This document shows positions 1 to 64,000 of a DNA stretch of 64,000 nt, one piece after another. Numbering within the stretch: position 1 is the stretch's first letter; each line of letters starts with the position of its first letter. Position numbers and translations under genes: made by a program. Source of the stretch: Nitrospira defluvii (GTDB lineage: Bacteria > Nitrospirota > Nitrospiria > Nitrospirales > Nitrospiraceae); assembly GCA_000196815.1 (NCBI GenBank), contig FP929003.1:3371501-3435500 (forward strand), read 5' to 3'. The notes below the pieces were generated by a model that saw only the letters and a program-made list of their open reading frames with translations, did no database searches and was not told the origin of the DNA.

Positions 1-1
1 C

Positions 2-526
2 ATCACCCCGACCCTCGACGGCATGGTCTCCAATTTTTTCGAATGGCGCGGGGCCGGCACCATCAACCCGACGCCGCCGTTGGGAGCGATGTGGAAGTCC
101 GAGGGACTCTTCACCTCCATTTTCTTCGGGTTCGACCGCGAACATCTCTACCTCCGGCTGGATCTCGATGAACGATCCCAGACACGCCAGCAGCACTGCA
201 CCGCAGACTTGTTCATCGGCTCGGGCATCCAGCAATATAAGGTGTCGTTTGCTCTCGCAGTCGAAGGCGCCGACACCCTTCTACTCTCCCGGGCTGACGA
301 GTCCGGTCTTTATCGAGACAGGGGCTCCTACAACACGATCTGCCGGCGAAAAATTCTGGAGCTGGGCATACCGTTCAAAGAACTGGGCATCGAGATCGGT
401 ACAGAATTACGGTTGACCCTGACGGTGTCGGAGCACGGGATGGAAATCGCGCGCTATCCTCACCACAGCCCGGCCACCTTCAACCGGCCGGGAGACGACT
501 TTGAAGCCACCATGTGGCGCGTCTGA
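2..526 (+). CDS. Glycoside hydrolase family 57 protein, C-terminal fragment
   Basis: The gene enters from the left edge, so only the last 174 residues are seen, in a frame open from base 2. The piece starts ITPTLDG and continues with an EWRGAG stretch and a FGFD-x5-LYLRLD motif, which I recognise as the beta-rich C-terminal domain of GH57 alpha-glucan enzymes (amylase or branching-enzyme type). The catalytic (beta/alpha)7 part lies outside the window. The reaction would be cleavage or transfer of alpha-glucan chains in the cytoplasm. galT follows 103 bases downstream on the same strand, which suggests a sugar or glycogen locus. The family call rests on the domain pattern only; the exact activity cannot be told from this end. 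Confidence 0.72.
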   Translation: MTPTLDGMVSNFFEWRGAGTINPTPPLGAMWKSEGLFTSIFFGFDREHLYLRLDLDERSQTRQQHCTADLFIGSGIQQYKVSFALAVEGADTLLLSRADESGLYRDRGSYNTICRRKILELGIPFKELGIEIGTELRLTLTVSEHGMEIARYPHHSPATFNRPGDDFEATMWRV

Positions 527-629
527 ACGACAGGATTCACTGCTCCCTGTTCAATGAGGTCGTCACCATCCGCCCCATCATTGGACATCGAGCATTGCGC
601 AGTGACCATTGACAACTAGAGGAGTCGAG

Positions 630-1631
630 ATGCCTGAACTGAGAAGAGACCCGATCGTCGGCCGCTGGGTCATCATTTCAACCGAACGGGGGGGACGCCC
701 TCAGGACGTGTCTATGCCGTCGGCGCCGCTTCCCTCTGCGTCCATGTGTCCGTTTTGCCCGGGGCAGGAACGCCTGACGCCGAAGGAGATTCTCGCCTAT
801 CGGCCCCATGCGTCGGAACCGGACAGCCCGAATTGGACCGTGCGGGTCATCCCCAATAAGTTTCCCGCGCTGCATGTCGAAGGCGATATGGGACGCGAAG
901 GCCTCGGCCTCTACGACCGCATGAACGGGATCGGCGCCCATGAAGTCATCATCGAAACCCCCAATCACAAGGAACACCTCGCCGACCTGCCGGCAAACCG
1001 GGTGGAGGATGTGCTCTGGGCCTATCGCGACCGGATTCTCGACCTTAAGAAGGATCTGCGGCTGCGATATATTCTGATCTTTAAAAATCAGGGCGCCACG
1101 GCGGGTGCCACGTTGGAGCATAGCCACTCTCAGCTCATCGCCCTGCCCGTCGTGCCCACCAGCGTCCTGGAGGAAATCGACGGCTGCCGGCAGCATTTCC
1201 AGCAGAAAGAACGCTGCATCTATTGCGACATCTTGCGACAGGAATCGACGGAAGGCACCCGCGTGGTATTGGAGAACCCAGAATTTGTCTGTCTGACCCC
1301 CTACGCGCCGCGCTTTCCGTTTGAGATGTGGATTCTCCCCAAACGTCACGCGGGATATTTCGAAGAATGTCAGCGCACGCAGTTTGAATTTCTGGCGCCT
1401 ATGCTGGGCGAAGCGCTACGGCGAATGGACACCGTGCTGGCTCGACCGGCCTATAACTTCATCCTGCACAGCTCGCCGCTACACGAAAAAACCGGGGACT
1501 ACTATCACTGGCACATTGAGATCATCCCCAAACTCACCCAGGTGGCCGGATTTGAATGGGGCACCGGATTTTACATCAACCCGGTCTCCCCGGAAGAAGC
1601 GGCGAAGGCCCTGCGCGACGCGGAAATCTAG
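630..1631 (+). CDS. galT: Galactose-1-phosphate uridylyltransferase
   Basis: A 333-residue HIT-superfamily enzyme that moves UMP between UDP-glucose and galactose-1-phosphate (Leloir pathway). The active-site HxHxQ is present as H164-S-H166-S-Q168, where the second histidine is the expected nucleophile. C40/C43 (CPFC) and a further CIYC are the usual metal ligands, and HWHIEI occurs near the C terminus. Length matches bacterial GalT. The ATG at 630 is chosen over a TTG at 609 because AGAGGAG (618-624) sits six bases before it. It follows the GH57 gene. Some members of this family use ADP-glucose or other sugars, so the substrate is less sure than the fold. Confidence 0.9.
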   Translation: MPELRRDPIVGRWVIISTERGGRPQDVSMPSAPLPSASMCPFCPGQERLTPKEILAYRPHASEPDSPNWTVRVIPNKFPALHVEGDMGREGLGLYDRMNGIGAHEVIIETPNHKEHLADLPANRVEDVLWAYRDRILDLKKDLRLRYILIFKNQGATAGATLEHSHSQLIALPVVPTSVLEEIDGCRQHFQQKERCIYCDILRQESTEGTRVVLENPEFVCLTPYAPRFPFEMWILPKRHAGYFEECQRTQFEFLAPMLGEALRRMDTVLARPAYNFILHSSPLHEKTGDYYHWHIEIIPKLTQVAGFEWGTGFYINPVSPEEAAKALRDAEI

Positions 1632-1932
1632 CACCCCGCCGGAGCGCCTCAGGGAAATCGCGCGGTGGCACCGCACACGCTCACTTCCTCACGTTCCTCC
1701 GGGGGAGCGATACTTCAAGAACAACGTACCGGATAAATCTCCGGTGACACGTGAGTTTTGTCCAGTATCTTTCCTTGCTATTCGCAAGTACGACAAAGTA
1801 TAAATTTCACGTAATCGTTTCAGGGTATTAGGGACCGCCTGAAGGCCAACGCTCACTTGCGATAAACTCATACATTCATCCACATGTAACGGGATGGGAA
1901 GGCAGCAACCACCAGGAAGGTAGGGAGGTCTC
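1632..1932. other. Intergenic stretch without a recognised gene
   Basis: About 300 bases between galT and a small membrane protein. I see no convincing ORF. There is a short CCGG-AAAT-type hairpin near 1730-1745 and an AT-richer part around 1770-1830 that could hold a promoter for the small gene, but no clear -35/-10 pair was found. Confidence 0.4.
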
Positions 1933-2085
1933 GTGAAAGTGCAGAACCTCGAATGGAAAGACGAAACGTTCAGCGAGCTGGATCTCCAAAATCAAAAATA
2001 TAAGCGCCTCGCAATCGGGTCCGCCCTCCTCTTCCTCAGCGTGGTCGGCTTGCTGATTTACCAGATCATCGCGGGCATCAAGTAG
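1933..2085 (+). CDS. Small single-pass membrane protein, 50 residues
   Basis: A GTG-started reading frame of 50 codons preceded by AGGGAGG (1922-1928), a near-perfect ribosome binding site four bases from the start. The product has a charged, hydrophilic N-terminal half (residues 1-27, rich in E, D, K and Q) and one hydrophobic segment of about 20 residues (about 28-48) ending GIK. This is the layout of a bitopic inner-membrane small protein. It lies alone between galT and the sulfur-carrier gene. I do not recognise a family. The strong SD and the clean cytosolic-then-membrane pattern make it likely to be real; it may assist a membrane complex, but no partner can be named. Confidence 0.6.
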
Positions 2086-2217
2086 CCGACGGCAGCTCGT
2101 CGCACTCCATGTGCCCGTCCCCTTCCAACCGCTGTTGTCCTACCGCACCAGCGTACATCCAGGCAACCGCATCCCGACCGGATTGCAATCCCGCACAACT
2201 CAGCCGTATCATCGCGC

Positions 2218-2418
2218 ATGCTTGTTCATCTCAGCCACCCACACCGCCAGGTTGAAATCAAAGGGCCCAAACGCACCAAGGAGTTGTTACGCGAACTCAA
2301 TCTGGTGATTGAGGCGCATCTCGTCATCCGGGGCGATGAACTCGTCACGGAAGATGAAATGCTTGCCGACGCCGATCAGATTGAAATCCGGCCGGTCATT
2401 TCCGGCGGCTCAGTCTGA
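2218..2418 (+). CDS. MoaD/ThiS-type sulfur carrier, TtuB-like
   Basis: A 66-residue ubiquitin-fold protein. Sulfur carriers of this family are adenylated and thiocarboxylated on a C-terminal diglycine and hand sulfur to thiamine, molybdopterin or tRNA enzymes. The pattern KELLRELNL followed by VIRGDELV and ends in VISGG fits. Here the diglycine is residues 63-64 and is followed by Ser-Val, so the tail would have to be trimmed before activation. The neighbour 85 bases downstream is a TtuA-type tRNA thiolase, so a role as its sulfur donor (as TtuB in Thermus) is the best inference. No activating E1-like enzyme is in the window. ThiS or MoaD proper is the alternative. Confidence 0.7.
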   Translation: MLVHLSHPHRQVEIKGPKRTKELLRELNLVIEAHLVIRGDELVTEDEMLADADQIEIRPVISGGSV

Positions 2419-2431
2419 GTCATGAGTGCTG

Positions 2432-2480
2432 AGTTGTGAGTGTTCGGTCTCTGGTTCCATTCAACTCAATACTCACAACT
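2432..2480. repeat. Inverted repeat between sulfur-carrier and thiolase genes
   Basis: AGTTGTGAGT (2432-2441) and ACTCACAACT (2471-2480) are perfect 10-base inverted arms around a 29-base spacer. The arms lie in the 85-base gap, and a GAGTCATGAGTGCTGAGTTGTGAGT run of related short words precedes the left arm in pieces. It may be an intergenic palindromic repeat or an mRNA hairpin before ttuA. There is no T-run after the right arm, so it is not a classical terminator. Confidence 0.5.
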
Positions 2481-2503
2481 AACCGCGCAACACTGTTGTA
2501 CCC

Positions 2504-3448
2504 ATGAACTGCACAAAATGCCCCACGAGTATGAGAGCGGTCATCAGCCTACCCCGGCACAATGCCGCCTTCTGCAAAGGCTGCTTTACGACCTTTGTGC
2601 ACGAGCAGGTCGCACGCGCAATCAAGTCGTTCAAGATGTTTACGCCCGAGGACCGCATCCTTGTGGCCGTCTCCGGCGGTAAAGACAGCCTCGCTCTGTG
2701 GCATATCCTGCTGGCCCTCGGCTACCGCGCCGACGCGCTGTATGTGAATCTCGGCATCGGCGGCTACTCCGAGGAGTCGCACCGGAAGGTGCGCCACTAT
2801 GCCGACACCGTGGCCGCCGCCCATGGCGCCAAACTGATCGTGCATGTCGTTGAGCAGGAAGCCGGCGCCGGCATTCGTGAATTGGCCACCATTCTTCATC
2901 GTCCCACCTGTTCAACCTGCGGGACCATCAAACGGTACCAATTCAATCGCGCCGCGGTAGAACAGGACTACGACGTGATGGCCACAGGCCACAATCTCGA
3001 CGACGAAGCTGCCCGCCTGTTAGGCAACGTGTTGCACTGGCAGGATGAATATCTGGACAAGCAAAGCCCCACCTTGCCGGCCTCCGTCGAAGGATTCGCC
3101 AAGAAGGTGAAACCGCTTTGCCGCCTGTCAGAACGGGAAATCGCCGCCTACGCGGTCGTCAATCGCATCGACTACATCGTCGAAGAATGCCCGATGGCTA
3201 AGGGATCCAAAATGATCCTCTATAAAGAGGTCCTCAACCGGCTGGAAACGGAATCGCCCGGCACGAAGCAACGTTTTTACTGGGGGTTCCTAGAGAAGCA
3301 AACCAAGCCGGAGCCCGCCACGGAATCCATGGCCGAGAAGGATCAGCGAACGCTCCACCCCTGCCAATCCTGCGGACAACCCACCACCGCCGACACCTGC
3401 TCCTACTGCAAGATGATGGCAAAGGCCAAGACCGCGACCCCGCGTTAG
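2504..3448 (+). CDS. tRNA 2-thiolation protein, TtuA/Ncs6-like
   Basis: A 314-residue PP-loop ATPase that activates a tRNA uridine and inserts sulfur. SGGKDS at 57-62 is the PP-loop and TGHNLDDE at 161-168 the second nucleotide motif. Two zinc ribbons frame the protein: C3, C6, C24, C27 at the N terminus and C287, C290, C299, C302 at the C terminus. C136, C139 and C229 are placed as the catalytic Fe-S cysteines of the TtuA/TtcA group. The double ribbon and length are typical of TtuA rather than TtcA. The sulfur-carrier gene just upstream supports a TtuA-TtuB pair making 2-thiouridine or 5-methyl-2-thiouridine. The exact tRNA position (34 or 54) is not decided by sequence. Confidence 0.85.
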   Translation: MNCTKCPTSMRAVISLPRHNAAFCKGCFTTFVHEQVARAIKSFKMFTPEDRILVAVSGGKDSLALWHILLALGYRADALYVNLGIGGYSEESHRKVRHYADTVAAAHGAKLIVHVVEQEAGAGIRELATILHRPTCSTCGTIKRYQFNRAAVEQDYDVMATGHNLDDEAARLLGNVLHWQDEYLDKQSPTLPASVEGFAKKVKPLCRLSEREIAAYAVVNRIDYIVEECPMAKGSKMILYKEVLNRLETESPGTKQRFYWGFLEKQTKPEPATESMAEKDQRTLHPCQSCGQPTTADTCSYCKMMAKAKTATPR

Positions 3449-3490
3449 GCTCGGCCTGAACGCCGGGTCATCGTCCGGCTGATGCTCCCG

Positions 3491-4162
3491 TCAATAGATG
3501 CTTTTGCTCACTTCACTGGAACGGAGGCTCTCATTCCCGTTCACATCGTACGCCGTGACGGCAAAGTAGTAGGTCGTTCCGAGTTTCAGGTTCGAAAACT
3601 GATAGGACGTGGCCTTCCCCACGTCAACCGATGCCCCATACTGGCCGGAAGAGGTCCCGGAATAGACTTTGTATCCGGCTAAGTCGCTTTCAGCATTGGC
3701 ATTCCACGCCAGAGCGGCTGTCGTGCCGGTGGTGGTTGAAGAAGTCGCGGCTGAGAGCGTGAGCGTCACGGGTATCGCCACGGTGCTTCCCCTGCTGGTC
3801 GTGATCGTCACCGTTCCGGAATAGGTCCCGGCGGCCAGCCCGCTGATATTGACGGACACCGTCACCTGCGTGGAACTTCCCAGAGTGCCGGACGTGGGAG
3901 AAAGACTCAGCCAACCGGCATTGTCCTTCCCGCTCCAACTGACCTTTCGACTGCTGCTCTTATAGACCTTCACCGTCTTACTGGGTGGATTGGGACCACC
4001 CTGTACGGCCTGAAAGGTCAAACTGGTCGGACTGGCTTGTAAGGCCTGGGCTTCGGAAAGCATCATCACACTTCCGACGATCAGCATCACGGCAAGAGTC
4101 ACCAGCATCCGAGGTAGGACACCCACAGGTAAAGAAAACCACTGGCGCAGACCTCGTTTCAT
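3491..4162 (-). CDS. Secreted BACON-like plus fibronectin type III protein
   Basis: A 223-residue exported protein. The ATG at 4162 is preceded by GGGAGG five bases away, so longer starts are unlikely. A signal peptide spans about residues 1-41 (hydrophobic core LVTLAVMLIVGSVMML, then SEAQA). Residues about 42-130 form a beta domain with SPTSLTF, WLSLSPTSG and AGTYSGTVTIT words, as in BACON/viral A-type Ig-like repeats. A Thr/Ser linker leads to a fibronectin type III domain (about 145-223) with LAGYKVYSG and TTYYFAVTAYD. The function is probably binding to carbohydrate or protein outside the inner membrane. It is convergent with the thiolase gene, leaving a 42-base gap. No enzyme domain is seen. 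Confidence 0.7.
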   Translation of the reverse strand: MKRGLRQWFSLPVGVLPRMLVTLAVMLIVGSVMMLSEAQALQASPTSLTFQAVQGGPNPPSKTVKVYKSSSRKVSWSGKDNAGWLSLSPTSGTLGSSTQVTVSVNISGLAAGTYSGTVTITTSRGSTVAIPVTLTLSAATSSTTTGTTAALAWNANAESDLAGYKVYSGTSSGQYGASVDVGKATSYQFSNLKLGTTYYFAVTAYDVNGNESLRSSEVSKSIY

Positions 4163-4632
4163 ATGACCTCCCACGTGCGACGTAAGGGAATACCATTTTC
4201 GCCAATCGCAAAGCGGCTCACAGGGCGTCTCGTGACATGAACCACCGTCCCGGCCGGACTCATTAAGAGCAGTGATCATGCCAAACAGAAGTGCGTGAAG
4301 AAATCGTGCTATCTCATGAGGATTTACGTGTCACTCCACCACGGCTTCGGCGGCCGGTGTAGGGTTGAGACTTCAGGAAGGGTAGAGAATGTGCACCCGG
4401 TTCCAGAGGCCAAATACCTGACGCTCAGGTTCCGGCCGATGATCTCGGGGATAAGATTCCATTCAGTCAAGACGCCAGGACGGGCCCGACTGTACTGTTT
4501 TTGCAGTTCGGATCTGAGCGCAGTGCGATCTCCGGACACGTGCCGCGAAAGCCACGCCGCCGCATCTCCACTACAGGTGCAGCCCTGCGCCTTTGCACAG
4601 ACCGGATGGACTGTGTATAAGCTAGAGGTGTC
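4163..4632. other. Divergent intergenic region of about 470 bases
   Basis: It separates the secreted FN3 protein (minus) from the sugar-importer operon (plus), so it should hold both promoters. I see no strong -35/-10 pair and no RNA motif that I can name. A minus-strand frame of 71 codons (4324-4539, GTG start) reads with an unremarkable composition and has no ribosome site. The base of the region nearest 4633 has AGAGG (4624-4628) as the ribosome site of the next gene. Confidence 0.35.
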
Positions 4633-6033
4633 ATGCGTCGCATTGTGCGCGCCTTTTTCACATACTCATGTCTTCAGTCCGTACCACGCCATCCGTCGCG
4701 TGGCAGTCATCAACGTCACCGCCGTGCGGCCCTACTCCTTGCCTGGTTGGTTCTCTTCGGTCCACCGCTCAACGATTCGATCGCCGGCGAGCCTGCAGCG
4801 CCGCCCAAGAGGCAGACGGCCTCCATCACGCTACGCTTCGTCTCCTGGAAACCTGATCACCCGCGCGTGTGGGACGAGGCCCTCGCCGAATTCACCAAAA
4901 CCCATCCTGATATTTCGGTCGTGCGCGAACTGGCCCCGCACAGCTCTACCGCCTATCACGATCTCCTGACGCAGAAGTTGAAAAATCGCGACGCCACGGT
5001 CGATGTCTTTTTCATGGATGTGATCTGGGTGCCGGAGTTTGCGGAAGCCGGTTGGGCCCGTCGGCTCGATGAGCGATTCACTCCGGCCCTGCGCGAGGAG
5101 TTTCTCCCCGCCACTATCGAAGTCGGCCGATATGCCGACCATTTTTACGGCGTTCCGAGCCGCATCGATGCCGGGCTGCTCTACTACCGATCGGATCTGC
5201 TGACCAAGTATGGCTTCCCCCCGCCGACGACCTGGGACGAACTGGCCCGGCAGGCTGAGACCATCGTTGAGGGGGAACAACCGCGCAATCCGACGCTACG
5301 CGGGTACACGGCCCAATTCAAGCAGTACGAAGGCCTCGTCTGTAACATGTTGGAGTTCATCGACAGCCACGGCGGGAGCCTGCTGACCGCGGACGGAACA
5401 CATTCTGCCCTGGCTAAACCCGAAGCGCTGGCCGCCGTGCAGTTCGTTCGTGACCGGGTGATCGGCCGGCTCGCCTCACGCGCGGCGTTAACCTATCAAG
5501 AACCGGAATCCCTCTCCGTTTTTCTCCAGGGCCATGCGGTCTTTCACCGGAACTGGCCTTACGCCTGGGAACTGGCCAACAACCAGACTCGCTCCACCGT
5601 CGCCGGGCAGGTCGCTGTGATGCCGCTTCCCGGGTTCACTCCGGGACGCACGACCGCAGCACTCGGCGGCTGGCTTTACGGCATCAGCGCGTACTCGCAG
5701 CATCCGGACGAGGCCTGGGCGCTCATCGAGTTTCTTTCGAGCCAGGCCATGCAAAAGAAATTCACACAGGAGGCCGGCATCGCGCCCTCCCGTCAGTCGC
5801 TGTTTTCCGATCCCGACCTGCTGGCGGCAGCACCGCAACTGCGTAACCACTTCGCCGTCCTCCGGTCCGCAACGGCCCGGCCGCGTTCTCCCCTGTATCC
5901 TGCCATCTCACATGCACTGCAACGATATTTCAGCCGCGCCCTTGCCATTGACGACCTCGATCTTGCGCACGAAGCAACGGTGGCCGATGCCCAGATCAAT
6001 CGGTTGTTGTCCCTGACGGAGCCTGTCCCATGA
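4633..6033 (+). CDS. ABC sugar-binding protein (family 1)
   Basis: A 466-residue extracellular solute-binding protein of the maltose/trehalose type (MalE, ThuE). An Arg/His-rich N region leads into a signal core ALLLAWLVLFGPPL at about 33-46, then the mature start after SIAG. The motif DVFFMDVIWVPEFAEAGW, then FYGVPSRIDAGLLYYRSDLL and the later GGWLYGIS belong to this cluster, with a wide insert around PTLRGYTAQFKQYEG. It captures a sugar in the periplasm and hands it to the two permeases downstream. Its stop overlaps the start of the first permease by four bases (ATGA), so the genes are translationally coupled. The substrate is not decided; trehalose, maltose or a similar oligosaccharide is likely. 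Confidence 0.87.
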   Translation: MRRIVRAFFTYSCLQSVPRHPSRGSHQRHRRAALLLAWLVLFGPPLNDSIAGEPAAPPKRQTASITLRFVSWKPDHPRVWDEALAEFTKTHPDISVVRELAPHSSTAYHDLLTQKLKNRDATVDVFFMDVIWVPEFAEAGWARRLDERFTPALREEFLPATIEVGRYADHFYGVPSRIDAGLLYYRSDLLTKYGFPPPTTWDELARQAETIVEGEQPRNPTLRGYTAQFKQYEGLVCNMLEFIDSHGGSLLTADGTHSALAKPEALAAVQFVRDRVIGRLASRAALTYQEPESLSVFLQGHAVFHRNWPYAWELANNQTRSTVAGQVAVMPLPGFTPGRTTAALGGWLYGISAYSQHPDEAWALIEFLSSQAMQKKFTQEAGIAPSRQSLFSDPDLLAAAPQLRNHFAVLRSATARPRSPLYPAISHALQRYFSRALAIDDLDLAHEATVADAQINRLLSLTEPVP

Positions 6034-6941
6034 ACCACGCCTCCTTGATCCTGCGACATCGCGAGAAGCTCGCGGCCTGGACCATGGTCGCCCCGGCGCT
6101 GCTCGTGACCATGCTCTTCGCACTGTACCCCGTGCTGGATTCGCTCTGGCTCAGCCTGCACAATATCTACATCGGGCTGCCGCAACTCGGCAGTCCGTTC
6201 ATCGGCCCGGACAACTATCTGACGCTGGTGCGCGATCCGGTGGCGCAGCAGGCGCTGGCCGTCACCCTTGCCTTCGTCGTTCTCTCGACGCTGCTGGAGT
6301 TGTCCTGCGGGCTGATCATCGCGCTGGTGATTCATGAGCGATTTCGTGGACGCGGTCTCGTGCGGGCGGCCATCCTGATTCCCTGGGCCATTCCGACGGT
6401 CGTCGCGTCGCAACTGTGGCGCTATATCTTCAATGACCAATACGGGTACGCAAACTTATTGCTGTTCGGCGAACACGTCACCGACTACGTCCCGTGGCTG
6501 GCCTATCCCGGCGTGGCGTTCGGTATCGTGGTGCTGGCGGATGTCTGGAAGACATCTTCCTTCGCCGCGTTGCTGATCCTGGCCGGCCTCCAGGTCATTC
6601 CAGACGATCTCTACGACGCCGCACGTGTCGATGGCGCTACCGCCTGGCAACGGTTTTGGCACATCACCCTGCCGCTGCTGAAACCGGCGCTCTTGCTCGC
6701 GCTCCTATTTCGGACCATGGACGCGTTTCGTGTCTTCGATCTGGTGTTTGTGATGACCCAAGGCGGCCCTGGCGACGCCACGCAGGTGCTGCAGTTCTAT
6801 GGCTACCAAACCCTGTTCACGGAAGGCCGGATCGGATATGGCTCTGCCGTCTCCGTGGCCGTGTTCCTGATGATCCTGGCGTTGTCGTTGACGTACCTGC
6901 GCGCCATCGGGTCGAGTCTCCTGGAGCGCAGACAACCATGA
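6030..6941 (+). CDS. ABC sugar permease, MalF/ThuF type
   Basis: A 303-residue inner-membrane permease with six predicted helices. The N-terminal helix begins around LAAWTMVAPALLVTMLFALY. The EAA loop that touches the ATPase is present as YDAARVDGATAWQRFWHITL. It forms the channel together with the MalG-type permease whose start overlaps its stop by four bases. The gene is second in the operon binding protein, permease, permease, ATPase. Length and topology match ThuF and LacF rather than the longer enterobacterial MalF. Confidence 0.88.
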   Translation: MNHASLILRHREKLAAWTMVAPALLVTMLFALYPVLDSLWLSLHNIYIGLPQLGSPFIGPDNYLTLVRDPVAQQALAVTLAFVVLSTLLELSCGLIIALVIHERFRGRGLVRAAILIPWAIPTVVASQLWRYIFNDQYGYANLLLFGEHVTDYVPWLAYPGVAFGIVVLADVWKTSSFAALLILAGLQVIPDDLYDAARVDGATAWQRFWHITLPLLKPALLLALLFRTMDAFRVFDLVFVMTQGGPGDATQVLQFYGYQTLFTEGRIGYGSAVSVAVFLMILALSLTYLRAIGSSLLERRQP

Positions 6942-7753
6942 ATCGACGGCTCCTCCTCGCGCTGGGCATCATCGCTACGGTGGGACTGAGTCTGCTGCCG
7001 TTCCTCTGGTTTGTCCTCACGTCGTTCAAGTCGCAAGGTGAGATCGAAGCCGCTCCTCCCGCCTGGTGGCCATCAGGCAGCCTGGGATTCTATCGCTCCG
7101 CCCTCTTCGACCACCATCTCTTCGACTACGTGCTGAACAGCGTCGTGGTTGCCGGCTCCACCACGCTGCTCGCCCTTTTGCTCGCCATCCCGGCAGCCTA
7201 CGCGCTGGCCCGGCTGACCATCCCCGGCAAACAAGGGATTCTGGCCGTGTTGCTCTGCGTTTCGATGTTTCCCCAGATGGCCATCGCCGGGCCCGTCTGG
7301 CGACTGCTCGACGCAATCGGCGGCCTCAACCACCGTTGGGGCGTCGTGTTGCCCTATGTGGCCCTGACCCTGCCATTGGCGATCTGGATTCTAGCCAGCT
7401 TCTTCAAAGAATTGCCGCCCGAGCTCGAAGATGCCGCACGCGTTGACGGATGTGGTCCTTGGGGCACCCTGCTTCGCATCACACTGCCGTTGGCAACGCC
7501 GGGGATTTTTACCGCCTCGATTCTGATCCTGATCTATGCCTGGAACGAATTCTTCTTTGCCCTTTTGATTCTCACCCAACCGGAGCAACAGACATTGCCC
7601 GTGGGCATCGCCCTCTTCCAGGGAGAATTCACCATGCCCTGGGGAGAGCTGGCCGCAGCCTCCGTGGTGGCGACCCTTCCCTTGATCGTGGTCGTGCTGT
7701 TATGCCAACGATGGATCGTGAGCGGATTGTCCGCCGGCGCCGTGAAAGGTTAG
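6938..7753 (+). CDS. ABC sugar permease, MalG/ThuG type
   Basis: The second permease of the importer, 271 residues. The ATG at 6938 overlaps the previous stop (ATGA); the same frame stays open far upstream but that part is antisense-like shadow of the preceding gene. The EAA motif reads ELEDAARVDGCGPWGTLLRI, and the C terminus ends QRWIVSGLSAGAVKG, which is usual for this subfamily. Six helices are expected. It pairs with the upstream permease and receives ATP energy from the UgpC/ThuK-type ATPase encoded after a 154-base gap. Confidence 0.88.
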   Translation: MNRRLLLALGIIATVGLSLLPFLWFVLTSFKSQGEIEAAPPAWWPSGSLGFYRSALFDHHLFDYVLNSVVVAGSTTLLALLLAIPAAYALARLTIPGKQGILAVLLCVSMFPQMAIAGPVWRLLDAIGGLNHRWGVVLPYVALTLPLAIWILASFFKELPPELEDAARVDGCGPWGTLLRITLPLATPGIFTASILILIYAWNEFFFALLILTQPEQQTLPVGIALFQGEFTMPWGELAAASVVATLPLIVVVLLCQRWIVSGLSAGAVKG

Positions 7754-7756
7754 CAC

Positions 7757-7876
7757 AATGTTGAAAAGGGGCTGCCAGCGGCGTTCTACTGTGCACGCCT
7801 CCCTGCGACGTACTGCAAGGGTACGCCTCAGTCGACGTGCTTCGTGCGGCCTTGCTGGATAGCCTTATTGAACATT
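7757..7876. repeat. Imperfect long palindrome inside the importer operon
   Basis: Between the second permease and the ATPase. AATGTT (7757-7762) pairs with AACATT (7871-7876), and the bases inside continue as an imperfect inverted repeat: GAAAAGGGGCTGCCAGC on the left answers GCTGGATAGCCTTATTG on the right. A small inner hairpin CGTAC-7-GTACG and two GTGCAC words lie in the middle. I associate such elements, with a GGCCTTGCTGGAT core, with intergenic repeats of Nitrospira genomes; that link is from memory. It would fold into a long RNA hairpin between the permease and ATPase cistrons. Confidence 0.55.
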
Positions 7877-7907
7877 CTGTGCACACCGTTATTTTGCAGG
7901 AGTCTCT

Positions 7908-9008
7908 GTGGCTGAACTGGACCTGCGTACCATTTCAAAATCGTTCCGTGACCAGCCCGTGCTGCGCGATATCTCGCTGCAGGTTCCGGATGGAAGCTTC
8001 ACGATTCTGCTCGGACCTTCCGGTTGCGGCAAATCGACGCTCCTCCGCATCATCGCCGGGCTCGAATCCCAGACGTCGGGGCAGGTGCTCATCGACGGGA
8101 AGGATGTCGATCACCTGCCGCCCGCGGAGCGCGACATCGCAATGGTGTTTCAGCAGTACGCCCTCTACCCACACCTCTCCGTTCGCGAGAACCTCGCCTT
8201 CGCGCTGAAGATGCGCCGAGTCCCGCGCGACACGATTGCAACCCGCATCGCCGAAGCCGCGCAGTTGCTGGACATCCAGCCGCTGCTGGATCGCAAACCC
8301 AAAGACCTGTCGGGAGGACAGCGGCAGCGCGTCGCGATGGGGCGGGCCATCGTGCGTAAGCCCAAACTCTTCCTGTTTGATGAACCGCTCTCCAACCTGG
8401 ATGCGCAACTGCGCACCTCGATGCGTATCGAACTCAAAAAGCTGCAGCAGCGCCTGCAGGCCACCATGATCTATGTCACCCACGACCAAGTGGAAGCGAT
8501 GACGCTGGGAGATCGCATCGTGGTCATCGAAGGGGGCCGTATTCGACAGGCGGATGATCCTCAACGGACCTACGCCGCCCCGGCCGATCCCTTCGTCGCC
8601 TCCTTCATCGGCACCCCGCCGATGAACCTCTGGGAAGGCACACTCACGAGGGAAAGCGGCGGGCACGTCTTTCACAATCATGGGCTGACGCTCCCGCTGC
8701 CGGCAAGCCTGAGATTTCCTCCGGCGACGCCGCGATCTGCCGTCACGCTTGGCATCCGCCCGGAAGACATTGCCCTGCGTGAAACCCCGAGGGCGTTGCA
8801 ACTGAACGGATCGGTGGACCTCGTCGAAGATCTTGGAGCGGATCTCCTCCTGCACTGCCGGGTCGGTGACGGTCGCCTGGTGGTACGAGCGGCCCGCCGC
8901 ACTGACAGAATTCAAGGACAGGCAGTGACACTGTTTTTCCCTGTCGATAAATTGCATCTCTTCATTAACCACCGCCGTTTCGACCCGCCCTTCGCCTCTG
9001 CCACTTGA
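7908..9008 (+). CDS. ABC sugar importer ATPase, UgpC/MsmK/ThuK type
   Basis: A 366-residue nucleotide-binding subunit. Walker A is GPSGCGKSTLL, the signature LSGGQRQRVAMGRAI, Walker B LFLFDEPLSNLDA and the switch histidine lies in YVTHDQ. The C-terminal third (about 240-366) is the regulatory OB/TOBE domain typical of MalK/UgpC ATPases. The GTG start is supported by AGGAG (7898-7902) six bases away. It powers the two permeases upstream. Such ATPases are sometimes shared by several importers. The 154-base gap to the permease, filled by a palindromic element, is unusual inside such an operon. Confidence 0.9.
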   Translation: MAELDLRTISKSFRDQPVLRDISLQVPDGSFTILLGPSGCGKSTLLRIIAGLESQTSGQVLIDGKDVDHLPPAERDIAMVFQQYALYPHLSVRENLAFALKMRRVPRDTIATRIAEAAQLLDIQPLLDRKPKDLSGGQRQRVAMGRAIVRKPKLFLFDEPLSNLDAQLRTSMRIELKKLQQRLQATMIYVTHDQVEAMTLGDRIVVIEGGRIRQADDPQRTYAAPADPFVASFIGTPPMNLWEGTLTRESGGHVFHNHGLTLPLPASLRFPPATPRSAVTLGIRPEDIALRETPRALQLNGSVDLVEDLGADLLLHCRVGDGRLVVRAARRTDRIQGQAVTLFFPVDKLHLFINHRRFDPPFASAT

Positions 9009-9079
9009 CTGTGCTCTGGGATCTCTTATCTCTTTCATAAGGACAATGGCGGCCGAAGAGAAAAACCGTGTGTTCGCTT

Positions 9080-9120
9080 GCAATGCGTCCGGAGACCTCG
9101 TAAGCTCCGGAAAGGATTGC
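9080..9120 (+). other. Nested hairpin upstream of dnaJ-like gene
   Basis: GCAAT (9080-9084) pairs with ATTGC (9116-9120) and TCCGGAG (9088-9094) with CTCCGGA (9105-9111), giving a two-part stem with a 10-base loop. It ends 46 bases before the start of the chaperone gene and has no T-run after it. It may control translation of the chaperone or end the importer transcript; nothing more can be said. Confidence 0.4.
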
Positions 9121-9166
9121 ACTCTTCGTCTGTGCGCATCGAATGATTCTCCACGGATAGACCCTG

Positions 9167-10198
9167 ATGGCCACATCTCAACGCGGTTATTACGACATCC
9201 TCGGTGTGCCACGGAACGCGACGGCCGACGACATCAAGAAGGCCTTTCGCCGGCGCGCCCGTGAAATCCATCCCGATCTCCATACCGGCACAAAAAAAAC
9301 GGAGATGGAAAAGAAGTTCAAAGAATTGAACGAAGCGCACGAGGTGCTGTCGGACCCGGACAAGCGAAAAAAATACGATCAGTACGGCTCGAACTGGGAA
9401 CAGGCGGAAGCCTATGAACAGGCGCGCCAACAGGCCGGCGCCCAAGCGGGACGCGGCGGCCAGGCCGGCGGATTCAGCGGCGACTTCGGCGATATCTTCG
9501 AGACCTTTTTCGGCGGACGGGGCCGTGGCGGGGGAACCTCACCGGGATTTGCCGTCGATGGGGAAGATCTGGAAACCGATGTCCATCTCACCATCCGCGA
9601 CGTCCTGACCGGGGTCAGCCGGCGCATCGATCTCACCGAGCGCGTCACCTGCAAGGCTTGCGGCGGCAGTGCCATCGTGCGTGGCCGTCCCTGTGTCGTG
9701 TGCGGCGGCGCCGGCACCCAAGCTGAAAAACGCACGATCGAAGTCCGCATTCCGGCCGGCGTGCAACATGATACGCGCGTCCGCTTGGCCGGCAAAGGCC
9801 AGCCCGGCATCAATGGAGGCAAGCCGGGCGATCTCTACCTGCGCGTCCATATCCAGGCCAACGGCGTCTTCCGGCAAAAGGGATTCGATATTCAGGTCAC
9901 CTTGCCGGTCTGGCCATGGGAGGCGGCGTTAGGCGCTGAAGTGATGGCTCCGACCCTGACGGAACCGGTGAAGGTGAAAATTCCCCCGGGCAGCAAAGCC
10001 GATAGCAAGCTTCGGCTGAAGGGCAAGGGACTCCCGACATCCACCGGTGAACAGGGAGATCTCTTCCTGAAGCTAAAAATCGTCATGCCCACCGCCATTT
10101 CTGACGAAGAGCGGGCGCTTTACGAACAATTGAGCCGCGCCCGCCACAGCGATCCCCGGGCCGAAATCATCGCCGCATCGAGACGCAGTTCATCCTGA
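9167..10198 (+). CDS. DnaJ-class co-chaperone with single zinc centre
   Basis: A 343-residue J-protein. The J domain covers residues 1-70 with HPD in [10 protein letters not shown], followed by a G/F-type linker rich in Gly, Gln and Phe (about 75-125). Full DnaJ has four CxxCxGxG motifs; this protein keeps two, CKACGGSA and CVVCGGAG, enough for one zinc. The two C-terminal beta domains follow ([17 protein letters not shown], later [17 protein letters not shown]). It should stimulate DnaK ATPase and deliver clients. The group sits between DnaJ and CbpA. No dnaK or grpE is nearby. A hairpin lies just upstream. Confidence 0.88.
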
Positions 10199-10226
10199 GT
10201 CGCGCAACCCCGAGCCGATCCCGTCT

Positions 10227-10874
10227 ATGACTATCGCCGAATACGCGCTTCTCGCGTTCAGTTCGCTTTTCGTGATCGTCGATCCCATCGCCGTGGTCCC
10301 GGCCTTCCTCGCCATGACCCCGCGGGATTCCGTGGCGCAGCGGCTCCGGACTGCGCGCGTCGCCTGTCTGGTCAGCGTCGCTCTCCTCACGGGATTCGCC
10401 CTGTTCGGGCAAACCGTTCTCAAATTATTGGGCATTACCCTGCCCGCGGTGCAGATCGCCGGCGGGCTGATCTTATTGCTCGTCGCGCTGGACATGTTGC
10501 GGGCGCAACGGTCCACGGTGCAGGAAACGGCGGCGGAAACGGCGGCCGGCACCAACAAAGACGACATCGCCGTCACCCCGCTCGCCATCCCCATGCTGGC
10601 AGGGCCGGCCGCCATCTCGACGGTCATCCTGCTGGAGACACAGGCCACCACATGGATGTTGCAGGCCGTATTGTTGGGATGCCTTGTACTGATCGGGTTG
10701 GCGAGTTACAGTATATTAGCGATCGGCGCACGCAGCGCGAAGTGGCTCAATCCCATTGCCGAGAAAATTATTTCCCGGCTGATGGGCCTGTTGCTCGCCG
10801 CGCTGGCCGTTCAATTTATGGTGAACGCCCTCACCGGAGACCAAGGGCTGTTACGCGGGTTGACCGGACATTAA
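10227..10874 (+). CDS. MarC family integral membrane protein
   Basis: A 215-residue six-helix membrane protein of the MarC/UPF0056 family. It starts with YALLAFSSLFVIVDPIAVVP and carries the GGLILLLVALDML and TPLAIPMLAGPAAIST segments characteristic of the family. The biochemical role of MarC proteins is not settled; early links to antibiotic resistance were not upheld. It follows the chaperone gene by 28 bases and precedes the Spy-like gene by 25, so it may be read with either. Confidence 0.85.
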   Translation: MTIAEYALLAFSSLFVIVDPIAVVPAFLAMTPRDSVAQRLRTARVACLVSVALLTGFALFGQTVLKLLGITLPAVQIAGGLILLLVALDMLRAQRSTVQETAAETAAGTNKDDIAVTPLAIPMLAGPAAISTVILLETQATTWMLQAVLLGCLVLIGLASYSILAIGARSAKWLNPIAEKIISRLMGLLLAALAVQFMVNALTGDQGLLRGLTGH

Positions 10875-10899
10875 TCGCTCTCAACTGAAGGAGGAACGA

Positions 10900-11514
10900 A
10901 TGACGACGAAACTGTTCACATTTGCCACCGCTTCGGCCATCGCCTGCGCGTTGACGATCTCCCCCGCCTGGGCGAACCCCGAAGGTGGATATGGCGGACA
11001 CGGCGGCGGCTACGAGAAGGGCCAGCACGGCATGGGCGCCGCGATGATGGAAATGATGATGCACGGCGGCGCAGGCCACCTCATCCGTCACCTCCTGAAG
11101 CATGAAAAGGACATCGGATTGAGCGCCGACCAGGTCACCAAGCTCAAGGACCTCCAGCTCAATCTCGATAAGAACCGGATCAAGATGGAAGCCGACATCC
11201 AGGTCGCCGAACGGGAAGTGAAGGCACTCAACGACAACGAGAAGTCGGATTTGTCCGCCATCGAAGCCAAGCTTAAGCAAAGCGCCGACGTGCAGATCGG
11301 GCTCCGCGTCCTGTCGATCAAGACCAGACGGGAAGCCCTCGCACTGCTGACCCCGGAACAACGCGCGAAGGAACAGGCCGAGCACGAGAAGATGATGCAG
11401 CAGCACAAGGGCGCGGGTCAGGCAGCTCCCCACGGCAAGAATCCGCACAGCAGCAACCCACATGGGAGCAATCCGCACGGATCCAACCCGCACGGCGAGG
11501 CAAAGCCCCAATAA
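10900..11514 (+). CDS. Periplasmic Spy/CpxP-like protein with NPHGS tail
   Basis: A 204-residue exported protein. A signal peptide ends at SPAWA (about residue 25). A Gly/His/Met-rich stretch (GGYGGHGGGYEKGQHGMG, then MMEMMMHGG) is followed by long helices with the two LTxxQ-like words of Spy/CpxP: LSADQVTKLKDLQ and LTPEQRAKEQ. The tail has four NPH(S/G)S units encoded by 15-base repeats. Spy-type proteins act as ATP-independent chaperones or metal sensors in the periplasm; the many His and Met suggest copper or similar ions. GGAGGA lies just before the start. The PepSY gene follows by 32 bases, so the pair may share a stress response. Confidence 0.75.
   Translation: MTTKLFTFATASAIACALTISPAWANPEGGYGGHGGGYEKGQHGMGAAMMEMMMHGGAGHLIRHLLKHEKDIGLSADQVTKLKDLQLNLDKNRIKMEADIQVAEREVKALNDNEKSDLSAIEAKLKQSADVQIGLRVLSIKTRREALALLTPEQRAKEQAEHEKMMQQHKGAGQAAPHGKNPHSSNPHGSNPHGSNPHGEAKPQ
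11440..11499 (+). repeat. Four 15-base tandem units coding NPHxS
   Basis: Four units starting AATCCGCAC or AACCCGCAC/AACCCACAT run head to tail in the 3' end of the Spy-like gene, each coding Asn-Pro-His-Ser/Gly-Ser (the last ends Gly-Glu). They differ at third positions, so the peptide is conserved more than the DNA. The copy number could vary between strains. Confidence 0.7.
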
Positions 11515-11546
11515 CCCTACACCCTGCATAGAACCGGAGGTCACAC

Positions 11547-11906
11547 ATGATCAAGCACGTTGCAGTACCCGCCCTGATGGTCGCGGCACTCTGTTTCACG
11601 AGCACTCCTGCCTGGAGTGACAAGGGACACAAAGGCAAGGATGAGAAGTGTGACGCCGCCGAGTTGGTGAAGGATGCCAAGGTCACCATCGACCAGGCCA
11701 TTAAGACCGCGCTGGATGCGGTTCCCGGCACGGCCGTCGAAGCCGAGCTCGAAAAGAAGCACGACAAGACGGTCTGGGAAGTCGAAGTGCTGGGAGCCGA
11801 CGGCAAAATGACGGAAATCCATATCGACGCGGGCACCGGCACCATCATCGATAAGGAAGACAAACAAGCGAAGCACGAGAAGAAGGGCAAGAAAGAGAAG
11901 CACTAA
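11547..11906 (+). CDS. Secreted PepSY-domain protein
   Basis: A 119-residue periplasmic protein. Signal peptide up to PAWS (about residue 24), then a PepSY domain: helix VTIDQAIKTALDAVPGTAVEAELEK and strands WEVEVLGADGKMTEIHIDAGTGTIID. The C terminus is lysine-rich. PepSY domains inhibit proteases or sense ligands at the envelope. An AACCGGAGG site precedes the start. It follows the Spy-like gene, so the two may be co-transcribed, and a hairpin at 11914-11949 could end the transcript. Confidence 0.8.
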   Translation: MIKHVAVPALMVAALCFTSTPAWSDKGHKGKDEKCDAAELVKDAKVTIDQAIKTALDAVPGTAVEAELEKKHDKTVWEVEVLGADGKMTEIHIDAGTGTIIDKEDKQAKHEKKGKKEKH

Positions 11907-11913
11907 GGTTCCT

Positions 11914-11949
11914 GCGGCAGGGTCGTGTCTTCAGATGCGATCCTGCCGC
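11914..11949 (+). terminator. Hairpin after the PepSY gene
   Basis: GCGGCAGG (11914-11921) pairs perfectly with CCTGCCGC (11942-11949) across a 20-base loop, eight bases after the stop codon. The T-run is poor (GTTCGTC), so termination may be weak or factor-dependent. Confidence 0.45.
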
Positions 11950-12139
11950 GTTCGTCTCGACCCGCCCCAATTCATCTGCCCACCCTTTCCCTCAGCGTGC
12001 CATTCCCAAGCGCAGCGACCTTCGATCTCCAGACCGGCGGATTGACCCTTTGCGCTCATCTATGCGAAAGTTTGCGATCCATCAGAACGTGCGCTGTGCG
12101 AAGCGGTAATCCCCCGTTCCCGTAAATGAAGGAGTTCCC

Positions 12140-13813
12140 ATGACGATCGACCCGCGACACAAAAGCCACAACTTGCTCGACGGACCAGGCCGCGCACCGG
12201 CCCGCGCCATGCTGAAAGCCGTCGGGTTTACCGATGCCGACCTCGAACGCCCGCTGATCGGTGTCGCCAACACCTGGATTGAAGTCATGCCCTGCAACTT
12301 TCACCTGCGCCGGTTATCGGAACGGGTCAAGGCAGGCATCCGCGCAGCAGGCGGTACACCGATCGAATACAACACGATCGCGGTGTCGGACGGCATTTCC
12401 ATGGGGACCGAGGGCATGAAGGCCTCGCTCATCAGCCGGGAGGTCATCGCCGACTCCATCGAGCTCGTCGCGCGCGGACACCTGTTCGACGGCGTGGTCG
12501 CCCTCTCGGGATGCGATAAGACCATCCCAGGCACCGTCATGGCACTCTGCCGGCTGAACGTGCCCTCGCTCATGCTCTACGGCGGATCGATCATGCCGGG
12601 CCAGTTCCAGGGGCACGACGTGACCATTCAGGACGTCTTCGAGGCAGTGGGGAAACATGCCTGCGGCAAAATGACGAATGCGGAACTAAAAGACCTGGAA
12701 GACCACGCCTGCCCCGGTCCTGGAGCCTGTGGCGGCCAGTTCACGGCCAACACGATGGCCATCGCCTTTGAATTCCTCGGAATTTCCCCAATGGGACGAA
12801 ACGGCGTCCCGGCCATGGATCAGCGTAAGGACGATGTGGCGTTCGAATGCGGCACGCTCATCATGGACCTGCTCAAGAAAGACATTCGTCCCAAGCAGAT
12901 CATCACCCGCCGCTCCATTGAAAATGCCATCGCTGCGGTCGCAACGACGGGCGGATCCACGAACGCCGTCCTGCATCTGCTGGCTGTGGCGCGCGAAATG
13001 GGTGTGCGGCTCACGATCGACGATTTCGACAAGATCAACCGGAAGGTGCCGCTGCTGGCCGACCTAAAGCCGGGCGGTCATTATACCGCCGCGGATCTCT
13101 ATGCAGCCGGAGGCACCACGCTGGTAGCCAAACGGTTGATCGATGCCAAGATTTTGCATCCCGACCAGATCACCGTCAGTGGACGCACGATCGGGGAAGA
13201 AGCCAAGGCCGCGACGGAAAGGCCCGGACAGGAAGTATTGCGGCCAGTGTCCAAGCCCATCAAGCCGACAGGCGGCCTGGTCATTCTCAAGGGCAATCTG
13301 GCCCCGGAAGGCTGCGTCGTCAAAGTCGCCGGCCATTCCATCATGCATTTCAGCGGACCGGCCAAGGTGTACGAGCGCGAGGAAGATGCCTTCAAGGCGG
13401 TGCAGGCCGGCAAGATCAAAGCCGGTGATGTCGTCGTCATTCGATACGAGGGGCCTTCCGGCGGCCCGGGCATGCGAGAAATGCTCGGCGTCACGGCTGC
13501 CATCGTGGGAGCGGGACTCGGTGATTCCGTCGCTCTGCTCACCGACGGACGCTTTTCCGGAGCCACGCACGGTTTGATGGCTGGGCATGTTGCACCGGAA
13601 GCCGTCAGGGGCGGTCCGATCGCGGCCGTCAAGACCGGCGATGTCATCACGTTCGATATTGCGAAACGACGGTTGGATGTCAACGTGACGCAGAAGGAAC
13701 TGACCGCTCGCCTGAAGAAGGTCAAACACCCGGCGCCGCGCTACATCTCTGGCGTGATGGGCAAGTACGCCCGCCATGTCTCCTCCGCATCGGAAGGCGC
13801 GGTGACGACCTAG
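12140..13813 (+). CDS. ilvD: Dihydroxy-acid dehydratase
   Basis: A 557-residue [Fe-S] dehydratase of the IlvD/Edd family making the 2-keto acids of valine, isoleucine and pantothenate. Cluster cysteines lie in [10 protein letters not shown] and [13 protein letters not shown]. The active-site serine is in the later GRFSGATHG run, followed by GHVAPEA. Length is normal for IlvD. It starts with GAAGGAG seven bases before the ATG. No other ilv gene is in the window. The next gene starts two bases after its stop, so it may be co-transcribed though unrelated in function. Confidence 0.95.
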
Positions 13814-13815
13814 CC

Positions 13816-14721
13816 ATGGCAACTCGGTCTCGATGGAGTCTCGCGGCGGCGCTCTGCGTCGCCGCCTGCCTCCTCGGGCTGAGCCGTAGCGACGCCGGTG
13901 AGCCACACCAGGCCCTGTGCACAGACTGGCAGGGTCGTCATCCTGGATGGATCTGGTGCGATGATTTCGAGACCGACCGTTTAGGCCACTACTTCGAGTA
14001 CGACATCCGCCACGGTCGATTCGTCCGCGAAGCCGGAGCAGGGGTCGACGACTCAATCGGCATGCGCGCCGAATACCTTCCCGGCGATCCCCACGGCGGC
14101 TCCCTCCACCTGGCGTTCGGCAAGACCCCTAGCGACTATATGAAGCCCGTCGATGCCGGGACCGCCAAGTATCGCGACATCTATTGGCGGTTCGATCTTC
14201 GACTCCAGCCCGGCTGGACCGGCGGTGGCGCCGACAAACTCACCAGAGCTACGATTCTCTCCAGCGACCGGTTTGCGCAAGCCGCTATCGGCCACCTGTG
14301 GAGCGGAGCGCTGCCCGATTCAGACCCAGAGCGTCTCTATCTCGACCCGGCGTCAGGAACCGACGAATTCGGTGTGTTGCGCACGACCACATACAATGAT
14401 TTCCCGCGCCTGCGTTGGCTCGGAGCGGCCGGCGGGCAGACTCCGCTGTTCAACCCGCCCAGCATCGGGAAGTGGTTTTGCATCGAGGTCCACATGAAGC
14501 TGAATAACGTCGATGCGGGCGACGGCATTTTGGAATATTGGATCAACGATCGACTCGAAGCACAACGAACGGGAATCGATTGGATCGGCAGCTACAACGA
14601 CTACGGCATCAATGCGGTGTACCTGGAGCAGTATTGGACCTCGGTCCCGTTTGCTCAACGTCAACAGCGATACTTCGACAACTTCGTGGTCTCCACCGCT
14701 CGCATCGGATGCGCCCTGTGA
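13816..14721 (+). CDS. Secreted protein of unknown function, lectin-fold-like
   Basis: A 301-residue exported protein. Signal peptide up to SDAGEP (about residue 28; hydrophobic core AALCVAACLLGL). The rest is rich in Trp, Tyr, Asp and Gly with motifs WIWCDDFETD, YWRFDLRLQPGW, WFCIEVHMKLN and ILEYWIND, plus FDNFVVST near the end. These words are typical of beta-jelly-roll proteins (concanavalin-like, polysaccharide lyase or LamG type) that bind glycans. No catalytic residues are named. It starts two bases after the ilvD stop. Two cysteines (in CTDW and WCDD) could form a bond. Function unknown. Confidence 0.6.
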   Translation: MATRSRWSLAAALCVAACLLGLSRSDAGEPHQALCTDWQGRHPGWIWCDDFETDRLGHYFEYDIRHGRFVREAGAGVDDSIGMRAEYLPGDPHGGSLHLAFGKTPSDYMKPVDAGTAKYRDIYWRFDLRLQPGWTGGGADKLTRATILSSDRFAQAAIGHLWSGALPDSDPERLYLDPASGTDEFGVLRTTTYNDFPRLRWLGAAGGQTPLFNPPSIGKWFCIEVHMKLNNVDAGDGILEYWINDRLEAQRTGIDWIGSYNDYGINAVYLEQYWTSVPFAQRQQRYFDNFVVSTARIGCAL

Positions 14722-14822
14722 CACCGGCTGCCGTATGGACAATCCGGGCAGCATAGTAAAAAATTAACCGTTTCTTGATCCGCCGTTTCGCGCGGCTGAG
14801 ATACACTGCCGACCCACTGGTT

Positions 14823-16961
14823 ATGTCATCGACGCAGACACCTTCAGAGACTCAACCCCACGCATCGACGCCGAAGACGAGGGCGAACCGGCCGGCTACG
14901 CGGGACCTCTCCCGGCCGGAATGGTACCTGAATCGCGAGCTCAGCCTCCTGGAATTCAACCGGCGCGTCCTCGATCTGGCGAAAGATCAGAAGGTTCCGT
15001 TGCTGGAACGATTGAAGTTCCTCTGCATCGTGAGCTCCAATCTCGATGAGTTCTTCGAAGTCCGTGTGGCGGGGCTCAAGGAACAGGTGACCCATGGAGT
15101 CGAACAACGAGGCGCCGACGGACTGACCCCCTCCGAACTGCTGGCCCGCATTGCCATGCTGACGCACCAGCTGGTGCACGAGCAATACGTCGTCCTGAAT
15201 CAATCGCTGATTCCACAGCTGGCCGACCAACGCATCCGGTTTCTCAAGCGCGCCGATTGGATGCCGTCGCACATTCGCTGGATGCGCCGTTTTTTTTCAC
15301 GCGAACTGCTCCCGCTTCTGAGTCCGGTGGGCCTGGATCCCGCGCATCCTTTTCCGAAACTGCTCAACAAGAGTCTCAATTTTCTGGTGACGCTGGAAGG
15401 AACCGATGCCTTCGGTCGGCCCAACGGAACCGCCATCGTCCAAGTCCCGCGGTCGCTGCCGCGCGTGATTCACCTGCCGGTGCGCAATGTCGCCTGGCCT
15501 CACGACTTTGCCTTTTTGTCGTCGGTGATCCATGCGTTCGTTCACCAGCTCTTTCCCGGCATGCACGTCACCGGGTGTTATCAATTCCGCGTCACACGCA
15601 ACAGCAACCTCTTCGTGGACGAAGAAGACGTGGACGACCTTCGTCGCGCGCTGGAAGGTCAACTGCCCGAGCGGCGTTTCGGCGATGAAGTGCGGCTGGA
15701 AGTGGCGGACAACTGCCCGCCCGATCTAGTCTATTTTCTGCGGGAACAGTTCCATCTGGATGCACGCGACGTGTATCAGTGCCACGGCCCGGTCAATCTG
15801 CATCGACTGATGGCCGTGCCCGACCTGGTGGACCGGCCTGATCTGAAATTCCAACCCTTCACCCCCGGTATTCCCACGACGCCTGTGCCGAGCGAAGACT
15901 GGTTCGACGCCATCAGGCAGGGCGACATCCTGCTACATCACCCCTATCAGTCCTTCGCGCCGGTCACCGAGTTTCTCCGGCAGGCGGCCACAGACCCGCA
16001 CGTCCTCACCATCAAGCAAACTCTCTATCGCACCGGGGCGGATTCAGCCATCGTGCAATCCCTGGTGGATGCGGCGCGAGGCGGAAAAGAAGTGACCGTG
16101 GTGATTGAGCTGCGCGCCCGTTTCGACGAGGAGGCCAACATCGAGCTGGCGCACGATTTGGAAGAGGCCGGCGCCCATGTGGTATACGGCGTGGTCGGAC
16201 ACAAGACCCACGCAAAAATGAGTCTCGTGCTCCGACGGGAAGGCCGAATGCTGCGGAGCTATACCCACCTCGGAACCGGCAACTATCACGCCCGCAATGC
16301 GCGGCTCTATACCGACTTTGGATTACTCACCTGCGATGCGGCGATCGGGCGGGACGTCCGGACGGTGTTTCAACAACTAACCTCCCTGGGGCGGCCGGGG
16401 CGGCTCAAACATCTTCTCCAATCGCCCTTTACCCTGCATGCCACGCTGTTGAAATGGATCGGGCGCGAAACCGACAGGGCTAAGCAGGGCCGGCCGGCCC
16501 ACATCATCGCGAAGATGAATGCCCTCCTGGAGCCCCAAATCATCCGGGCTCTCTACAAGGCCTCTCAAGCCGGGGTGAAGATCGACTTGATCGTCCGGGG
16601 TCCCTGCGCCTTACGACCCGGCATCGCGGGTCTCTCGGAACACATTCGGGTACGTTCGATCATCGGGCGGTTTCTCGAACATAGCCGGATCTTCTATTTC
16701 CTGAATGACGGCGACGACCGGGTCTTTCTCTCGAGTGCGGATTGGATGGATCGCAATTTCTTCCGGCGCATCGAAGTGGCGTTTCCTGTCCTGGATAAAA
16801 CATTACGTCAGCGCGTGATCGACGAAGGCCTTCGTCCCTACCTCGAAGACAATACTCACGCATGGATTCTCCATCGAGACGGAACCTACAAGCGGCAGAC
16901 GCCAGGACGCAGGGCCGCTCGTTCCTCCCAGCAGTGGCTCATGAACAAGCTCGTCACCTAA
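14823..16961 (+). CDS. ppk1: Polyphosphate kinase 1
   Basis: A 712-residue enzyme that polymerises ATP gamma-phosphate into polyphosphate at the membrane. The N-terminal domain begins YLNRELSLLEFNRRVLDLA; the catalytic part holds HPYQSFAPVTEF, the nucleotide region TIKQTLYRTG and the active-site histidine stretch HLGTGNYHARNARLYTDFG, whose first His is phosphorylated in the family. The C-terminal PLD-like domain ends before DGTYKR. A TTG at 14775 is open but the ATG at 14823 fits the family start. No phosphate-box was recognised upstream. It stands between the unknown secreted protein and a DksA-like gene. Confidence 0.95.
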   Translation: MSSTQTPSETQPHASTPKTRANRPATRDLSRPEWYLNRELSLLEFNRRVLDLAKDQKVPLLERLKFLCIVSSNLDEFFEVRVAGLKEQVTHGVEQRGADGLTPSELLARIAMLTHQLVHEQYVVLNQSLIPQLADQRIRFLKRADWMPSHIRWMRRFFSRELLPLLSPVGLDPAHPFPKLLNKSLNFLVTLEGTDAFGRPNGTAIVQVPRSLPRVIHLPVRNVAWPHDFAFLSSVIHAFVHQLFPGMHVTGCYQFRVTRNSNLFVDEEDVDDLRRALEGQLPERRFGDEVRLEVADNCPPDLVYFLREQFHLDARDVYQCHGPVNLHRLMAVPDLVDRPDLKFQPFTPGIPTTPVPSEDWFDAIRQGDILLHHPYQSFAPVTEFLRQAATDPHVLTIKQTLYRTGADSAIVQSLVDAARGGKEVTVVIELRARFDEEANIELAHDLEEAGAHVVYGVVGHKTHAKMSLVLRREGRMLRSYTHLGTGNYHARNARLYTDFGLLTCDAAIGRDVRTVFQQLTSLGRPGRLKHLLQSPFTLHATLLKWIGRETDRAKQGRPAHIIAKMNALLEPQIIRALYKASQAGVKIDLIVRGPCALRPGIAGLSEHIRVRSIIGRFLEHSRIFYFLNDGDDRVFLSSADWMDRNFFRRIEVAFPVLDKTLRQRVIDEGLRPYLEDNTHAWILHRDGTYKRQTPGRRAARSSQQWLMNKLVT

Positions 16962-17076
16962 TTTCTCCTGCCGGCGCAGCCGCTCGTCGTTATTAACCCC
17001 TCCTTAACCGCTCGCTTATACGGTTGTCACTTCGGCCACCTATGCTGCGGGCAGGACCACGAGGAGGGAAGCCCCC

Positions 17077-17508
17077 ATGAGTGTCACGCAGGTCGTCCGA
17101 CTCCAGCCACGCCACCGAGCCTTTGCGTCGTTGCGCAAGCACCTGCTTCGAAGCCGCCGCACGCTCTTCGCACAGGTGATGTCCCGGCCTCTGCCCCAAA
17201 CTGAACAAGGCCTCCCTGCAGATGTCCTCGATCTGGCCGCCTGCGAACAGGAGCGGATGATCGACGACCTCATCGCACAACGGGCCTATGCCAAACTGCG
17301 GCAGATCGAACGCGCTCTCAACTGCATGCTCGACACCTCGTACGGCATCTGCCATCGCTGCCGAGCGGAGATCCCCCTGTCACGACTCCGCGCGCAGCCC
17401 GATGCGATGCTCTGCGTCACGTGTAAAAGCCTGTCTGAAGAACGTGCTTCGCTGCGAAACACGCCATGGAGACCCGACAAGCCCGCCGAGGAAGTCTACC
17501 GCCCCTAA
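17077..17508 (+). CDS. DksA/TraR-type zinc-finger protein
   Basis: A 143-residue protein with the DksA pattern: an N-terminal coiled-coil region (LRKHLLRSRRTLFAQV, then a helical stretch with ERMIDDLIAQRAYAKLRQIERAL) and a C-terminal four-cysteine finger CHRC-x17-CVTC. DksA-type proteins insert into the RNA-polymerase secondary channel and work with ppGpp. The acidic DxxDA tip of classical DksA is not present in the coiled coil, so activity may differ. GAGGAGG lies before the ATG. It follows ppk1 by 115 bases. A second, much shorter protein with the same finger is encoded on the other strand at 18103-18318. Confidence 0.78.
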   Translation: MSVTQVVRLQPRHRAFASLRKHLLRSRRTLFAQVMSRPLPQTEQGLPADVLDLAACEQERMIDDLIAQRAYAKLRQIERALNCMLDTSYGICHRCRAEIPLSRLRAQPDAMLCVTCKSLSEERASLRNTPWRPDKPAEEVYRP

Positions 17509-17563
17509 GATGAAGCTATTGATTGGGAGTTGAGCTGCGTCCACCTCTCCGCACCTCTCTCCC

Positions 17564-17601
17564 GGGCTGTTTCCCTCTTCTGAGCCGGAGCGGAACAGCC
17601 C
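17564..17601 (+). terminator. Hairpin downstream of the DksA-like gene
   Basis: GGGCTGTT (17564-17571) pairs with AACAGCCC (17594-17601) over a 22-base loop, followed by ACCCATTTT. Position 55 bases after the stop suggests a terminator for the DksA-like gene; the T-run is short and displaced. Confidence 0.45.
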
Positions 17602-17974
17602 ACCCATTTTGACTCGGCACCAAGCGCCCACGAGGGCGCACCCCCGGTCCTATGCAGGTCCAAGCCAGCCTGATCGCTCGATCATCAATAGAGAGAAGCA
17701 GTCAGGACGGGTAGAGCGGAGTATCCGGGGAGCGGTGAGTCGCAAGGCAAGGGTCTCTGACGATGACCGCATGACATCCGCCATCACCAGTGCCTCCGGC
17801 ACAATCCGCGTCAACCGGATCGCACACCTCGGCATGGACGCCTGACGCGTCCTATCCCGGCACGATGCCGTTGCGCGACCCCGGCCGCACGCAACCATTA
17901 TTCAGGCGAGCGGATGCCCTCGCGACTAGCTCGGACTATGCATGAATGCCGTCGCGAGACGTTCGAGACCGAAT

Positions 17975-18058
17975 CCCGGCGGGGCTTCTCGCACGTGAGG
18001 CCGACGCAGACGTACGTGCAGTCCGTCGAGGAGGCCGAACGAGAACAGCCCCGCCGGG
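17975..18058. other. Strong structured element, 12-bp terminal stem
   Basis: CCCGGCGGGGCT (17975-17986) and AGCCCCGCCGGG (18047-18058) are perfect inverted 12-mers. Inside the 60-base interval GCACGT (17991-17996) pairs with ACGTGC (18014-18019). Both strands could fold; on the minus strand the element starts 44 bases after the mini zinc-finger gene and may be its 3' structure or an independent small RNA. Confidence 0.45.
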
Positions 18059-18102
18059 CGAGAGGATCGGACGACGCAGTAGGTATTCATGAATAGTCCG
18101 TC

Positions 18103-18318
18103 CTAGAGCGCATCCGCAGACAGACAGTCGAGACGTTCCTGAACGCAGCTCGTGCAAAGAGTCGCGTGCGGCCGGTGCCGCAGCTGGATGAAGGGAATCT
18201 CCTTCCGGCACTCGAGACACAGGCCGTTGATCCTCGGCCTGGTATGACGGAGCGATAAGATATCCTGGCGGCGCGGACGAGACCGAAACATCTGAACGCC
18301 TTGTGTTACGAGTCGCAT
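18103..18318 (-). CDS. Mini DksA/TraR-type zinc-finger protein
   Basis: A 71-residue protein that is little more than a DksA-type finger: CLEC-x17-CTSC (exactly the 17-residue spacing of DksA), preceded by an Arg-rich segment. The ATG is preceded by AGGAGGGGAGC, a very strong ribosome site. The central residues (GLCLECRKEIPFIQLR) echo those of the larger zinc-finger protein at 17077-17508 (GICHRCRAEIPLSRLR), so the two are probably related by duplication. TraR-like short proteins can act on RNA polymerase without a long coiled coil; here the coiled coil is almost missing, so binding elsewhere is possible. Confidence 0.75.
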   Translation of the reverse strand: MRLVTQGVQMFRSRPRRQDILSLRHTRPRINGLCLECRKEIPFIQLRHRPHATLCTSCVQERLDCLSADAL

Positions 18319-18445
18319 GCTCCCCTCCTGTGCTGGATAGTGGACTTCTCACTATCAGTCTACGGATCAAGGGTCACAAGCGCGTCCGGGCAAGGTAAAT
18401 TTTTCGTTAACAGGCGAGAACGCTGCAGGAGAGGGTTCTAGTCGG

Positions 18446-18480
18446 CTGAATCGATGCCCCTGCGCAGGGCATCGATTCAG
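18446..18480. other. Perfect 14-bp stem-loop
   Basis: CTGAATCGATGCCC (18446-18459) and GGGCATCGATTCAG (18467-18480) are perfect inverted arms around a 7-base loop CTGCGCA. The stem lies 68 bases after the end of the lipoprotein gene on the minus strand and 128 bases upstream of the mini zinc-finger gene. No T-run flanks it, so it may be an mRNA-stabilising hairpin, a factor-dependent terminator or a protein-binding palindrome. Confidence 0.5.
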
Positions 18481-18548
18481 ACAATCACAGGATCAGGGCT
18501 TAGATAACACCGGTGAGGCGTTGCATGAGATGCCTGCGTCAGCACGCC

Positions 18549-19301
18549 CTACTTCGCCGCAGTTCGACGCCGTTCGATCACCGGCGCCCAGGACAGTTCA
18601 AGGTCGCGCTTGGCGGCAGCCAGGAACCGCTCTTCGGCAGCGGCGTCCCGACTCCCCTGCTTCACACTGACCGTGTGCACGGCAAAATAGGCCGGCGTGC
18701 CGATCATCTGGAGATCAGCTATGACCTGGGCCAGCGGCTTGCCCCAAAATGCTTCGAAGTAATGCTCCTGCACCGGATCGGCTGCCTTCTCCTGCAGGAC
18801 CATCGTCGACGTGCCGACCTCGTACTCTCCCATGAAACTGATGCTGCCGGGAGCCACGGTCGTATCGCTTTGCTTCACAACCGTCTTGGGTAACAGGAAT
18901 AACGTGACTTCGCGTACCTTGCCGAATCCCTTCTCCGAAGTGCTGAACGCTACGGCCGCATACCGCCCGGGCGGGACGTTCTGCACATAGACTGTGCCGC
19001 CTCCTCCGGCCCCGGGAGGCGGAGCCAGAATGCTGGTAGGAATCAACTTGGAGCCTTCGAAGAGATCGCGCTCGTTCTCGACCCTCACCAAATACAAACG
19101 ATCTTCGGTGTTGGGCACCCAGGCCGGACTCTTGATTGTGATCCCGATGACCGCACTCTGCTGATCGACCGGCTTCGTAATGTGAACCGGCGAGACGAAT
19201 TCACCCGCCAGGCGCTGAAACTGTTTCTTCGGAGGCTTACTGGCACAGGCCCCGGTGGTCAGAACGACCAGGGTCAGCAGCGCAATCACCGTTCGATTCA
19301 T
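18549..19301 (-). CDS. Putative lipoprotein of unknown function
   Basis: A 250-residue exported lipoprotein candidate. The ATG at 19301 gives a signal peptide with core VIALLTLVVLTTGAC and a lipobox-like TGAC, making C19 the lipid site. The mature part is mixed beta, with ITIKSPAW, LYLVRVENERDLFEG, a Pro/Gly-rich APPPGAGGGG and VPPGRYAAVAF. It resembles proteins carrying a value-carrying carboxypeptidase-regulatory-like strand (PPGRY...), but I do not recognise a family. The longer frame to 19343 lacks a better start. It is followed by the 14-bp stem. Function unknown; it probably sits at the outer membrane. Confidence 0.6.
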   Translation of the reverse strand: MNRTVIALLTLVVLTTGACASKPPKKQFQRLAGEFVSPVHITKPVDQQSAVIGITIKSPAWVPNTEDRLYLVRVENERDLFEGSKLIPTSILAPPPGAGGGGTVYVQNVPPGRYAAVAFSTSEKGFGKVREVTLFLLPKTVVKQSDTTVAPGSISFMGEYEVGTSTMVLQEKAADPVQEHYFEAFWGKPLAQVIADLQMIGTPAYFAVHTVSVKQGSRDAAAEERFLAAAKRDLELSWAPVIERRRTAAK

Positions 19302-19522
19302 AGAGGTCCCTCTGGGTGGATTAACTGAGCGGTTCGCGGCCACAGTCTAGGGGATTGGGTGTAGTGCCTCAAGCAATACTTCCGGCGGGTATCAGCCTCG
19401 AACCGATCCTCCATGCGGGAGACGGGCGATAGGTGCAGTGCTGAGCGTACAGGCAAGGGATGCGAATGGAGCAGATGTGTCAGTCGTGGGTGACGGGAGA
19501 AACGGGTAGCACGGTGGCTACC

Positions 19523-20785
19523 CTATGGCACCGGCGCAACCGGAGCAAGCGGAACATCCGCAGCAGTCTTTCCCTGACTCTGACTCTCCAGTGAGAGGCG
19601 CTTCAAGACCGCCTTGGCTCGCTCCTCCAGACGCTCGGCTTCGCCGGACCGCTGCCTGCGCCTCAACAAGGACGCATAACTTTTCAAGGCCTTCACGTAG
19701 GCCTCGCGATCATAACCGACGGACTGTTCATAGATGACCAGCGACTGCTTATACAGATCCTCGGACTGTTCCAGCTTATTCTGCGATTGATAGAGTCCCG
19801 CCAGATTTTTGAGTTCACCCGCGACGTGAGGGCTTTCCGCGCCCTGCTGCTTTTCCCGGATTGCAATCGCCTGCTGAAAGAGCGGCTCGGCCTGGGAATA
19901 CAGACCCTGCAATTCATAGAGTTGTCCCAAGCGACTCATCGCCTCGGCAGTGTCGACATGATCGTTGCCGAGAGACTTTCTAAAAATACTGACCGCGCGT
20001 TGATACAGCACTTCCGCCTGAGGGTATTGATTTTGGGCTCGATACGTATCCGCCAGATTTTCAAGATTCCTGGCCACGATCGGGTGGTTGGGACCGAAGG
20101 CCTTTTCATGAATCGTCAAGGCCCGCTGATACAGCGGCATGGCGCGAGCATGCTGTCCCTGCGCCTGATACATCTTCGCCAGGTTGTCGCGCGTAATGGC
20201 TGTCGTACTGTGCTCGGGCCCGAGTTGCTTTTCAAGAATCGCGAGTGCGCGCTGCAAGACGGGTTCGGCATCAGCGAATCGTCGTTGATCCTGATAGACC
20301 ACGGCAATATTGTTCAAACTCTCGGCTGTCTTGCTATGATCCGCGCCGAACACCTGTTCGCGGATTTCCCGTGCCCGCTGATGAAGCGCTTCGGACTGTG
20401 TATAGAGTCCCTGCAGGCGGTAGAGTTCGCCCAAGTCGGTCAGGCTGGCAGCCGTCTCGGCATGGGCCGGCCCATATACGCGCTCCCTGATCGCCAGGGC
20501 CTCCTGGAAAAGTGCCTCGGCGCGTGGAAACCGCCCCAACTCACGATTCACTTCGCCCAGCTGACTCAACGTGTCGGCCAAACGTTTCCCTTGCGGATCG
20601 ATGACCTCTGCTTCCTTGCGAGCGGCCACGAAGGATTCCTCCGCATGTGTGTAATCGCCGGAACGCAGGGCGTGATTCCCTTCCTGCATGGCTGAACGCC
20701 AGCGCTGGTCCACCGCACATCCTGAGACAACACCCAGAAAGGCCAGACCGATGGTAAGCGCGCGCGCATTCAATCCAATGTTCAT
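19523..20785 (-). CDS. TPR lipoprotein, kinesin-light-chain-type repeats
   Basis: A 420-residue protein with a lipoprotein signal (core LTIGLAFLGVVSGC, C23 lipid site) followed by about nine tetratricopeptide repeats of 42 residues (A-L-x-I-x-E-x-x-x-G-P-x-H-x-x-T-A as period word). This is the TPR_12 kind found in bacterial and eukaryotic scaffold proteins. It likely binds partners at the periplasmic face of a membrane. The C terminus is Pro/Ala-rich (PLAPVAPVP). A TTG three codons earlier is open, but the ATG at 20785 is preferred. The neighbour downstream is the unknown lipoprotein; the region between them (19302-19522) has no gene. Confidence 0.72.
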   Translation of the reverse strand: MNIGLNARALTIGLAFLGVVSGCAVDQRWRSAMQEGNHALRSGDYTHAEESFVAARKEAEVIDPQGKRLADTLSQLGEVNRELGRFPRAEALFQEALAIRERVYGPAHAETAASLTDLGELYRLQGLYTQSEALHQRAREIREQVFGADHSKTAESLNNIAVVYQDQRRFADAEPVLQRALAILEKQLGPEHSTTAITRDNLAKMYQAQGQHARAMPLYQRALTIHEKAFGPNHPIVARNLENLADTYRAQNQYPQAEVLYQRAVSIFRKSLGNDHVDTAEAMSRLGQLYELQGLYSQAEPLFQQAIAIREKQQGAESPHVAGELKNLAGLYQSQNKLEQSEDLYKQSLVIYEQSVGYDREAYVKALKSYASLLRRRQRSGEAERLEERAKAVLKRLSLESQSQGKTAADVPLAPVAPVP

Positions 20786-20874
20786 GATGATCAACTCTTC
20801 GGTGGTGAGGCGGTTGCCGTTAGGGGACTGACTTTACTTGTGGAATACTCTTTAGACTTACCCCCTCTGAAGCC

Positions 20875-21012
20875 TCAAATCAACCCCGCGAGGACATCTT
20901 TTTCGATCCCTCCGGCATCGCTATATTTTTCAACCACTTCCAAGAATGCACTCATTTCGATCATGGAGGATGAATCGGCCCCATGCCGATCATCAACAAG
21001 GAAACGGACCAT
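20875..21012 (-). CDS. Small protein of unknown function, 45 residues
   Basis: A minus-strand frame that starts with ATG 13 bases after the stop of the fusion oxidoreductase and ends TGA at 20875. The peptide contains SMIEMSAFLEVVEKYSDAG and ends VLAGLI, an amphipathic helix-like composition that looks coding, unlike the surrounding shadows. There is no good ribosome site, but translational coupling to the gene upstream is possible. No family is recognised. It could also be chance. Confidence 0.33.
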   Translation of the reverse strand: MVRFLVDDRHGADSSSMIEMSAFLEVVEKYSDAGGIEKDVLAGLI

Positions 21013-21025
21013 GCGGGAGAGACGG

Positions 21026-23041
21026 TTACCGTTTTTCGGAGGCGTGATCGACCTGAGGGGCAAGCTTTGCAATCCCGGAAGTATCGTAGGGAAGGACGCT
21101 GAACACCTTGGCGACATCGATAGCCGGCTTCCCGGGCCGCAGGATTTTCTGCGCAAGCGTCGCCAGCCAGGAGAGGGGAACCAAGACAAACCTCGGCAGC
21201 CAGACCACGGTGAGATCCGGATTGGCTTGCCGGAGACGATCCAGCAGTTCCTGCTTAGTCGGGGAAACAGGATCGAGGAGGTTCAAGGGGCTCGGCACGT
21301 TGTCCCACGCGTCCGTCATCCAGCCAAGGAAGCGGCCGGCAAAACCGACATCCACCACACCCAGACGATCGCCCGGCGAACCGACGGCCACGAAGATATT
21401 TCCCAACCGCTTACCAAGCCGGCCGGGCGGGTCGAAATCGCGATAGTCGACCAATGCCCCGGGACGAATCACTTTCACGGAGAGACCGAGTTCCCTGCCG
21501 AGTTGGACCGCCAACCGTTCGGACTCCAACTTTCCCCAGACATAGGGACCGGACCCCTTGCTGTCCGGCTCCAACGGATGGTCGTCGCCGATGGGCCGGC
21601 CGTTGCCCTGCGCCAATACGGCAAGACTGCTGACATGGACGAAATGCGTAATCCCCGCCGCATCGGCACCGCGAACCATCTGCTCGGTGGCATCCAACGA
21701 GTTACGCTGATGCTCCGGCCACCCACCGGCGGTTTCTGCCGCGGCATGAATGACGGTATCCACCCCCTTGAAGAGCTGTGCAGCGGCTCCCGTGGCCACA
21801 TCGGCCACCACATATTCGGCACCGGCAATCCGCTCCCAGGGGGACGGCTCACGTCGGGCCACCACACGAACAGGGCGGCCGCGCGACAGCAGCGTTCGCA
21901 CGATTTCTTTCCCCAAAAACCCGGTTCCACCGGTAACCAGCACGCCCCGGCTCTCGACCGGCTTCGGTGCAGCGGCAGCCAGGGCCTTGGCCTCGCCGAC
22001 CTTCAGGGCCTTCGCCACGCGCTCACAGATACGCACCGTCTCCAGTAAACTGTCCGGCGACAAAGGCGACGGCCCGCCCGTCCGTGCGGACTCATAGAAC
22101 GCGGTAAACAGTTCGGCCAGCCCGGGATAACTCCGCTGACTCTTCAGAAACCGGTTCGCCATCGCGGAGGTTGTGCCGATCAGCAATTGCCACGCTTGCC
22201 GATAGGGCGCGAATAACTTATCGATACCGGACGACCCGGGACCGATGGCGCGCTGAGTGGTACTGCGAACATAGTCGGCAAACAACGACCCGTTCTTTCC
22301 GACGACCCGCAGATAACTCTCCACCGGGCGCCCTTCGAGCGTCACGATCAACGTGCCGGTCACGCCGCCGCGCCGCACCAACGCGTGCACGGTCCCGGCC
22401 TGACTCACTTCCAAGGATAACAGCTCGGTACGGCCCTCCCCGGCTTGCTCCAACACCTGGAGCAACAGATAGACCGGATGCGGCAGAATATCGAGCAATT
22501 GGTGGTCGGCGCGTAGCACCTTGCGGCCGCCCGGCGCATGACGCACGGTCCGGAAGGAAAAGTAGCTCTCGACGTGCACGACGCGCCCAATTGAGGGCAA
22601 GTACTGGGTCAATACCCGGGTGGGCGGCTCATACAACAGCTGATGGCCGGCACAAACACGAAGGCCTTTTGCGCTCGCCTCATCCAGGATCTGTTGCGCG
22701 TCCTCCACCGACTCGGTGAAGGGCTTCTCTACATAGATGTGGCATCCGGCCTTGATCGCCATGCGGGCCAACGGAGCATGGGTGGCCGGCGGGGTAATGA
22801 TGTGCACCACATTGAGACGTTCAGAGGCAAACAGCTCCTCCGGCGTCTTGAAACAGCCGATGCCCGGAACAATATCGCGCATCGCCGCTTGGGCCGAATC
22901 GGAGGGGTCGGCCACCGCCACCAGTTGCACGCCGGGGCAGCGCAAAATAGCGCGGGCATGATGCTGGGCATGACGGCCTGCACCGATGAGCGCGATCCGT
23001 AACGGGCGCGAGTCTGGAGTTGTCAGCGTAGAGTTGGTCAC
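21026..23041 (-). CDS. Gfo/Idh/MocA oxidoreductase fused to SDR epimerase
   Basis: A 671-residue protein with two full NAD-dependent domains. Residues about 14-340 are a Gfo/Idh/MocA oxidoreductase: GAGRHAQHH from 20, YVEKPF at 103-108 with the family Lys-Pro, and a beta-sheet C half. Residues about 366-671 are an extended SDR of the epimerase/dehydratase or 3-beta-HSD kind: TGGTGFLG at 370-377, SS at 471-472, and YVWGK with Y500 and K504 as catalytic pair. Such a fusion could oxidise and epimerise or reduce one sugar substrate in sequence, e.g. in nucleotide-sugar synthesis. It stands apart from the glycan operons; the small ORF at 20875 follows. Product unknown. Confidence 0.85.
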   Translation of the reverse strand: MTNSTLTTPDSRPLRIALIGAGRHAQHHARAILRCPGVQLVAVADPSDSAQAAMRDIVPGIGCFKTPEELFASERLNVVHIITPPATHAPLARMAIKAGCHIYVEKPFTESVEDAQQILDEASAKGLRVCAGHQLLYEPPTRVLTQYLPSIGRVVHVESYFSFRTVRHAPGGRKVLRADHQLLDILPHPVYLLLQVLEQAGEGRTELLSLEVSQAGTVHALVRRGGVTGTLIVTLEGRPVESYLRVVGKNGSLFADYVRSTTQRAIGPGSSGIDKLFAPYRQAWQLLIGTTSAMANRFLKSQRSYPGLAELFTAFYESARTGGPSPLSPDSLLETVRICERVAKALKVGEAKALAAAAPKPVESRGVLVTGGTGFLGKEIVRTLLSRGRPVRVVARREPSPWERIAGAEYVVADVATGAAAQLFKGVDTVIHAAAETAGGWPEHQRNSLDATEQMVRGADAAGITHFVHVSSLAVLAQGNGRPIGDDHPLEPDSKGSGPYVWGKLESERLAVQLGRELGLSVKVIRPGALVDYRDFDPPGRLGKRLGNIFVAVGSPGDRLGVVDVGFAGRFLGWMTDAWDNVPSPLNLLDPVSPTKQELLDRLRQANPDLTVVWLPRFVLVPLSWLATLAQKILRPGKPAIDVAKVFSVLPYDTSGIAKLAPQVDHASEKR

Positions 23042-23189
23042 AAGTCCTGCGTGAGTGTGCAGGGCTACTATAGTCTATTCTCACGCATTCTTGAAGCCTT
23101 CTCGAAAATTAGCGCAGGGAGGAAGACTGCGGCAATGGGCGAAACGTGCGAGGGACCTCGGGGAACTGGTCCCTCGCACACGTCTCGAA

Positions 23190-24185
23190 CTACTTATGCC
23201 TGCCGTCGCAAGGAAAACATTGATCCATACATTCCGGACAGAGCCCGCCGTTGAACTGGATCGCCGATCGCTCAGCGATAAACGTAGCCAGGTCATACCA
23301 CTCGCCGGACTCGTCCGGCACACGCTTGCACCAGGAACACAAATTGATAATTCCCTGCGGACGCCCGAGGCGCGCATCCATCTTCCAGAGCCTGTCCCCC
23401 TGCTGCCCAGAAGCCTGGAGGGCCCGTTCACCGGATGCGGTCTCGTGAAACACCAGCACGGCGCCAAGCACACTCCCTCCGTCGTCGGCGACCGGCGCGA
23501 CGCTTCCGCGTATGGCACGACGTCCACCCTGCTTGGAGATCAGCAGGACGTCCTCGATCGCCACAATGCGCACTTGCGTCATCGCTTGCTGTACCGGACT
23601 CTCCGATTCATATCCCGGCCCGGCCTCGTGAAAACCCAGGAGCGCCGTCACGCCCATGCCTGCCGCATCGTCCTGACTCCACCCCGTCAGGCTCTCGGCG
23701 GCGGGATTCATATAGGCCACTCGCCCGCCGCGATCGGTCGTCACGATGCCGTCGCCGATGCAACGCATGGTCGTGGCAATCCACCGCAAGCGCTCGCGCA
23801 TATGCCGCTCATGCTGAGCACGATGCAGCGCCAGCTCAATCGTGGGCCTCAGTTCGTGTGCTTGATACGGCTTCAACATGTAGCCGGCCGGAGACGTCAC
23901 TTTGGCCCGCTCCAGCGTATGGTCGTCCGCGTAGGCAGTCAGGTAGATGACCGGCACATCCTGCTTACGCTGAATCTGCAGCGCCGTTTCCACCCCATCC
24001 ATTTTCCCCTTTAACACGATATCCATCAGAATCAGGTCCGGATGCATATCGTCGGCTTTTCGGATCGCTTCCTCTCCCGAGGTTGCCGTAGCCGGCACGC
24101 GATACCCTAAGCGTTGCAGGCTCAGCTGAATGTCCTTTGCCACAACGGGCTCATCTTCCACGATCAAGATGCTGGCTGGTTCCAT
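23190..24185 (-). CDS. Response regulator with PAS domain and four-cysteine tail
   Basis: A 331-residue regulator without a DNA-binding domain. The receiver covers residues 1-120: phospho-acceptor D55 in LILMDIVLKG, T83 and K105 in GYMLKPY. A PAS domain (about 135-250) follows, with DGIVTTDRGGRVAYMNPAAE and TGWSQDD. The tail CSWC-x29-CPEC looks like a four-cysteine metal site. I recall the same tail at the end of sensor proteins in Nitrospira-like and deltaproteobacterial genomes. It starts ATG inside the end of the kinase gene (24191 stop; overlap with a possible GTG at 24194), so the two are coupled as a two-component pair. Output is probably by protein contact, not by DNA binding. Confidence 0.85.
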   Translation of the reverse strand: MEPASILIVEDEPVVAKDIQLSLQRLGYRVPATATSGEEAIRKADDMHPDLILMDIVLKGKMDGVETALQIQRKQDVPVIYLTAYADDHTLERAKVTSPAGYMLKPYQAHELRPTIELALHRAQHERHMRERLRWIATTMRCIGDGIVTTDRGGRVAYMNPAAESLTGWSQDDAAGMGVTALLGFHEAGPGYESESPVQQAMTQVRIVAIEDVLLISKQGGRRAIRGSVAPVADDGGSVLGAVLVFHETASGERALQASGQQGDRLWKMDARLGRPQGIINLCSWCKRVPDESGEWYDLATFIAERSAIQFNGGLCPECMDQCFPCDGRHK

Positions 24186-24190
24186 GGCGT

Positions 24191-26089
24191 TCACACCCTT
24201 TCTGAATATTGCAGTTGCTGAAAGCGGATCTGCCATTCTGTGCCGGCTCCACTGCGGAGCTCCGTGCTGCCGTCCAGCTTCTCCGCCAGCAGCGTCACAA
24301 GTTCCAACCCCAGTGAATCGGGATTGTTCAGGACACCGTCCTTGGGAATTCCGATCCCGTTGTCGCTCACGCACAGGGTAAACGTGCCGTCGACATGATC
24401 GAGCAGATCGATGTGCACCGTTCCGCCGCTGTCGTCGATAAACGCGTGTTTCAAACAATTGGAGACCAGCTCATCGATGATCAACCCGCAGGTCAACCCC
24501 GTGTCGATATCGAACTCGACATCGTCCACATTCAGTTCCAACGAAATGACGTTCGGATCGACCCCATATGATCGGAAGAGATGGCCGGTCAACGTGCGGA
24601 TGTAGTCGCCCATCTTAATTCGCGAAAGATCATGCGAGCGGTGCAATGTCTCGTGAAGCAGCGCAATCGAGGTGATACGCACCTGACATTCGCGAAACAG
24701 CTGGTTGACGACCGGGTCCTTGATGGAGGCCGATTGTAAATTCAGCAGGCTGGAGATGACCTGCAGGTTGTTCTTCACCCGGTGATGTACCTCCCGCAGC
24801 AGACTTTCCTTTTCTTTCAACATCCGACGAAGCTGATCTTCCATGTCCTTGCGCTCGGTCAGATCCATGCAGGTACCGATGTACCCGCCGAACCGCCCCT
24901 CCTCGTCAAACAACGGAACACCCGTGTCCATGATCCACCGGTACTCGCCGTCGTGACGCCGCAGCCGGTATTCCAGAAAAAACGGCTGCTCCGACTTGAA
25001 CGCCTCCAGATAAGACTTCCGGCAGCGATCCAGATCATCGGCGTGAATCCCGGTAAACCAGTTGTCGCCGATCTCCTCCTGCACGGTGCGCCCGGTAAAT
25101 TCCAGCCAGCGTTTGTTGATAAAGGTAATGTGCGTGTCCGGTCCGGCCATCCACACCATCACCGGCGCTGTGTCCGCCATCATGCGAAACCGGGCCTCGC
25201 TTTCCCGCAAAGCCGCTTCGATGCGCCGCTTCACCGTGACATCACGCGCGATGGCCGACGCGCCCATGACACACCCATCCGCGTCCTTCACCGGCGAGAT
25301 GGTCAGCGACACATCGATACGCTCCCCCTGTTTCCGGCGCTGCACCATCTCCACATTGCGCACGTGCTCTCCTCGGGCGATCCGGTCGAGCATCGTCGGC
25401 ACTTCATCCAATCGATTCGGGGGACACAGCACAGAGATAGGCCTGCCGAGCACCTCCTCGGCGCGATACCCGTAGACCCGTTCCGCGCCGCGATTCCAAC
25501 TTTGAATCATGCCGTTCAGCGTCATGCCCACAATGGCATCGTCCGATGATTTGACGATCGCAACCAGCTCGGACACCGCTTCCGCGCGCAGCACCTCGAG
25601 TTCCTGATTGGCGGCAGCCAGATCCGCTGTGCGCTCCTGCACCTGTTGCTCGATATCTTCGTTGATGCGCAACAATTCGGCCTCGTCACGCTGCCGCCGC
25701 AAGCACAACAGCGCGGTCACCCAAATTACCATGAGCGCAAAGGCCCGATTCACGGCACTGACCCAGGTCAATGCAAAGAACGGCTGATCGAACATATCCA
25801 GAATCGTCACCAGAGACGCCAGGGCGGCCACCCAGAACGTGAGACGAGGGTGAGGGATCCGTGACGCGATGAGAACCGGTACTACGTAGAGAGTCGTGAT
25901 GGTCAGGCCCAGAGGCAGCCACCAATCGATGGCGCCGATCCCCGCGATCAGCGCCAGGGCCACTCCCAAGCGAGAGTAGCTGCTACGGGACATGCCGAGA
26001 AAGGATGATGAAGGTCTTGTCATACGTACAACGACGCGGTGTCTCTCCCTTTCCTGCTTAGGAGCAATCCCTATGCCTCCGCGCCGCAT
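24191..26089 (-). CDS. Membrane PAS sensor histidine kinase, HisKA_2 type
   Basis: A 632-residue kinase. The N-terminal third has several helices (about 42-130; SRLGVALALIAGIGAIDWWL onward), then two PAS domains (SSDDAIVGMTLNGMIQSWN and APVMVWMAGPD, with PAC-type RFGGYIGTCMDLTERKDM). The dimerisation/phospho-acceptor helix is LREVHHRVKNNLQVISSLL, the HisKA_2 form seen in PdtaS and LuxQ-like families, so the His is in HHRVKNN. The ATPase follows (DELVSNCLKHAF, DNGIGIPK). The start at 26089 has GAGGGG before it; an ATG at 26023 is an alternative. It probably phosphorylates the response regulator encoded next. Confidence 0.85.
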   Translation of the reverse strand: MRRGGIGIAPKQERERHRVVVRMTRPSSSFLGMSRSSYSRLGVALALIAGIGAIDWWLPLGLTITTLYVVPVLIASRIPHPRLTFWVAALASLVTILDMFDQPFFALTWVSAVNRAFALMVIWVTALLCLRRQRDEAELLRINEDIEQQVQERTADLAAANQELEVLRAEAVSELVAIVKSSDDAIVGMTLNGMIQSWNRGAERVYGYRAEEVLGRPISVLCPPNRLDEVPTMLDRIARGEHVRNVEMVQRRKQGERIDVSLTISPVKDADGCVMGASAIARDVTVKRRIEAALRESEARFRMMADTAPVMVWMAGPDTHITFINKRWLEFTGRTVQEEIGDNWFTGIHADDLDRCRKSYLEAFKSEQPFFLEYRLRRHDGEYRWIMDTGVPLFDEEGRFGGYIGTCMDLTERKDMEDQLRRMLKEKESLLREVHHRVKNNLQVISSLLNLQSASIKDPVVNQLFRECQVRITSIALLHETLHRSHDLSRIKMGDYIRTLTGHLFRSYGVDPNVISLELNVDDVEFDIDTGLTCGLIIDELVSNCLKHAFIDDSGGTVHIDLLDHVDGTFTLCVSDNGIGIPKDGVLNNPDSLGLELVTLLAEKLDGSTELRSGAGTEWQIRFQQLQYSERV

Positions 26090-26532
26090 TGACCCCTCAA
26101 TCGCGACAGAAAACAGGCCTGACGGGGTACGCAAGATATGAGGAAGGCGGCCAAACCTCGACCGGTGCCGCTTGCCAGGATTGCCCTGGCAGCGACCGGT
26201 ACCGATATCGGGCCGATCGTTGGCGTCGTGGGAATCCCATTCAGCGCAAGCCTATGCCCCACAGCGGCCACCGGTGTACGTCACCGCCTCGTCGTTGTTC
26301 AGGGTTGAACGCCGGTCTATCTCAGTGCTTGTCGTCGATTCGACGACCGGAAGCGAGACATACGCGACGTCCACCACGCCGGGTGAGGCACGCCAGGCAA
26401 CCGCGTCATAACGCAAGAGGCCAGGAGGCGCTGCTGGCTCCGGCGAACAACTGTGAAACTGTCGGCTGTGAGGATGTGGGAATGAACCGTCCGGCCCCGG
26501 AAGGGCACCGGCGCCGGGCGGCCACGCGAGGG
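26090..26532. other. Intergenic region of about 440 bases
   Basis: Between the kinase and the aminotransferase, both on the minus strand. Several short frames exist, including a plus-strand 56-codon ATG frame near 26138 with a hydrophobic part, but none has a ribosome site or a family resemblance. GC-rich imperfect hairpins occur around 26480-26525 just before the aminotransferase stop and could help to end that transcript. Nothing else is seen. Confidence 0.35.
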
Positions 26533-27651
26533 CTAGCGTTTACGATAGAACGAGGCGATCGTCTGCACGACGTATTGAAGCTGTTCGTCGGAAAGTTCCG
26601 CGTAGATGGGAAGCGAGAGCACTTCTTCGGCCGCACGTTCCGATTGTGGGAACGCACCTTTCTGATAACCCAGATCACGATAGCAATTTTGCAAATGCAG
26701 GGGCAGGGGGTAATAGACTTCCGACCCCACGCCCTGGTCTTTCAGATAACTCCGCAGCTCATCACGCTTCTGGACTCGAATCGTGAATTGATTAAAGACG
26801 TGAAAGTTATCGGGACCCACCGCAGGCAGGGTAAGACGATCTGCCAGTTTGGCCTCCGAGAACAACTGCACATACCGCGCGGCATTTCGGCGGCGGCCTT
26901 CCGCCCACTGATCGAGATGTTTCAACTTCACCAACAATACCGCCGCTTGCAACGCATCCAACCGGCTGTTGATCCCGATCGCCTCATGGACGTAGCGCAC
27001 CCGGCTCCCGTGAACCCGCAACATGGCGATGGACTCCGCCAGCGCCTTGTCATTCGTGGTCACCATGCCGGCATCTCCAAACCCTCCGAGGTTCTTTGAC
27101 GGGAAAAAGCTGAAGCAGGCCACATCGCCCAACACACCGGCATGCCGTCCTTTCTGACGGGCCCCGATCGCCTGGCAAGCATCCTCGATCACGCCGATGT
27201 TGTGCCGCCGGGCAATGGCGTTGATCGCATCCATATCGGCGCATTGACCGAAAAGGTGCACGGGAATGATCGCCTTGGTCCGCTTCGTAATGGCCCGCTC
27301 CAACAGCGCCGGATCCATATTGAAATCGTCAGGCCGAATGTCGATGAAGACCGGCTTGGCTCCCAGTCTGGAAATCGCCCCCGCCGTCGCAAAGAAGGTA
27401 AACGGCACCGTGACCACTTCATCTCCGGCTTTCACGCCCAACGCCATCAGTGCCAGCAACAGCGCGTCGCTGCCGGAGGCGACTCCGATGCCATGGGCAC
27501 TGCCGGTATAGGTCGCAACCGCCTGTTCCAGCGCCACCACCCGCGGGCCGAGAATAAAGCCCTGTTCGTCACAGGTGGCCTCAATCGCAGCCAGGATTTC
27601 ACTGCGCATCGATTGATATTGGGCTTTGAGATCAAGCAGCGGAATGTTCAT
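26533..27651 (-). CDS. DegT/DnrJ/EryC1 family sugar aminotransferase
   Basis: A 372-residue PLP enzyme that aminates a keto-sugar nucleotide (for example UDP-GlcNAc3NAc or dTDP-keto-sugar derivatives). The PLP lysine is K186 in [26 protein letters not shown] before it is the cofactor aspartate region, and the substrate loop [20 protein letters not shown] follows. It is the last gene of a minus-strand operon that starts at 32378, so its amino sugar should go into the same glycan. A WbpE/DegT-type GlcNAc branch is likely; the exact sugar is open. Confidence 0.9.
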
Positions 27652-27672
27652 CGTATCCCCCGGTTCCCCCTT

Positions 27673-28872
27673 CTACAGTCGATTGGGCTGCAACTTCATG
27701 ACATCTTCACTCGGACGCGTGGCATGCAGAAGATAGGCATAGAGCGACTGGTACTGTTTGAGCGTCTCCTGAATCGTAAACTCCTCCGGGAGTTCCTGCG
27801 TGCCCGCCCGAAGGTCCGCGCGAAAACGCTCATCTTCCAAAATCTGACAGACTCGCTCCGCCATGGCTCGTACGTCGCCGGCCGGACAGAGCGTGCCTTG
27901 AATGCCCTCCACGATCGCCTCGGCAGCGCCGCCCACGCGCGTGGCCACAATCGGGATCCGGCTGGCTCTGGCTTCCAAAATAGCGCAGGGCAACCCTTCC
28001 CACTGGGACGTCAGAACGAACACATCGAAGGCTTTCAGCAACGCAGCCACATCGCGGCGCCAGCCGAGCAGGGTCACACGATCCTGAAGCCCCTGCGCGA
28101 GCAACAATGCTTCGACTTTCGGCCGCAACGCTCCGTCGCCGACGAGCACACAACGGGCTGCGGGAACACGCTGACATACGAGCGCGGCGACGCGGACAAA
28201 ATCTTCGGGAGATTTTTGCGGTTTCAAGCACGAGACCGTTCCCACCAGCAGCTGATCAGGGGCCACTCCCAGCATGGCCCGAAGACGGTCGCGTTCCGGC
28301 GACTCAATACGAGCCGCAAAGGCCGTCGGATCGATTCCCGGCCTCACCACGGACACCTTGGACGCGGTAAAGAGCCCCCACTCGATGCCCTGCCGGCGGT
28401 CGGCCTGCGACACCGCAATCCAATGGGTGGTGATCCGGCCGACCATCCATTCCAGCGCAATCAATGCTTTTTGTTGCCAGAACGGCTGCGCGGGCGTCAC
28501 GCCGTATCCGTGTATCGTGTGCAAGATACAGGGGACACCGGCGAGCCAGGCGGCTAATCGTCCTAGGATACCAGCTTTTGAACTGTGGGTGTGCACAATC
28601 TTTGGCCGGAGTCGTCGAAACGCGCCGACCAGCTCCCACAATGCGCGTAGGTCTTGGAGGGGACGGATCTCACGAACGAGCGACGGGATCGTCCCAACCT
28701 CGACACCTTCCAGCGCATGCGCGTCGGCGATCAACTGCCCCCCTGGCCCTGCGAGAAGCACCGGACGAAATCGTCTGCGGTCAAAACCCGCCACGACCTG
28801 CATCGCCACTTCCTGCGCGCCGCCCAACTCCAGTTTCGTAATCACGTGACAGACTACATGCATGCCATTCAC
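27673..28872 (-). CDS. Glycosyltransferase family 4
   Basis: A 399-residue GT-B transferase. The N-terminal part begins VCHVITKLELGGAQEVAMQV, the usual GT4 glycine-rich loop and HTHSSKAGILGRLAAWLAGV; the C-terminal half has VLTSQWEGLPCAILEARASRIPIVATRVGG, the GT4 E-x7-E nucleotide-sugar site. It starts with GTG five bases after the stop of the flavoprotein gene; an ATG three codons later is an alternative. It probably adds one sugar to a lipid-linked chain on the inner leaflet. Donor and acceptor are unknown. Confidence 0.9.
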   Translation of the reverse strand: MNGMHVVCHVITKLELGGAQEVAMQVVAGFDRRRFRPVLLAGPGGQLIADAHALEGVEVGTIPSLVREIRPLQDLRALWELVGAFRRLRPKIVHTHSSKAGILGRLAAWLAGVPCILHTIHGYGVTPAQPFWQQKALIALEWMVGRITTHWIAVSQADRRQGIEWGLFTASKVSVVRPGIDPTAFAARIESPERDRLRAMLGVAPDQLLVGTVSCLKPQKSPEDFVRVAALVCQRVPAARCVLVGDGALRPKVEALLLAQGLQDRVTLLGWRRDVAALLKAFDVFVLTSQWEGLPCAILEARASRIPIVATRVGGAAEAIVEGIQGTLCPAGDVRAMAERVCQILEDERFRADLRAGTQELPEEFTIQETLKQYQSLYAYLLHATRPSEDVMKLQPNRL

Positions 28873-28876
28873 CCGC

Positions 28877-30187
28877 TCAGGCCGCAGCCTTCATCCGCAA
28901 TCGCGCCGCCGCCTGCTGCCCCTGGGCAATCGCGTCCTCCATCGACGTGTGTTCCCACAATCCGTACCGCCCGATCGATGAGATCCCGCGCCGCTCCAAC
29001 TCGGTCAGCAGCTCTTGCACCGCACGGCCACGATACCGGTCGAACAAGACATAGGCGTAATACAGATCCTTCACATCCGACATCACCAACTCGTCGCTCC
29101 GCTGGAGCACCCCCGCCTGCTCCAGCCCCCGCCGGACTCGCTCGATGAGCACCGCGTCGGATTCCCGCTCAACCGGCTGGTGCGAGATTTCCACATAGAG
29201 GGAACTGCAGCCGGGTTGCCCCATGGACGGAGAGAAATTCATCGGAAACCCGGCGCGATAGAACGGATACCGGTGCTCGGGAAAATAGATCCAATGCTTG
29301 TCGGAAATGCACTCCCGGGCGACGGCCAGATTCACGTTATACACGGAGACCCATCGCAGCGACGCAGCCAATTCCCGGAGCGACGCCGGAAGATCCACAC
29401 AACGCCGCACCAGATCAGGCAGAGGGATCGTCGACACGATCCGATCGTACAGCTCCGTCCGTTCGCCCTGTGCACTGCGAAATACCGCTCGCCGCCTGCC
29501 CGTCTCGATCTCCACCAACTCCGAATCGTACGACAAGTTCTCGACCGACGGGAGAAAGGCGTCCGGCAGAACTTTGATGCCGCCGCTGGCGGGATACTGG
29601 AACGACGGGTTGTAGCCGAAGGCCTTGTCCTTGATTCCCAAGGCGCCGTTGACGACATCCTTCACATCCGGCTTCGGCACCAGCCACGACACCCAGTCGG
29701 ACGTGAGCTCATCCAGCGGCACCTGCCAGAGCTTTTCGTTGAAGGGCACCATGAAATGTTTCGCGATCCCCTCGCCCAGGCTCTCGACGATCCATTGTTT
29801 GAACGACCGGCTTTCCGCCGGAGGCTTGGACGACGGATTCGACAGCGTGGCGATAAATCCCAAGAGACATTCCCGCACCACTTCAGGCGGGAGGCCATGC
29901 GTATTCACTTGAAACGGATACTCGGTGTAGGTGTCATGGGAATAGATGTAGGATTTACGGGCATGCCGCTGAAGTTGGTCCGGGAGCAGGCTCTCGACCA
30001 GCGCCTTGATTGCCGTCTGCCGGAAATGAAGCAAATGCCCCGTATAGTCGAAGGTGAACCCGTCTTTCACGTACGAACGGCACAGCCCTCCGACCTCGCG
30101 TTCCCGCTCCAGAATCTTGTAGGGCACCCCGCGCAAGTGATAGGCCGCGCTGAGCCCCGCCAATCCAGCCCCGACGATTAAAATCAT
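28877..30187 (-). CDS. UDP-galactopyranose-mutase-like flavoprotein
   Basis: A 436-residue FAD protein. ILIVGAGLAGLSAAYHLRG is a dinucleotide-binding Rossmann motif; GGLCRSYVKDGFTFDYTGHLLHF is the UGM/protoporphyrinogen-oxidase style second motif. C-terminal GRYGLWEHTSMEDAIAQGQQAA closes the FAD domain. The mutase turns UDP-galactopyranose into the furanose for surface glycans, which fits this operon; however, the protein is longer than classical UGM, and amine-oxidase-family enzymes look similar. The ATG overlaps the stop of the upstream gene by four bases (ATGA), so the genes are coupled. Confidence 0.75.
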   Translation of the reverse strand: MILIVGAGLAGLSAAYHLRGVPYKILEREREVGGLCRSYVKDGFTFDYTGHLLHFRQTAIKALVESLLPDQLQRHARKSYIYSHDTYTEYPFQVNTHGLPPEVVRECLLGFIATLSNPSSKPPAESRSFKQWIVESLGEGIAKHFMVPFNEKLWQVPLDELTSDWVSWLVPKPDVKDVVNGALGIKDKAFGYNPSFQYPASGGIKVLPDAFLPSVENLSYDSELVEIETGRRRAVFRSAQGERTELYDRIVSTIPLPDLVRRCVDLPASLRELAASLRWVSVYNVNLAVARECISDKHWIYFPEHRYPFYRAGFPMNFSPSMGQPGCSSLYVEISHQPVERESDAVLIERVRRGLEQAGVLQRSDELVMSDVKDLYYAYVLFDRYRGRAVQELLTELERRGISSIGRYGLWEHTSMEDAIAQGQQAAARLRMKAAA

Positions 30188-31242
30188 ACTACGCCGGTCC
30201 TTTCTGTCGAACGTGCCGGGACAGCCTCGGCACTCATGGCAACGGTTCCCGTCGAGACATTCACACGCGTCAAGGCCACGGCGGCCACGGCCAGGCACAA
30301 CACCGTGACACCGCTGAGCACGACGGCAAGATCCTGGGGCACCGCCATGACCAGCAGACCGATCCCCCCCAACAACGCCGCGCCGAGATAACTGAGCAGG
30401 ACGACTTGCGTCACCGAAAGCCCCCAATGCCGCAAACGAATGGCAAGGTGATCGGGACTGCCTAAAAACACCGGCAGTCCGCGCAAGAACCGGATGTACA
30501 TGACAAACAGGGTATCGAAAATGGGCATCCCCAGGATCAACACCGGGGTCAGCAGCGAGACGGAATGGCCGGTGGTGTATTTGCCGATCATCGACAGAGC
30601 GCCCAGCATCAGACCGATGAACATCGCGCCGGAATCGCCCATATAAATCGAAGCCGGTCGCCAGTTGTATCGAAGAAAGCCGAGCAGGCTCCCCATGAGC
30701 GCCGCCAGCATAAACGCGATCGCCTGATCGCCATTGAGAATCGCCACCACGCACAGAAATGCGGCACTGATGACGCCGACACCGGCCGACAACCCGTCCA
30801 TGATGTCCAGCAGGTTGAACGCATTGATGATGCCGATCATCCAGAACACCGTCAGCACGACATCGACCCAATCGGGCAAGGAGGCGATTTCGATGCGAAT
30901 GCCGCTCTTGATCAGCACGAACACCGCCAGGAATTGACCCGCGAGTTTGGTTCCCGGCGACAACACCCCGAAATCGTCGATCAGCCCCAGCATGACGATC
31001 AGTGTCCCGGAGAGCACGATGCCGAGCACGTCCTGCCGGAACTCGAAGGTAAAGGCCAGGCTCACGAGAAACGCGAGATAGATCGCCAATCCGCCCAGAT
31101 AAGGAACCGGCTCGCGCTGATGCTTCAGCCGGCCATCCGGGTTGTCGACGATTCCGAATTTCAGGGCCGCGCGACGCGCGATCGGCACGCCATAGATCGA
31201 GAGGAGCATCGCGACCACAAAGGTCAGTATGAGCAGAATCAT
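30184..31242 (-). CDS. WecA/MraY-type undecaprenyl-phosphate sugar-1-P transferase
   Basis: A 352-residue polytopic membrane enzyme that starts glycan assembly by moving a HexNAc-1-phosphate from UDP-sugar to undecaprenyl phosphate. Hallmarks: D89-D90 in VMLGLIDDFG, NAFNLLDIMDG with D146 and D149, YMGDSGAMFIG, and a periplasm/cytosol loop PIFDTLFVMYIR ending in SPDHLAIRL, the equivalent of the HIHH motif. About ten helices. In this operon it would be the initiating step. It overlaps its neighbours by four bases at both ends, showing tight coupling. Confidence 0.9.
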   Translation of the reverse strand: MILLILTFVVAMLLSIYGVPIARRAALKFGIVDNPDGRLKHQREPVPYLGGLAIYLAFLVSLAFTFEFRQDVLGIVLSGTLIVMLGLIDDFGVLSPGTKLAGQFLAVFVLIKSGIRIEIASLPDWVDVVLTVFWMIGIINAFNLLDIMDGLSAGVGVISAAFLCVVAILNGDQAIAFMLAALMGSLLGFLRYNWRPASIYMGDSGAMFIGLMLGALSMIGKYTTGHSVSLLTPVLILGMPIFDTLFVMYIRFLRGLPVFLGSPDHLAIRLRHWGLSVTQVVLLSYLGAALLGGIGLLVMAVPQDLAVVLSGVTVLCLAVAAVALTRVNVSTGTVAMSAEAVPARSTERTGVV

Positions 31243-32378
31243 CGAGTTCCTGTCGAGCGATGGTGGCCGGACACAGGGCCGTGAACCGCCCGGTGCACCA
31301 CATTCAAATGCTCATTCTCTGTCAATGTCTGGTACACGCCGGCTAGCCGGGGTCCCCACACCGCGAGTGAGTACCGCTCCTCCACGGTCCGACGTCCGGC
31401 CTGCCCCATTCGAGCGCGCAACTGCGGTTGCCGGCAGAGTGCATCGAGGCGTTCATACCAGTCTTGCTCGGTGGCGGCCAGAAATCCGTTCTCTCCGTCC
31501 ACAATGATGTCGCGATTCACTCCGACGGGTGAGGCCACCGCTGGAATCCCCACCGCAAGGTACTGAAGGAGCTTCAAGCCGCACTTGCCCCTGGCCCACT
31601 CGGTATCCTCAAGCGGCATCACGCCGACCGTGGCATCTTGTAGATCTGCCACCTCCCGCTGAAAATCCCAGGTCCTGAAATCAATCTCGACACCCGGCAT
31701 GTACGGCGGCTGTGAACACACCACACGGAGCGTCAGGTGAAACGTTGGTTGTAATGCGCGAAGGGCCGGCGCCAGCACATTCAGATATTTCAGGTTATAC
31801 GCCAGGCCGATCCACACGATCGTAATGGCCTCGGAGTTCTGTGCAGAGGAGCCGGTGGATCTCGTCAAATCCGGCTTGAATCGTTCTGTATCGACGACTG
31901 TGGGAACGACACAGACTCGCGACGAAAACTGATTCGCATAGGCGGCCAGCCGGTCATTCCCGACGATGGCGCCTGTGGCCATTGAGAGCAACGCAGGCAT
32001 CTTCCGCTCATGCCCGGGAGTCAGATAGATCGCATCATCCATTTCGATCGCCACTCGATATCGGCACCAGCGCAGCAGCCGTTCAGCGAGCGGAGGCGCA
32101 TAAGGAAAGAGCTGCCCCTCGATCACGATCAGGTCCCGTTTTCCCATCACCAGCAGCGCCCAGAGTCGTTTGAGAAAACAGGCGAACACATAGGGAATTT
32201 TGAGAAACGCCCGCAACGCAGACGACTGCACCGCGAGGATCGAGAAATACATTTCCCCGAACAAGGGGGCCACACGACAGTCAATCCCGGCCGCCTGCAA
32301 ATGGGGTAGGAATTGAAAGATGCGATAACGACTGCTGGGGCCGATGATCGAGCTTTTCGAGAAATACGTGACCGTCAT
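31239..32378 (-). CDS. Glycosyltransferase, GT4-like
   Basis: A 379-residue protein beginning MTVTYFSKSSIIGPSSRYRI. The C-terminal half has WIGLAYNLKYL, VGVMPLEDTEWARGKCGLKLLQYLAVGIPAVASPVG and GENGFLA, the GT4 style acceptor/donor region with K-C-G-L-K-x-L-Q-Y. The ATG at 32378 is preferred because nothing before it looks coding. It is the first gene of the 32378-to-26533 operon, overlapping the next start by four bases. The donor sugar is unknown. Confidence 0.85.
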   Translation of the reverse strand: MTVTYFSKSSIIGPSSRYRIFQFLPHLQAAGIDCRVAPLFGEMYFSILAVQSSALRAFLKIPYVFACFLKRLWALLVMGKRDLIVIEGQLFPYAPPLAERLLRWCRYRVAIEMDDAIYLTPGHERKMPALLSMATGAIVGNDRLAAYANQFSSRVCVVPTVVDTERFKPDLTRSTGSSAQNSEAITIVWIGLAYNLKYLNVLAPALRALQPTFHLTLRVVCSQPPYMPGVEIDFRTWDFQREVADLQDATVGVMPLEDTEWARGKCGLKLLQYLAVGIPAVASPVGVNRDIIVDGENGFLAATEQDWYERLDALCRQPQLRARMGQAGRRTVEERYSLAVWGPRLAGVYQTLTENEHLNVVHRAVHGPVSGHHRSTGTR

Positions 32379-32734
32379 TGCACGTGTTTCTGCCCTGTTG
32401 TGTTGAAATATCCACCGGTTGCGCGCACACGACCGGCTTCTCAAATAGTACCGGAGTTCTCAGGCAAGGATAGGTTTTTCGCTGTTTTTGCTCCTAATCA
32501 CGGACAAAACAACGGCATGAAACATGACACATCTTGAGGGCGTGCCGGCCAGCGAGACAGGATTTAAGTATTGATGGCGCCAACCAGAAACTGGGCAACC
32601 GCGATGAACCAGCGCGACGAAGACCTCGTCTAGGATTGCCCCTGGAGAGGTGGACCTGCAGAAGACTCTATACGCCTACTCTTTCCTGGGCTATAGGCCT
32701 GTGGTGTATCGCGAAGGAAGACTCGATTGTATTC
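32379..32734. other. Intergenic region between two glycan operons
   Basis: About 356 bases after the GT2 gene (ends 32735) and before the next operon. It is somewhat richer in AT than the flanks (words such as GTTTTTGCTCCTAATC on the plus strand). The promoter of the minus-strand operon should lie here; I see no good -35/-10 pair. A plus-strand frame of 79 codons (32534-32773) runs into the GT2 gene and looks like a shadow. Confidence 0.35.
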
Positions 32735-34561
32735 TCACAACCGGAGACTCCAATCCTCTCGGTCGGTGGTTAAATTCACATGGTAATAGGGATCCCCGGC
32801 CCGAATGACGTCGCCCCAGGTCTGCCAGACTCGTTCCTCGTCGGCTCGACAACGAGTCCCTTTCCTTGTTGCCGATTCATAGTGATACAACACAGCTTCC
32901 GGAGCGTACACGATACGCTGTCCAGCTCGCCTGATCCGAAGACAGAGATCCACATCGTTGTATTCGACCGGGAGTGTGGGATCAAACCCCTGAATCTGTC
33001 GGAAAAGAGTGCGAGACACCAGCAGGCAGGCCGCCGTAACAGCGCTGCAGTTACGCGTTACATGGGCAAGTCCATGGTATCCCCATTCGTGGTTGGGAAT
33101 GTGCCGGAACGCATGGCCAGCCACACCTCCTACCCCAAGCACGACGCCCCCATGCTGCATTCTCCCGTTGGGGTAAAGAAGTTTGGCTCCAACCGCACCA
33201 ATCCCTGGTCGGGAGGCCTGCTCCATCATGATCGTAAGCCATTCTGGAGTCAGGACTTCCGTATCATCATTGAGAAAGAGGAGGTACTCCCCGTTCGCCT
33301 CACACGCTCCTCGATTATTAATGGCTGAAAAGTTAAACGGACCAGGGCAGGATACGATGCGCCATTTCTTTCCAATCTCATCGAAATATTTTCCAGTATC
33401 CTCCGACACGCTCCCATTGTCGAGAATGAGAATTTCATAGGACGTATAGGTCGTGCACTTTTCGATGCTGGCAACGCACCGCGATAATAGAGAGACCCGA
33501 TCTTTGGTGGGAATAAGAATCGAAACGAGTGGTTGGTGGTCAAGCCGATAGCGGATGCGGAATCGCCCAGGCACGAGCTCCTCGACCCTGCCCTCGATGC
33601 CCCTGCGATGAAGGGCACGCTCGAGCGCTAGTTTTTCCGCAGACGCAGATTGTGTTGAGCTGCTCGCATGGGTAGTCTTCGGATTTGATCCTCTCCGCGA
33701 ATGGTAGAGCACGCTTGGAAGATGAACGATATGAGTGGCCTTTTCGGATGCCCACAGAAGACAATCATAGAGACAGGAGCTGTGTTCCCGCTTGTTAAGT
33801 TGATCGATGTCGTCTAACAAGGCTTTTCGAAATACAGTGGAATAGGACAGATAGTTCATCGAGAGAAGCAGCTCGGGGCTCCATGACGGCTTAAAAAATG
33901 GTTTCGGGGCACAGCCATCCGGCGGAAGCTGATCTTCATCGCAATAGCAAAGATCTATGTCTCCCCCTTCATTCAACGCAAGGACAACCGAGTGAAGCGC
34001 CTGAGCAGCCAGCAGATCGCCACATTTCAAGAACCAGACAAACTCTCCGGATGAAGCCGCGACTCCCAAAAGCAACGACTCGAACTCGCGCGTCTCGACT
34101 TCCAGAACATGCAGCGACTCTTTATCCGCCACAGCAATAACCTCAAAGAGCCCCCGGATCGCATGCGCCTGAGAAGGTTCACAGACCAAAATAAGTTCCC
34201 AGTTGGGATAGGTCTGCCGCGCGATAGACTCGATAGTAGCTTTCAGCTCAGCAAGGGGACTGCCGACAATAGACACGATAAGACTGATCAGAGAGACGCG
34301 AGAAGTATCCGCATTACTCAGCGCAGGAGGGCCGGAGTCTTGACGGTGTCGCTCAATCCAGACTCGATACTGTTCTTCGAGCGACCTCGAAGAGATAGGC
34401 CAACCGCGGCTCCACTCTCGATAGAGCTTCGTGGCAACACCCACTACTTTCCGCCTAAGACTTCCCAGTCCCTCATGTCTTGAGACGTGCACAATTCGCT
34501 CGATCACCCAACGTACGCCGTCCCCTAAACCAGGAGTGCACCTCACGCGATCCCGAGCCAT
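32735..34561 (-). CDS. Two-domain GT2 glycosyltransferase
   Basis: A 608-residue protein with two GT2 modules. The first (about 90-310) opens SLISLIVSIVGSPLAELKAT and carries YPNWELILVCE; its DxD-like site is DEDQLPPDG. The second (about 345-590) opens PLVSILIPTKDRVSLLSRCV, with EILILDNGS, LFLNDDTEV and the W-x-N-x2-D type FDPTLPVEYNDVDLC. This layout is the rhamnosyl-type bifunctional GT2 seen in O-antigen and teichoic loci. It starts four bases after the nucleotidyltransferase stop. Sugars are unknown. Confidence 0.85.
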   Translation of the reverse strand: MARDRVRCTPGLGDGVRWVIERIVHVSRHEGLGSLRRKVVGVATKLYREWSRGWPISSRSLEEQYRVWIERHRQDSGPPALSNADTSRVSLISLIVSIVGSPLAELKATIESIARQTYPNWELILVCEPSQAHAIRGLFEVIAVADKESLHVLEVETREFESLLLGVAASSGEFVWFLKCGDLLAAQALHSVVLALNEGGDIDLCYCDEDQLPPDGCAPKPFFKPSWSPELLLSMNYLSYSTVFRKALLDDIDQLNKREHSSCLYDCLLWASEKATHIVHLPSVLYHSRRGSNPKTTHASSSTQSASAEKLALERALHRRGIEGRVEELVPGRFRIRYRLDHQPLVSILIPTKDRVSLLSRCVASIEKCTTYTSYEILILDNGSVSEDTGKYFDEIGKKWRIVSCPGPFNFSAINNRGACEANGEYLLFLNDDTEVLTPEWLTIMMEQASRPGIGAVGAKLLYPNGRMQHGGVVLGVGGVAGHAFRHIPNHEWGYHGLAHVTRNCSAVTAACLLVSRTLFRQIQGFDPTLPVEYNDVDLCLRIRRAGQRIVYAPEAVLYHYESATRKGTRCRADEERVWQTWGDVIRAGDPYYHVNLTTDREDWSLRL

Positions 34562-34565
34562 GAAA

Positions 34566-35258
34566 CTACTCCCACTCTGGCAGTTCTATTTGGGCACGCT
34601 CATAGTCTGCAGGTATGCCAATATCAATAAAATACCCGTCGGCGAAGAATGCCTGCGGACGAAGCTTGCGAACCTTTTGTGCAAGGAAACCGCTCTCGAA
34701 TGAAAACTTTTCCGGAAGCTCCGAGTGTTCAAGCAGATTTCTGGGAATCAGATACACACCGGTATTAATATGCCCACCGCCTCCCCGCTCTCCAGACTCA
34801 AAGGAACAGACCACACCCGATTGAATGTTGACCTTCCCATACCGCGAAATATCGTTCAGGTAGGTGACAGCCATGGCCATGGACGTGGATCCCCCATCGA
34901 ACTCGCTAGCCATACGTCGATAGTCAACCTGCGAAAAAGTGTCTCCGTTGATGACAAAAACTCGATCCGACGTCACCATTCTCAATGCCTGTTTGAGTGC
35001 GCCACCGGTTCCTAATGGCTCCGTTTCGGTCGAGTATTGAATCGTCAGACCGCGATACTGGCTCTTGAAGTGATTTACTATGGCGTCTGCGCCATAACCC
35101 ACGGCGACTGTAATCGATCGAATTCCCTCCGTGAGGAGATAGTCGAATAGGTATTCTAAAAAGGGGCGCGAACGTATCGGTGCCAATGGTTTTGGCACTG
35201 TCGACACGCTAGGCCGTAAACGTCGGCCAAGTCCTCCAGCAAGGATGATGGCTTCCAC
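34566..35258 (-). CDS. hddC: Heptose-1-phosphate guanylyltransferase-like nucleotidyltransferase
   Basis: A 230-residue sugar-nucleotidyltransferase beginning AIILAGGLGRRLRP, with VPKPLAPI, EPLGTGGALKQAL and FVINGDTF. It charges a sugar-1-phosphate with a nucleotide. The GHMP kinase just upstream is of the heptose-kinase HddA type, so a GDP-D-glycero-D-manno-heptose route is the best fit; plain glucose- or mannose-1-P transferases share these motifs, so the symbol is an inference from context. GTG start with AGAGG eight bases away. Confidence 0.75.
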   Translation of the reverse strand: MEAIILAGGLGRRLRPSVSTVPKPLAPIRSRPFLEYLFDYLLTEGIRSITVAVGYGADAIVNHFKSQYRGLTIQYSTETEPLGTGGALKQALRMVTSDRVFVINGDTFSQVDYRRMASEFDGGSTSMAMAVTYLNDISRYGKVNIQSGVVCSFESGERGGGGHINTGVYLIPRNLLEHSELPEKFSFESGFLAQKVRKLRPQAFFADGYFIDIGIPADYERAQIELPEWE

Positions 35259-35419
35259 GGTAGAACCTCTTGGGCCACAGCAGCGTGTAGCGGAACACCC
35301 CCCTGGTGATCAGGGTAAGGCTGAATCGTGCAAGTATGGACACTTGCTGTTGAGGCTGGTAATCGATGGCGTGCCGTATCGTCAGGCCGCCTAATGGATG
35401 GATGGAGAATTGTCGACAA

Positions 35420-36448
35420 TCACTCAACTCGCCATCCTTGCGTCCCATGCTTGGTGAATTGGCAGTTAAACACATCGGGGCCTACAGAGCGGAGCGCTCG
35501 CACCACATCCATCTTGCGGGCAGGATCGACGATAAACATCATGTACCCGCCGCCACCAGCACCGGACACTTTACCTGCTCGAGCGCCGGCTTTCTTGGCG
35601 AGTGCATAGATTTCATCAATATGTGGATTGGAGATGAGGGTGGCAGTCTGCTTCTTAGAATGCCAAGACATTTCCATTGATCGCGCAAACCCAGCAAAAT
35701 CTCCCTTGAGCACGCTCTCCTTCATAAGCACAGCTTCTTGCTTCAATTGATGGAGCGCCGCAAGGGGAGCCTCCTCCCGGCTCGCCACATTCTGGCGTTG
35801 TTTCTCAATGATGACCGCAGAAGATCGAGATACTCCCGTGTAGAACAGCACTAATGACGCTTCCAGTTCTGAAATGATCCAGTTTTTTACCCTGAGCGGG
35901 TTCACAATCACACGGTCCTTGGCATAGAACTCGATGAAATTAAACCCTCCAAACGTCGCAGCATACTGGTCTTGCTTCCCACCATGAAGGCCTACATCAT
36001 GTCGTTCGATCTCGTAGGCAAGATGCGCAATGTCGTATTCGCCCAGCGGAAGGTTGAGAAGTTCAACAAACACCTTGATCATCGTCACTACCAGCGTGGA
36101 GGATGACCCCAGGCCTGATCCAGCCGGAGCATCGCAATAGGTGGTCAAGGTCAGTGGAACCGGTGTCCCATGGTGAAACTCCTTCATGATACGGTTATAC
36201 ACCCCCTTATGCAGGTCCAGAACTCCGTCATGAGGAAGATAATGGCTTGCCTCCGCTTCATAGTTAATATTTTGGTCCGTGGCAACAAACTTCACCCTGC
36301 TCGAATTGACGGTCTCAATCGTGGCATAGGCATATCTATCGATGGTGGCATTCAAAACCACCCCGCCGTAAAGATCGCAGAAGGGAGGAACATCGGTTCC
36401 TCCCCCTGCAAGACCCAGTCGTAACGGCGCCCTCGCGCGTACAATCAC
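35420..36448 (-). CDS. hddA: GHMP kinase, heptose 7-phosphate kinase-like
   Basis: A 342-residue GHMP kinase. [19 protein letters not shown] at the N terminus, [11 protein letters not shown] at 108-118 as the ATP loop and [13 protein letters not shown] near 300 as motif 3 match D-glycero-D-manno-heptose 7-phosphate kinase HddA. The GTG start is preceded by AGGAGG seven bases away, directly after a 7-bp hairpin (36462-36478). The next gene is the nucleotidyltransferase, which supports the GDP-heptose pathway. The isomerase GmhA and phosphatase GmhB are not in the window. Fucose or other kinases of the family are an alternative. Confidence 0.78.
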
Positions 36449-36461
36449 CCTATAACCTCCT

Positions 36462-36478
36462 CAGGGCAAAATGCCCTG
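36462..36478 (-). terminator. Hairpin directly before the hddA ribosome site
   Basis: CAGGGCA (36462-36468) and TGCCCTG (36472-36478) with a three-base loop. On the minus strand it lies between the methyltransferase gene and the AGGAGG of hddA, so it could attenuate or pause transcription, or shield the mRNA end after cleavage. No long T-run follows. Confidence 0.35.
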
Positions 36479-36552
36479 TTTCAACCAGGCACGCCGAGCG
36501 GCAACCAATAGTCGGTGCTGCCCACTGCACATCCATTAGCGCTCGGGAAGGA

Positions 36553-37290
36553 TCATAGATCGGTATCATTCTTAAAGGGCGGCACCGTCTTATTCGCTTG
36601 CCTAAGCGTATCAGCATCATTGAGGTATTGATTGAGGTGAATCCGCATCTCACGGTTTTCGACAGGAGCCCGCGTTGGCAGGCGACCACCTTCTGCAACT
36701 TCGCTCGTTACACGTTTTCGAACTACGACCTCGATCCCACACTCTCCGACAGGGGACCTGGTCTGGTCGTATTTTGGCAACTTGTACCGGTAGGTTGCTG
36801 AGAGAAGCTCCACTTTGATAACCTCAGCGTTGCTACCCAACTCCATAAGCAGCGGCAACATATTTACCGATTTTTGATTCCAGGACTTCTCTTTATAAAT
36901 GGCAAAAGTCCACTTGTGATCCTGGTTATATGCACTGGGAAATACTCCTTGTTCATACAAGTCTTCATCGGGAACCAGAATGACCAGATAGCCTCCCGGT
37001 TTCACCACTCGAAACCAATTCTTGAGCCCCTGGCAAGGATCGACTAAGTGTTCCAGACAATGGCTGCTATGAACGAAGTCGTACTGTTCATCGCGAATCT
37101 CAGAGAGAAACTGCGCGTCGCCGTCTTCACGATCCCAGGTTTGAACATGTTCAATCCGTGAAAACAATTCAGCATACAACGCCAATGGATCCGGCTTTCC
37201 CCCAATATCGAGTCCCCTGCCGACAAAATACCGATTACTAAAATTGGGATCGCTCAATCGCCGGGCAATGGACTTACTACACTCTTTCAT
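36553..37290 (-). CDS. Class I SAM-dependent methyltransferase
   Basis: A 245-residue methyltransferase. After YFVGRGLDIGGKPDPL (motif I: GLDIGG) come YDFVHSSHCLEHLVDP and FRVVKPGGYLVILVPDEDLYEQG (motif post II/III). The ATG at 37290 has AGGTG seven bases upstream. In this region, it probably methylates a sugar or the terminal residue of the surface glycan. The C terminus is Arg/Lys-rich without an assigned motif. The exact acceptor is not known. Confidence 0.75.
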   Translation of the reverse strand: MKECSKSIARRLSDPNFSNRYFVGRGLDIGGKPDPLALYAELFSRIEHVQTWDREDGDAQFLSEIRDEQYDFVHSSHCLEHLVDPCQGLKNWFRVVKPGGYLVILVPDEDLYEQGVFPSAYNQDHKWTFAIYKEKSWNQKSVNMLPLLMELGSNAEVIKVELLSATYRYKLPKYDQTRSPVGECGIEVVVRKRVTSEVAEGGRLPTRAPVENREMRIHLNQYLNDADTLRQANKTVPPFKNDTDL

Positions 37291-37324
37291 AAACCAACAC
37301 CTGCAGAGCACTCCATCGAGACAC

Positions 37325-38500
37325 CTATCCCATCTTCATGATTGAGCCGGCCGAGTCCGCAAGCCGAAGGCAGAAGTCCGGCGTGAAATGACGATACACT
37401 TGCCTATTCATTGTAGAACTATTTCGCATACTGGCAATGAGATGCGTGGGTTTGATCGTACCTGCAGCCAACAGCTCCTCATCCAACTGGGCGATTCGGT
37501 CAATGAACGCCCTGTCGACATCAACCTGTGCATCAAAGTTATGCCCAAACGCTCGATCGATGAAAATATCAATAATGTTTCCGTAGGCAAGGAACATCTC
37601 GAACTTGAAGGTGTGCGTCAAGAGCGGCAAAATATCTTGCGCGCGAATGCCTTCAAATCCCCCTACGGAACAATCCCAATTTTCATACATAGGCTCATAT
37701 CGGCTGAGCAAATGATTGTACTTGTACCGGTCCGGCATGGTTCTCCAGACCTCCTGAACAACCTCAAGCGCTTCAGGCCATCGCATGTGCCCGTTTCGGC
37801 CGATAATATCGGAGACAACAAAGACTCCAGAGTGGCCGATAGCAAGTCGAACTTTTCCGAAAAGGACTTCGAGGTCTTGAAAGTGGTGCAGTGACTGATT
37901 CGCAACGATCACCGAATACTGTTTGTCACACTCCCAATGTTTCACATCTGACTCTACAAAATTGAGATAGGGCAGCATCTGTTTCGATGACGCCAACGCC
38001 CTCCCACGCGCTAGCATCTGCGGATTCACTTCAATACAATCCAGTTGAAACCTTGTGATTCCGCTCGCCACCAGTTGCTCAGCCATCACAACCTCGGCCT
38101 CGCAATTTCCCGTGCCAAGACTCGCCACATGACACATCTCTCCCGGCTTGACGCGACACGCGTCCGCAACATATCTGACGAACAACTCCGTAACACCAGG
38201 GATATTGAGCGCCACAAACCTCGGCAGCAGGTATTTTTCAGACCAATAGTGAAAAATGTCCGGAAGATCATGAACATTCTGGACATTCCGAAAATTGGCG
38301 AGCTCCCCTTTCAGCCGATCAGCATACTCGAGGTCGGAAGATCCGCTGCATCCACATGGATATCGCTTAGGCGTGGCAGGGTGCAGCAGCATGCCGACAT
38401 TGGTTCGACGGTATCTTTGCCGCATCCGATCAATCAACGCGGCTCGGCCTTCATTCCGCCAAATGTGCCACACGCGCTGCAGGAGACCGGCATCAAACAT
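37325..38500 (-). CDS. SAM-dependent methyltransferase domain protein
   Basis: A 391-residue protein. Residues about 120-290 are a class I methyltransferase: CHVASLGTGNCEAEVVMAEQL (motif I), LDCIEVNPQMLARGRAL, and VIVANQSLHHFQDLEVLFG. The first 110 residues are not recognised; the last part has LIASMRNSSTMNRQVYRHF. It follows the smaller methyltransferase by only 34 bases in the same direction. It may modify the glycan chain or a lipid. The size is unusual for a simple sugar methylase. Confidence 0.65.
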   Translation of the reverse strand: MFDAGLLQRVWHIWRNEGRAALIDRMRQRYRRTNVGMLLHPATPKRYPCGCSGSSDLEYADRLKGELANFRNVQNVHDLPDIFHYWSEKYLLPRFVALNIPGVTELFVRYVADACRVKPGEMCHVASLGTGNCEAEVVMAEQLVASGITRFQLDCIEVNPQMLARGRALASSKQMLPYLNFVESDVKHWECDKQYSVIVANQSLHHFQDLEVLFGKVRLAIGHSGVFVVSDIIGRNGHMRWPEALEVVQEVWRTMPDRYKYNHLLSRYEPMYENWDCSVGGFEGIRAQDILPLLTHTFKFEMFLAYGNIIDIFIDRAFGHNFDAQVDVDRAFIDRIAQLDEELLAAGTIKPTHLIASMRNSSTMNRQVYRHFTPDFCLRLADSAGSIMKMG

Positions 38501-38555
38501 TTGGAGCCCCAGCTAACACATGTGCCCTTGCGCCAATGAACGTTCCAACAACGAC

Positions 38556-39314
38556 CTATGGCCTTGCTTGATTAAGCCCTGCCCTGAACACGAATTGCGG
38601 GAAAATCTGCTCCGAGTTGAGGCCGTCTCGACGAATAAGCGTGCTCTCGACCACCTCTGTGGCGCCCAGGCAACTGGATACCGTCGCGTCATCAAACACG
38701 ACATACCCTCCGACCGCCATATGGGGCTTCACGATCTCATAGGAGTACGCAACAGAGGAGTAGATGTCGCAATCAATGTGTGCGAGCACAATATTTTTCG
38801 CGCGACGCAAGACAGCGGGAGCTGTGTCCTGAAACAGGCCTTGGACAAACTCCAGATTGTGCAATCCATTGGTGGCCGCATAACAGCGTAACTCGTCCAG
38901 GTCTACCTCTCCGAAATCACCCTTCTGGTGCGCATCAACATCTGAATTGGTCGCGGGCATGCCTGCGAAGGTATCGAGTGAGTACACTCTGGTGCCGGGA
39001 TATAGCTGATCAACGAGATGAGCCAAAAAAATCGCGTTGCCTCCTCGATAAGATCCGAACTCGATCACATCGCCAGCACCGACCTTGCCGAGAAAAAATT
39101 TGACAATGAGAAAGAGGTTGATGCGGTTGTCTTCTGCAACGACCGTACGGCCATGCGCCAGGGCGATAGCCTTCTTGTAGAGCGGATCCTCACTGACCCG
39201 CTTTCGAAGCTCTCCAAACTGGATACCCCATCCCCGAATATATCCATCATAGATGCTTCGGCCATTTCTCAACTCACAGGAAATATTGTTCATTGTTGGA
39301 AGGTAGTTCGACAT
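38556..39314 (-). CDS. TylF/MycF-like O-methyltransferase
   Basis: A 252-residue protein of the macrocin-O-methyltransferase fold: VIEFGSYRGGNAIFLAHLV (motif I), YSLDTFAGMP, and VLAHIDCDIYSSVAYSYEIV with the metal-binding DxD, then GGYVVFDDATVSSCLGA. TylF-type enzymes methylate deoxysugar hydroxyls with Mg2+, and in glycan loci they often cap sugars. The ATG at 39314 has GGAG eight bases before it. A second relative is encoded next (39515-40351). Confidence 0.8.
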   Translation of the reverse strand: MSNYLPTMNNISCELRNGRSIYDGYIRGWGIQFGELRKRVSEDPLYKKAIALAHGRTVVAEDNRINLFLIVKFFLGKVGAGDVIEFGSYRGGNAIFLAHLVDQLYPGTRVYSLDTFAGMPATNSDVDAHQKGDFGEVDLDELRCYAATNGLHNLEFVQGLFQDTAPAVLRRAKNIVLAHIDCDIYSSVAYSYEIVKPHMAVGGYVVFDDATVSSCLGATEVVESTLIRRDGLNSEQIFPQFVFRAGLNQARP

Positions 39315-39514
39315 GCCACAACTCCAAAGTTGCCACAAGCGGCCCGCGCACGGACCGCACCCGACTGAGCACAGGAGGGGATTCGGTGCTTCTAGAATAG
39401 CAAGAACACCCTCAAACTCCATAGAATTTCACAAGTTCGACCACGACATGAAGGGCATCAGGCCTGGCAGGTCACCATGGCCTCATTGCGGCGAGGAAGA
39501 CCGCTCGGCCAACT

Positions 39515-40351
39515 TCAAGGTTTGAACAAGAGACCTTGCCCAGTCGGCAAATTGGCAATCTTCACGCCTTTCTGTAGCGCAAAGGCATCCATGGCCTCTT
39601 TTTGTTTCCCAAAATTGAGCCAGCCGTAGTCATCAAGAATGATAGGGGCACCAGGCACCAGCTTATCCCAGAAGTATTCGATGGCTGCCCGTTCAGGCAC
39701 GACGATGTTCATATCTAAACATAGGTAACAGACGTCGCCAATCGGCACAGAAACTAATGTATCCGGGACCTTTCCTCGCACGAGCATGGCCATGGGAAAT
39801 GGAGAAAAGTTCATCTTTGCTCTCTCATAACAATCGTCATACTGCTGTTCATTCTCCTGAACACGGCCCAGCAACCGTTCGTAGGGTGTGATTTGGTCTT
39901 CCGGAATACCCTGAAATGTATCGAAGAGAAAAAACGTTTTCCCGGTCGAGTTGAAATCAATATAGTTGGCCACAGCCAGGGACATGATACCAGTGTTCGT
40001 CCCACATTCGACAAAATCGCCAGGCAACTGCTTGGCATGCCACGCTGCCCAACAACAGATATGGATCCGCCATTCAATATGGATATCGTCGGACGAACCT
40101 GCAGGACGAGCAATTTTGTGCCCGGAATTCATTCCGGCCTTATAGGCCGCCATGAACTTCTGATCTTGGAGAAAGTCTGGATTCTTGTGCCAGACGGTCA
40201 GAAAATCCGCATCATAGGTTGGAGTGCCGCGCGCATCACTCCAGGAAGGGCGAGGCGTTACATGCGGCGGCGTGCCCGCGGGCACCTCATCAGTCGCCCC
40301 AGGCTTACGGATCCATGCCGAGATACGTTTTAGAAAGTCACGAACAGCCAT
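39515..40351 (-). CDS. TylF-like O-methyltransferase
   Basis: A 278-residue relative of the gene downstream. FVECGTNTGIMSLAVANYI is motif I, LFDTFQGIPEDQ the next, and CYLCLDMNIVVPERAAIEY holds the DxN metal region, followed by GAPIILDDYGWLNFG. N-terminal 60 residues are polar and Pro-rich. It likely methylates another position of the surface sugar. The two TylF-like genes are 200 bases apart; the intervening DNA is without a gene. Confidence 0.78.
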   Translation of the reverse strand: MAVRDFLKRISAWIRKPGATDEVPAGTPPHVTPRPSWSDARGTPTYDADFLTVWHKNPDFLQDQKFMAAYKAGMNSGHKIARPAGSSDDIHIEWRIHICCWAAWHAKQLPGDFVECGTNTGIMSLAVANYIDFNSTGKTFFLFDTFQGIPEDQITPYERLLGRVQENEQQYDDCYERAKMNFSPFPMAMLVRGKVPDTLVSVPIGDVCYLCLDMNIVVPERAAIEYFWDKLVPGAPIILDDYGWLNFGKQKEAMDAFALQKGVKIANLPTGQGLLFKP

Positions 40352-40459
40352 CGTAGGAGTGACCTCAGCATAAAAGATCTCACGCCAAAACGGTCAGGCT
40401 GCTTCTGAATTCAGCGCAGACATCAGAACCATTGATTGAGTGGGCGCAGCGCATCTCCT

Positions 40460-43400
40460 TCACACTTTTTTGCAGACAAAGAGGTCCTTGGTCACCACCC
40501 CGATGCAAGGTTCCGAATTGTTTATAAACGTAACCTCGAAACCAATATGTCTCAATTGAGCAACAAGTTCCTGGCCATAAATCCGATAGACCAGGATGCC
40601 TGTACTATTCATGGGGTCACCGTGGTATTGCTTTTCCATCACATAGATATCTTCCACTCCTGAGCTATCGATACGAACCTGATTGGATTGCCATCCCGGC
40701 ACATAGGGAACCGTAAACACATAGCAACCACCAGGTCTGAGACAGCGATAGATCTCCCGATGCGCAGCCTCATCCCTCCTCACATGTTCCATTACATCCG
40801 AAGTGATGATAATGTCATAGAACCCATCTTGAAACGGCATTGCCTGAAGGTCGATGTTCATAACTTTCGGCCTGATGAACTCCCCGAACGGCCGGGTGGG
40901 GTCATAAATAGATGAGGTATAAAACTCCGCCTCCTTCAAGAATTTGAACAAGGGGCTAAATCCATCGGTGTCAAATATGCGGGGGCCCGCTGGCGCAACT
41001 GCGAGCTCGGCAATACTCCGCACCATGTGGTTTCCAATTTGATCGAGCAACCCGCTGGCCAGGGATCGATTTCTGCAGCTTGCGCCACAGGCATCACAAA
41101 GCAAACTCTCTCGAAGATTCTCGGATCCCAACGTCTTGAAATGTACGTGTTCCCCACAAACATTGCAGGTCCCATAGTAGGTCGCAGGAAGCCGCCGCGA
41201 GCGCGTGGGGATGTGAAAACTATCAAACAGATCCGAGTAGGAATTTGTCGCCGCTTCAAATGAGTATCGATCTCTGACGATCGCATATCCACGGTTCGAC
41301 AATTTCTGCCATAAATTCTTGTCCCGATACAGCTGTGAAATTTTGGCGGCAAGATCGTTGGCTGTATCGGCGATGACCACATCGCGGCCATCTTCCAACT
41401 CCATGCCCTCGAACGCCACACTGGTACCAGCACAGGGAAGCCCGTATGCCAGACAGCTCACAATCTTGCCTTTGATACCCGCGCCATATCGTAGCGGATT
41501 AACCGACAGTCGGATGTTCGACATGAGCTCCCCAAGATCAGGCACATAGCCGGTCACAATCACATCATTACCGGCGAGCCGCTGAACCGACTCAGGAGGA
41601 CGACTACCGACGATGTAGAATTTGACCCCGGGCAACTCGTCCCGCAGAATCGGAAACACCTCGGTCACAAAATACTGAACAGCGTCCACGTTCGGGAGGT
41701 GTTGATATCCACCTAAGAATAGAATGTCCTTGGTGTCCTCGAACTCAACGCTGCGCACATAACGCTCATGCACGGCCGAAATCACAGAAAATTTTGCGCA
41801 CGGCACTTCCTTCTGAAGGATGGCCTGTTCCAGCTGACTGACGACCACGGTGCAATCAACCTGTGCAACCAAGGCCAACTCCTGAGCCTTTCGTCGTTCC
41901 GCTTGCTTGGCCAATTGGGAATTTCCTTCGATCATCGCCTGCCGCTGCTCACGGAGGTAGTGAATATCAGCAGTATCGTACAGCACTTTGGCTGTGGGAC
42001 AATGCTTCCGGTAACTGACCAGGTGCTTTTCAGTGACGTCGGGGCGGCAGGAAAGAATGAGGTCATACTTTCCTCCCTCTTGCGCCAAATGCTCCTCCAG
42101 CGTCGCCACATAGGGCCAATACAGGCATTGCACTCCACGCCGCTGAAGGTCCTCGGTGTACCGATCAATGAAAGTCAGGTCATCTGGCACAAAGGTAACC
42201 TGGTACGAAAGGGACTGAAAGATCTTGATGAAGTTATAGATCTTCAGAGAACCGGCATCTTGGTCCGGCGTCGGAGTGCACGCATCCACAACCAAAATCC
42301 GCCTGGTGACGGTTCGTTCTCGTTCTAGTTCAGGACGTTCCCCAGGAGCGGCGTGGTCTATCAGAACAGAGGCCCATCGGTGAAAGAGTTTTTCCTTATT
42401 GACTACCTGATGTCTCTTGACGCCCTGAGAGACTTTCGTTCCTGAGCTGGTGCCCTCGAAATGGATGATTTTCGCCATCGGCTGATAGAAAACTTTCCTG
42501 CCGGCCTGCCGAACCTTGAACGCTAGATCGGAATCTTCGCCATACGCCGGGGCATAGTGATCATCAAAACCTCCCAGTTGGGAGAACAGATCCTTCGGGA
42601 GTAAGATGCACGCACCTGAGCAATAATCCACTTCCCGCAGATAACAGTATTCAGGCTTGTCAGGATCATCACAGCGTCCATAATTCCACGCCGATCCGTC
42701 ATTCCAGATAATCGACCCCGCTTCCTGCAAGCTCTCATCCGGATACAACAGTTTGGCGCCGACGAGCCCCGCATCGGGGTGTAATTCAAATGTTTGCACC
42801 AACTCCTCAAGCCAATGAGCCCGCACAATGGTGTCATTATTCAGAAAAAGCACATATTGGCCCTGAGCGACCTTGGCGCCGGCATTACAAGAGCCAATGA
42901 ATCCTAGGTTGGTTTCGTTTCTGACCACACGAATGCCCGAGATGTCCGCCAGCATGTGAGGCGTTTCATCACCCGAACAGTCATCCACGACGATCACTTC
43001 GAAAGGGATCCGTGTTTCGACCTCAGTGATTGATTTCAGGCAGGTGTAGGTCACGAGAGGATGATTGTGAATAGGAACGATAACGGACACCACCGGCTCG
43101 GATGATGAGCCGACGGTTAGAGGGGTCCAAACCCTTGCGAAGAAGTGCAGCTGCTTCCGTTTCCGTATCGGTCGTCCCATCATCCGCTGCGCTCGCTCGG
43201 CAATTTTCCCAGCCAGGGCTATCGTTCCCTGTTCGCGCCAAACGCAACACGCCTTCCGAATCAAATTCGGCAATGATCGAACTTTACGCGCCATACGACT
43301 GACAGGTAACCATGTCCCGAGAGGTCTCCTGGCCACGCGCTCCCGTACCAGCCATTTGAGCAACCGCAATCCGATCTCATAGACTTCTCTCCGCTTCGTG

Positions 43401-44317
43401 TACGCAGGGAAGAGTCGATTGGTAACTTCCTTTGCCCGGCAGATAAACCGCCATCCATTGGATGCCTTAATTTGCTGCAGCTCACCCGCAACCGCAACGA
43501 GCCTAGCCCCTGTCTCTTCCAACTCACTCGCGAGGCGATTCGCCCAGTGAGCAATTTGCTGTTGCTCCTTCCACAAATCGGACTCCCGGTCCAGATACAC
43601 AGACGTGGTTCGATGCCGATCAATGCAAAGGTCCTGATCACCACAGACAGCTATGTAATACATAGGGGCATCCAAACAGGGAACGCCAAAGCTGTCTTTG
43701 CCGCCCACATCGCTATAGGCCGCATAGCCATTCTCCCCTGCAGACGCATTGAGCGGAAACACCACGGATCCAGTCGCTAAACGTTGTCCATAGTACGCCA
43801 CGGACCGAAACCTTGCCGTGAGCAGCTCATTCAGTTCGTTCCAGTCCAATTCTTTCACATGAAACGGATTCGGCTGGGTGGACCCTTCCGAATACACCGG
43901 TCGGTTGGGGGAAGACAGAATGAGGATCCCATCTGGTTTCAGAACACGCTTGACCTCATTCAACATTTCCTGGTGACGATCATGATGTTCGATGGTTTCG
44001 AACGAGGTGACTAAATCCACAGAATGGTCTTGGATCGGCAATTCGCCACAACTTCCCGCCGCAAAAGACAGATTCTTGGACGCCCGATAACGGTGGGTGG
44101 CATAGCGGACACACTCCCCACTGAGGTCGATTCCCACGACCTTCGTCGCCACTTGCGCAAGAATCACTGATCCGTATCCCTCCCCCGATGCGACGTCCAG
44201 TACAACCTTTCCCATAGCCCAATCCATGGCAAGGCAATAGCGGTGTAGATGTTCGTACTTGATCTGGCCTCCCAAAGCTGGGACATATCGTTCACCGGTA
44301 AATCGCATTTCGATCAT
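40460..44317 (-). CDS. Four-domain methyltransferase/GT2/GT4/methyltransferase protein
   Basis: A 1285-residue single reading frame. Start ATG 44317 has AGGAAG ten bases upstream; a longer frame to 44380 runs into the next gene. Residues about 35-165 are methyltransferase 1 (LDVASGEGYGSVILA at 40). A helical link (about 245-290) with ELEETGARLVAVAGELQQ leads to a GT2 at about 408-635 (VVSVIVPIHNH, LFLNNDTIV). A GT4 spans about 672-1040 (FLGGYQHLPNVDAV, GAGIKGKIVSCLAYGLPCAG). At 1051-1081 a cysteine cluster (C1051, C1054, C1074, C1077, C1081) precedes methyltransferase 2 (about 1085-1285; DVMEHVRRDEA). It would assemble and methylate a glycan end in one chain. The specific sugars are unknown. 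Confidence 0.85.
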   Translation of the reverse strand: MIEMRFTGERYVPALGGQIKYEHLHRYCLAMDWAMGKVVLDVASGEGYGSVILAQVATKVVGIDLSGECVRYATHRYRASKNLSFAAGSCGELPIQDHSVDLVTSFETIEHHDRHQEMLNEVKRVLKPDGILILSSPNRPVYSEGSTQPNPFHVKELDWNELNELLTARFRSVAYYGQRLATGSVVFPLNASAGENGYAAYSDVGGKDSFGVPCLDAPMYYIAVCGDQDLCIDRHRTTSVYLDRESDLWKEQQQIAHWANRLASELEETGARLVAVAGELQQIKASNGWRFICRAKEVTNRLFPAYTKRREVYEIGLRLLKWLVRERVARRPLGTWLPVSRMARKVRSLPNLIRKACCVWREQGTIALAGKIAERAQRMMGRPIRKRKQLHFFARVWTPLTVGSSSEPVVSVIVPIHNHPLVTYTCLKSITEVETRIPFEVIVVDDCSGDETPHMLADISGIRVVRNETNLGFIGSCNAGAKVAQGQYVLFLNNDTIVRAHWLEELVQTFELHPDAGLVGAKLLYPDESLQEAGSIIWNDGSAWNYGRCDDPDKPEYCYLREVDYCSGACILLPKDLFSQLGGFDDHYAPAYGEDSDLAFKVRQAGRKVFYQPMAKIIHFEGTSSGTKVSQGVKRHQVVNKEKLFHRWASVLIDHAAPGERPELERERTVTRRILVVDACTPTPDQDAGSLKIYNFIKIFQSLSYQVTFVPDDLTFIDRYTEDLQRRGVQCLYWPYVATLEEHLAQEGGKYDLILSCRPDVTEKHLVSYRKHCPTAKVLYDTADIHYLREQRQAMIEGNSQLAKQAERRKAQELALVAQVDCTVVVSQLEQAILQKEVPCAKFSVISAVHERYVRSVEFEDTKDILFLGGYQHLPNVDAVQYFVTEVFPILRDELPGVKFYIVGSRPPESVQRLAGNDVIVTGYVPDLGELMSNIRLSVNPLRYGAGIKGKIVSCLAYGLPCAGTSVAFEGMELEDGRDVVIADTANDLAAKISQLYRDKNLWQKLSNRGYAIVRDRYSFEAATNSYSDLFDSFHIPTRSRRLPATYYGTCNVCGEHVHFKTLGSENLRESLLCDACGASCRNRSLASGLLDQIGNHMVRSIAELAVAPAGPRIFDTDGFSPLFKFLKEAEFYTSSIYDPTRPFGEFIRPKVMNIDLQAMPFQDGFYDIIITSDVMEHVRRDEAAHREIYRCLRPGGCYVFTVPYVPGWQSNQVRIDSSGVEDIYVMEKQYHGDPMNSTGILVYRIYGQELVAQLRHIGFEVTFINNSEPCIGVVTKDLFVCKKV

Positions 44318-44366
44318 ATACAGCAAACTTCCTACACACAGGTGAGGGGGATAGATGCATAGCGCA

Positions 44367-45068
44367 TTAGGCCACGGCAATTAACGCAATACCAGCAGGG
44401 TAGCAATAGGACACAATGCGACATTCGGAAAAGCCTGCACTGAGAACAACCTCCCATACGTCCGCCCCGAACTCGGTATGCACGCGCATCGCTTCATCGA
44501 GGCAGCCGGGATGGCCATGATAACTCGGGGAACGCTCGTGTCGTCCACGCGACAGCCGCCCGACAATAATGGGAACAGTAAACACACACGCGCCGCCCCT
44601 ACGGAGCACCCGACGGCACTCCTTGAGCCCTTTGACGGGATCGGAAATATGTTCAAACGTATCCGAGTGGAGGACAATGTCGAACGATTCACTCTCGAGA
44701 TCAAGCGCCATCATGTCGTATTCGGGGTAGCGCACCAATCGATGGTGCGGAATATTTTTGAGGATGCCACTCAACGTTCCCGCTTCATTAATCTCTAATG
44801 TCTGTAGAGACTGTGCGAGCGGTGCATGCACCCACTCGACTAGTGGACTTGGTGACTCATGGTAGCGCAAGAAAGCATCGGCCAAGGCGATTGATCGCAC
44901 GTTAGAACCGCATCCCACACAAGCGGTTCCTTGCTGAACATTGATATAGGCGGCCTCTTCCTGAGACAGTTCCCACTGACTAATAAGATTGCCCCACAAC
45001 ACGTCGTGGTGAGCAAAGCGCTCTCCGCCACACACTCTACAGGGCGACAGAATCATTGGCGTTTTCAT
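44367..45068 (-). CDS. Methyltransferase with N-terminal zinc ribbon
   Basis: A 233-residue protein. CRVCGG near the start and CVGCGSNVRSIALADAFL later form a four-cysteine ribbon; then a class I methyltransferase with SFDIVLHSDTFEHISDPVKGL and RRVLRRGGACVFTVPIIVGRLSRG. The CxxC...CxxCGSxxR word closely matches the ribbon before methyltransferase 2 of the 1285-residue neighbour, so the two modules are probably related. It overlaps the ABC ATPase 3' end by 32 bases. It most likely methylates a glycan cap. Motif I is less clear because the ribbon is adjacent. Confidence 0.72.
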   Translation of the reverse strand: MKTPMILSPCRVCGGERFAHHDVLWGNLISQWELSQEEAAYINVQQGTACVGCGSNVRSIALADAFLRYHESPSPLVEWVHAPLAQSLQTLEINEAGTLSGILKNIPHHRLVRYPEYDMMALDLESESFDIVLHSDTFEHISDPVKGLKECRRVLRRGGACVFTVPIIVGRLSRGRHERSPSYHGHPGCLDEAMRVHTEFGADVWEVVLSAGFSECRIVSYCYPAGIALIAVA

Positions 45069-46386
45069 TGTGCGAGTTCTGCGTAACAAGCCGATGCAAC
45101 TCCACATGCAGCAGCTCAACGGCAATCAGCCCAAAACACAACTCTGAAGGATTTGAGCTAAAGGTCAGGGCATCATGAATCCAATGGTACTGAACGTGAT
45201 GCTCCTGTGTGCCTTCGGCGAGCGCAACGCTTAATGAGTAATCACCAGCGTGAAGTACCGGCATCATAAATTCCAGCTCGGCGACAAATCGTGTACCTGG
45301 CACAATTGTACTTGAGGACGACCCTTGGCCTGCCACGCAAACATTGCCACCGAAAAGCGACTGACCAAGTCGATCCCTTACGACAAAACCCACAATTGGG
45401 CTCAACAACTGTATCGAGGTTTGGCACCACACTAGGAGAGATACGCGCGCGCTTGCCTGAACCGTATGAAGCACTCGGCCTGAGGCATCCCTGAATGCCA
45501 CCTTTTCTATGCACGCCCGACGCTCGCCGAACAACCCAGACGTCTCCAGCCATTGCGCACCTGCACCATCGTCGGAAACAGCGCGAGTCTCGCTCTCCCC
45601 GAACATAGCGCCACGCGGCACGTTCCCATGTGATGCCTGCGGATTCAGGTAACGATCACACACGCTCTTCGCTTCACCCATATCAGCGACCCGTCCATGA
45701 TCGAGCCACAGAGCGTTACGACAGAGACTGAGCACTGCCGCTGAATCATGGCTCACAAACAATACCGTGCCATGTTCCATGAATGCCCTCAGAAAGCGCA
45801 TGCATTTTTGAACGAAGAACGCATCTCCAACAGCCAACGCTTCGTCAATAATGAGAATATCCGCCTTAACATGTGCAATCACCGCGAAAGCCAGCCTGAC
45901 GATCATGCCACTGGAGTAGGTTTTGACAGGCTGATCGGCCGCGATCCCGATGTCAGCAAACGCAAGGATGTCATCCAACTGCACATCAACATCCTCACGC
46001 GACAGTCCGAGCAAGGCCGCATTGAGGTACACGTTCTCGCGCCCCGTGAACTCGGGGTGAAATCCAGCACCAAGCTCCAACAACGCGGCCACACGACCAT
46101 CGATCTCGATCGTTCCGCCTGTCGGACTCAAGGTCCCCACGATCAACTGCAACAGCGTGGACTTCCCCGATCCGTTCCGGCCGATGATGCCGAGCGTCTC
46201 CCCCTTCTTCACCTCGAAAGACACATCTTCGACGGCATGCACCTCCCGGTAATATTGCGCGGGTTTGCGTCCGAGGCATGTCTGCACCGCAGGCAGGATC
46301 CACTGCTTCCCCCTGTCGCCCGGGCGATCGTACAGCCGATAGGTTTTCGACAGATTGTGAACGCGGATGGCCCACTCAGAGGACAT
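45037..46386 (-). CDS. ABC-2 polysaccharide exporter ATPase, Wzt type
   Basis: A 449-residue ATPase. Walker A is IGRNGSGKSTLL, the signature KTYSSGMIVRLAFAV and Walker B ILIIDEALAVGDAFF; between them LELGAGFHPEFTGREN is typical of Wzt/TagH. Residues about 265-449 form a C-terminal beta domain that in Wzt binds the modified chain end before export. That fits a locus full of methyltransferases, because Wzt reads methyl or other caps. Start ATG 46386 overlaps the permease end by 11 bases. The pair exports O-antigen or a capsule-like glycan. Confidence 0.9.
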   Translation of the reverse strand: MSSEWAIRVHNLSKTYRLYDRPGDRGKQWILPAVQTCLGRKPAQYYREVHAVEDVSFEVKKGETLGIIGRNGSGKSTLLQLIVGTLSPTGGTIEIDGRVAALLELGAGFHPEFTGRENVYLNAALLGLSREDVDVQLDDILAFADIGIAADQPVKTYSSGMIVRLAFAVIAHVKADILIIDEALAVGDAFFVQKCMRFLRAFMEHGTVLFVSHDSAAVLSLCRNALWLDHGRVADMGEAKSVCDRYLNPQASHGNVPRGAMFGESETRAVSDDGAGAQWLETSGLFGERRACIEKVAFRDASGRVLHTVQASARVSLLVWCQTSIQLLSPIVGFVVRDRLGQSLFGGNVCVAGQGSSSSTIVPGTRFVAELEFMMPVLHAGDYSLSVALAEGTQEHHVQYHWIHDALTFSSNPSELCFGLIAVELLHVELHRLVTQNSHNENANDSVAL

Positions 46387-47200
46387 CGGCAAACGCCTTC
46401 CGTGTCTTCTGAAACCACAGGAGCCCGGCCCATGCGACCAGGTAGCTACACACACCATAGAGGGCGATGCCGACCCAGGACGGAGCTTTTCCCCAGATGA
46501 GCACATCCTGCGCTTGAGTGATGAGAAAGGTGAGCGGATTCGCATGGAGCAGCACCCGATAGGGTTCGGGCAATGCCGAGGCCGGATAGAACACCGGCGA
46601 CAGAAACAACATCACAGTGGTGACCGGTCCGCTCGCGTGGCCGAGATCCCTCAGGAACACACCGGCGGAGGCGAGAAACCAGGAGATTCCGATCGTCACC
46701 AGGGCCAGCGGCAGGAGCAGGACAGGGATCAACAACATCGTCCAATGCAACGAATGGTGGAGGATACCGTAAAAGACGATCAACACAAGTGCACTGACGG
46801 CCGCGTGGAAGAGCGCCGCGCCGAGGGAAGTCCAGGCGAGAATTTCCAGCGGAAAGACAATCTTTTTGACGTAGTTGCTATGATTCACGATCAGGTATGG
46901 CGCCCGATGAATACTCTCAGCAAACAAGGCATGAATGATCAGCCCCGAGAACAGCAGGAGGCCGAAATCCAGGGCACTCTCGCCGTCCCGCCCCCACCGC
47001 ATACCGAACGCGCCCCTGAACACAATCGTATACACGGCCAGCATGACCGTCGGATGCAGAAATGCCCATACCACGCCCAGCAGCGACCCTCGATAACGGC
47101 TGACGATTTCGCGCTTGGTCAATAGACAGAGCAGGTTCCAATGCGAGGACATACTGGTAAAGACCATGAGGGGAGAGAGGCCGTATTGCCGCGACGCCAT
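46376..47200 (-). CDS. ABC-2 polysaccharide exporter permease, Wzm type
   Basis: A 274-residue six-helix permease: LLTKREIVSRYRGSLLGVVWAFLHP at the N terminus is the Wzm/TagG/RfbA signature, then VNHSNYVKKIVFPLE (the membrane-crossing Y-V-K-K-I-x-F-P-L) and the C-terminal SPVFYPASALPEPYR. It forms the channel with the Wzt-type ATPase. It is the first gene of the surface-glycan cluster on this strand, so the export machinery leads the transcript. Confidence 0.9.
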   Translation of the reverse strand: MASRQYGLSPLMVFTSMSSHWNLLCLLTKREIVSRYRGSLLGVVWAFLHPTVMLAVYTIVFRGAFGMRWGRDGESALDFGLLLFSGLIIHALFAESIHRAPYLIVNHSNYVKKIVFPLEILAWTSLGAALFHAAVSALVLIVFYGILHHSLHWTMLLIPVLLLPLALVTIGISWFLASAGVFLRDLGHASGPVTTVMLFLSPVFYPASALPEPYRVLLHANPLTFLITQAQDVLIWGKAPSWVGIALYGVCSYLVAWAGLLWFQKTRKAFADVL

Positions 47201-47329
47201 TTCGTAGCCTTTGGCTGAGAACCCCCGCCGCCCGGCTGTCTGGCCTGGGTAGGAATGATGCGCGTGACGCCCTATCAGTGATAAGACTCGTCGCGCCGCT
47301 TCAGTGCACCGATGCAGCAGGACCGTGGA

Positions 47330-48094
47330 TCAGAAATCTCGCCGCTGAAACACCAGACAGGCTCCCGTCACCAACACCCCCGCGTACAGCAACCCGTAGA
47401 GGGACGCGAGCAGCATGTAATCCGGTGCCGCCGCAACACCCACAGCCGCCTGGCCCTTGATATTGAGCATCTCCAGATTCGGACAGAGGTAATACAACAG
47501 GTCGACCACTGCCTTCCCGATCCCGCCCTCACTGTTCGCCACCATCGCTCTCAGGTCCGCAGTCAAATGCCCGATGACATACAGCCCCAAGGTAAAAATG
47601 GCGCTGAGCGTCGAGGAGGTGAACGTCGAGAAAAAGAGCGCGATCGCCGTCACCACCAGAATCTCGACGAACATCAATTGGACCGCCTGGAACAGTGACG
47701 GCTCGATCGGGACATGGTAGAGCCAGAGTGTGAACAGGAAGACGGCCAGCATGACGGACATATTCACCAGGAGCGTCAACGCCAGGCCGAAATATTTTCC
47801 TATAATGAAACAGCTGCGGCTGATCGGACGGGCCATGATCGTATAGATCGTGCGTCGCTCGATTTCCTTATTGACCAAACTGATACCGACGAACATGGCG
47901 ATAATCACGCCTATCAGGTTGATTGCCGCCAGGCCCATATCCGCGATCACCTTGTGATGCTCGGTAATGGAGAGGTCCGCGAGCACCACCGACAGTCCGA
48001 TGAGCAATCCGGCGAATAACACCAAATTGTAGAGGATCTTATCTCTCAGGCTTTCACGGAACGCATTCACTGCAATGACCCCGATCACACCCAT
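47330..48094 (-). CDS. ABC-2 type exporter permease, NosY-like
   Basis: A 254-residue membrane protein with about six helices (RESLRDKILYNLVLFAGLLI onward; a long AVFLFTLWLYHV). VGISLVNKEIERRTIYTIMARPISR is the ABC-2 intracellular loop common to NosY/CcmA-linked permeases. It is the last gene of an operon after the ATPase (48094-49065), with a one-base overlap. The substrate is unknown, possibly a lipid or surface component linked with the preceding genes. Confidence 0.85.
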   Translation of the reverse strand: MGVIGVIAVNAFRESLRDKILYNLVLFAGLLIGLSVVLADLSITEHHKVIADMGLAAINLIGVIIAMFVGISLVNKEIERRTIYTIMARPISRSCFIIGKYFGLALTLLVNMSVMLAVFLFTLWLYHVPIEPSLFQAVQLMFVEILVVTAIALFFSTFTSSTLSAIFTLGLYVIGHLTADLRAMVANSEGGIGKAVVDLLYYLCPNLEMLNIKGQAAVGVAAAPDYMLLASLYGLLYAGVLVTGACLVFQRRDF

Positions 48095-49065
48095 CAGGAC
48101 GCCCTCCCACCGGTCACCTGCGCCGACACACGTGAGGCCGCTTGCGAGGCTTCATGGAAAAACAAATCCTCGAGCGAGGCCTTATGAGGCGTCACCGAAA
48201 GCAGGCGCCCCCCCTGACGGCGGATCTCACCCACCAGGGCATCGACCGCATCAGGACTAGGCAGCACGATCAAGCATTGCGGGCCCTGCTGCAGCACCCG
48301 AGTAGCAAGCGAGTGGATGAGCGCATTGCCCTCCGTCTTGATATGCTGACACACGATCTCGACCGATTGGATATGGTCTTGCCGGACCAGCTGGTCGACC
48401 CGGCCGCTGGCTACCAGCCGTCCCTTCATGACGAGACCGACGCGGTCGCAGATCATTTCGACATCGTGCAAAATGTGTGTACTGAAAAACACCGTTTTCC
48501 CCTGATCCCGCAAACTCAGAATCAGATCACGAACCTGCTTTCTGCCGACCGGGTCCAAACCGGTCATGGGTTCATCGAGAATAACCAGTTCGGGATCGTG
48601 GATGATCGCCTGTGCGAGGCCGATGCGTTGCAGCATCCCTTTGGAAAACTTCCGCAACTGCCTCGTGCGCGCCTCGTCAAGCCCGACGAGCTGCAATAGG
48701 TCGTTCACCCGCTGTGTGGTGACCTCGCGATTCAAGCCGGCCAATTGCCCGTAAAAGCCGAGAAACTCTTCCGCAGTCAAATAGTCGTAAAAATAGGGGG
48801 ACTCCGGAAGAAAACCGATGCGACGGCGAGTCGCCACATCCCCCACAGGCTGGCCCAACAGCAGTGCGCGTCCGCTGGTCGCGCGAACGAGTCCGAGCAG
48901 AATTTTCAAGGTCGTGGTTTTTCCGGCACCGTTCGGACCCAGGAAACCAAAAATTTCTCCGCGCCGGACCGTCAGTGACAGTCCATCTAAGGCAACAAAC
49001 GGCGGCCGGCCGGGCCAACCGGAAGGGTACGATTTACTCAGATCTTCGGTGACAATATCGTCCAC
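48094..49065 (-). CDS. ABC exporter ATPase, CcmA family
   Basis: A 323-residue ATPase with Walker A GPNGAGKTTTLK, signature FSKGMLQRIGLAQAI and Walker B LVILDEPMTGLDP, the CcmA/NodI/DrrA class. The C-terminal third (about 220-323) is a helical/DUF-like extension. It follows the 313-residue membrane TPR-like protein by 15 bases and drives the NosY-like permease. The cargo is not known; the O-antigen-ligase-like gene in the operon suggests a glycan or lipid role. Confidence 0.88.
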   Translation of the reverse strand: MDDIVTEDLSKSYPSGWPGRPPFVALDGLSLTVRRGEIFGFLGPNGAGKTTTLKILLGLVRATSGRALLLGQPVGDVATRRRIGFLPESPYFYDYLTAEEFLGFYGQLAGLNREVTTQRVNDLLQLVGLDEARTRQLRKFSKGMLQRIGLAQAIIHDPELVILDEPMTGLDPVGRKQVRDLILSLRDQGKTVFFSTHILHDVEMICDRVGLVMKGRLVASGRVDQLVRQDHIQSVEIVCQHIKTEGNALIHSLATRVLQQGPQCLIVLPSPDAVDALVGEIRRQGGRLLSVTPHKASLEDLFFHEASQAASRVSAQVTGGRAS

Positions 49066-49080
49066 GAAACGCCTCCATCC

Positions 49081-50022
49081 TCACTGCAATGCAGGTAGTG
49101 GATTCGCCCACTCCGGGGGCCTGACACCTTCTGCTTTTGCCTGACAGGCCACCTTTTCATGAATACGCAACCGGTCCCGCTTTGACGTCGCACGAACAGC
49201 TCCTTTCAAGGCATCGACTTCATACACCCCACCCAACGGATCGGACGGCATTTGCTGAATAATCCCGTGCAGCATCAGATCTTCCAGCTTCGCCGGTGGC
49301 TGCCCATACTTTCCGCGATAGCGACGAATGCTTTCTTCGAGAAAACGCAGATCCTTTTCCTGGACGATTTCTTTCATACGCTGCAGAAGAGCCTCTCGAA
49401 CCCGTTCGTCGGTCACGTTCCGGGAGAACCGGTCCAGAAATTCAAGCGCCGCTGTCGGGTCACCACTCTCCACGGTCATGCGCGCAGCCAATCGAGGAAG
49501 GTAGGCAGGGGAGCCTGGGACACGTGCCGCAATGCGAAGGTATTCCCCGCCTGCAACCGGATTGCACTGCTCGTAATAGGAGATATAGCCGGCCAAGAAC
49601 GGAAGCTGCCAAACTCCAGGATTGTGCACGAACCCTTTCCGAAGGATATCAATGCCCTCCTCATGACGACCAACCAGCACTCCGAGAAAAAGCCCAGTCG
49701 CCTGATAGGGCGGAACAAATGTGGGATCTAGGTCCGTCAAAACATCCACGGCGTGATAGGTCCAGGTATAGCCCAGCTGCGTGTCCCGTTTTGCGCCGAT
49801 GTGTTGGACCGCCTGCAGCCAGATCAGATCCGCAACGACCTGCCGATAGCCGAGCACCGCCAATTTCAGATATTCCCCTTTCGGGAGATAGGCCAACTGC
49901 TCCGCTCGCGCCACCGCAGTCCGTTGACCATCCAGAAGATGGAGCAGCACCGAGGAACCTGCGAGAAAAATCAATCCCAAGGCTGCCTGAATCAGTCCTT
50001 GCTTCAAGGTCTCGCCCTTCAT
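49081..50022 (-). CDS. Membrane-anchored TPR-like protein of unknown function
   Basis: A 313-residue protein. One N-terminal helix (LIQAALGLIFLAGSSVLLHLL) anchors it; the rest faces the periplasm with repeated helix pairs (about 55-230) of TPR flavour, such as YTWTYHAVDVLTDLDPTFVPPY and NPGVWQLPFLAGYISYYEQC. The C-terminal part has LRFLEESIRRYRGKYGQPP and is Pro-rich. Its start overlaps the O-antigen-ligase/TPR gene stop by four bases, so it is translated with it. The likely role is a scaffold for the same glycan machinery. No family is recognised. Confidence 0.7.
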   Translation of the reverse strand: MKGETLKQGLIQAALGLIFLAGSSVLLHLLDGQRTAVARAEQLAYLPKGEYLKLAVLGYRQVVADLIWLQAVQHIGAKRDTQLGYTWTYHAVDVLTDLDPTFVPPYQATGLFLGVLVGRHEEGIDILRKGFVHNPGVWQLPFLAGYISYYEQCNPVAGGEYLRIAARVPGSPAYLPRLAARMTVESGDPTAALEFLDRFSRNVTDERVREALLQRMKEIVQEKDLRFLEESIRRYRGKYGQPPAKLEDLMLHGIIQQMPSDPLGGVYEVDALKGAVRATSKRDRLRIHEKVACQAKAEGVRPPEWANPLPALQ

Positions 50023-52016
50023 CCGGCGACCGCCTTTTCTCCGATTGCAGCACGAAGCGGGGCGACGTCGACATTCAAAAATGCCTGGTCAAGACTAGTC
50101 TTGCTCCACTCCTTGTAGCGCGCCTGTCGTGCCAAAATTTCACGCAACTGCCCTCTAGCTTGGTCAACCTGCCCTTTTTCAATCCACAGGCGAGCCAGCA
50201 ACGCCCGAGCCGGAAGAAAATTCGGCTCCAGATTTTCCGCCTCTGCGGCTCGACGTTCAGCCTCGCTCCGCTCACCCAGCATCCAGTACAGTCGGGCCTG
50301 TTCATATCGATACATCGCGGAGAACGGCGCAAGCCGGATGGCCCGCTCGTAGACTTGAACCGCAGCACGCAACCAGACGTTTTGCTGATCGTCGGATGCC
50401 GCCGGAGCAGCGGAAACTTGCGACGCGGAAACATAGAGTTGCCCCAAGAGCCCGAGCAGGCGGCTATCGAGTGGATTCAGTTCGATCGCGCGCTTAAACT
50501 CCGCATAGGCCAGTTGGAACGCCTGTTTGTCGCGAGAGGCTTCGAAGGCCCTCGCATAAACTGATCCCAGGCCGTGATGGTACAGCGCCTTACCTGGATC
50601 CAATGCTGCTGCGGTCTTCAATCCCTCGATCGCCGCATCCGTCTCACCTGCCATGGCCTGACGCGAAGCCCTATCAAACTTCATCCAGGCCACACCCATT
50701 CGCGTCACTTCTGCCCCGGCAACCAGCACCAGACACGCCGCCCCGATTCCCCACGCCCATCGTGAATGGATCGGTATGACGGACACGTTGTCGGTTCTCC
50801 GCTGGGCCAGCCGTGCGGCCGACACAATCAATGCGCCACAGAGCACCAGCAGGGTTGCGAGGGCAGACTCGCGCAAACTCGAGTCGAGCATGGCATGAAT
50901 CAGGAGTGCGATGGCTCCACCCCCCGCACCCACTATCAGACTTCTCTGCCAACGCCGCAGTCGAGACTGAAGCACCTGCCGTAACTCGCGGAGGAGCAAG
51001 ACAATCCCGATTCCAAACACGAGGATCGCTCCCGGCCCCATCTCGACGCCCATTTGGAGATAATCGTTGTGCGGGGTCTGCGCCACTTTTCCAAACCGGG
51101 AAATTTCACCATCAACCGGAAACGCATAGAGCGGAAAGGTGTATTGATAAAGCCCCAACCCGATGCCCAACGGATGGTCGACCATCTGTGCGACCGCTCC
51201 CTGCCACATCTGCCAGCGAGCATAGGAGACAGGATTCTGTTGATGCTCCGCCAACACTCGATCACGGATTGGCGTCGGAACGACCAGCCCGAGTAACACC
51301 ACCACCGCCACACAGCCGCCGGCCAATTTCCAGCGATACCGGGCCGTCAGCACAAAGATCGACCCGGCGAGGAATACGACCATGCCCCCCCTTGACTGGG
51401 TCAACAGAACAGCAAGGAACAGGCCGCCCAACGCCGTCCCCAGCCCCATCCACCACAGAACGGGAGACATCCACCGCCGCGAACATGCCGGGACCTGTCG
51501 ATAGCCATAGATGGCAACGCTGAACAGAATCGTCCAGGCCACCGTGAGATATCCGGCAAGAAAATTGGGATTGAAGAACGTGCCGGTGGGTCTCAAGACA
51601 TTCCATGCCAAACCCTGCATGATAGCCCAGCCAGCTTCGCCCACACCCATCAGCACGATCACGACGGTCAGCCTGCGAATATGCTCCCACCGCTCGGCGA
51701 ACGAGACGAGCAAATAGAACAACGCCGCGTACCCCACGATCACAATCAACCACTGACGGCTCGGATGAGCGTAGGGTGAAAGGACGGTCGCCAGCAAAGC
51801 CAGACCGACGAACGCCAGGACGACGTACCGCATCGTCAGCACAGGAACGGCTAGCCGCTTCGCGCGAATGCCGGCCGCCAGCACAATTCCCAGCCACGTC
51901 AAAATCAACAACCTAATGATCATTTGCGCCGGATGAGTCGTGCCGCCGTCCTGCAGAAGAGAGAAGAGCACGAGTGCGCTGATCACCAGCAGCGAAATGG
52001 AAGGCAGAATGTTCAT
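50019..52016 (-). CDS. O-antigen ligase-like protein with TPR tail
   Basis: A 665-residue protein. The first 420 residues are a Wzy_C/WaaL-type polytopic domain with about ten helices; TQSRGGMVVFLAGS and the periplasmic loop YARWQMWQGAVAQMVDHPLGIGLGLYQY are the hallmark of this family. Residues about 450-665 hold tetratricopeptide-like helix pairs (ALYHHGLGSVYARAFE, AYAEFKRAIELNPLDSRLLG). O-antigen ligases join polymerised glycan to lipid A-core or to a protein. The TPR tail is an added docking part. Start 52016 has AAGG seven bases before it. It is first of the operon to 47330. Confidence 0.85.
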   Translation of the reverse strand: MNILPSISLLVISALVLFSLLQDGGTTHPAQMIIRLLILTWLGIVLAAGIRAKRLAVPVLTMRYVVLAFVGLALLATVLSPYAHPSRQWLIVIVGYAALFYLLVSFAERWEHIRRLTVVIVLMGVGEAGWAIMQGLAWNVLRPTGTFFNPNFLAGYLTVAWTILFSVAIYGYRQVPACSRRWMSPVLWWMGLGTALGGLFLAVLLTQSRGGMVVFLAGSIFVLTARYRWKLAGGCVAVVVLLGLVVPTPIRDRVLAEHQQNPVSYARWQMWQGAVAQMVDHPLGIGLGLYQYTFPLYAFPVDGEISRFGKVAQTPHNDYLQMGVEMGPGAILVFGIGIVLLLRELRQVLQSRLRRWQRSLIVGAGGGAIALLIHAMLDSSLRESALATLLVLCGALIVSAARLAQRRTDNVSVIPIHSRWAWGIGAACLVLVAGAEVTRMGVAWMKFDRASRQAMAGETDAAIEGLKTAAALDPGKALYHHGLGSVYARAFEASRDKQAFQLAYAEFKRAIELNPLDSRLLGLLGQLYVSASQVSAAPAASDDQQNVWLRAAVQVYERAIRLAPFSAMYRYEQARLYWMLGERSEAERRAAEAENLEPNFLPARALLARLWIEKGQVDQARGQLREILARQARYKEWSKTSLDQAFLNVDVAPLRAAIGEKAVAG

Positions 52017-52182
52017 AGGGTTGCCTTGGTCACTTGTCGAGACTGATATCCCCTGCTTTATCAGACACGAACAATTTGGCAAAGGAAAATTGAAAACTAC
52101 GGCATGACAGGCCACGAATCGCAGAAGCGAATCTTAAACCGCTGATTGAGAAGTTTTTGGATAGGTCGGCCGGAATGAAACC

Positions 52183-52207
52183 GGGGGAGGAACCTGGTTC
52201 CTCCCCC
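52183..52207 (-). terminator. Hairpin after the first pilin gene
   Basis: GGGGGAGGAACC (52183-52194) and GGTTCCTCCCCC (52196-52207) are perfect 12-base arms separated by one base, 25 bases after the pilin stop on the minus strand. The following minus-strand bases (GGTTTCATTCC) are only modestly T-rich. A strong hairpin, probably a terminator or mRNA-stabilising end for the abundant pilin message. Confidence 0.6.
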
Positions 52208-52231
52208 GCCTTGCAGATACTCTCAGTAGAC

Positions 52232-52771
52232 TTAGCCCATGGTGACGTCATCAGGGAGCGCACGGTCCAAACCGCCCTTGATATCATTGACTGACCACCC
52301 ATCGAGCAGGGTGTCATTATCAATATTGGCTACTGCCGAAGCTGTAAAAGCCACCGTTGGGGAAATTTGGGCGGCCGAGGGGATTTGCCCGTTAGCGCCC
52401 TCAGCCGTAGTTGCAGCCGTGCAAGTGGCCGGGGTTCCACACGCGATCAAATCTACACCAGCCGTTCCGCTCGAGCCAGCCGTTCCACCACTAGCCCCAG
52501 CGTTTGGGCTACGATACGAATATCGGTTTGATGTTCCGGCCAGAGCATATCCGATCTCAGAGAAGCTTCCGTAACGCGAGTTTTCGCTGAGATAAGCCGT
52601 CTCTGCCACGAAGATCGCGCCCAGGTTAGTCTTGGCTTCAGACTGCCGGGACTTTGCCTGGTAGCGCAAGAAGTTCGGAATGGCGATGGCCGCCAAGATA
52701 CCGATGATCGCCACGACGATCATCAACTCGATCAACGTAAAACCTTTTTGACCCTTGATTTGCTTCAACAT
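52232..52771 (-). CDS. Type IV pilin, PilA-like
   Basis: A 179-residue prepilin. The leader [10 protein letters not shown] is cut before Phe by prepilin peptidase; mature [21 protein letters not shown] has the conserved E5 and the long assembly helix. The globular part has a Gly/Ser/Ala-rich loop ([14 protein letters not shown]) and a C-terminal loop with two Cys (ACGTPATC) that may form a bond. AGGAAG precedes the ATG at 52771. The gene is followed by the strong hairpin. No pilus assembly genes (pilB, pilC, pilQ) are in the window. Confidence 0.9.
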
Positions 52772-53024
52772 ACTTCCTCCCTTTCCTAATGTTGCCACTT
52801 CGTCCGACACGTTCTTCTCTCTTGCCTCTTCGCACGACACAGCTTTTTTCAAGCCTAGCAGATCTTGGGAATAGCAGATTCTATGCCCAACACCTCCTTC
52901 CTCTAGTTCCTTATCATTTCTTCTATATTTCGGTTACTTAGATCCATTCCGTCCGTACCCCCTGACCTCGCCGCCTGAACCCCATTCCGTTTTCCGTCAT
53001 CTTCTGACAAGTTTTGCGCTCTCA

Positions 53025-53552
53025 CTAACTCGATACATCATTGGGCTCCGCCCCATTCAATCCCTGCTTCGCATCGTTCACGTACCAGCCGTCATGCGTG
53101 GCATCTCCATCGAGATCCGCCGCGGCGGTGGCCGTAAATCCAGAGGGGGATGTCGTCGCGTTACCTACGGCTCCCGTATATGTCATTGCCCCTGCCATCG
53201 GAGACGCCGTCTGAATCGTGTCACAGCTGCTGGACGGTCCGCAGAGATTGCCCCCGTTCGGCCCCATCCCCGATCCAATTCCCAGACCGGACCGATAGGT
53301 GTAGCGGTTCGTCCCGCCTTCGGCGATAGCAAAGCCCACATCTGTAAAATTCCCATATTCTTTCCGCTCACTGAAGAACGAGGTCTCGGCCACGAAGATA
53401 CCCGCCAAATTCGATCGTGCCTCAGCCTGCATCGCCTGCGCCCGGTATCGAAGAAAATTGGGGATGGCAAACGCAGCAAGAATTCCCACAATCACCACCA
53501 CAACCATCAATTCGATCAGCGTGAACCCTTGTTGCTTCGATGTAGTCACCAT
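53025..53552 (-). CDS. Type IV pilin, second copy
   Basis: A 175-residue prepilin with leader MVTTSKQQG and mature FTLIELMVVVVIVGILAAFAI. The residues after the helix echo the first pilin (FLRYRAQAMQAEARSNLAGIFVAETSFFSERKEYG), so the two are paralogues that arose by duplication. A short loop with two Cys (CGPSSSC) sits in the C-terminal part. The ATG at 53552 gives the right leader length; a GTG 17 codons earlier is open but would give an overlong leader. No clear ribosome site is seen. Confidence 0.88.
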   Translation of the reverse strand: MVTTSKQQGFTLIELMVVVVIVGILAAFAIPNFLRYRAQAMQAEARSNLAGIFVAETSFFSERKEYGNFTDVGFAIAEGGTNRYTYRSGLGIGSGMGPNGGNLCGPSSSCDTIQTASPMAGAMTYTGAVGNATTSPSGFTATAAADLDGDATHDGWYVNDAKQGLNGAEPNDVSS

Positions 53553-53947
53553 GGGATTTGGGCACAGAAATCTTGGAAACCCATTTACAGACTCCCTCAC
53601 CACAGACGCCCTGCAGACGTGGACTCTGTAAGCAGGCCTTATGCCACGAAACCGCCGAGTGCCGGTCAGATTGATAAGGTCACGTCAATATTGATCTTTT
53701 CTTACCGATCTTCCGGCGATTGACGCCCGACAATCACACGCGGGCCTGAATTCATAAGAGAAAGTGCCAAAAATTGACGGAATCGAACAGTCACGGCTCC
53801 CACTCGCTAGGAATAGGGAATAGCCGATCCCGGCAATTCATGGCTGGTGGAGTGAAACCCGACGGAAAGATCTGTTTGGGGTGTGGAAAGGCCGCAGCCG
53901 ATGCCGCTTGGTTCGCGGATGCCCGATGAAGAGAAAAAAAAGAGGGA
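53553..53947. other. Intergenic region before the TPR lipoprotein end
   Basis: About 395 bases between the second pilin start (minus) and the 3' end of the TPR gene. It should hold the pilin promoter; no sigma-54 (GG-N10-GC) or other clear site was found. A short plus-strand frame (53840-53929) is listed separately. Near 53935 there is an A-rich run (GAGAAAAAAAAGAGGG). Confidence 0.4.
53840..53929 (+). pseudogene. Possible remnant of a cytochrome-like C terminus
   Basis: An ATG-started 29-codon frame with the peptide MAGGVKPDGKICLGCGKAAA and then DAAWFADAR before the stop. The run GVKPDGKICLGC reads like the heme-binding C terminus of cytochrome P460-type or other c-type cytochromes, but the canonical CxxCH is CLGCG here, so it could not bind heme in the usual way. 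The frame is open for about 30 codons upstream without further family match. It may be a decayed gene end, a small protein, or chance. Confidence 0.3.
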
Positions 53948-55762
53948 TTACTGCTGAGCGGGAGCCGACGTGGCGCTTTTGCGATCTGAGACGCGCCGGA
54001 GCGCCTGGCGAATGCGTTCTTCTTTTGCGGGATCACCCAAACCCAGTTCACGGAATCTCTGCATCAGTTTGTCATTGGAAGGATCCAGTTCCAGCGAATG
54101 CAGGAGCGCTTCCCGACCATCGGAGAGGTGTTGCTGCTTTAAGTAGATTTCGCCGAGATGTTCATAAATCACGGGATCGTCGCCGACCAGTGCGACCGCC
54201 CGCTTCATCTCCGCCATCGCTTCAGCCAGCAGGCCCTTCTTGAAAAAGGCCCAGGCCAGACTATCGACGTAATACCCGTTGGTCGGTCGAAGTGCGACGG
54301 CCTGCTTGGTCAGCGCAATCGCCTCTTCGATCTTCACACCGCGCTCTGCATAACTGTACCCCAGATAGTTCATGGCATCGGCGTGGTGGGGATCCAGGGC
54401 GAGCGTCGTCTGCATGGACTTCACGACCTCGTCGAATCGATTCAGCTTGTCATACGCGGTTCCAGCGTTGAAATGCAGGTCCGCATTATCCGGATTGTGG
54501 CGAATCCCTTCCTGAAACGCCTGAAGGGAAGGCTCATACTGTTCGACTTGAAAATGCGACAACCCCAGGACGATATGGGCCTCCGGCTGCTTGGGATTCA
54601 ACAGGCTGGCTTCGCGAAGGTGCTGAATGGCTTCGGCATACTGCTTGGTCCGGTACTGCAGCACGCCCAAATGCAGATGCCCCTCGAAGTAAGAAGGCTC
54701 CAGCGTCAGATTGTACCGATAGGCCTCCATCGCATTGGCGTAATCCTTGGTCTCTTCATACAAATACCCCAGGTAGTCACGAACCTTCAGTTCCGTCGGC
54801 CGCACCGTGAGGATTTGTTTCAACTGCTGAATGGCTTTGGGGTAGTCTTTCTGCTCCCCATAGACCAGCCCCATCCGGAGCTGCGCATCGAGGTCCGATG
54901 GATCTTCCGCCAGCATCTCCTGCAATTCCCGCAGTGCATCGTCGTACTGCTTCGCGGAGACTTGCAGGCGAATGAGGTGATGCCGGATGTCCCGATTTTT
55001 CGGATTCACACCCTGCAGGTAGCGACGATAGATGCCGATCGCCTTATCCCGATCCTGTTTGGCTTCATACACAGACCCTAGAGCCACGTAGGCGGGTTCG
55101 AAGGCTGGATTCAGTGCCACCGCCTGCTCAAAGTGAGTCGTCGCCTTGTCAAAATCTCTGGCTTCGACCCCGATCCGCCCCAAATAGTAGTACCCGACTG
55201 CCGAGTCCGGGCTGATCTTGATTCCAGCGCGAATCGTGTCTTCGGCTTCAACATATTGTTTCTGATTGGCTTGCAGCAGCCCCTTGGCAAAGAAATGCTC
55301 GCTTCGCTGAGGTTCCTGCTCAATGGCACGATTGAATAGTCTCAACGCCTTCTCTGGCTTGCCTGCGGCCGCATACATGCCACCGATTTGCCCCAGCATC
55401 TGCGCATCCAGCCCCGGCACATCGGCCACTTCATCCGCGAAGCGCACCGCCGACGGCACATCCCCAGCGGTGAAGTAGAGCACAGCCAACCTGGCTTTGA
55501 GGTAATTCGAAGCGGGATCCGTTTGCAGGGCGAGTTGATATTCCTTGATCGCCAGTTCCGTCTCCTGATCCAACTCGGCCTGGTACCCGAGGAGAAAGTG
55601 ATAGGACGCGCGAGAATCTGAGGATGAGGGCATGGTACGAGGAGCCACCGGCACGGTGGCTGTGACCGCAGCAGGAGCGGGACGGGCAGGCGGCGTGCTG
55701 TGGCAGGCGGCGGTGACACAGGACATAGCCGCCAGTAAAAGAGCTACCGTTCTGACGTTCAC
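53948..55762 (-). CDS. Multi-TPR lipoprotein
   Basis: A 604-residue TPR protein. The GTG at 55762, with AGAGG four bases away, gives a lipoprotein signal MNVRTVALLLAAMSCVTAAC (C20 lipid site). A Pro/Ala-rich linker is followed by about fifteen 34-residue TPRs (period words A-I-x-L-N-P-x-x-x-x-A-Y/H, e.g. FEQAVALNPAFEPAYVALG). The protein sits between a pilin gene and dnaB. Long-TPR lipoproteins of this type guide outer-membrane or exopolysaccharide assembly; I cannot name a partner. The long frame to 55819 lacks support. Confidence 0.78.
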   Translation of the reverse strand: MNVRTVALLLAAMSCVTAACHSTPPARPAPAAVTATVPVAPRTMPSSSDSRASYHFLLGYQAELDQETELAIKEYQLALQTDPASNYLKARLAVLYFTAGDVPSAVRFADEVADVPGLDAQMLGQIGGMYAAAGKPEKALRLFNRAIEQEPQRSEHFFAKGLLQANQKQYVEAEDTIRAGIKISPDSAVGYYYLGRIGVEARDFDKATTHFEQAVALNPAFEPAYVALGSVYEAKQDRDKAIGIYRRYLQGVNPKNRDIRHHLIRLQVSAKQYDDALRELQEMLAEDPSDLDAQLRMGLVYGEQKDYPKAIQQLKQILTVRPTELKVRDYLGYLYEETKDYANAMEAYRYNLTLEPSYFEGHLHLGVLQYRTKQYAEAIQHLREASLLNPKQPEAHIVLGLSHFQVEQYEPSLQAFQEGIRHNPDNADLHFNAGTAYDKLNRFDEVVKSMQTTLALDPHHADAMNYLGYSYAERGVKIEEAIALTKQAVALRPTNGYYVDSLAWAFFKKGLLAEAMAEMKRAVALVGDDPVIYEHLGEIYLKQQHLSDGREALLHSLELDPSNDKLMQRFRELGLGDPAKEERIRQALRRVSDRKSATSAPAQQ

Positions 55763-55892
55763 AGAACCTCTTCGGACAGGTGGCTGCCGACACGCTTCAC
55801 ACAATCGTTGCACAATCATCCGCTCAACTTGCAGGGGAAATATTCGAAGGACAGTAGCCGATGGAAATTATACCGGCCCGAGAAAGAACGCG

Positions 55893-57248
55893 TCAAACGA
55901 CCTCGCGACTCTCGAGATTCTCGAACTTGGCAAACCGGTCGTGAAAGAATAAGTCCCGCTTCCCGATCGGTCCGTTACGATGCTTACTGACCAGAATTTC
56001 GGCGATGCCTTTTCTCTCCGTCGCAGGTTCGTAGACTTCTTCACGATAGATAAACATCACGACATCGGCGTCCTGTTCGATCGCACCGCTTTCCCGCAGG
56101 TCGGCCAACATGGGAACCGGGGGCTTCCGGGCTTCCACTGCGCGACTCAACTGTGATAGCGCGATGACCGGCACGTTCAGCTCTTTCGCCAGGGTCTTTA
56201 AGGAACGGGAGATATCTGAAATTTCCTGTTGTCGTGACTCGGAGTCGCTCTTCCCTTGCATGAGCTGGAGATAGTCGACAATCAACAGATCGAGGCCACG
56301 CTCAGCCTTGAGCCGCCTCGCTTTCCCGCGCATCTGCTGCACCGTCACGGCGCCGGAGTCGTCGATATAGATCGGCGCCTGCTCCAGCTTCCCGGCCGCT
56401 TCCGCGAGGCGCCACCAGTCTTCCTTTTGCAACCGACCGGTCCGGAGTGCATGCGAATCGACGCGAGCCTCGGAACTCAACATGCGGAGCACGAGCTGCG
56501 GCTTCGACATTTCGAGGCTGAAAATGCCGACGACGGTCCCGGCATGCAGCGCGGCATGCTGCGCCATCCCAAGCGCCAGACTGGTCTTGCCCATACTCGG
56601 GCGGCCGGCAATGACGATCAAGTCCGACGGCTGCAATCCGGCGGTCAGGTCGTCCAGATCGATAAAGCCTGTCGGTACACCCGTGACACGTTCCTTGCGC
56701 TTGGACAGCTTGTCGACGACATCGAGACTTTCCTTGATGATCTGATTGACCGGCGTGAAGGAACGATCCAGCTTGCCCTGGGCAAGGCTGAAGACCGAAC
56801 GCTCGGCAAAATCCAACAGCTCATCGACAGCCACTGTCCCGTCGTACCCGCGCGTGACGACCTCTGTCGAGGTCTGAATGAGCCCTCGCAGCAGCGCTTT
56901 GTCCCGTACGATCTTACTGTGATAGCGGATATTGGCGGCCGTCGGCACCACCTGAACGAGCTCGGCTAGATAGGCGGATCCTCCGACCGCTTCGAGCTCA
57001 GAGCGCGCCTTCAAGCATTCCGTGAGCGTAATCTGATCGATGACTTCGCCGCGGTCGGACAGCTCCAGCATGGCCTGATAAATCTTGCGATGCGCAGTCC
57101 GGTAAAACTCCTCGTCCGTCAGCAGCTCCATCACCTTGGCCATCGCCGTGTTATCCAACAGGATCGCGCCGAGCACCGACTGTTCGGCCTCGACGTTCTG
57201 CGGCGGCAATTTGGGGGAGGTGAGATCAACCGCGGAGAGCGACTTCAT
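55893..57248 (-). CDS. dnaB: Replicative DNA helicase
   Basis: A 451-residue hexameric helicase that unwinds DNA at the replication fork. The N-terminal domain (about 10-110) has LPPQNVEAEQSVLGAILLD. The RecA-like core has Walker A GRPSMGKTSLALGMA, Walker B LLIVDYLQLM and the arginine-finger region YREEVYEP. The C terminus has ILVSKHRNGPIG. Its ATG overlaps the hisZ stop by four bases, so translation of an essential helicase is tied to a histidine gene. Length is normal for DnaB. Confidence 0.96.
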   Translation of the reverse strand: MKSLSAVDLTSPKLPPQNVEAEQSVLGAILLDNTAMAKVMELLTDEEFYRTAHRKIYQAMLELSDRGEVIDQITLTECLKARSELEAVGGSAYLAELVQVVPTAANIRYHSKIVRDKALLRGLIQTSTEVVTRGYDGTVAVDELLDFAERSVFSLAQGKLDRSFTPVNQIIKESLDVVDKLSKRKERVTGVPTGFIDLDDLTAGLQPSDLIVIAGRPSMGKTSLALGMAQHAALHAGTVVGIFSLEMSKPQLVLRMLSSEARVDSHALRTGRLQKEDWWRLAEAAGKLEQAPIYIDDSGAVTVQQMRGKARRLKAERGLDLLIVDYLQLMQGKSDSESRQQEISDISRSLKTLAKELNVPVIALSQLSRAVEARKPPVPMLADLRESGAIEQDADVVMFIYREEVYEPATERKGIAEILVSKHRNGPIGKRDLFFHDRFAKFENLESREVV

Positions 57249-58369
57249 ACCGGGCTCCTGCGTTGCCGCCGTTCAGCAGCAACCTGCTTGGAGCCGGCGC
57301 TTGTAGAGGGATTGGAGTGAGCTGGCGTCACCACACCGGACGCATCGAGGGCTCGAAACAGACGATCCACGTCGAGGCCAAACCCGGTGGAAGCCGCGGT
57401 ACGACCGAACCGACCCATCAAATGGTCGTATCGCCCCCCGCCTCCCAACTCCGCCCCGATTCCCGGCGCAAAGACGTCGAAGACTATCCCGTCATAATAT
57501 TCAAACCCTCGAAACTCGCCCAGATCGATCAGCACCGCCTGCTGCCCGGGCGACACTAATCGCTCGTGGACCTGCGCGAGGCGATCGAGCGGTTTCAGGA
57601 GAGTCCTGTCACGCCCGACCAATTTTCGCCCACGGGCCAAGACCTCAGGCCCACCGCACAATTCCAGCACTTCAAGAATAACCCGCCCCGTCGACCGAGG
57701 AATCCCCTCACGTGCCAGCAGTTCCTCAAGCAGCGGCATGTCTTTCCGCGCGGCAGCCTGCTCCACACGCTTCTGACCCTCGAGTGATAAGCCGGACTTG
57801 GCCAGCAACGCCGTAAAAAATCCGACGTGGCCGACAGCAACCTTGAATGAAGACAATCCGACCTGTGCCAAACATTCCAGCAGAAGTGTCAGCACCTCGG
57901 CATCTCCGGCAACCCCGTCCACGCCGATAAGTTCTGCTCCGACTTGAAAAATCTCGCGGTCGCGGCCCGCATGCTCACGCTCATAACGGAACACGGAGGT
58001 GCGATAACATAACCGAAGCGGAAGCCCCTCACCCATCATCCCCATGGCGACCGTTCTGGCAATCTGTGCCGTGGCATCCGGACGCAGCAGCATCAACCGG
58101 CCCGTCGTCCGATCGACCAGCTGATAACATTTCTCGATAAGTTCAGACTCCAGGCCCGGCGCAAGCACGTCCAGATACTCGAACATCGGCAGGATGATTT
58201 CTTCGTAGCCCCCGCGGGCAAGCACGGCCAGGAGTGTCTGCTCGAGCTGTCGAATACGTCGAGCGGCGTCAGGAAGAATGGTGCTCATTCCAACCGGAAT
58301 GAGCGACCGTTCCCGACCTGCCACCAGAGGCGAGGAGAAAGAGGAAGCCTTCAACGAAAGAGCGCCCAT
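57245..58369 (-). CDS. hisZ: ATP phosphoribosyltransferase regulatory subunit
   Basis: A 374-residue HisS-like paralogue that lacks aminoacylation and serves as the regulatory subunit of the short-form HisG. LIPVGMSTILPDAARRIRQLEQ at the N terminus, LRPDATAQIARTVAMG (motif 2 region) and FEYYDGIVFDVFAPG, GGGGRYDHLMGRFG (motif 3 region) fit HisZ. The C terminus is polar. No other his gene is in the window, so hisG is elsewhere. It lies 18 bases downstream of serA and overlaps dnaB by four bases, all on the minus strand. Confidence 0.88.
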   Translation of the reverse strand: MGALSLKASSFSSPLVAGRERSLIPVGMSTILPDAARRIRQLEQTLLAVLARGGYEEIILPMFEYLDVLAPGLESELIEKCYQLVDRTTGRLMLLRPDATAQIARTVAMGMMGEGLPLRLCYRTSVFRYEREHAGRDREIFQVGAELIGVDGVAGDAEVLTLLLECLAQVGLSSFKVAVGHVGFFTALLAKSGLSLEGQKRVEQAAARKDMPLLEELLAREGIPRSTGRVILEVLELCGGPEVLARGRKLVGRDRTLLKPLDRLAQVHERLVSPGQQAVLIDLGEFRGFEYYDGIVFDVFAPGIGAELGGGGRYDHLMGRFGRTAASTGFGLDVDRLFRALDASGVVTPAHSNPSTSAGSKQVAAERRQRRSPV

Positions 58370-58387
58370 GGTCGACTGCCGGGCAAT

Positions 58388-59980
58388 CTACAACCCTTTC
58401 GACAGGTCGGCGACCTTCACGGAAAGGATGTGCTTGCTGTTCGTAATCTGATCGAGAACTGACTTAGGAAGCGGCGCATCGAGCCCGAAAATTTGCAGGG
58501 CTTTGCCGCCACGCTCTTCCCGTGAACACTGCATGCGCGCGATATTGATGTTGTGATCACCAAGGATATGCCCCACCGTACCGATCACTCCGGGACGATC
58601 CTCGTTTTGGATCAGCAGAAGATGATTATCCGGCACCACTTCCACCTTGAACTGGTCGATCTCAATGATGCGCGGGTCCTTGCGGTGGTAGAGGGTCCCG
58701 GCGACCTGATGAGATTTTTTCCCGCCCTCGACCCGTACCCGGATCACGCTGGCAAAGTCTCCGGCATCGCTGATCTTGACCTCTTTGACTTCGATGCCAC
58801 GTTCCTTGGCGACGACCGGCGCGTTCACATAGTTGACTGGGTCTTCGAGAATGGGGGTCAGGAGCCCCTTCAGGACCGCAATCGTCAATGGCGCCACGTT
58901 CAGCCCGGCAACTTCTCCGCTGTACTCAACGGTCAAGCGCTCCAGCCCACCCTCCAACAACTGCGCCTGCAAGAGGCCGACTCGCTCCCCCAGCGAGAGA
59001 TACGGCTGGAGTTTCGGCAAAAGCTCCGGCGAGACCGAGGGAATATTGACCGCGCCTCGGGCAATCCCTTTGGTGAAGTATTCCACGATCTGCTCGGCAA
59101 TACCGATCGCCACATTTTCCTGCGCTTCTGTAGTAGAGGCGCCGATGTGTGGGGAGCAGATAAAATTGTCTAACGCCAGGAGCGGATTGTCCGGCTTGAC
59201 CGGCTCATCCTCGAACACATCGAATGCCGCTGCGGCAACCTTCTTGGATTTGAGCGCCTCGCACAAATCTCCCTCATGCACGATTCCGCCACGCGCACAG
59301 TTGGCAATCATGACGCCCGTTTTCATCTTGGCAATGGCTTGCGCATTGATCAGGGCTTTGGTTTCCGGGGTCAGCGGAGTGTGCACGGAGATGACGTCGG
59401 CTCGTCGGAACAGCTCGTCCAGCTCGACGATCGTCACACCCATTTTCTCCGCACGCTCCGGAGCCAGATAGGGATCGTAGGCCATCACCTGCATCCCCAC
59501 TCCCTGAGCAAGCTTGGTAAGATACCCGCCGATTTGGCCCACGCCGACAATCCCGAGCACCTTGTTGTACAGCTCCACGCCCATGAATTTTTCTTTTTCC
59601 CACTTGCCACCCTTCGTCGAGGCGGTAGCTTGCGGGATACGGCGCGACATCGAGAAAATCATGGCCATCGTATGCTCGGCAGTCGTCACGGTGTTGCCAC
59701 CGGGTGTATTCATGACGACGATGCCGCGGCGGGTGGCGGCAGGGGTATCGACATTGTCCAAGCCGGAACCGGCTCGCCCGACGACCTTCAACTGACTCGC
59801 TGCTGCGATGACTTCCGCCGTGACTTTCGTCCCGGAGCGGACGATCAGTCCGTCCGCGTCCTTGATTTCCTTCAGCAGCTCTTCTTTCGGCAGTTTGGTT
59901 TTCACCACCACCGTAAAGCCGGCCTTCTCCAATACCTCGACACCCTGCTTCGAGAGACTATCGCTGACCAAAATTTTCAT
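58388..59980 (-). CDS. serA: D-3-phosphoglycerate dehydrogenase
   Basis: A 530-residue enzyme that oxidises 3-phosphoglycerate, the first step to serine. The NAD fold has GIVGVGQIG, the catalytic triad is R in NCARGGIV, E in DVFEDEPV and H in CSPHIGASTTEAQ. An allosteric ASB domain (about 315-450) and a C-terminal ACT domain (NEDRPGVIGTVGHIL onward) mark the long, regulated type as in Mycobacterium and Bacillus. It is 28 bases downstream of a class V aminotransferase in the same operon. Confidence 0.96.
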   Translation of the reverse strand: MKILVSDSLSKQGVEVLEKAGFTVVVKTKLPKEELLKEIKDADGLIVRSGTKVTAEVIAAASQLKVVGRAGSGLDNVDTPAATRRGIVVMNTPGGNTVTTAEHTMAMIFSMSRRIPQATASTKGGKWEKEKFMGVELYNKVLGIVGVGQIGGYLTKLAQGVGMQVMAYDPYLAPERAEKMGVTIVELDELFRRADVISVHTPLTPETKALINAQAIAKMKTGVMIANCARGGIVHEGDLCEALKSKKVAAAAFDVFEDEPVKPDNPLLALDNFICSPHIGASTTEAQENVAIGIAEQIVEYFTKGIARGAVNIPSVSPELLPKLQPYLSLGERVGLLQAQLLEGGLERLTVEYSGEVAGLNVAPLTIAVLKGLLTPILEDPVNYVNAPVVAKERGIEVKEVKISDAGDFASVIRVRVEGGKKSHQVAGTLYHRKDPRIIEIDQFKVEVVPDNHLLLIQNEDRPGVIGTVGHILGDHNINIARMQCSREERGGKALQIFGLDAPLPKSVLDQITNSKHILSVKVADLSKGL

Positions 59981-60008
59981 TGTCGTGACGCCTTACCTGA
60001 CGGTGAGT

Positions 60009-61154
60009 CTAAGACTTGCCCATAATAATTTCCTGAGCCTTTGCCACCCCGCTACCGAGCTTTATGGGATAGCCCAGCCCCTTGATGACCATCTCCACCG
60101 CCGCCAGGGCCGTGATGACGTCAAAACTATCGATGTACCCCATGTGCGAAATACGGAAGATCTTACCCTTCAGATGATCCTGGCCGCCTGCCGCCGTCAT
60201 CCCGTACTGGGTCCTCAAATTCTTGTAGACCGCTTGGCCGTCCACGCCTTCGGGCGCCGAAATCGCGGTTAACGCATCGCTCGGACGCTCTTGAGGGAAG
60301 ATGGAAAGCCCGGCGGCCTTGACACCCTCCCGCATCGCCGTCGCCAACATCGCGTGACGGGCAAAGACGGCTTCGAGGCCCTCGGCTTTCAGAATGTTCA
60401 TCACTTCCTTCAGGCCGAGAATGAGGGACACTGCCGGCGTATAGGCCGTCGTACTCTTCTGTTGATTCTCCCGCTCGCGCTTGAAATTGAAATAGAACGC
60501 CGCGTTCTTGGCCTTGTCGGCCAAACGCCAGGCTTTCTCACTCACGCTGGCGAAGGCCAGCCCCGGCGGCAACATCAACGCCTTCTGCGAACCGGTAATA
60601 ACCACGTCGAGGCCCCAGGCATCGGTCTTGAGATCGAGGACTCCCAGCGCGGTAATGGCATCAACGACCAGAATCGTCTCCTCATACCCTTTGACGATAT
60701 CGGCCAGTGCTTTGACGTCATGCGCCACAGCCGTGGACGTTTCGCTCGCTTGCACATAGACGGCTTTGATCGACGGATCTTTCTTCAAGGCATCAGCGAC
60801 GGCCTGCGGATCCACCGCGCGCCCCCACTCGACCTTCAACTCAGTGACCTGCGCTCCGAACGTCTTACACAGCTTGGTCCAGCGCTCGCCGAACTTGCCG
60901 CCGTTGACCGTGAGGGCCTTATCTCCAGGGGACAAGAAATTCGAGACCGACCCCTCCATGCCTCCGGTGCCGGATGCCGCAAGAATCAAGACATCGTTCC
61001 TGGTTTGAAAAAGCCACTTCAAGTCCTCACGAACCTCGGCAAAGAGTTTATCGAATTCAGGCGCCCGGTGATGAATCATCGGTCTGGCCATCGCCAGTAA
61101 CACCTCCGGAGGAACGGGGGTGGGTCCGGGAGCTAGCAAATACCGTTTCAACAT
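60009..61154 (-). CDS. Class V aminotransferase (serine/alanine-glyoxylate type)
   Basis: A 381-residue PLP enzyme of the SGAT/AGT/SPT group. LLAPGPTPVPPEVL opens it, HHRAPEFDKL follows, VVDAITALGVLDLK holds the cofactor Asp and the PLP lysine is K191 in TGSQKALMLPPGLAF. The ATG at 61154 has GGAGG eight bases upstream. With serA just downstream it may act as a phosphoserine or serine/glyoxylate aminotransferase in serine metabolism; the typical SerC is not seen here. Exact donor and acceptor cannot be read from sequence. Confidence 0.87.
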   Translation of the reverse strand: MLKRYLLAPGPTPVPPEVLLAMARPMIHHRAPEFDKLFAEVREDLKWLFQTRNDVLILAASGTGGMEGSVSNFLSPGDKALTVNGGKFGERWTKLCKTFGAQVTELKVEWGRAVDPQAVADALKKDPSIKAVYVQASETSTAVAHDVKALADIVKGYEETILVVDAITALGVLDLKTDAWGLDVVITGSQKALMLPPGLAFASVSEKAWRLADKAKNAAFYFNFKRERENQQKSTTAYTPAVSLILGLKEVMNILKAEGLEAVFARHAMLATAMREGVKAAGLSIFPQERPSDALTAISAPEGVDGQAVYKNLRTQYGMTAAGGQDHLKGKIFRISHMGYIDSFDVITALAAVEMVIKGLGYPIKLGSGVAKAQEIIMGKS

Positions 61155-61458
61155 GGGACGATCCTCCTCACTGTGCAGAACGAACGATGTCAGGGATTTA
61201 GAAGGGGCGTACGCTACCATAGCCCCCCTGAGGTGTCAAGGTAACAGAGCGTGAAGATGCTTATCTTTTCAGCGACTTCACTACATCTTGCAAGATTTAT
61301 TTCAGGCACGCAGGGCGATTCCCCACGCGATTATTTCCACCACACACTTTGTGACGACTCAACTCCCTCAATTTCTTGACAAGTTGTGACCTCATCGATA
61401 GGCTACCCTTCGAAAGTCAGTGATCTCACACTCCCTGAACAGTCTGGTGGGTACCCTT
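61155..61458. other. Divergent intergenic region of about 300 bases
   Basis: Between the aminotransferase (minus) and the lytic transglycosylase (plus). The plus-side promoter is listed separately (61376-61404). The rest is AT-richer than the flanks and without a gene. A GTG at 61420 is in frame with the transglycosylase but the ATG at 61459 is preferred. Confidence 0.5.
61376..61404 (+). promoter_or_regulatory. Sigma-70-type promoter before the transglycosylase
   Basis: TTGACA (61376-61381), a perfect -35, then 17 bases, then TAGGCT (61399-61404), which keeps the T1, A2 and T6 of the -10 consensus. It starts 83 bases before the ATG. This is the best promoter candidate in the window; the -10 is imperfect. 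Confidence 0.55.
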
Positions 61459-62850
61459 ATGCATGCACGTTTCCTGGACACAGGTGTTCGCGCGCTGTCG
61501 CTTCTTTCTTTCTGCCTGGTCTCTCTCTCGTGGCCAGCTCTCGCAGGGACGGAGTTGCCGACCCCGCCCCAGGCTGAGGCACCCGCGACCGCGGAACCCA
61601 TACCGGAGGACGCTCAACCTTCCATTCAGGAACCGGAATACTCGCTGGACGAGGAAGATCACGCCACTGCCGCGGAACTCGAAGCCGTTGAGCCCCCGGC
61701 CCCCATCGCCAGCGAACCCTCGACCGAAGTTCCGCCGGCCGAGGCGCTCCTTCAACTCAAGCCCCTCAATGGCACCACCGCTCGATTTACGGACCTGCTG
61801 ACACCGCCCGCAGAGGTGGCTCAGGAGGAAGCGGCGGCGCAGGGGCAGGAATCAGAGGAAGCTACGGCCTACAACGTGCCGATCGTGCTCGACCCATCCG
61901 TTCAAGGTCATATTCGCTTTTTTAACGTCTCTATTCGCAACCGCTTTGAGCAATGGCTCATTCGCCTGAGCCACTATCGCCCGCTCGTGGACAGCATCTT
62001 CTCCGAATTCCAACTCCCGAGCGATCTCATCTATCTGTCTCTGGTTGAAAGCGGATTTAACCCCCACGCCTATTCCCGCGCCCGCGCGGCCGGTCCGTGG
62101 CAATTCATGAAGGGGACAGCCAAGGTGTATGGGTTGCGTGTCGACAGTTATGTGGATGAACGACGGGACCCTGTGAAATCGACCGTCGCGGCGGCCCGCT
62201 ACCTGCGGGACCTGTACGACTTATTCGGCACCTGGCCTCTGGCCATGGCTGCCTACAATGCCGGAGAGGGCAAGGTGATGCGAGCGCTCCATACGGCGCA
62301 AGCGGAGAGCTTTACAGACATTGCAAAAACACGGCTGATCCGGCGGGAAACTAAAGAATACGTTCCCCGATTCATGGCCGCCACCATCATCGCCAAGAAT
62401 CCGGACCGCTACGGCTTTCCGCAGAACGACGTGCAGCCTCACCAATTCGAGGAAGTGGTCGTGAAGCGCCCCATCCACTTCAAAGCGATTGCGAATGTGA
62501 CGGGCATTTCGTACCAGGAACTGAAGGTACTCAACCCGGAGCTACGGCGCGATGCCACGCCCCCGGACGATGCCGAATATCACCTGAAGGTTCCGGTCGG
62601 CACCAGAGCGAAGGTCGAACAATTATTGGATCGGGCCCCGACGCACAAATTCGCGCCGCTCCCGATTCCCGTCAGGGTCCGGCACGTCAAGCCTGAGCCG
62701 GAATCCGGCCATTGGTATCGGGTCCGCGTAGGCGATTCTCTGGAGAAAATCGCCAAGCGATTCAACATCTCCGTCAAGACCCTTAAGTCCAACAATAACC
62801 TCACAGGTCCCACCATCAGGGCAGGAAGCCGTCTGGTCATTGCGAATTAA
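61459..62850 (+). CDS. Membrane-bound lytic transglycosylase with LysM, MltD-like
   Basis: A 463-residue exported enzyme cutting peptidoglycan between MurNAc and GlcNAc with anhydro product. A signal peptide spans about residues 1-29 (LSLLSFCLVSLSWPALA). An acidic Pro/Glu linker (about 30-140) precedes the SLT domain: catalytic Glu is E197 in YLSLVESGFNPHA, and GPWQFMKGTAKVYGL and MAAYNAGEGKVMRAL are the family words. A LysM module near the end (HWYRVRVGDSLEKIAKRFNI) binds the wall. It is driven by the promoter at 61376. The gene at 62888 is convergent. Confidence 0.9.
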   Translation: MHARFLDTGVRALSLLSFCLVSLSWPALAGTELPTPPQAEAPATAEPIPEDAQPSIQEPEYSLDEEDHATAAELEAVEPPAPIASEPSTEVPPAEALLQLKPLNGTTARFTDLLTPPAEVAQEEAAAQGQESEEATAYNVPIVLDPSVQGHIRFFNVSIRNRFEQWLIRLSHYRPLVDSIFSEFQLPSDLIYLSLVESGFNPHAYSRARAAGPWQFMKGTAKVYGLRVDSYVDERRDPVKSTVAAARYLRDLYDLFGTWPLAMAAYNAGEGKVMRALHTAQAESFTDIAKTRLIRRETKEYVPRFMAATIIAKNPDRYGFPQNDVQPHQFEEVVVKRPIHFKAIANVTGISYQELKVLNPELRRDATPPDDAEYHLKVPVGTRAKVEQLLDRAPTHKFAPLPIPVRVRHVKPEPESGHWYRVRVGDSLEKIAKRFNISVKTLKSNNNLTGPTIRAGSRLVIAN

Positions 62851-62887
62851 CGCGGCCGCGCTTCAGCGGGTCATTCTAAGGGAACCG

Positions 62888-63721
62888 TTACTGCTTCTTC
62901 TTGGAGGACGCCGCGGCAGACTTGCCTGAAGACTTCGCAGGCGCCTCAGGCTGGGGAGCGGGCACAGTCACGGCCGGCGCAGGTGTGGCAGCCGCCGCCG
63001 GACTCTCCGGAGACTTCTTCACTTCCAGCACCTTCACTCGAACGGCCGCTTCACTGGTGAAGGGCGAGTTGGGATAGTTCTTCATCAAGTCCTGATAATG
63101 CGCGAGGGCCCCCTCAGGACGGGACTGTGACTCTTCCAATTTTGCCAGCTCGAAGAGCACGTGGTCTTTATTCAGCGCACCGGGAATTTCAAGGATGCCG
63201 GTAAACGCCTTCACCGCCTGATCACGATCCCCCTTCACCAAATAGGCGTAGGCCATCCGCTGCTGGACAAGCCCCAGGAGCGAGGTATTGGAACCATGGA
63301 GCAACATGAATCGTTTGTAGGTTTCGATCCCTGCGTCAACCTCATTCGCCAACACCTGAGCATTCCCTAAATGGAACAGGGCCAGGGGAGCAACGGGGCT
63401 TCGTGGATATTGATCCACTACCTGCTTGTAGAGATTGATGGCCTGCGCAAGCTGTTCGTGAGACTTTTTCGGATCGTCAACCGGCCGATTCACATAGTGC
63501 AGCGTCGCTTCCTGATCGAGTTCACGCGCCTTTAGCGTGGCCTGGTAGTCATACCAAATGACCCCGGCAACCACCGCCGCAGCAACGAGCAAGACACCCA
63601 ACCCGACCAGAACCGCCCGCCGCTGTTCCTGCAACACGAGCAGAAACCGCTCAACTCCGGTCAACAGATGCGCTTCATCGAGCGGATCGACCTTGGCGGG
63701 AACCTTAATTCGATAACTCAT
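62888..63721 (-). CDS. YfgM/TPR-like membrane-anchored protein
   Basis: A 277-residue protein. One N-terminal helix (RRAVLVGLGVLLVAAAVVAGVIW) follows a short cytosolic part; the outside half has TPR-like helices (LAQAINLYKQVVDQYPRSPVAPLAL, then ALAHYQDLMKNYPNSP). The C terminus is Pro/Ala-rich with a Lys end. This is the layout of YfgM-type proteins that assist SecY or BamB and periplasmic folding. No bamB, hisS or der gene is nearby, so the role is inferred from architecture only. Confidence 0.72.
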   Translation of the reverse strand: MSYRIKVPAKVDPLDEAHLLTGVERFLLVLQEQRRAVLVGLGVLLVAAAVVAGVIWYDYQATLKARELDQEATLHYVNRPVDDPKKSHEQLAQAINLYKQVVDQYPRSPVAPLALFHLGNAQVLANEVDAGIETYKRFMLLHGSNTSLLGLVQQRMAYAYLVKGDRDQAVKAFTGILEIPGALNKDHVLFELAKLEESQSRPEGALAHYQDLMKNYPNSPFTSEAAVRVKVLEVKKSPESPAAAATPAPAVTVPAPQPEAPAKSSGKSAAASSKKKQ

Positions 63722-63783
63722 GCTCTCTCGATCATTCTATCGGCACAATAAAAGAAGCGGTCGTTTCCGAACGCCTCGCGCCT

Positions 63784-63789
63784 TATACT
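63784..63789 (+). promoter_or_regulatory. Possible -10 box before the last gene
   Basis: TATACT lies 54 bases before the start of the right-edge gene. The -35 hexamer 17 bases upstream would read TCGTTT, which is a poor match. The two neighbouring genes are divergent, so this 121-base gap must hold both promoters. Confidence 0.3.
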
Positions 63790-63842
63790 AGGGAGCAGTC
63801 AGGCTTGTCAAATATTCAAGCCCTTCGCGGGAACGGGACACC

Positions 63843-64000
63843 ATGTTCAAGGAATATCTTCAAAAATTGCAGGACCAGCATCTACTCCGCCGGCTGCGCA
63901 CCATCGCCTCATCCACGGGGCCGACGGTCAGGCTCGACGGGCACACCGTGATCCTGCTTTCCTCCAACAATTATCTGGGCCTGGCCACGCACCCGGCCGT
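63843..64000 (+). CDS. 8-amino-7-oxononanoate synthase/KBL-like enzyme, N-terminal part
   Basis: An ATG-started frame open to the right edge; 52 residues are seen. [17 protein letters not shown], then [25 protein letters not shown] is the start of alpha-oxoamine synthases (BioF or Kbl), which join an amino acid and an acyl-CoA with PLP. Bacterial BioF has the same SNNYLGL word. Biotin synthesis or threonine breakdown cannot be told apart from this part. ACGGGA precedes the ATG at a short distance. Confidence 0.8.

Follow-up and report, generated by a model that had tools for sequence, protein, structure and literature searches.

Single polypeptides in which a methyltransferase (MT) precedes two glycosyltransferase (GT) domains, and which act as polymerase-terminators, have already been described in WsaE (PMC2943079) and in ORF6 of the Klebsiella O7 cluster (PMC11231755). 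WsaE of Geobacillus stearothermophilus NRS 2004/3a, a trifunctional S-layer glycan enzyme, combines an N-terminal methyltransferase that makes a 2-O-methyl cap with two GT domains and is encoded beside wzm/wzt (PMC2943079, PMC3898925); the accessible parts of these papers mention no C-terminal Cys-ribbon MT, and WsaE is likened to our protein here by described domain content only. Klebsiella pneumoniae O7 ORF6, as outlined in PMC11231755, has an N-terminal methyltransferase, a kinase and a carbohydrate-binding module–like domain ahead of a coiled coil, and two GT2 modules that form its C-terminal end. The same source attributes a polymerase-terminator logic, with the coil as a ruler in ABC-transporter pathways, to WbdD/WbdA of Escherichia coli O9a and WbbB of Klebsiella O12, of which WbdD is a separate MT-kinase and WbbB caps with Kdo, both unlike the protein studied here. 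In the systems that it covers, terminator and GTs occupy opposite ends of the coil (PMC11231755).

Here we analyze a fusion protein of Nitrospira defluvii encoded in a 64,000-nt stretch of assembly GCA_000196815.1 (contig FP929003.1, 3,371,501-3,435,500), hereafter the window, to which all coordinates refer (Table 1). Because MT-GT-GT polymerase-terminators are on record, its domain combination is not as new as it first appeared; what is unusual is that the polymerase side of the coil has a methyltransferase too, and this bracketed arrangement recurs, with the GT order reversed, in two genomes of a sister genus. Among the papers listed in a literature search, largely outside subscription, none described a natural swap of a writer-reader block or a polymerase bracketed by two MTs.

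Results and Discussion

Table 1. Features of the Nitrospira defluvii locus in window coordinates
Feature	Coordinates	Strand	Basis
Fused CDS, MTn - coil - GT2 - GT4 - Cys-ribbon MT (ZnMT), 1285 aa	40460..44317	-	ORF, Pfam, full-length homologues in G001 and G006
MTn, class I methyltransferase, residues 1-226	43640..44317	-	Methyltransf_11, glycine motif LDVASGEGYG intact
Heptad-like coil, about residues 243-288	43454..43591	-	Periodicity, 7-residue indel
GT2 module, about residues 406-655	42353..43102	-	Glycos_transf_2 (PF00535) 2.1e-28, 411-538
GT4-type module, about residues 666-1030	41228..42322	-	PF13692 (Glyco_trans_1_4) 6.8e-22, 863-999
ZnMT, Cys ribbon + class I MT-like domain, residues 1041-1285	40463..41197	-	Pfam, ribbon-MT alignment
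CysMT, stand-alone Cys-ribbon MT, distant ZnMT paralogue, between wzt and fusion	44367..45068	-	Pfam, alignment
Wzt, ATPase + C-terminal carbohydrate-binding domain	45037..46545	-	PF14524 8e-30; aligns to A. aeolicus Wzt 8dku
Wzt_C, Wzt residues 339-474	45124-45531	-	PF14524
Wzm permease	46376..47200	-	PF01061 1.3e-24
Exchanged cassette	32490..46140	.	Left edge about 32490, right crossover inside wzt about 46020-46140
TylF-type O-methyltransferase 1 (TylF1)	39515..40351	-	PF05711
TylF-type O-methyltransferase 2 (TylF2)	38556..39422	-	PF05711
Methyltransferase MT37	37325..38500	-	Pfam
Methyltransferase MT36	36553..37311	-	Pfam
HddA-like D-glycero-D-manno-heptose 7-phosphate kinase	35420..36448	-	NF049969, 444.3 of 600 bits, under curated cut-off
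HddC-like heptose 1-phosphate guanylyltransferase	34566..35258	-	NF049965, 215.5 of 300 bits, under curated cut-off
GT2-GT2 protein, final cassette gene	32735..34561	-	PF00535, 2 stretches

Domain architecture of the fusion protein

The open reading frame runs over 40460..44380 (1306 codons counted from a TTG) and, from the ATG at 44317, is read without a single internal stop; over the same coordinates, the plus-strand frame that was translated is broken by many stops. The fusion is encoded on the minus strand, a detail that the first-pass annotation had not given. That annotation had proposed one unbroken frame of 1285 residues joining a methyltransferase, GT2, GT4, a Cys ribbon and a second methyltransferase, and on both counts it was right: the frame is intact here and in two further genomes, and Pfam and our alignments agree on the domains. 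Pfam reports two stretches of Methyltransf_11, the best at residues 40-134 (whole-protein E 3.9e-33); we place the second at the C terminus since CysMT matches residues 1153-1211, an NCBIfam MT match covers 1154-1207, and residues 1041-1285 align with a ribbon-MT family of CxxC...CxxC pattern.

MTn retains motif I of class I SAM methyltransferases, in which G45, G47 and G49 are invariant among 12 aligned sequences including that of the window. It resembles WbdD at the level of generic MTs only (2.5e-07, about 50th among the matches listed), and no kinase domain, a trait of the WbdD family, is found among the 20 Pfam matches or the 25 NCBIfam matches listed (of 55). The protein differs from O7 ORF6 in having no kinase match, a GT2 plus a GT4 module, and a second MT after the GTs. 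The terminator-coil-polymerase layout is nonetheless present as MTn, a heptad-like stretch and GT2-GT4, with the coil assigned from its periodicity and one seven-residue indel: the 3.5-residue hydrophobic moment of residues 245-286 is reached by 0.12% of shuffles, and the protein of G006 is missing exactly seven residues within this stretch. The coil of the window protein is short, and several relatives, read by eye, carry a longer coil-like sequence after the MT. A structural model of residues 1-660 from a three-row alignment was unusable (mean pLDDT 30.6).

Distribution and origin of the fusion

The full-length fusion is found in three of 29 Nitrospira genomes, namely that of the window, G001 (81% identity, query 1-1285) and G006 (75%, query 1-1284). 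Since the same frame is intact in the latter two and the N. defluvii assembly is one contig of 4,317,083 bases, a frameshift or assembly join as the source of the fusion is ruled out. The first-pass annotation had named such a join, together with homologues encoded as separate genes, as grounds for dismissing the fusion; the separate genes do exist, the N-terminal MT being one at the same slot in ten other Nitrospira genomes, but the join does not. Nor is a recent in-place fusion of the stand-alone Nitrospira MTn with a downstream GT supported, as the tree places the three fused MTn sequences in one clade (100/100) and the ten stand-alone sequences in a second (100/99); long branches elsewhere in this tree make the deeper branching order unsafe. 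Because rpoB gave no match in G001 and G006, gyrB was used instead (a 440-base fragment in G001).

The annotation had also suggested looking for the same domain order elsewhere; it recurs in G001 and G006, while in the sister-genus genomes G216 and G223 the two GTs stand in reverse. These proteins likewise have MT regions at both ends of two GTs in one frame, and they differ further in carrying N-terminal terminators of other families and a Wzt_C unrelated to that of the window (14 and 21%). Beyond the phylum, we covered a plasmid collection and ran a single genome_contigs scan. The scan returned four loci, of which two are full length, both from Nitrospira genomes already known; in the plasmid collection, none of the 442 matching records covers 80% of the fusion protein at one place, and ZnMT alone matches 25 records. 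Single-frame plasmid proteins of Allorhizobium pseudoryzae, Gluconobacter oxydans and Pseudodesulfovibrio profundus (1623, 1155 and 1209 aa) share an MTn-like MT, a coil-like spacer, GT2 and GT4, but differ in their very different spacer lengths, in lacking the C-terminal ribbon-MT, and in having no Wzm/Wzt match within about 6 kb.

The exporter and its putative cap pocket

As in coiled-coil polymerase-terminator systems, the locus encodes Wzm and a Wzt with a C-terminal carbohydrate-binding domain. The sugar and methyl-pocket residues of Aquifex aeolicus Wzt are published, among them His350 as a sugar contact (PMC9445017), and the window Wzt aligns to that protein over both ATPase and carbohydrate-binding domain (E 4.2e-69). 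The window Wzt keeps Asn313, Ala348 and Trp362, has the conservative replacements Val for Leu300 and Ser for Thr346, and has Ala in place of His350; by hand count on this alignment, Tyr233, Met353 and His355 differ as well, and Val380 falls outside it. The Asn, Ser, Ala and Trp at positions 313, 346, 348 and 362 are common to the window Wzt and all 14 Nitrospira loci. We dropped these residues as a marker of MTn: the Ala+Trp pair occurs in 5/8 MTn-bearing representatives versus 9/83 loci without MTn, the eight having been picked partly for MTn, and Trp alone (5/8 versus 23/83, p 0.10) is not clearly different.

Natural chimeras and surveys of Wzt_C

In three comparisons among four other genomes, the N-terminal terminator, rather than the polymerase half, is the part with which Wzt_C co-segregates. 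G216 and G223 each encode MT-GT4-GT2-ZnMT in one frame downstream of Wzt (1550 and 1611 codons); their coil-GT4-GT2-ZnMT halves are 78% identical over 1024 aa, their terminators have no mutual match, and their Wzt proteins align only up to residue 319, in the ATPase, with Wzt_C at 19%. Conversely, G223 and G264 have different polymerases and share terminators (51% over 705 aa), and here the Wzt alignment is full length (65%; Wzt_C 59%). G264 and G206 again share the polymerase (83% over 808 aa) without mutual match of the terminators, and Wzt_C is at 26%. In both shared-polymerase pairs, homology of the large protein starts within the coil and most neighbouring genes are at 73-88% DNA identity. 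The chimeras are not clean two-point swaps. In the G216/G223 pair, the differing block of G216 contains one small gene that G223 carries before wzt, about 2 kb ahead of wzt in G216 are unmatched in G223, and G223 has an additional gene after the fusion; between G264 and G206, most of wzt differs, as do about 2 kb past the polymerase.

A pair survey of 104 Wzt loci, in which pairs were compared by shared wzt-proximal N-terminal modules versus later parts, points the same way. Pairs with N-terminal modules but not later parts in common have a Wzt_C median of 0.248 (n=36), compared with 0.088 for the converse pairs (n=72) and 0.063 for all pairs. As many as 24 of the 36 pair Nitrospira with L077 or L061; with Nitrospira collapsed to one, 14 such pairs remain (median 0.239, nine at ≥0.2), against 36 converse pairs (median 0.094, six at ≥0.2). 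Exceptions exist on both sides: five of the 36 fall below 0.2 (L126-L156, L168-L173, and L152 with L141, L151 and L158), and six of the 72 polymerase-only pairs reach 0.25-0.32 (L061 with L132, L137, L138 and L140; L128-L062; L144-L163).

For MTn itself, 11 of 12 strong places (≥160 bits, phylum draw; six of them Nitrospira, including the window) adjoin Wzt or lie one gene off, compared with two of eight weaker places beside a Wzt, and the Shinella plasmid CP132320 has the order Wzm-Wzt-CysMT-MTn as in the window. MTn and Wzt_C are not linked exclusively. Of eight MTn-bearing representatives, three (L056, L063 and L149) have an unrelated Wzt_C, G177 carries MTn beside a 254-codon Wzt without the C-terminal carbohydrate-binding domain, and L079, L132 and L137, which are among the loci close to the window in Wzt_C, have no MTn. 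A simple rule by which Wzt_C similarity tracks MTn presence was only weakly supported, and the chimera comparison takes its place here.

Predicted roles of the two methyltransferases

We read the window protein as a polymerase-terminator of the coiled-coil class, working on a surface glycan that depends on an ABC transporter, with MTn as the writer of the export cap, at a probability of roughly 0.6. GT2 and GT4 would elongate the chain; MTn, across a coil that may act as a ruler, would methylate the nonreducing end, stopping growth and creating a cap that the C-terminal domain of Wzt would read before export; and CysMT may add to the same cap. The succession of MT, coil and two GTs in O7 ORF6 and the described domain content of WsaE support this scheme, and since Wzt_C goes with the N-terminal terminator in the chimeras, it is probably MTn that makes the cap for Wzt. 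We infer the catalytic activities, the reaction order and the roles of coil and ZnMT from sequence. The first-pass annotation had suggested that one polypeptide could build and cap a glycan beside a cap-reading Wzt, which the alignment to A. aeolicus Wzt and the partly kept pocket make plausible, and it pointed to the C-terminal methyltransferase for the capping; here it probably placed the cap at the wrong end, given the chimeras and the position of known terminators in PMC11231755.

That ZnMT nevertheless makes the export cap, with MTn doing something else, would fit several observations. Purifying selection on ZnMT resembles that on the other modules (dN/dS 0.04-0.09 for the four domains and 0.14-0.21 for coil and linker, rough values with dS >1 in all but one); its relative CysMT is the immediate neighbour of wzt in 14 of the 29 Nitrospira genomes (the window's counted) and on one Shinella plasmid; and a ZnMT-like domain in G215 adjoins Wzt, fused ahead of MTn. 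We nonetheless regard this as quite improbable: G216 and G223 share the ZnMT half but not Wzt_C, motif I of ZnMT is noncanonical, known terminators sit across the coil from the GTs, and the ten non-fusion Nitrospira genomes, whose Wzt_C is 49-65% identical to that of the window, have no fused ZnMT, six of them having a separate gene with a short ZnMT match (about 64 residues, 31-34%). It is also unlikely that MTn and ZnMT both methylate the repeat unit of a heavily methylated glycan and that the cap comes from, for example, CysMT, TylF1 or TylF2. The cassette does hold six genes with seven MT domains by Pfam, and CysMT is both the gene closest to wzt and, across Nitrospira outside the fusion trio, more similar to its window counterpart than MTn is (62-68% versus 39-47%); against this, G206, G143 and G069 have no CysMT between Wzt and MTn, and a coil after the MT is a marker of terminators.

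With MTn as the likely cap writer, ZnMT, as part of the polymerase half, would methylate the repeat unit or an intermediate; this second, non-export methylation is a tentative assignment, at a little under even odds. ZnMT may instead be noncatalytic, a zinc-bound docking or acceptor-holding module of MT fold, which we consider doubtful. Its ribbon cysteines are C1051, C1054, C1074 and C1077, and the glycine-rich motif I (GxGxG) is absent from all 19 aligned members, although MT family models still match relatives of ZnMT. The model from a six-row alignment is of low confidence (mean pLDDT 55.7); class I MTs or MT-fold domains make up almost all of the 50 Foldseek matches listed (TM 0.25-0.40, normalised to the query), which include the MT-like domain of anamorsin, for which profile matches give E about 1. 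To our knowledge, that domain does not bind SAM. However, D..EH is kept in 19/19 rows, most rows also retain stretches resembling FTVP and YHG(D/N)P, and eight of the 13 matches in the phylum are in short frames (244-383 codons), as for a stand-alone enzyme. PF08421, which we take to be the zinc-binding domain of sugar C-methyltransferases (Methyltransf_13/14 type), is absent from the Pfam matches of the fusion protein and CysMT at E 0.01. ZnMT remains with the polymerase in the G216/G223 comparison, but this tie is not strict, as G206, whose polymerase is 83% identical to that of G264, lacks a homologue of the G264 ZnMT gene in the compared stretch.

The putative cap reader closes Wzt and the putative writer opens the next large protein, so recombination between the Wzt ATPase and the coil could swap both in frame while the polymerase is kept. 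We propose, at somewhat less than even odds, that writer and reader of the cap are exchanged as a single genetic block and that polymerases of this kind gained, at least twice, another methyltransferase on the side of the coil where they lie. If so, single-chain synthases would use one module to methylate the polymer and a different one for its end, and a methyltransferase on the polymerase side would extend the module arrangements outlined in PMC11231755 and PMC2943079. Which enzyme makes the mark read by the exporter is usually settled by biochemistry, one serotype at a time; clusters with a common polymerase and differing terminator and Wzt_C are a ready comparison set for this question, and from them one can predict which parts would match in glycan engineering.

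The exchanged cassette

The fusion gene sits in a cassette of roughly 13.6 kb that is swapped within the genus, one crossover lying within wzt. The locus marks a site of surface-glycan switching in Nitrospira, an important nitrite oxidiser; pressure from phages or grazers behind such switching is speculation. The relative of MT37 in G176 is fused C-terminally to GT2-GT4.

A single frame joining methyltransferases and glycosyltransferases

The fusion is a real gene. Read on the minus strand, it forms a single 1285-residue frame from an ATG at 44317 to a stop at 40460, in a genome assembled as one contig of 4,317,083 bases; the first-pass annotation had described one uninterrupted frame, and no break occurs anywhere along it. 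An N-terminal methyltransferase (MTn) is followed by a coil, GT2 and GT4 domains and a C-terminal Cys-ribbon methyltransferase-like module (ZnMT). We placed the second methyltransferase stretch at the C terminus because the neighboring stand-alone Cys-ribbon methyltransferase (CysMT, encoded between wzt and the fusion) matches residues 1153-1211 and because residues 1041-1285 align with a family harboring two CxxC pairs. In a 19-row alignment of this family, D..EH is present in all 19 rows, FTVP- and YHGDP-like stretches are largely kept, and the canonical glycine motif is missing from all 19 members; the structure model of ZnMT is weak. The 3.5-residue periodicity of coil residues 245-286 is matched by 0.12% of shuffles.

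Modules of the 1285-residue fusion protein (residue numbering)
Module	Residues	Strand	Basis
MTn methyltransferase domain	40-134	-	Pfam
Heptad-like coil, between MTn and GT2	243-288	-	periodicity
GT2 domain	411-538	-	Pfam
GT4-type domain	863-999	-	Pfam
ZnMT	1041-1285	-	second Pfam methyltransferase stretch; alignment to ribbon family

The same order was sought in other genomes, as the first-pass annotation had suggested, and the full protein is found in three of 29 genus genomes searched, namely our own, G001 (81% identity) and G006 (75%). All three share the gene order Wzm, Wzt, CysMT, fusion, TylF1; TylF2 and the methyltransferase gene MT37 come next in the window and in G006, and the G001 contig stops after TylF1. 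The G006 coil is exactly seven residues shorter, a single event that fits a heptad structure. Values of dN/dS, which are approximate as dS exceeds 1 in nearly all cases, are 0.04-0.09 for the four domains and 0.14-0.21 for coil and linker, and the four domains look constrained.

Distribution of the modules

Judged from sequence, the parts of the fusion are combinatorial. In ten other Nitrospira genomes, the same slot harbors Wzm, Wzt, CysMT, a stand-alone MTn of 322-358 codons and then a multi-GT protein of another kind (980-1044 codons; the one scanned by Pfam has two GT2 domains and one GT4-type domain), although the contig of one of these genomes (G019) stops before Wzm. ZnMT relatives at an E value of 1e-12 or better occur in 13 genomes of a phylum draw of 295: C-terminal in multi-GT frames in three (our own, G216 and G223), behind a single GT2 in G225, in front of an MTn in G215 and in frames of 244-383 codons in eight; in G248, the ZnMT gene lies directly 3' of a GT2-GT4 gene. 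The G216 and G223 frames, from another genus of the same family, comprise 1550 and 1611 codons in the order MT region, coil-like stretch, GT4, GT2, ZnMT. Plasmids of Allorhizobium, Gluconobacter and Pseudodesulfovibrio encode MT-GT2-GT4 single frames annotated just as glycosyltransferase, and in G176 GT2-GT4 is joined to a relative of MT37, which is a separate gene in the window. None of 442 matching records in the plasmid collection covers 80% of the fusion protein at one place.

Several further arrangements were observed. In L063 (7741-9450; G215), ZnMT is fused in front of MTn in a 570-codon frame right after wzt, reversing the window order. In Nitrospira G005 (L212, 4921-7869), the wzt-proximal slot is occupied by a frame of 983 codons that contains two MTn-like stretches, scoring 38 and 104 bits, and follows a gene with weak similarity to CysMT. 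A Shinella sumterensis plasmid, from another phylum, carries Wzm-Wzt-CysMT-MTn as in the window (L077, 3733-7736), with a Tn3-family transposase nearby. Between the MT and GT2 encoded on Pseudodesulfovibrio profundus plasmid paDPRO (L075, 6620-7105), the coil-like stretch harbors 9.0 copies of a 54-base repeat (99% match), and slippage of this repeat could lengthen or shorten a ruler. Near-perfect seven-residue repeats (RDRQIVE type) occupy residues about 520-555 of the coil-like stretch in the 1550-codon frame of L107 and coincide with the start of homology to G223 (residue 523).

The N-terminal half mostly tracks the probable cap reader

To ask which METHYLTRANSFERASE writes the cap, we used three locus comparisons that separate the halves. 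G216 and G223 share a coil-GT4-GT2-ZnMT half (78% identical over 1024 residues) and neighboring stretches that, where matched, are 80-88% identical DNA; their N-terminal chain-ending halves (terminators) have no mutual match, and the Wzt alignment stops at residue 319. The first-pass annotation had suggested that the module order builds and then caps a glycan end; capping by the C-terminal methyltransferase is not supported here, as this pair shares the ZnMT half, yet its Wzt C-terminal domains (Wzt_C) are 19% identical. Conversely, G223 and G264 have different polymerases and terminators 51% identical over 705 residues, and Wzt aligns over its full length at 65% (59% in the C-terminal domain). 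In G264 and G206, the polymerases are 83% identical over 808 residues and matched neighbors 73-84% identical DNA, with no mutual match of terminators and 26% identity in Wzt_C. In each pair with a shared polymerase, the region of difference extends from wzt as far as the coil.

These swaps are not clean. A small gene lies inside the differing stretch in G216, and its G223 counterpart precedes wzt. Some 2 kb ahead of wzt are also unmatched in G216, and the fusion of G223 is followed by an additional frame of 429 codons. Between G264 and G206, DNA identity is only 68% in the ATPase part of wzt itself, so most of wzt differs, as do about 2 kb past the polymerase, the ZnMT gene of G264 included. 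G206 thus has the polymerase of G264 but, in the compared stretch, not its ZnMT gene, which makes ZnMT an optional part. Assembly error is unlikely for this pair, as the G264 genome consists of one contig and the contig with the G206 locus spans 1.8 Mb; the G223 genome is a draft in which the locus sits on a 27.6-kb contig. Within Nitrospira, the polymerases differ, relatives of MTn and CysMT remain, and Wzt_C of nonfusion genomes is 49-65% identical to that of the window, which fits the chimera pattern.

A crude survey of relative Wzt_C scores among pairs of 104 Wzt loci (80 chosen by hand, largely from the top of the listed places and skipping loci already in the set, and 24 fetched for other reasons) agrees with these comparisons. 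The 36 pairs that have wzt-proximal N-terminal modules in common and differ in later parts reach a median score of 0.248, the 72 converse pairs 0.088 and all pairs 0.063; the pairs are not independent of one another. With Nitrospira collapsed, 14 N-terminal-sharing pairs give a median of 0.239 (nine at 0.2 or more) and 36 converse pairs 0.094 (six at 0.2 or more). Exceptions comprise five of the 36 pairs, below 0.2, and six of the 72, at 0.25-0.32. MTn also stands beside an unrelated Wzt_C in L056, L063 and L149; only two of eight weaker MTn matches adjoin a Wzt, and the three plasmid MT-GT2-GT4 fusions have no Wzt within about 6 kb. In L207 (5252-7439; G177), an MTn with a long coil-like tail (502 codons) lies beside a 254-codon Wzt that lacks the C-terminal domain.

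Proposed writer and reader in a probably exchanged cassette

Identity between the window and three close kin (G018, G028 and G025) is 83-97% from about 28000 to base 32490 and 89-99% from about 46140 to 46980, with quite different sequence in the interval; further right, it is 85-96% over the compared range and declines to 80-85% past 49500. Of eleven genomes lacking the fusion that were compared by blastn, ten have a left match ending at 32487-32491 and one has a left match ending at 32388; the right match starts at 45646-45656, just past the Wzt ATPase, in eight and further into the ATPase in three. In close kin, identity steps from 73-83% to 89-95% inside wzt, at about 46020-46140. Because identity drops between the left edge and this step, part of the ATPase, Wzt_C, CysMT, the fusion, the other methyltransferases, the HddA/HddC-like genes and the GT2-GT2 protein seem to have been transferred jointly. 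GC content is 0.49-0.54 in cassette genes up to CysMT and 0.58 in wzm and in the window overall. Mapping the fusion onto a gyrB tree takes three changes for its three carriers, at least two of them forced by supported branches, a count no lower than with shuffled labels.

Bases 37500-38700, which span most of MT37, are 92-98% identical to G006, far above the flank (66-78%). This peak is a sign of horizontal exchange, and a recent transfer is likely.

Probable cap reading and a proposed mechanism

The window Wzt aligns over both domains with Aquifex aeolicus Wzt (E value 4.2e-69), whose carbohydrate-binding domain binds 3-O-methyl-mannose; cap reading by the Wzt C-terminal domain is established (PMC9445017). 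To place the published positions, we took the chain index to be one higher than the numbering in the paper, as inferred from where Asn, His and Trp fall. On this basis, the window carries Asn at 313, Val at 300, Ser at 346, Ala at 348 and Trp at 362, with Ala in place of His350; Tyr233, Met353 and His355 also differ (hand count). The same Asn, Ser, Ala and Trp occur in 14 of 14 Nitrospira loci, and the Trp also in 23 of 83 Wzt loci lacking MTn. These residues fit a methyl cap and are not proof of one.

By analogy, the fusion would work like WsaE, Klebsiella O7 ORF6, WbbB and WbdD/WbdA, from which it is set apart by a methyltransferase located on the coil's polymerase side and by the lack of a kinase. 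Chain building, capping and reading are modeled here on known systems as described in PMC2943079, PMC3898925 and PMC11231755, the last of which already discusses varied module arrangement in this polymerase-terminator class. In the open-licence literature, we found no report of joint writer and reader exchange, nor of a polymerase bracketed by methyltransferases on both sides. GT2 and GT4 would elongate a lipid-linked chain until methylation of the terminus by MTn, held across the coil, stops growth; Wzt would then recognize the methylated end and the chain be exported. ZnMT, a putative enzyme that is fused to the polymerase half in the window, G216 and G223 and directly follows GT2-GT4 in G248, probably methylates during elongation.

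Upstream of the exporter genes, window bases 50019-52115 encode a protein of 698 codons that matches Wzy_C (O-antigen ligase) and TPR and could be the ligase for this glycan. Elsewhere in the genome (454886-455266; L180), a 433-codon frame encodes a second Wzt_C protein, and many Nitrospira genomes contain frames of comparable length, making a second capped glycan possible.
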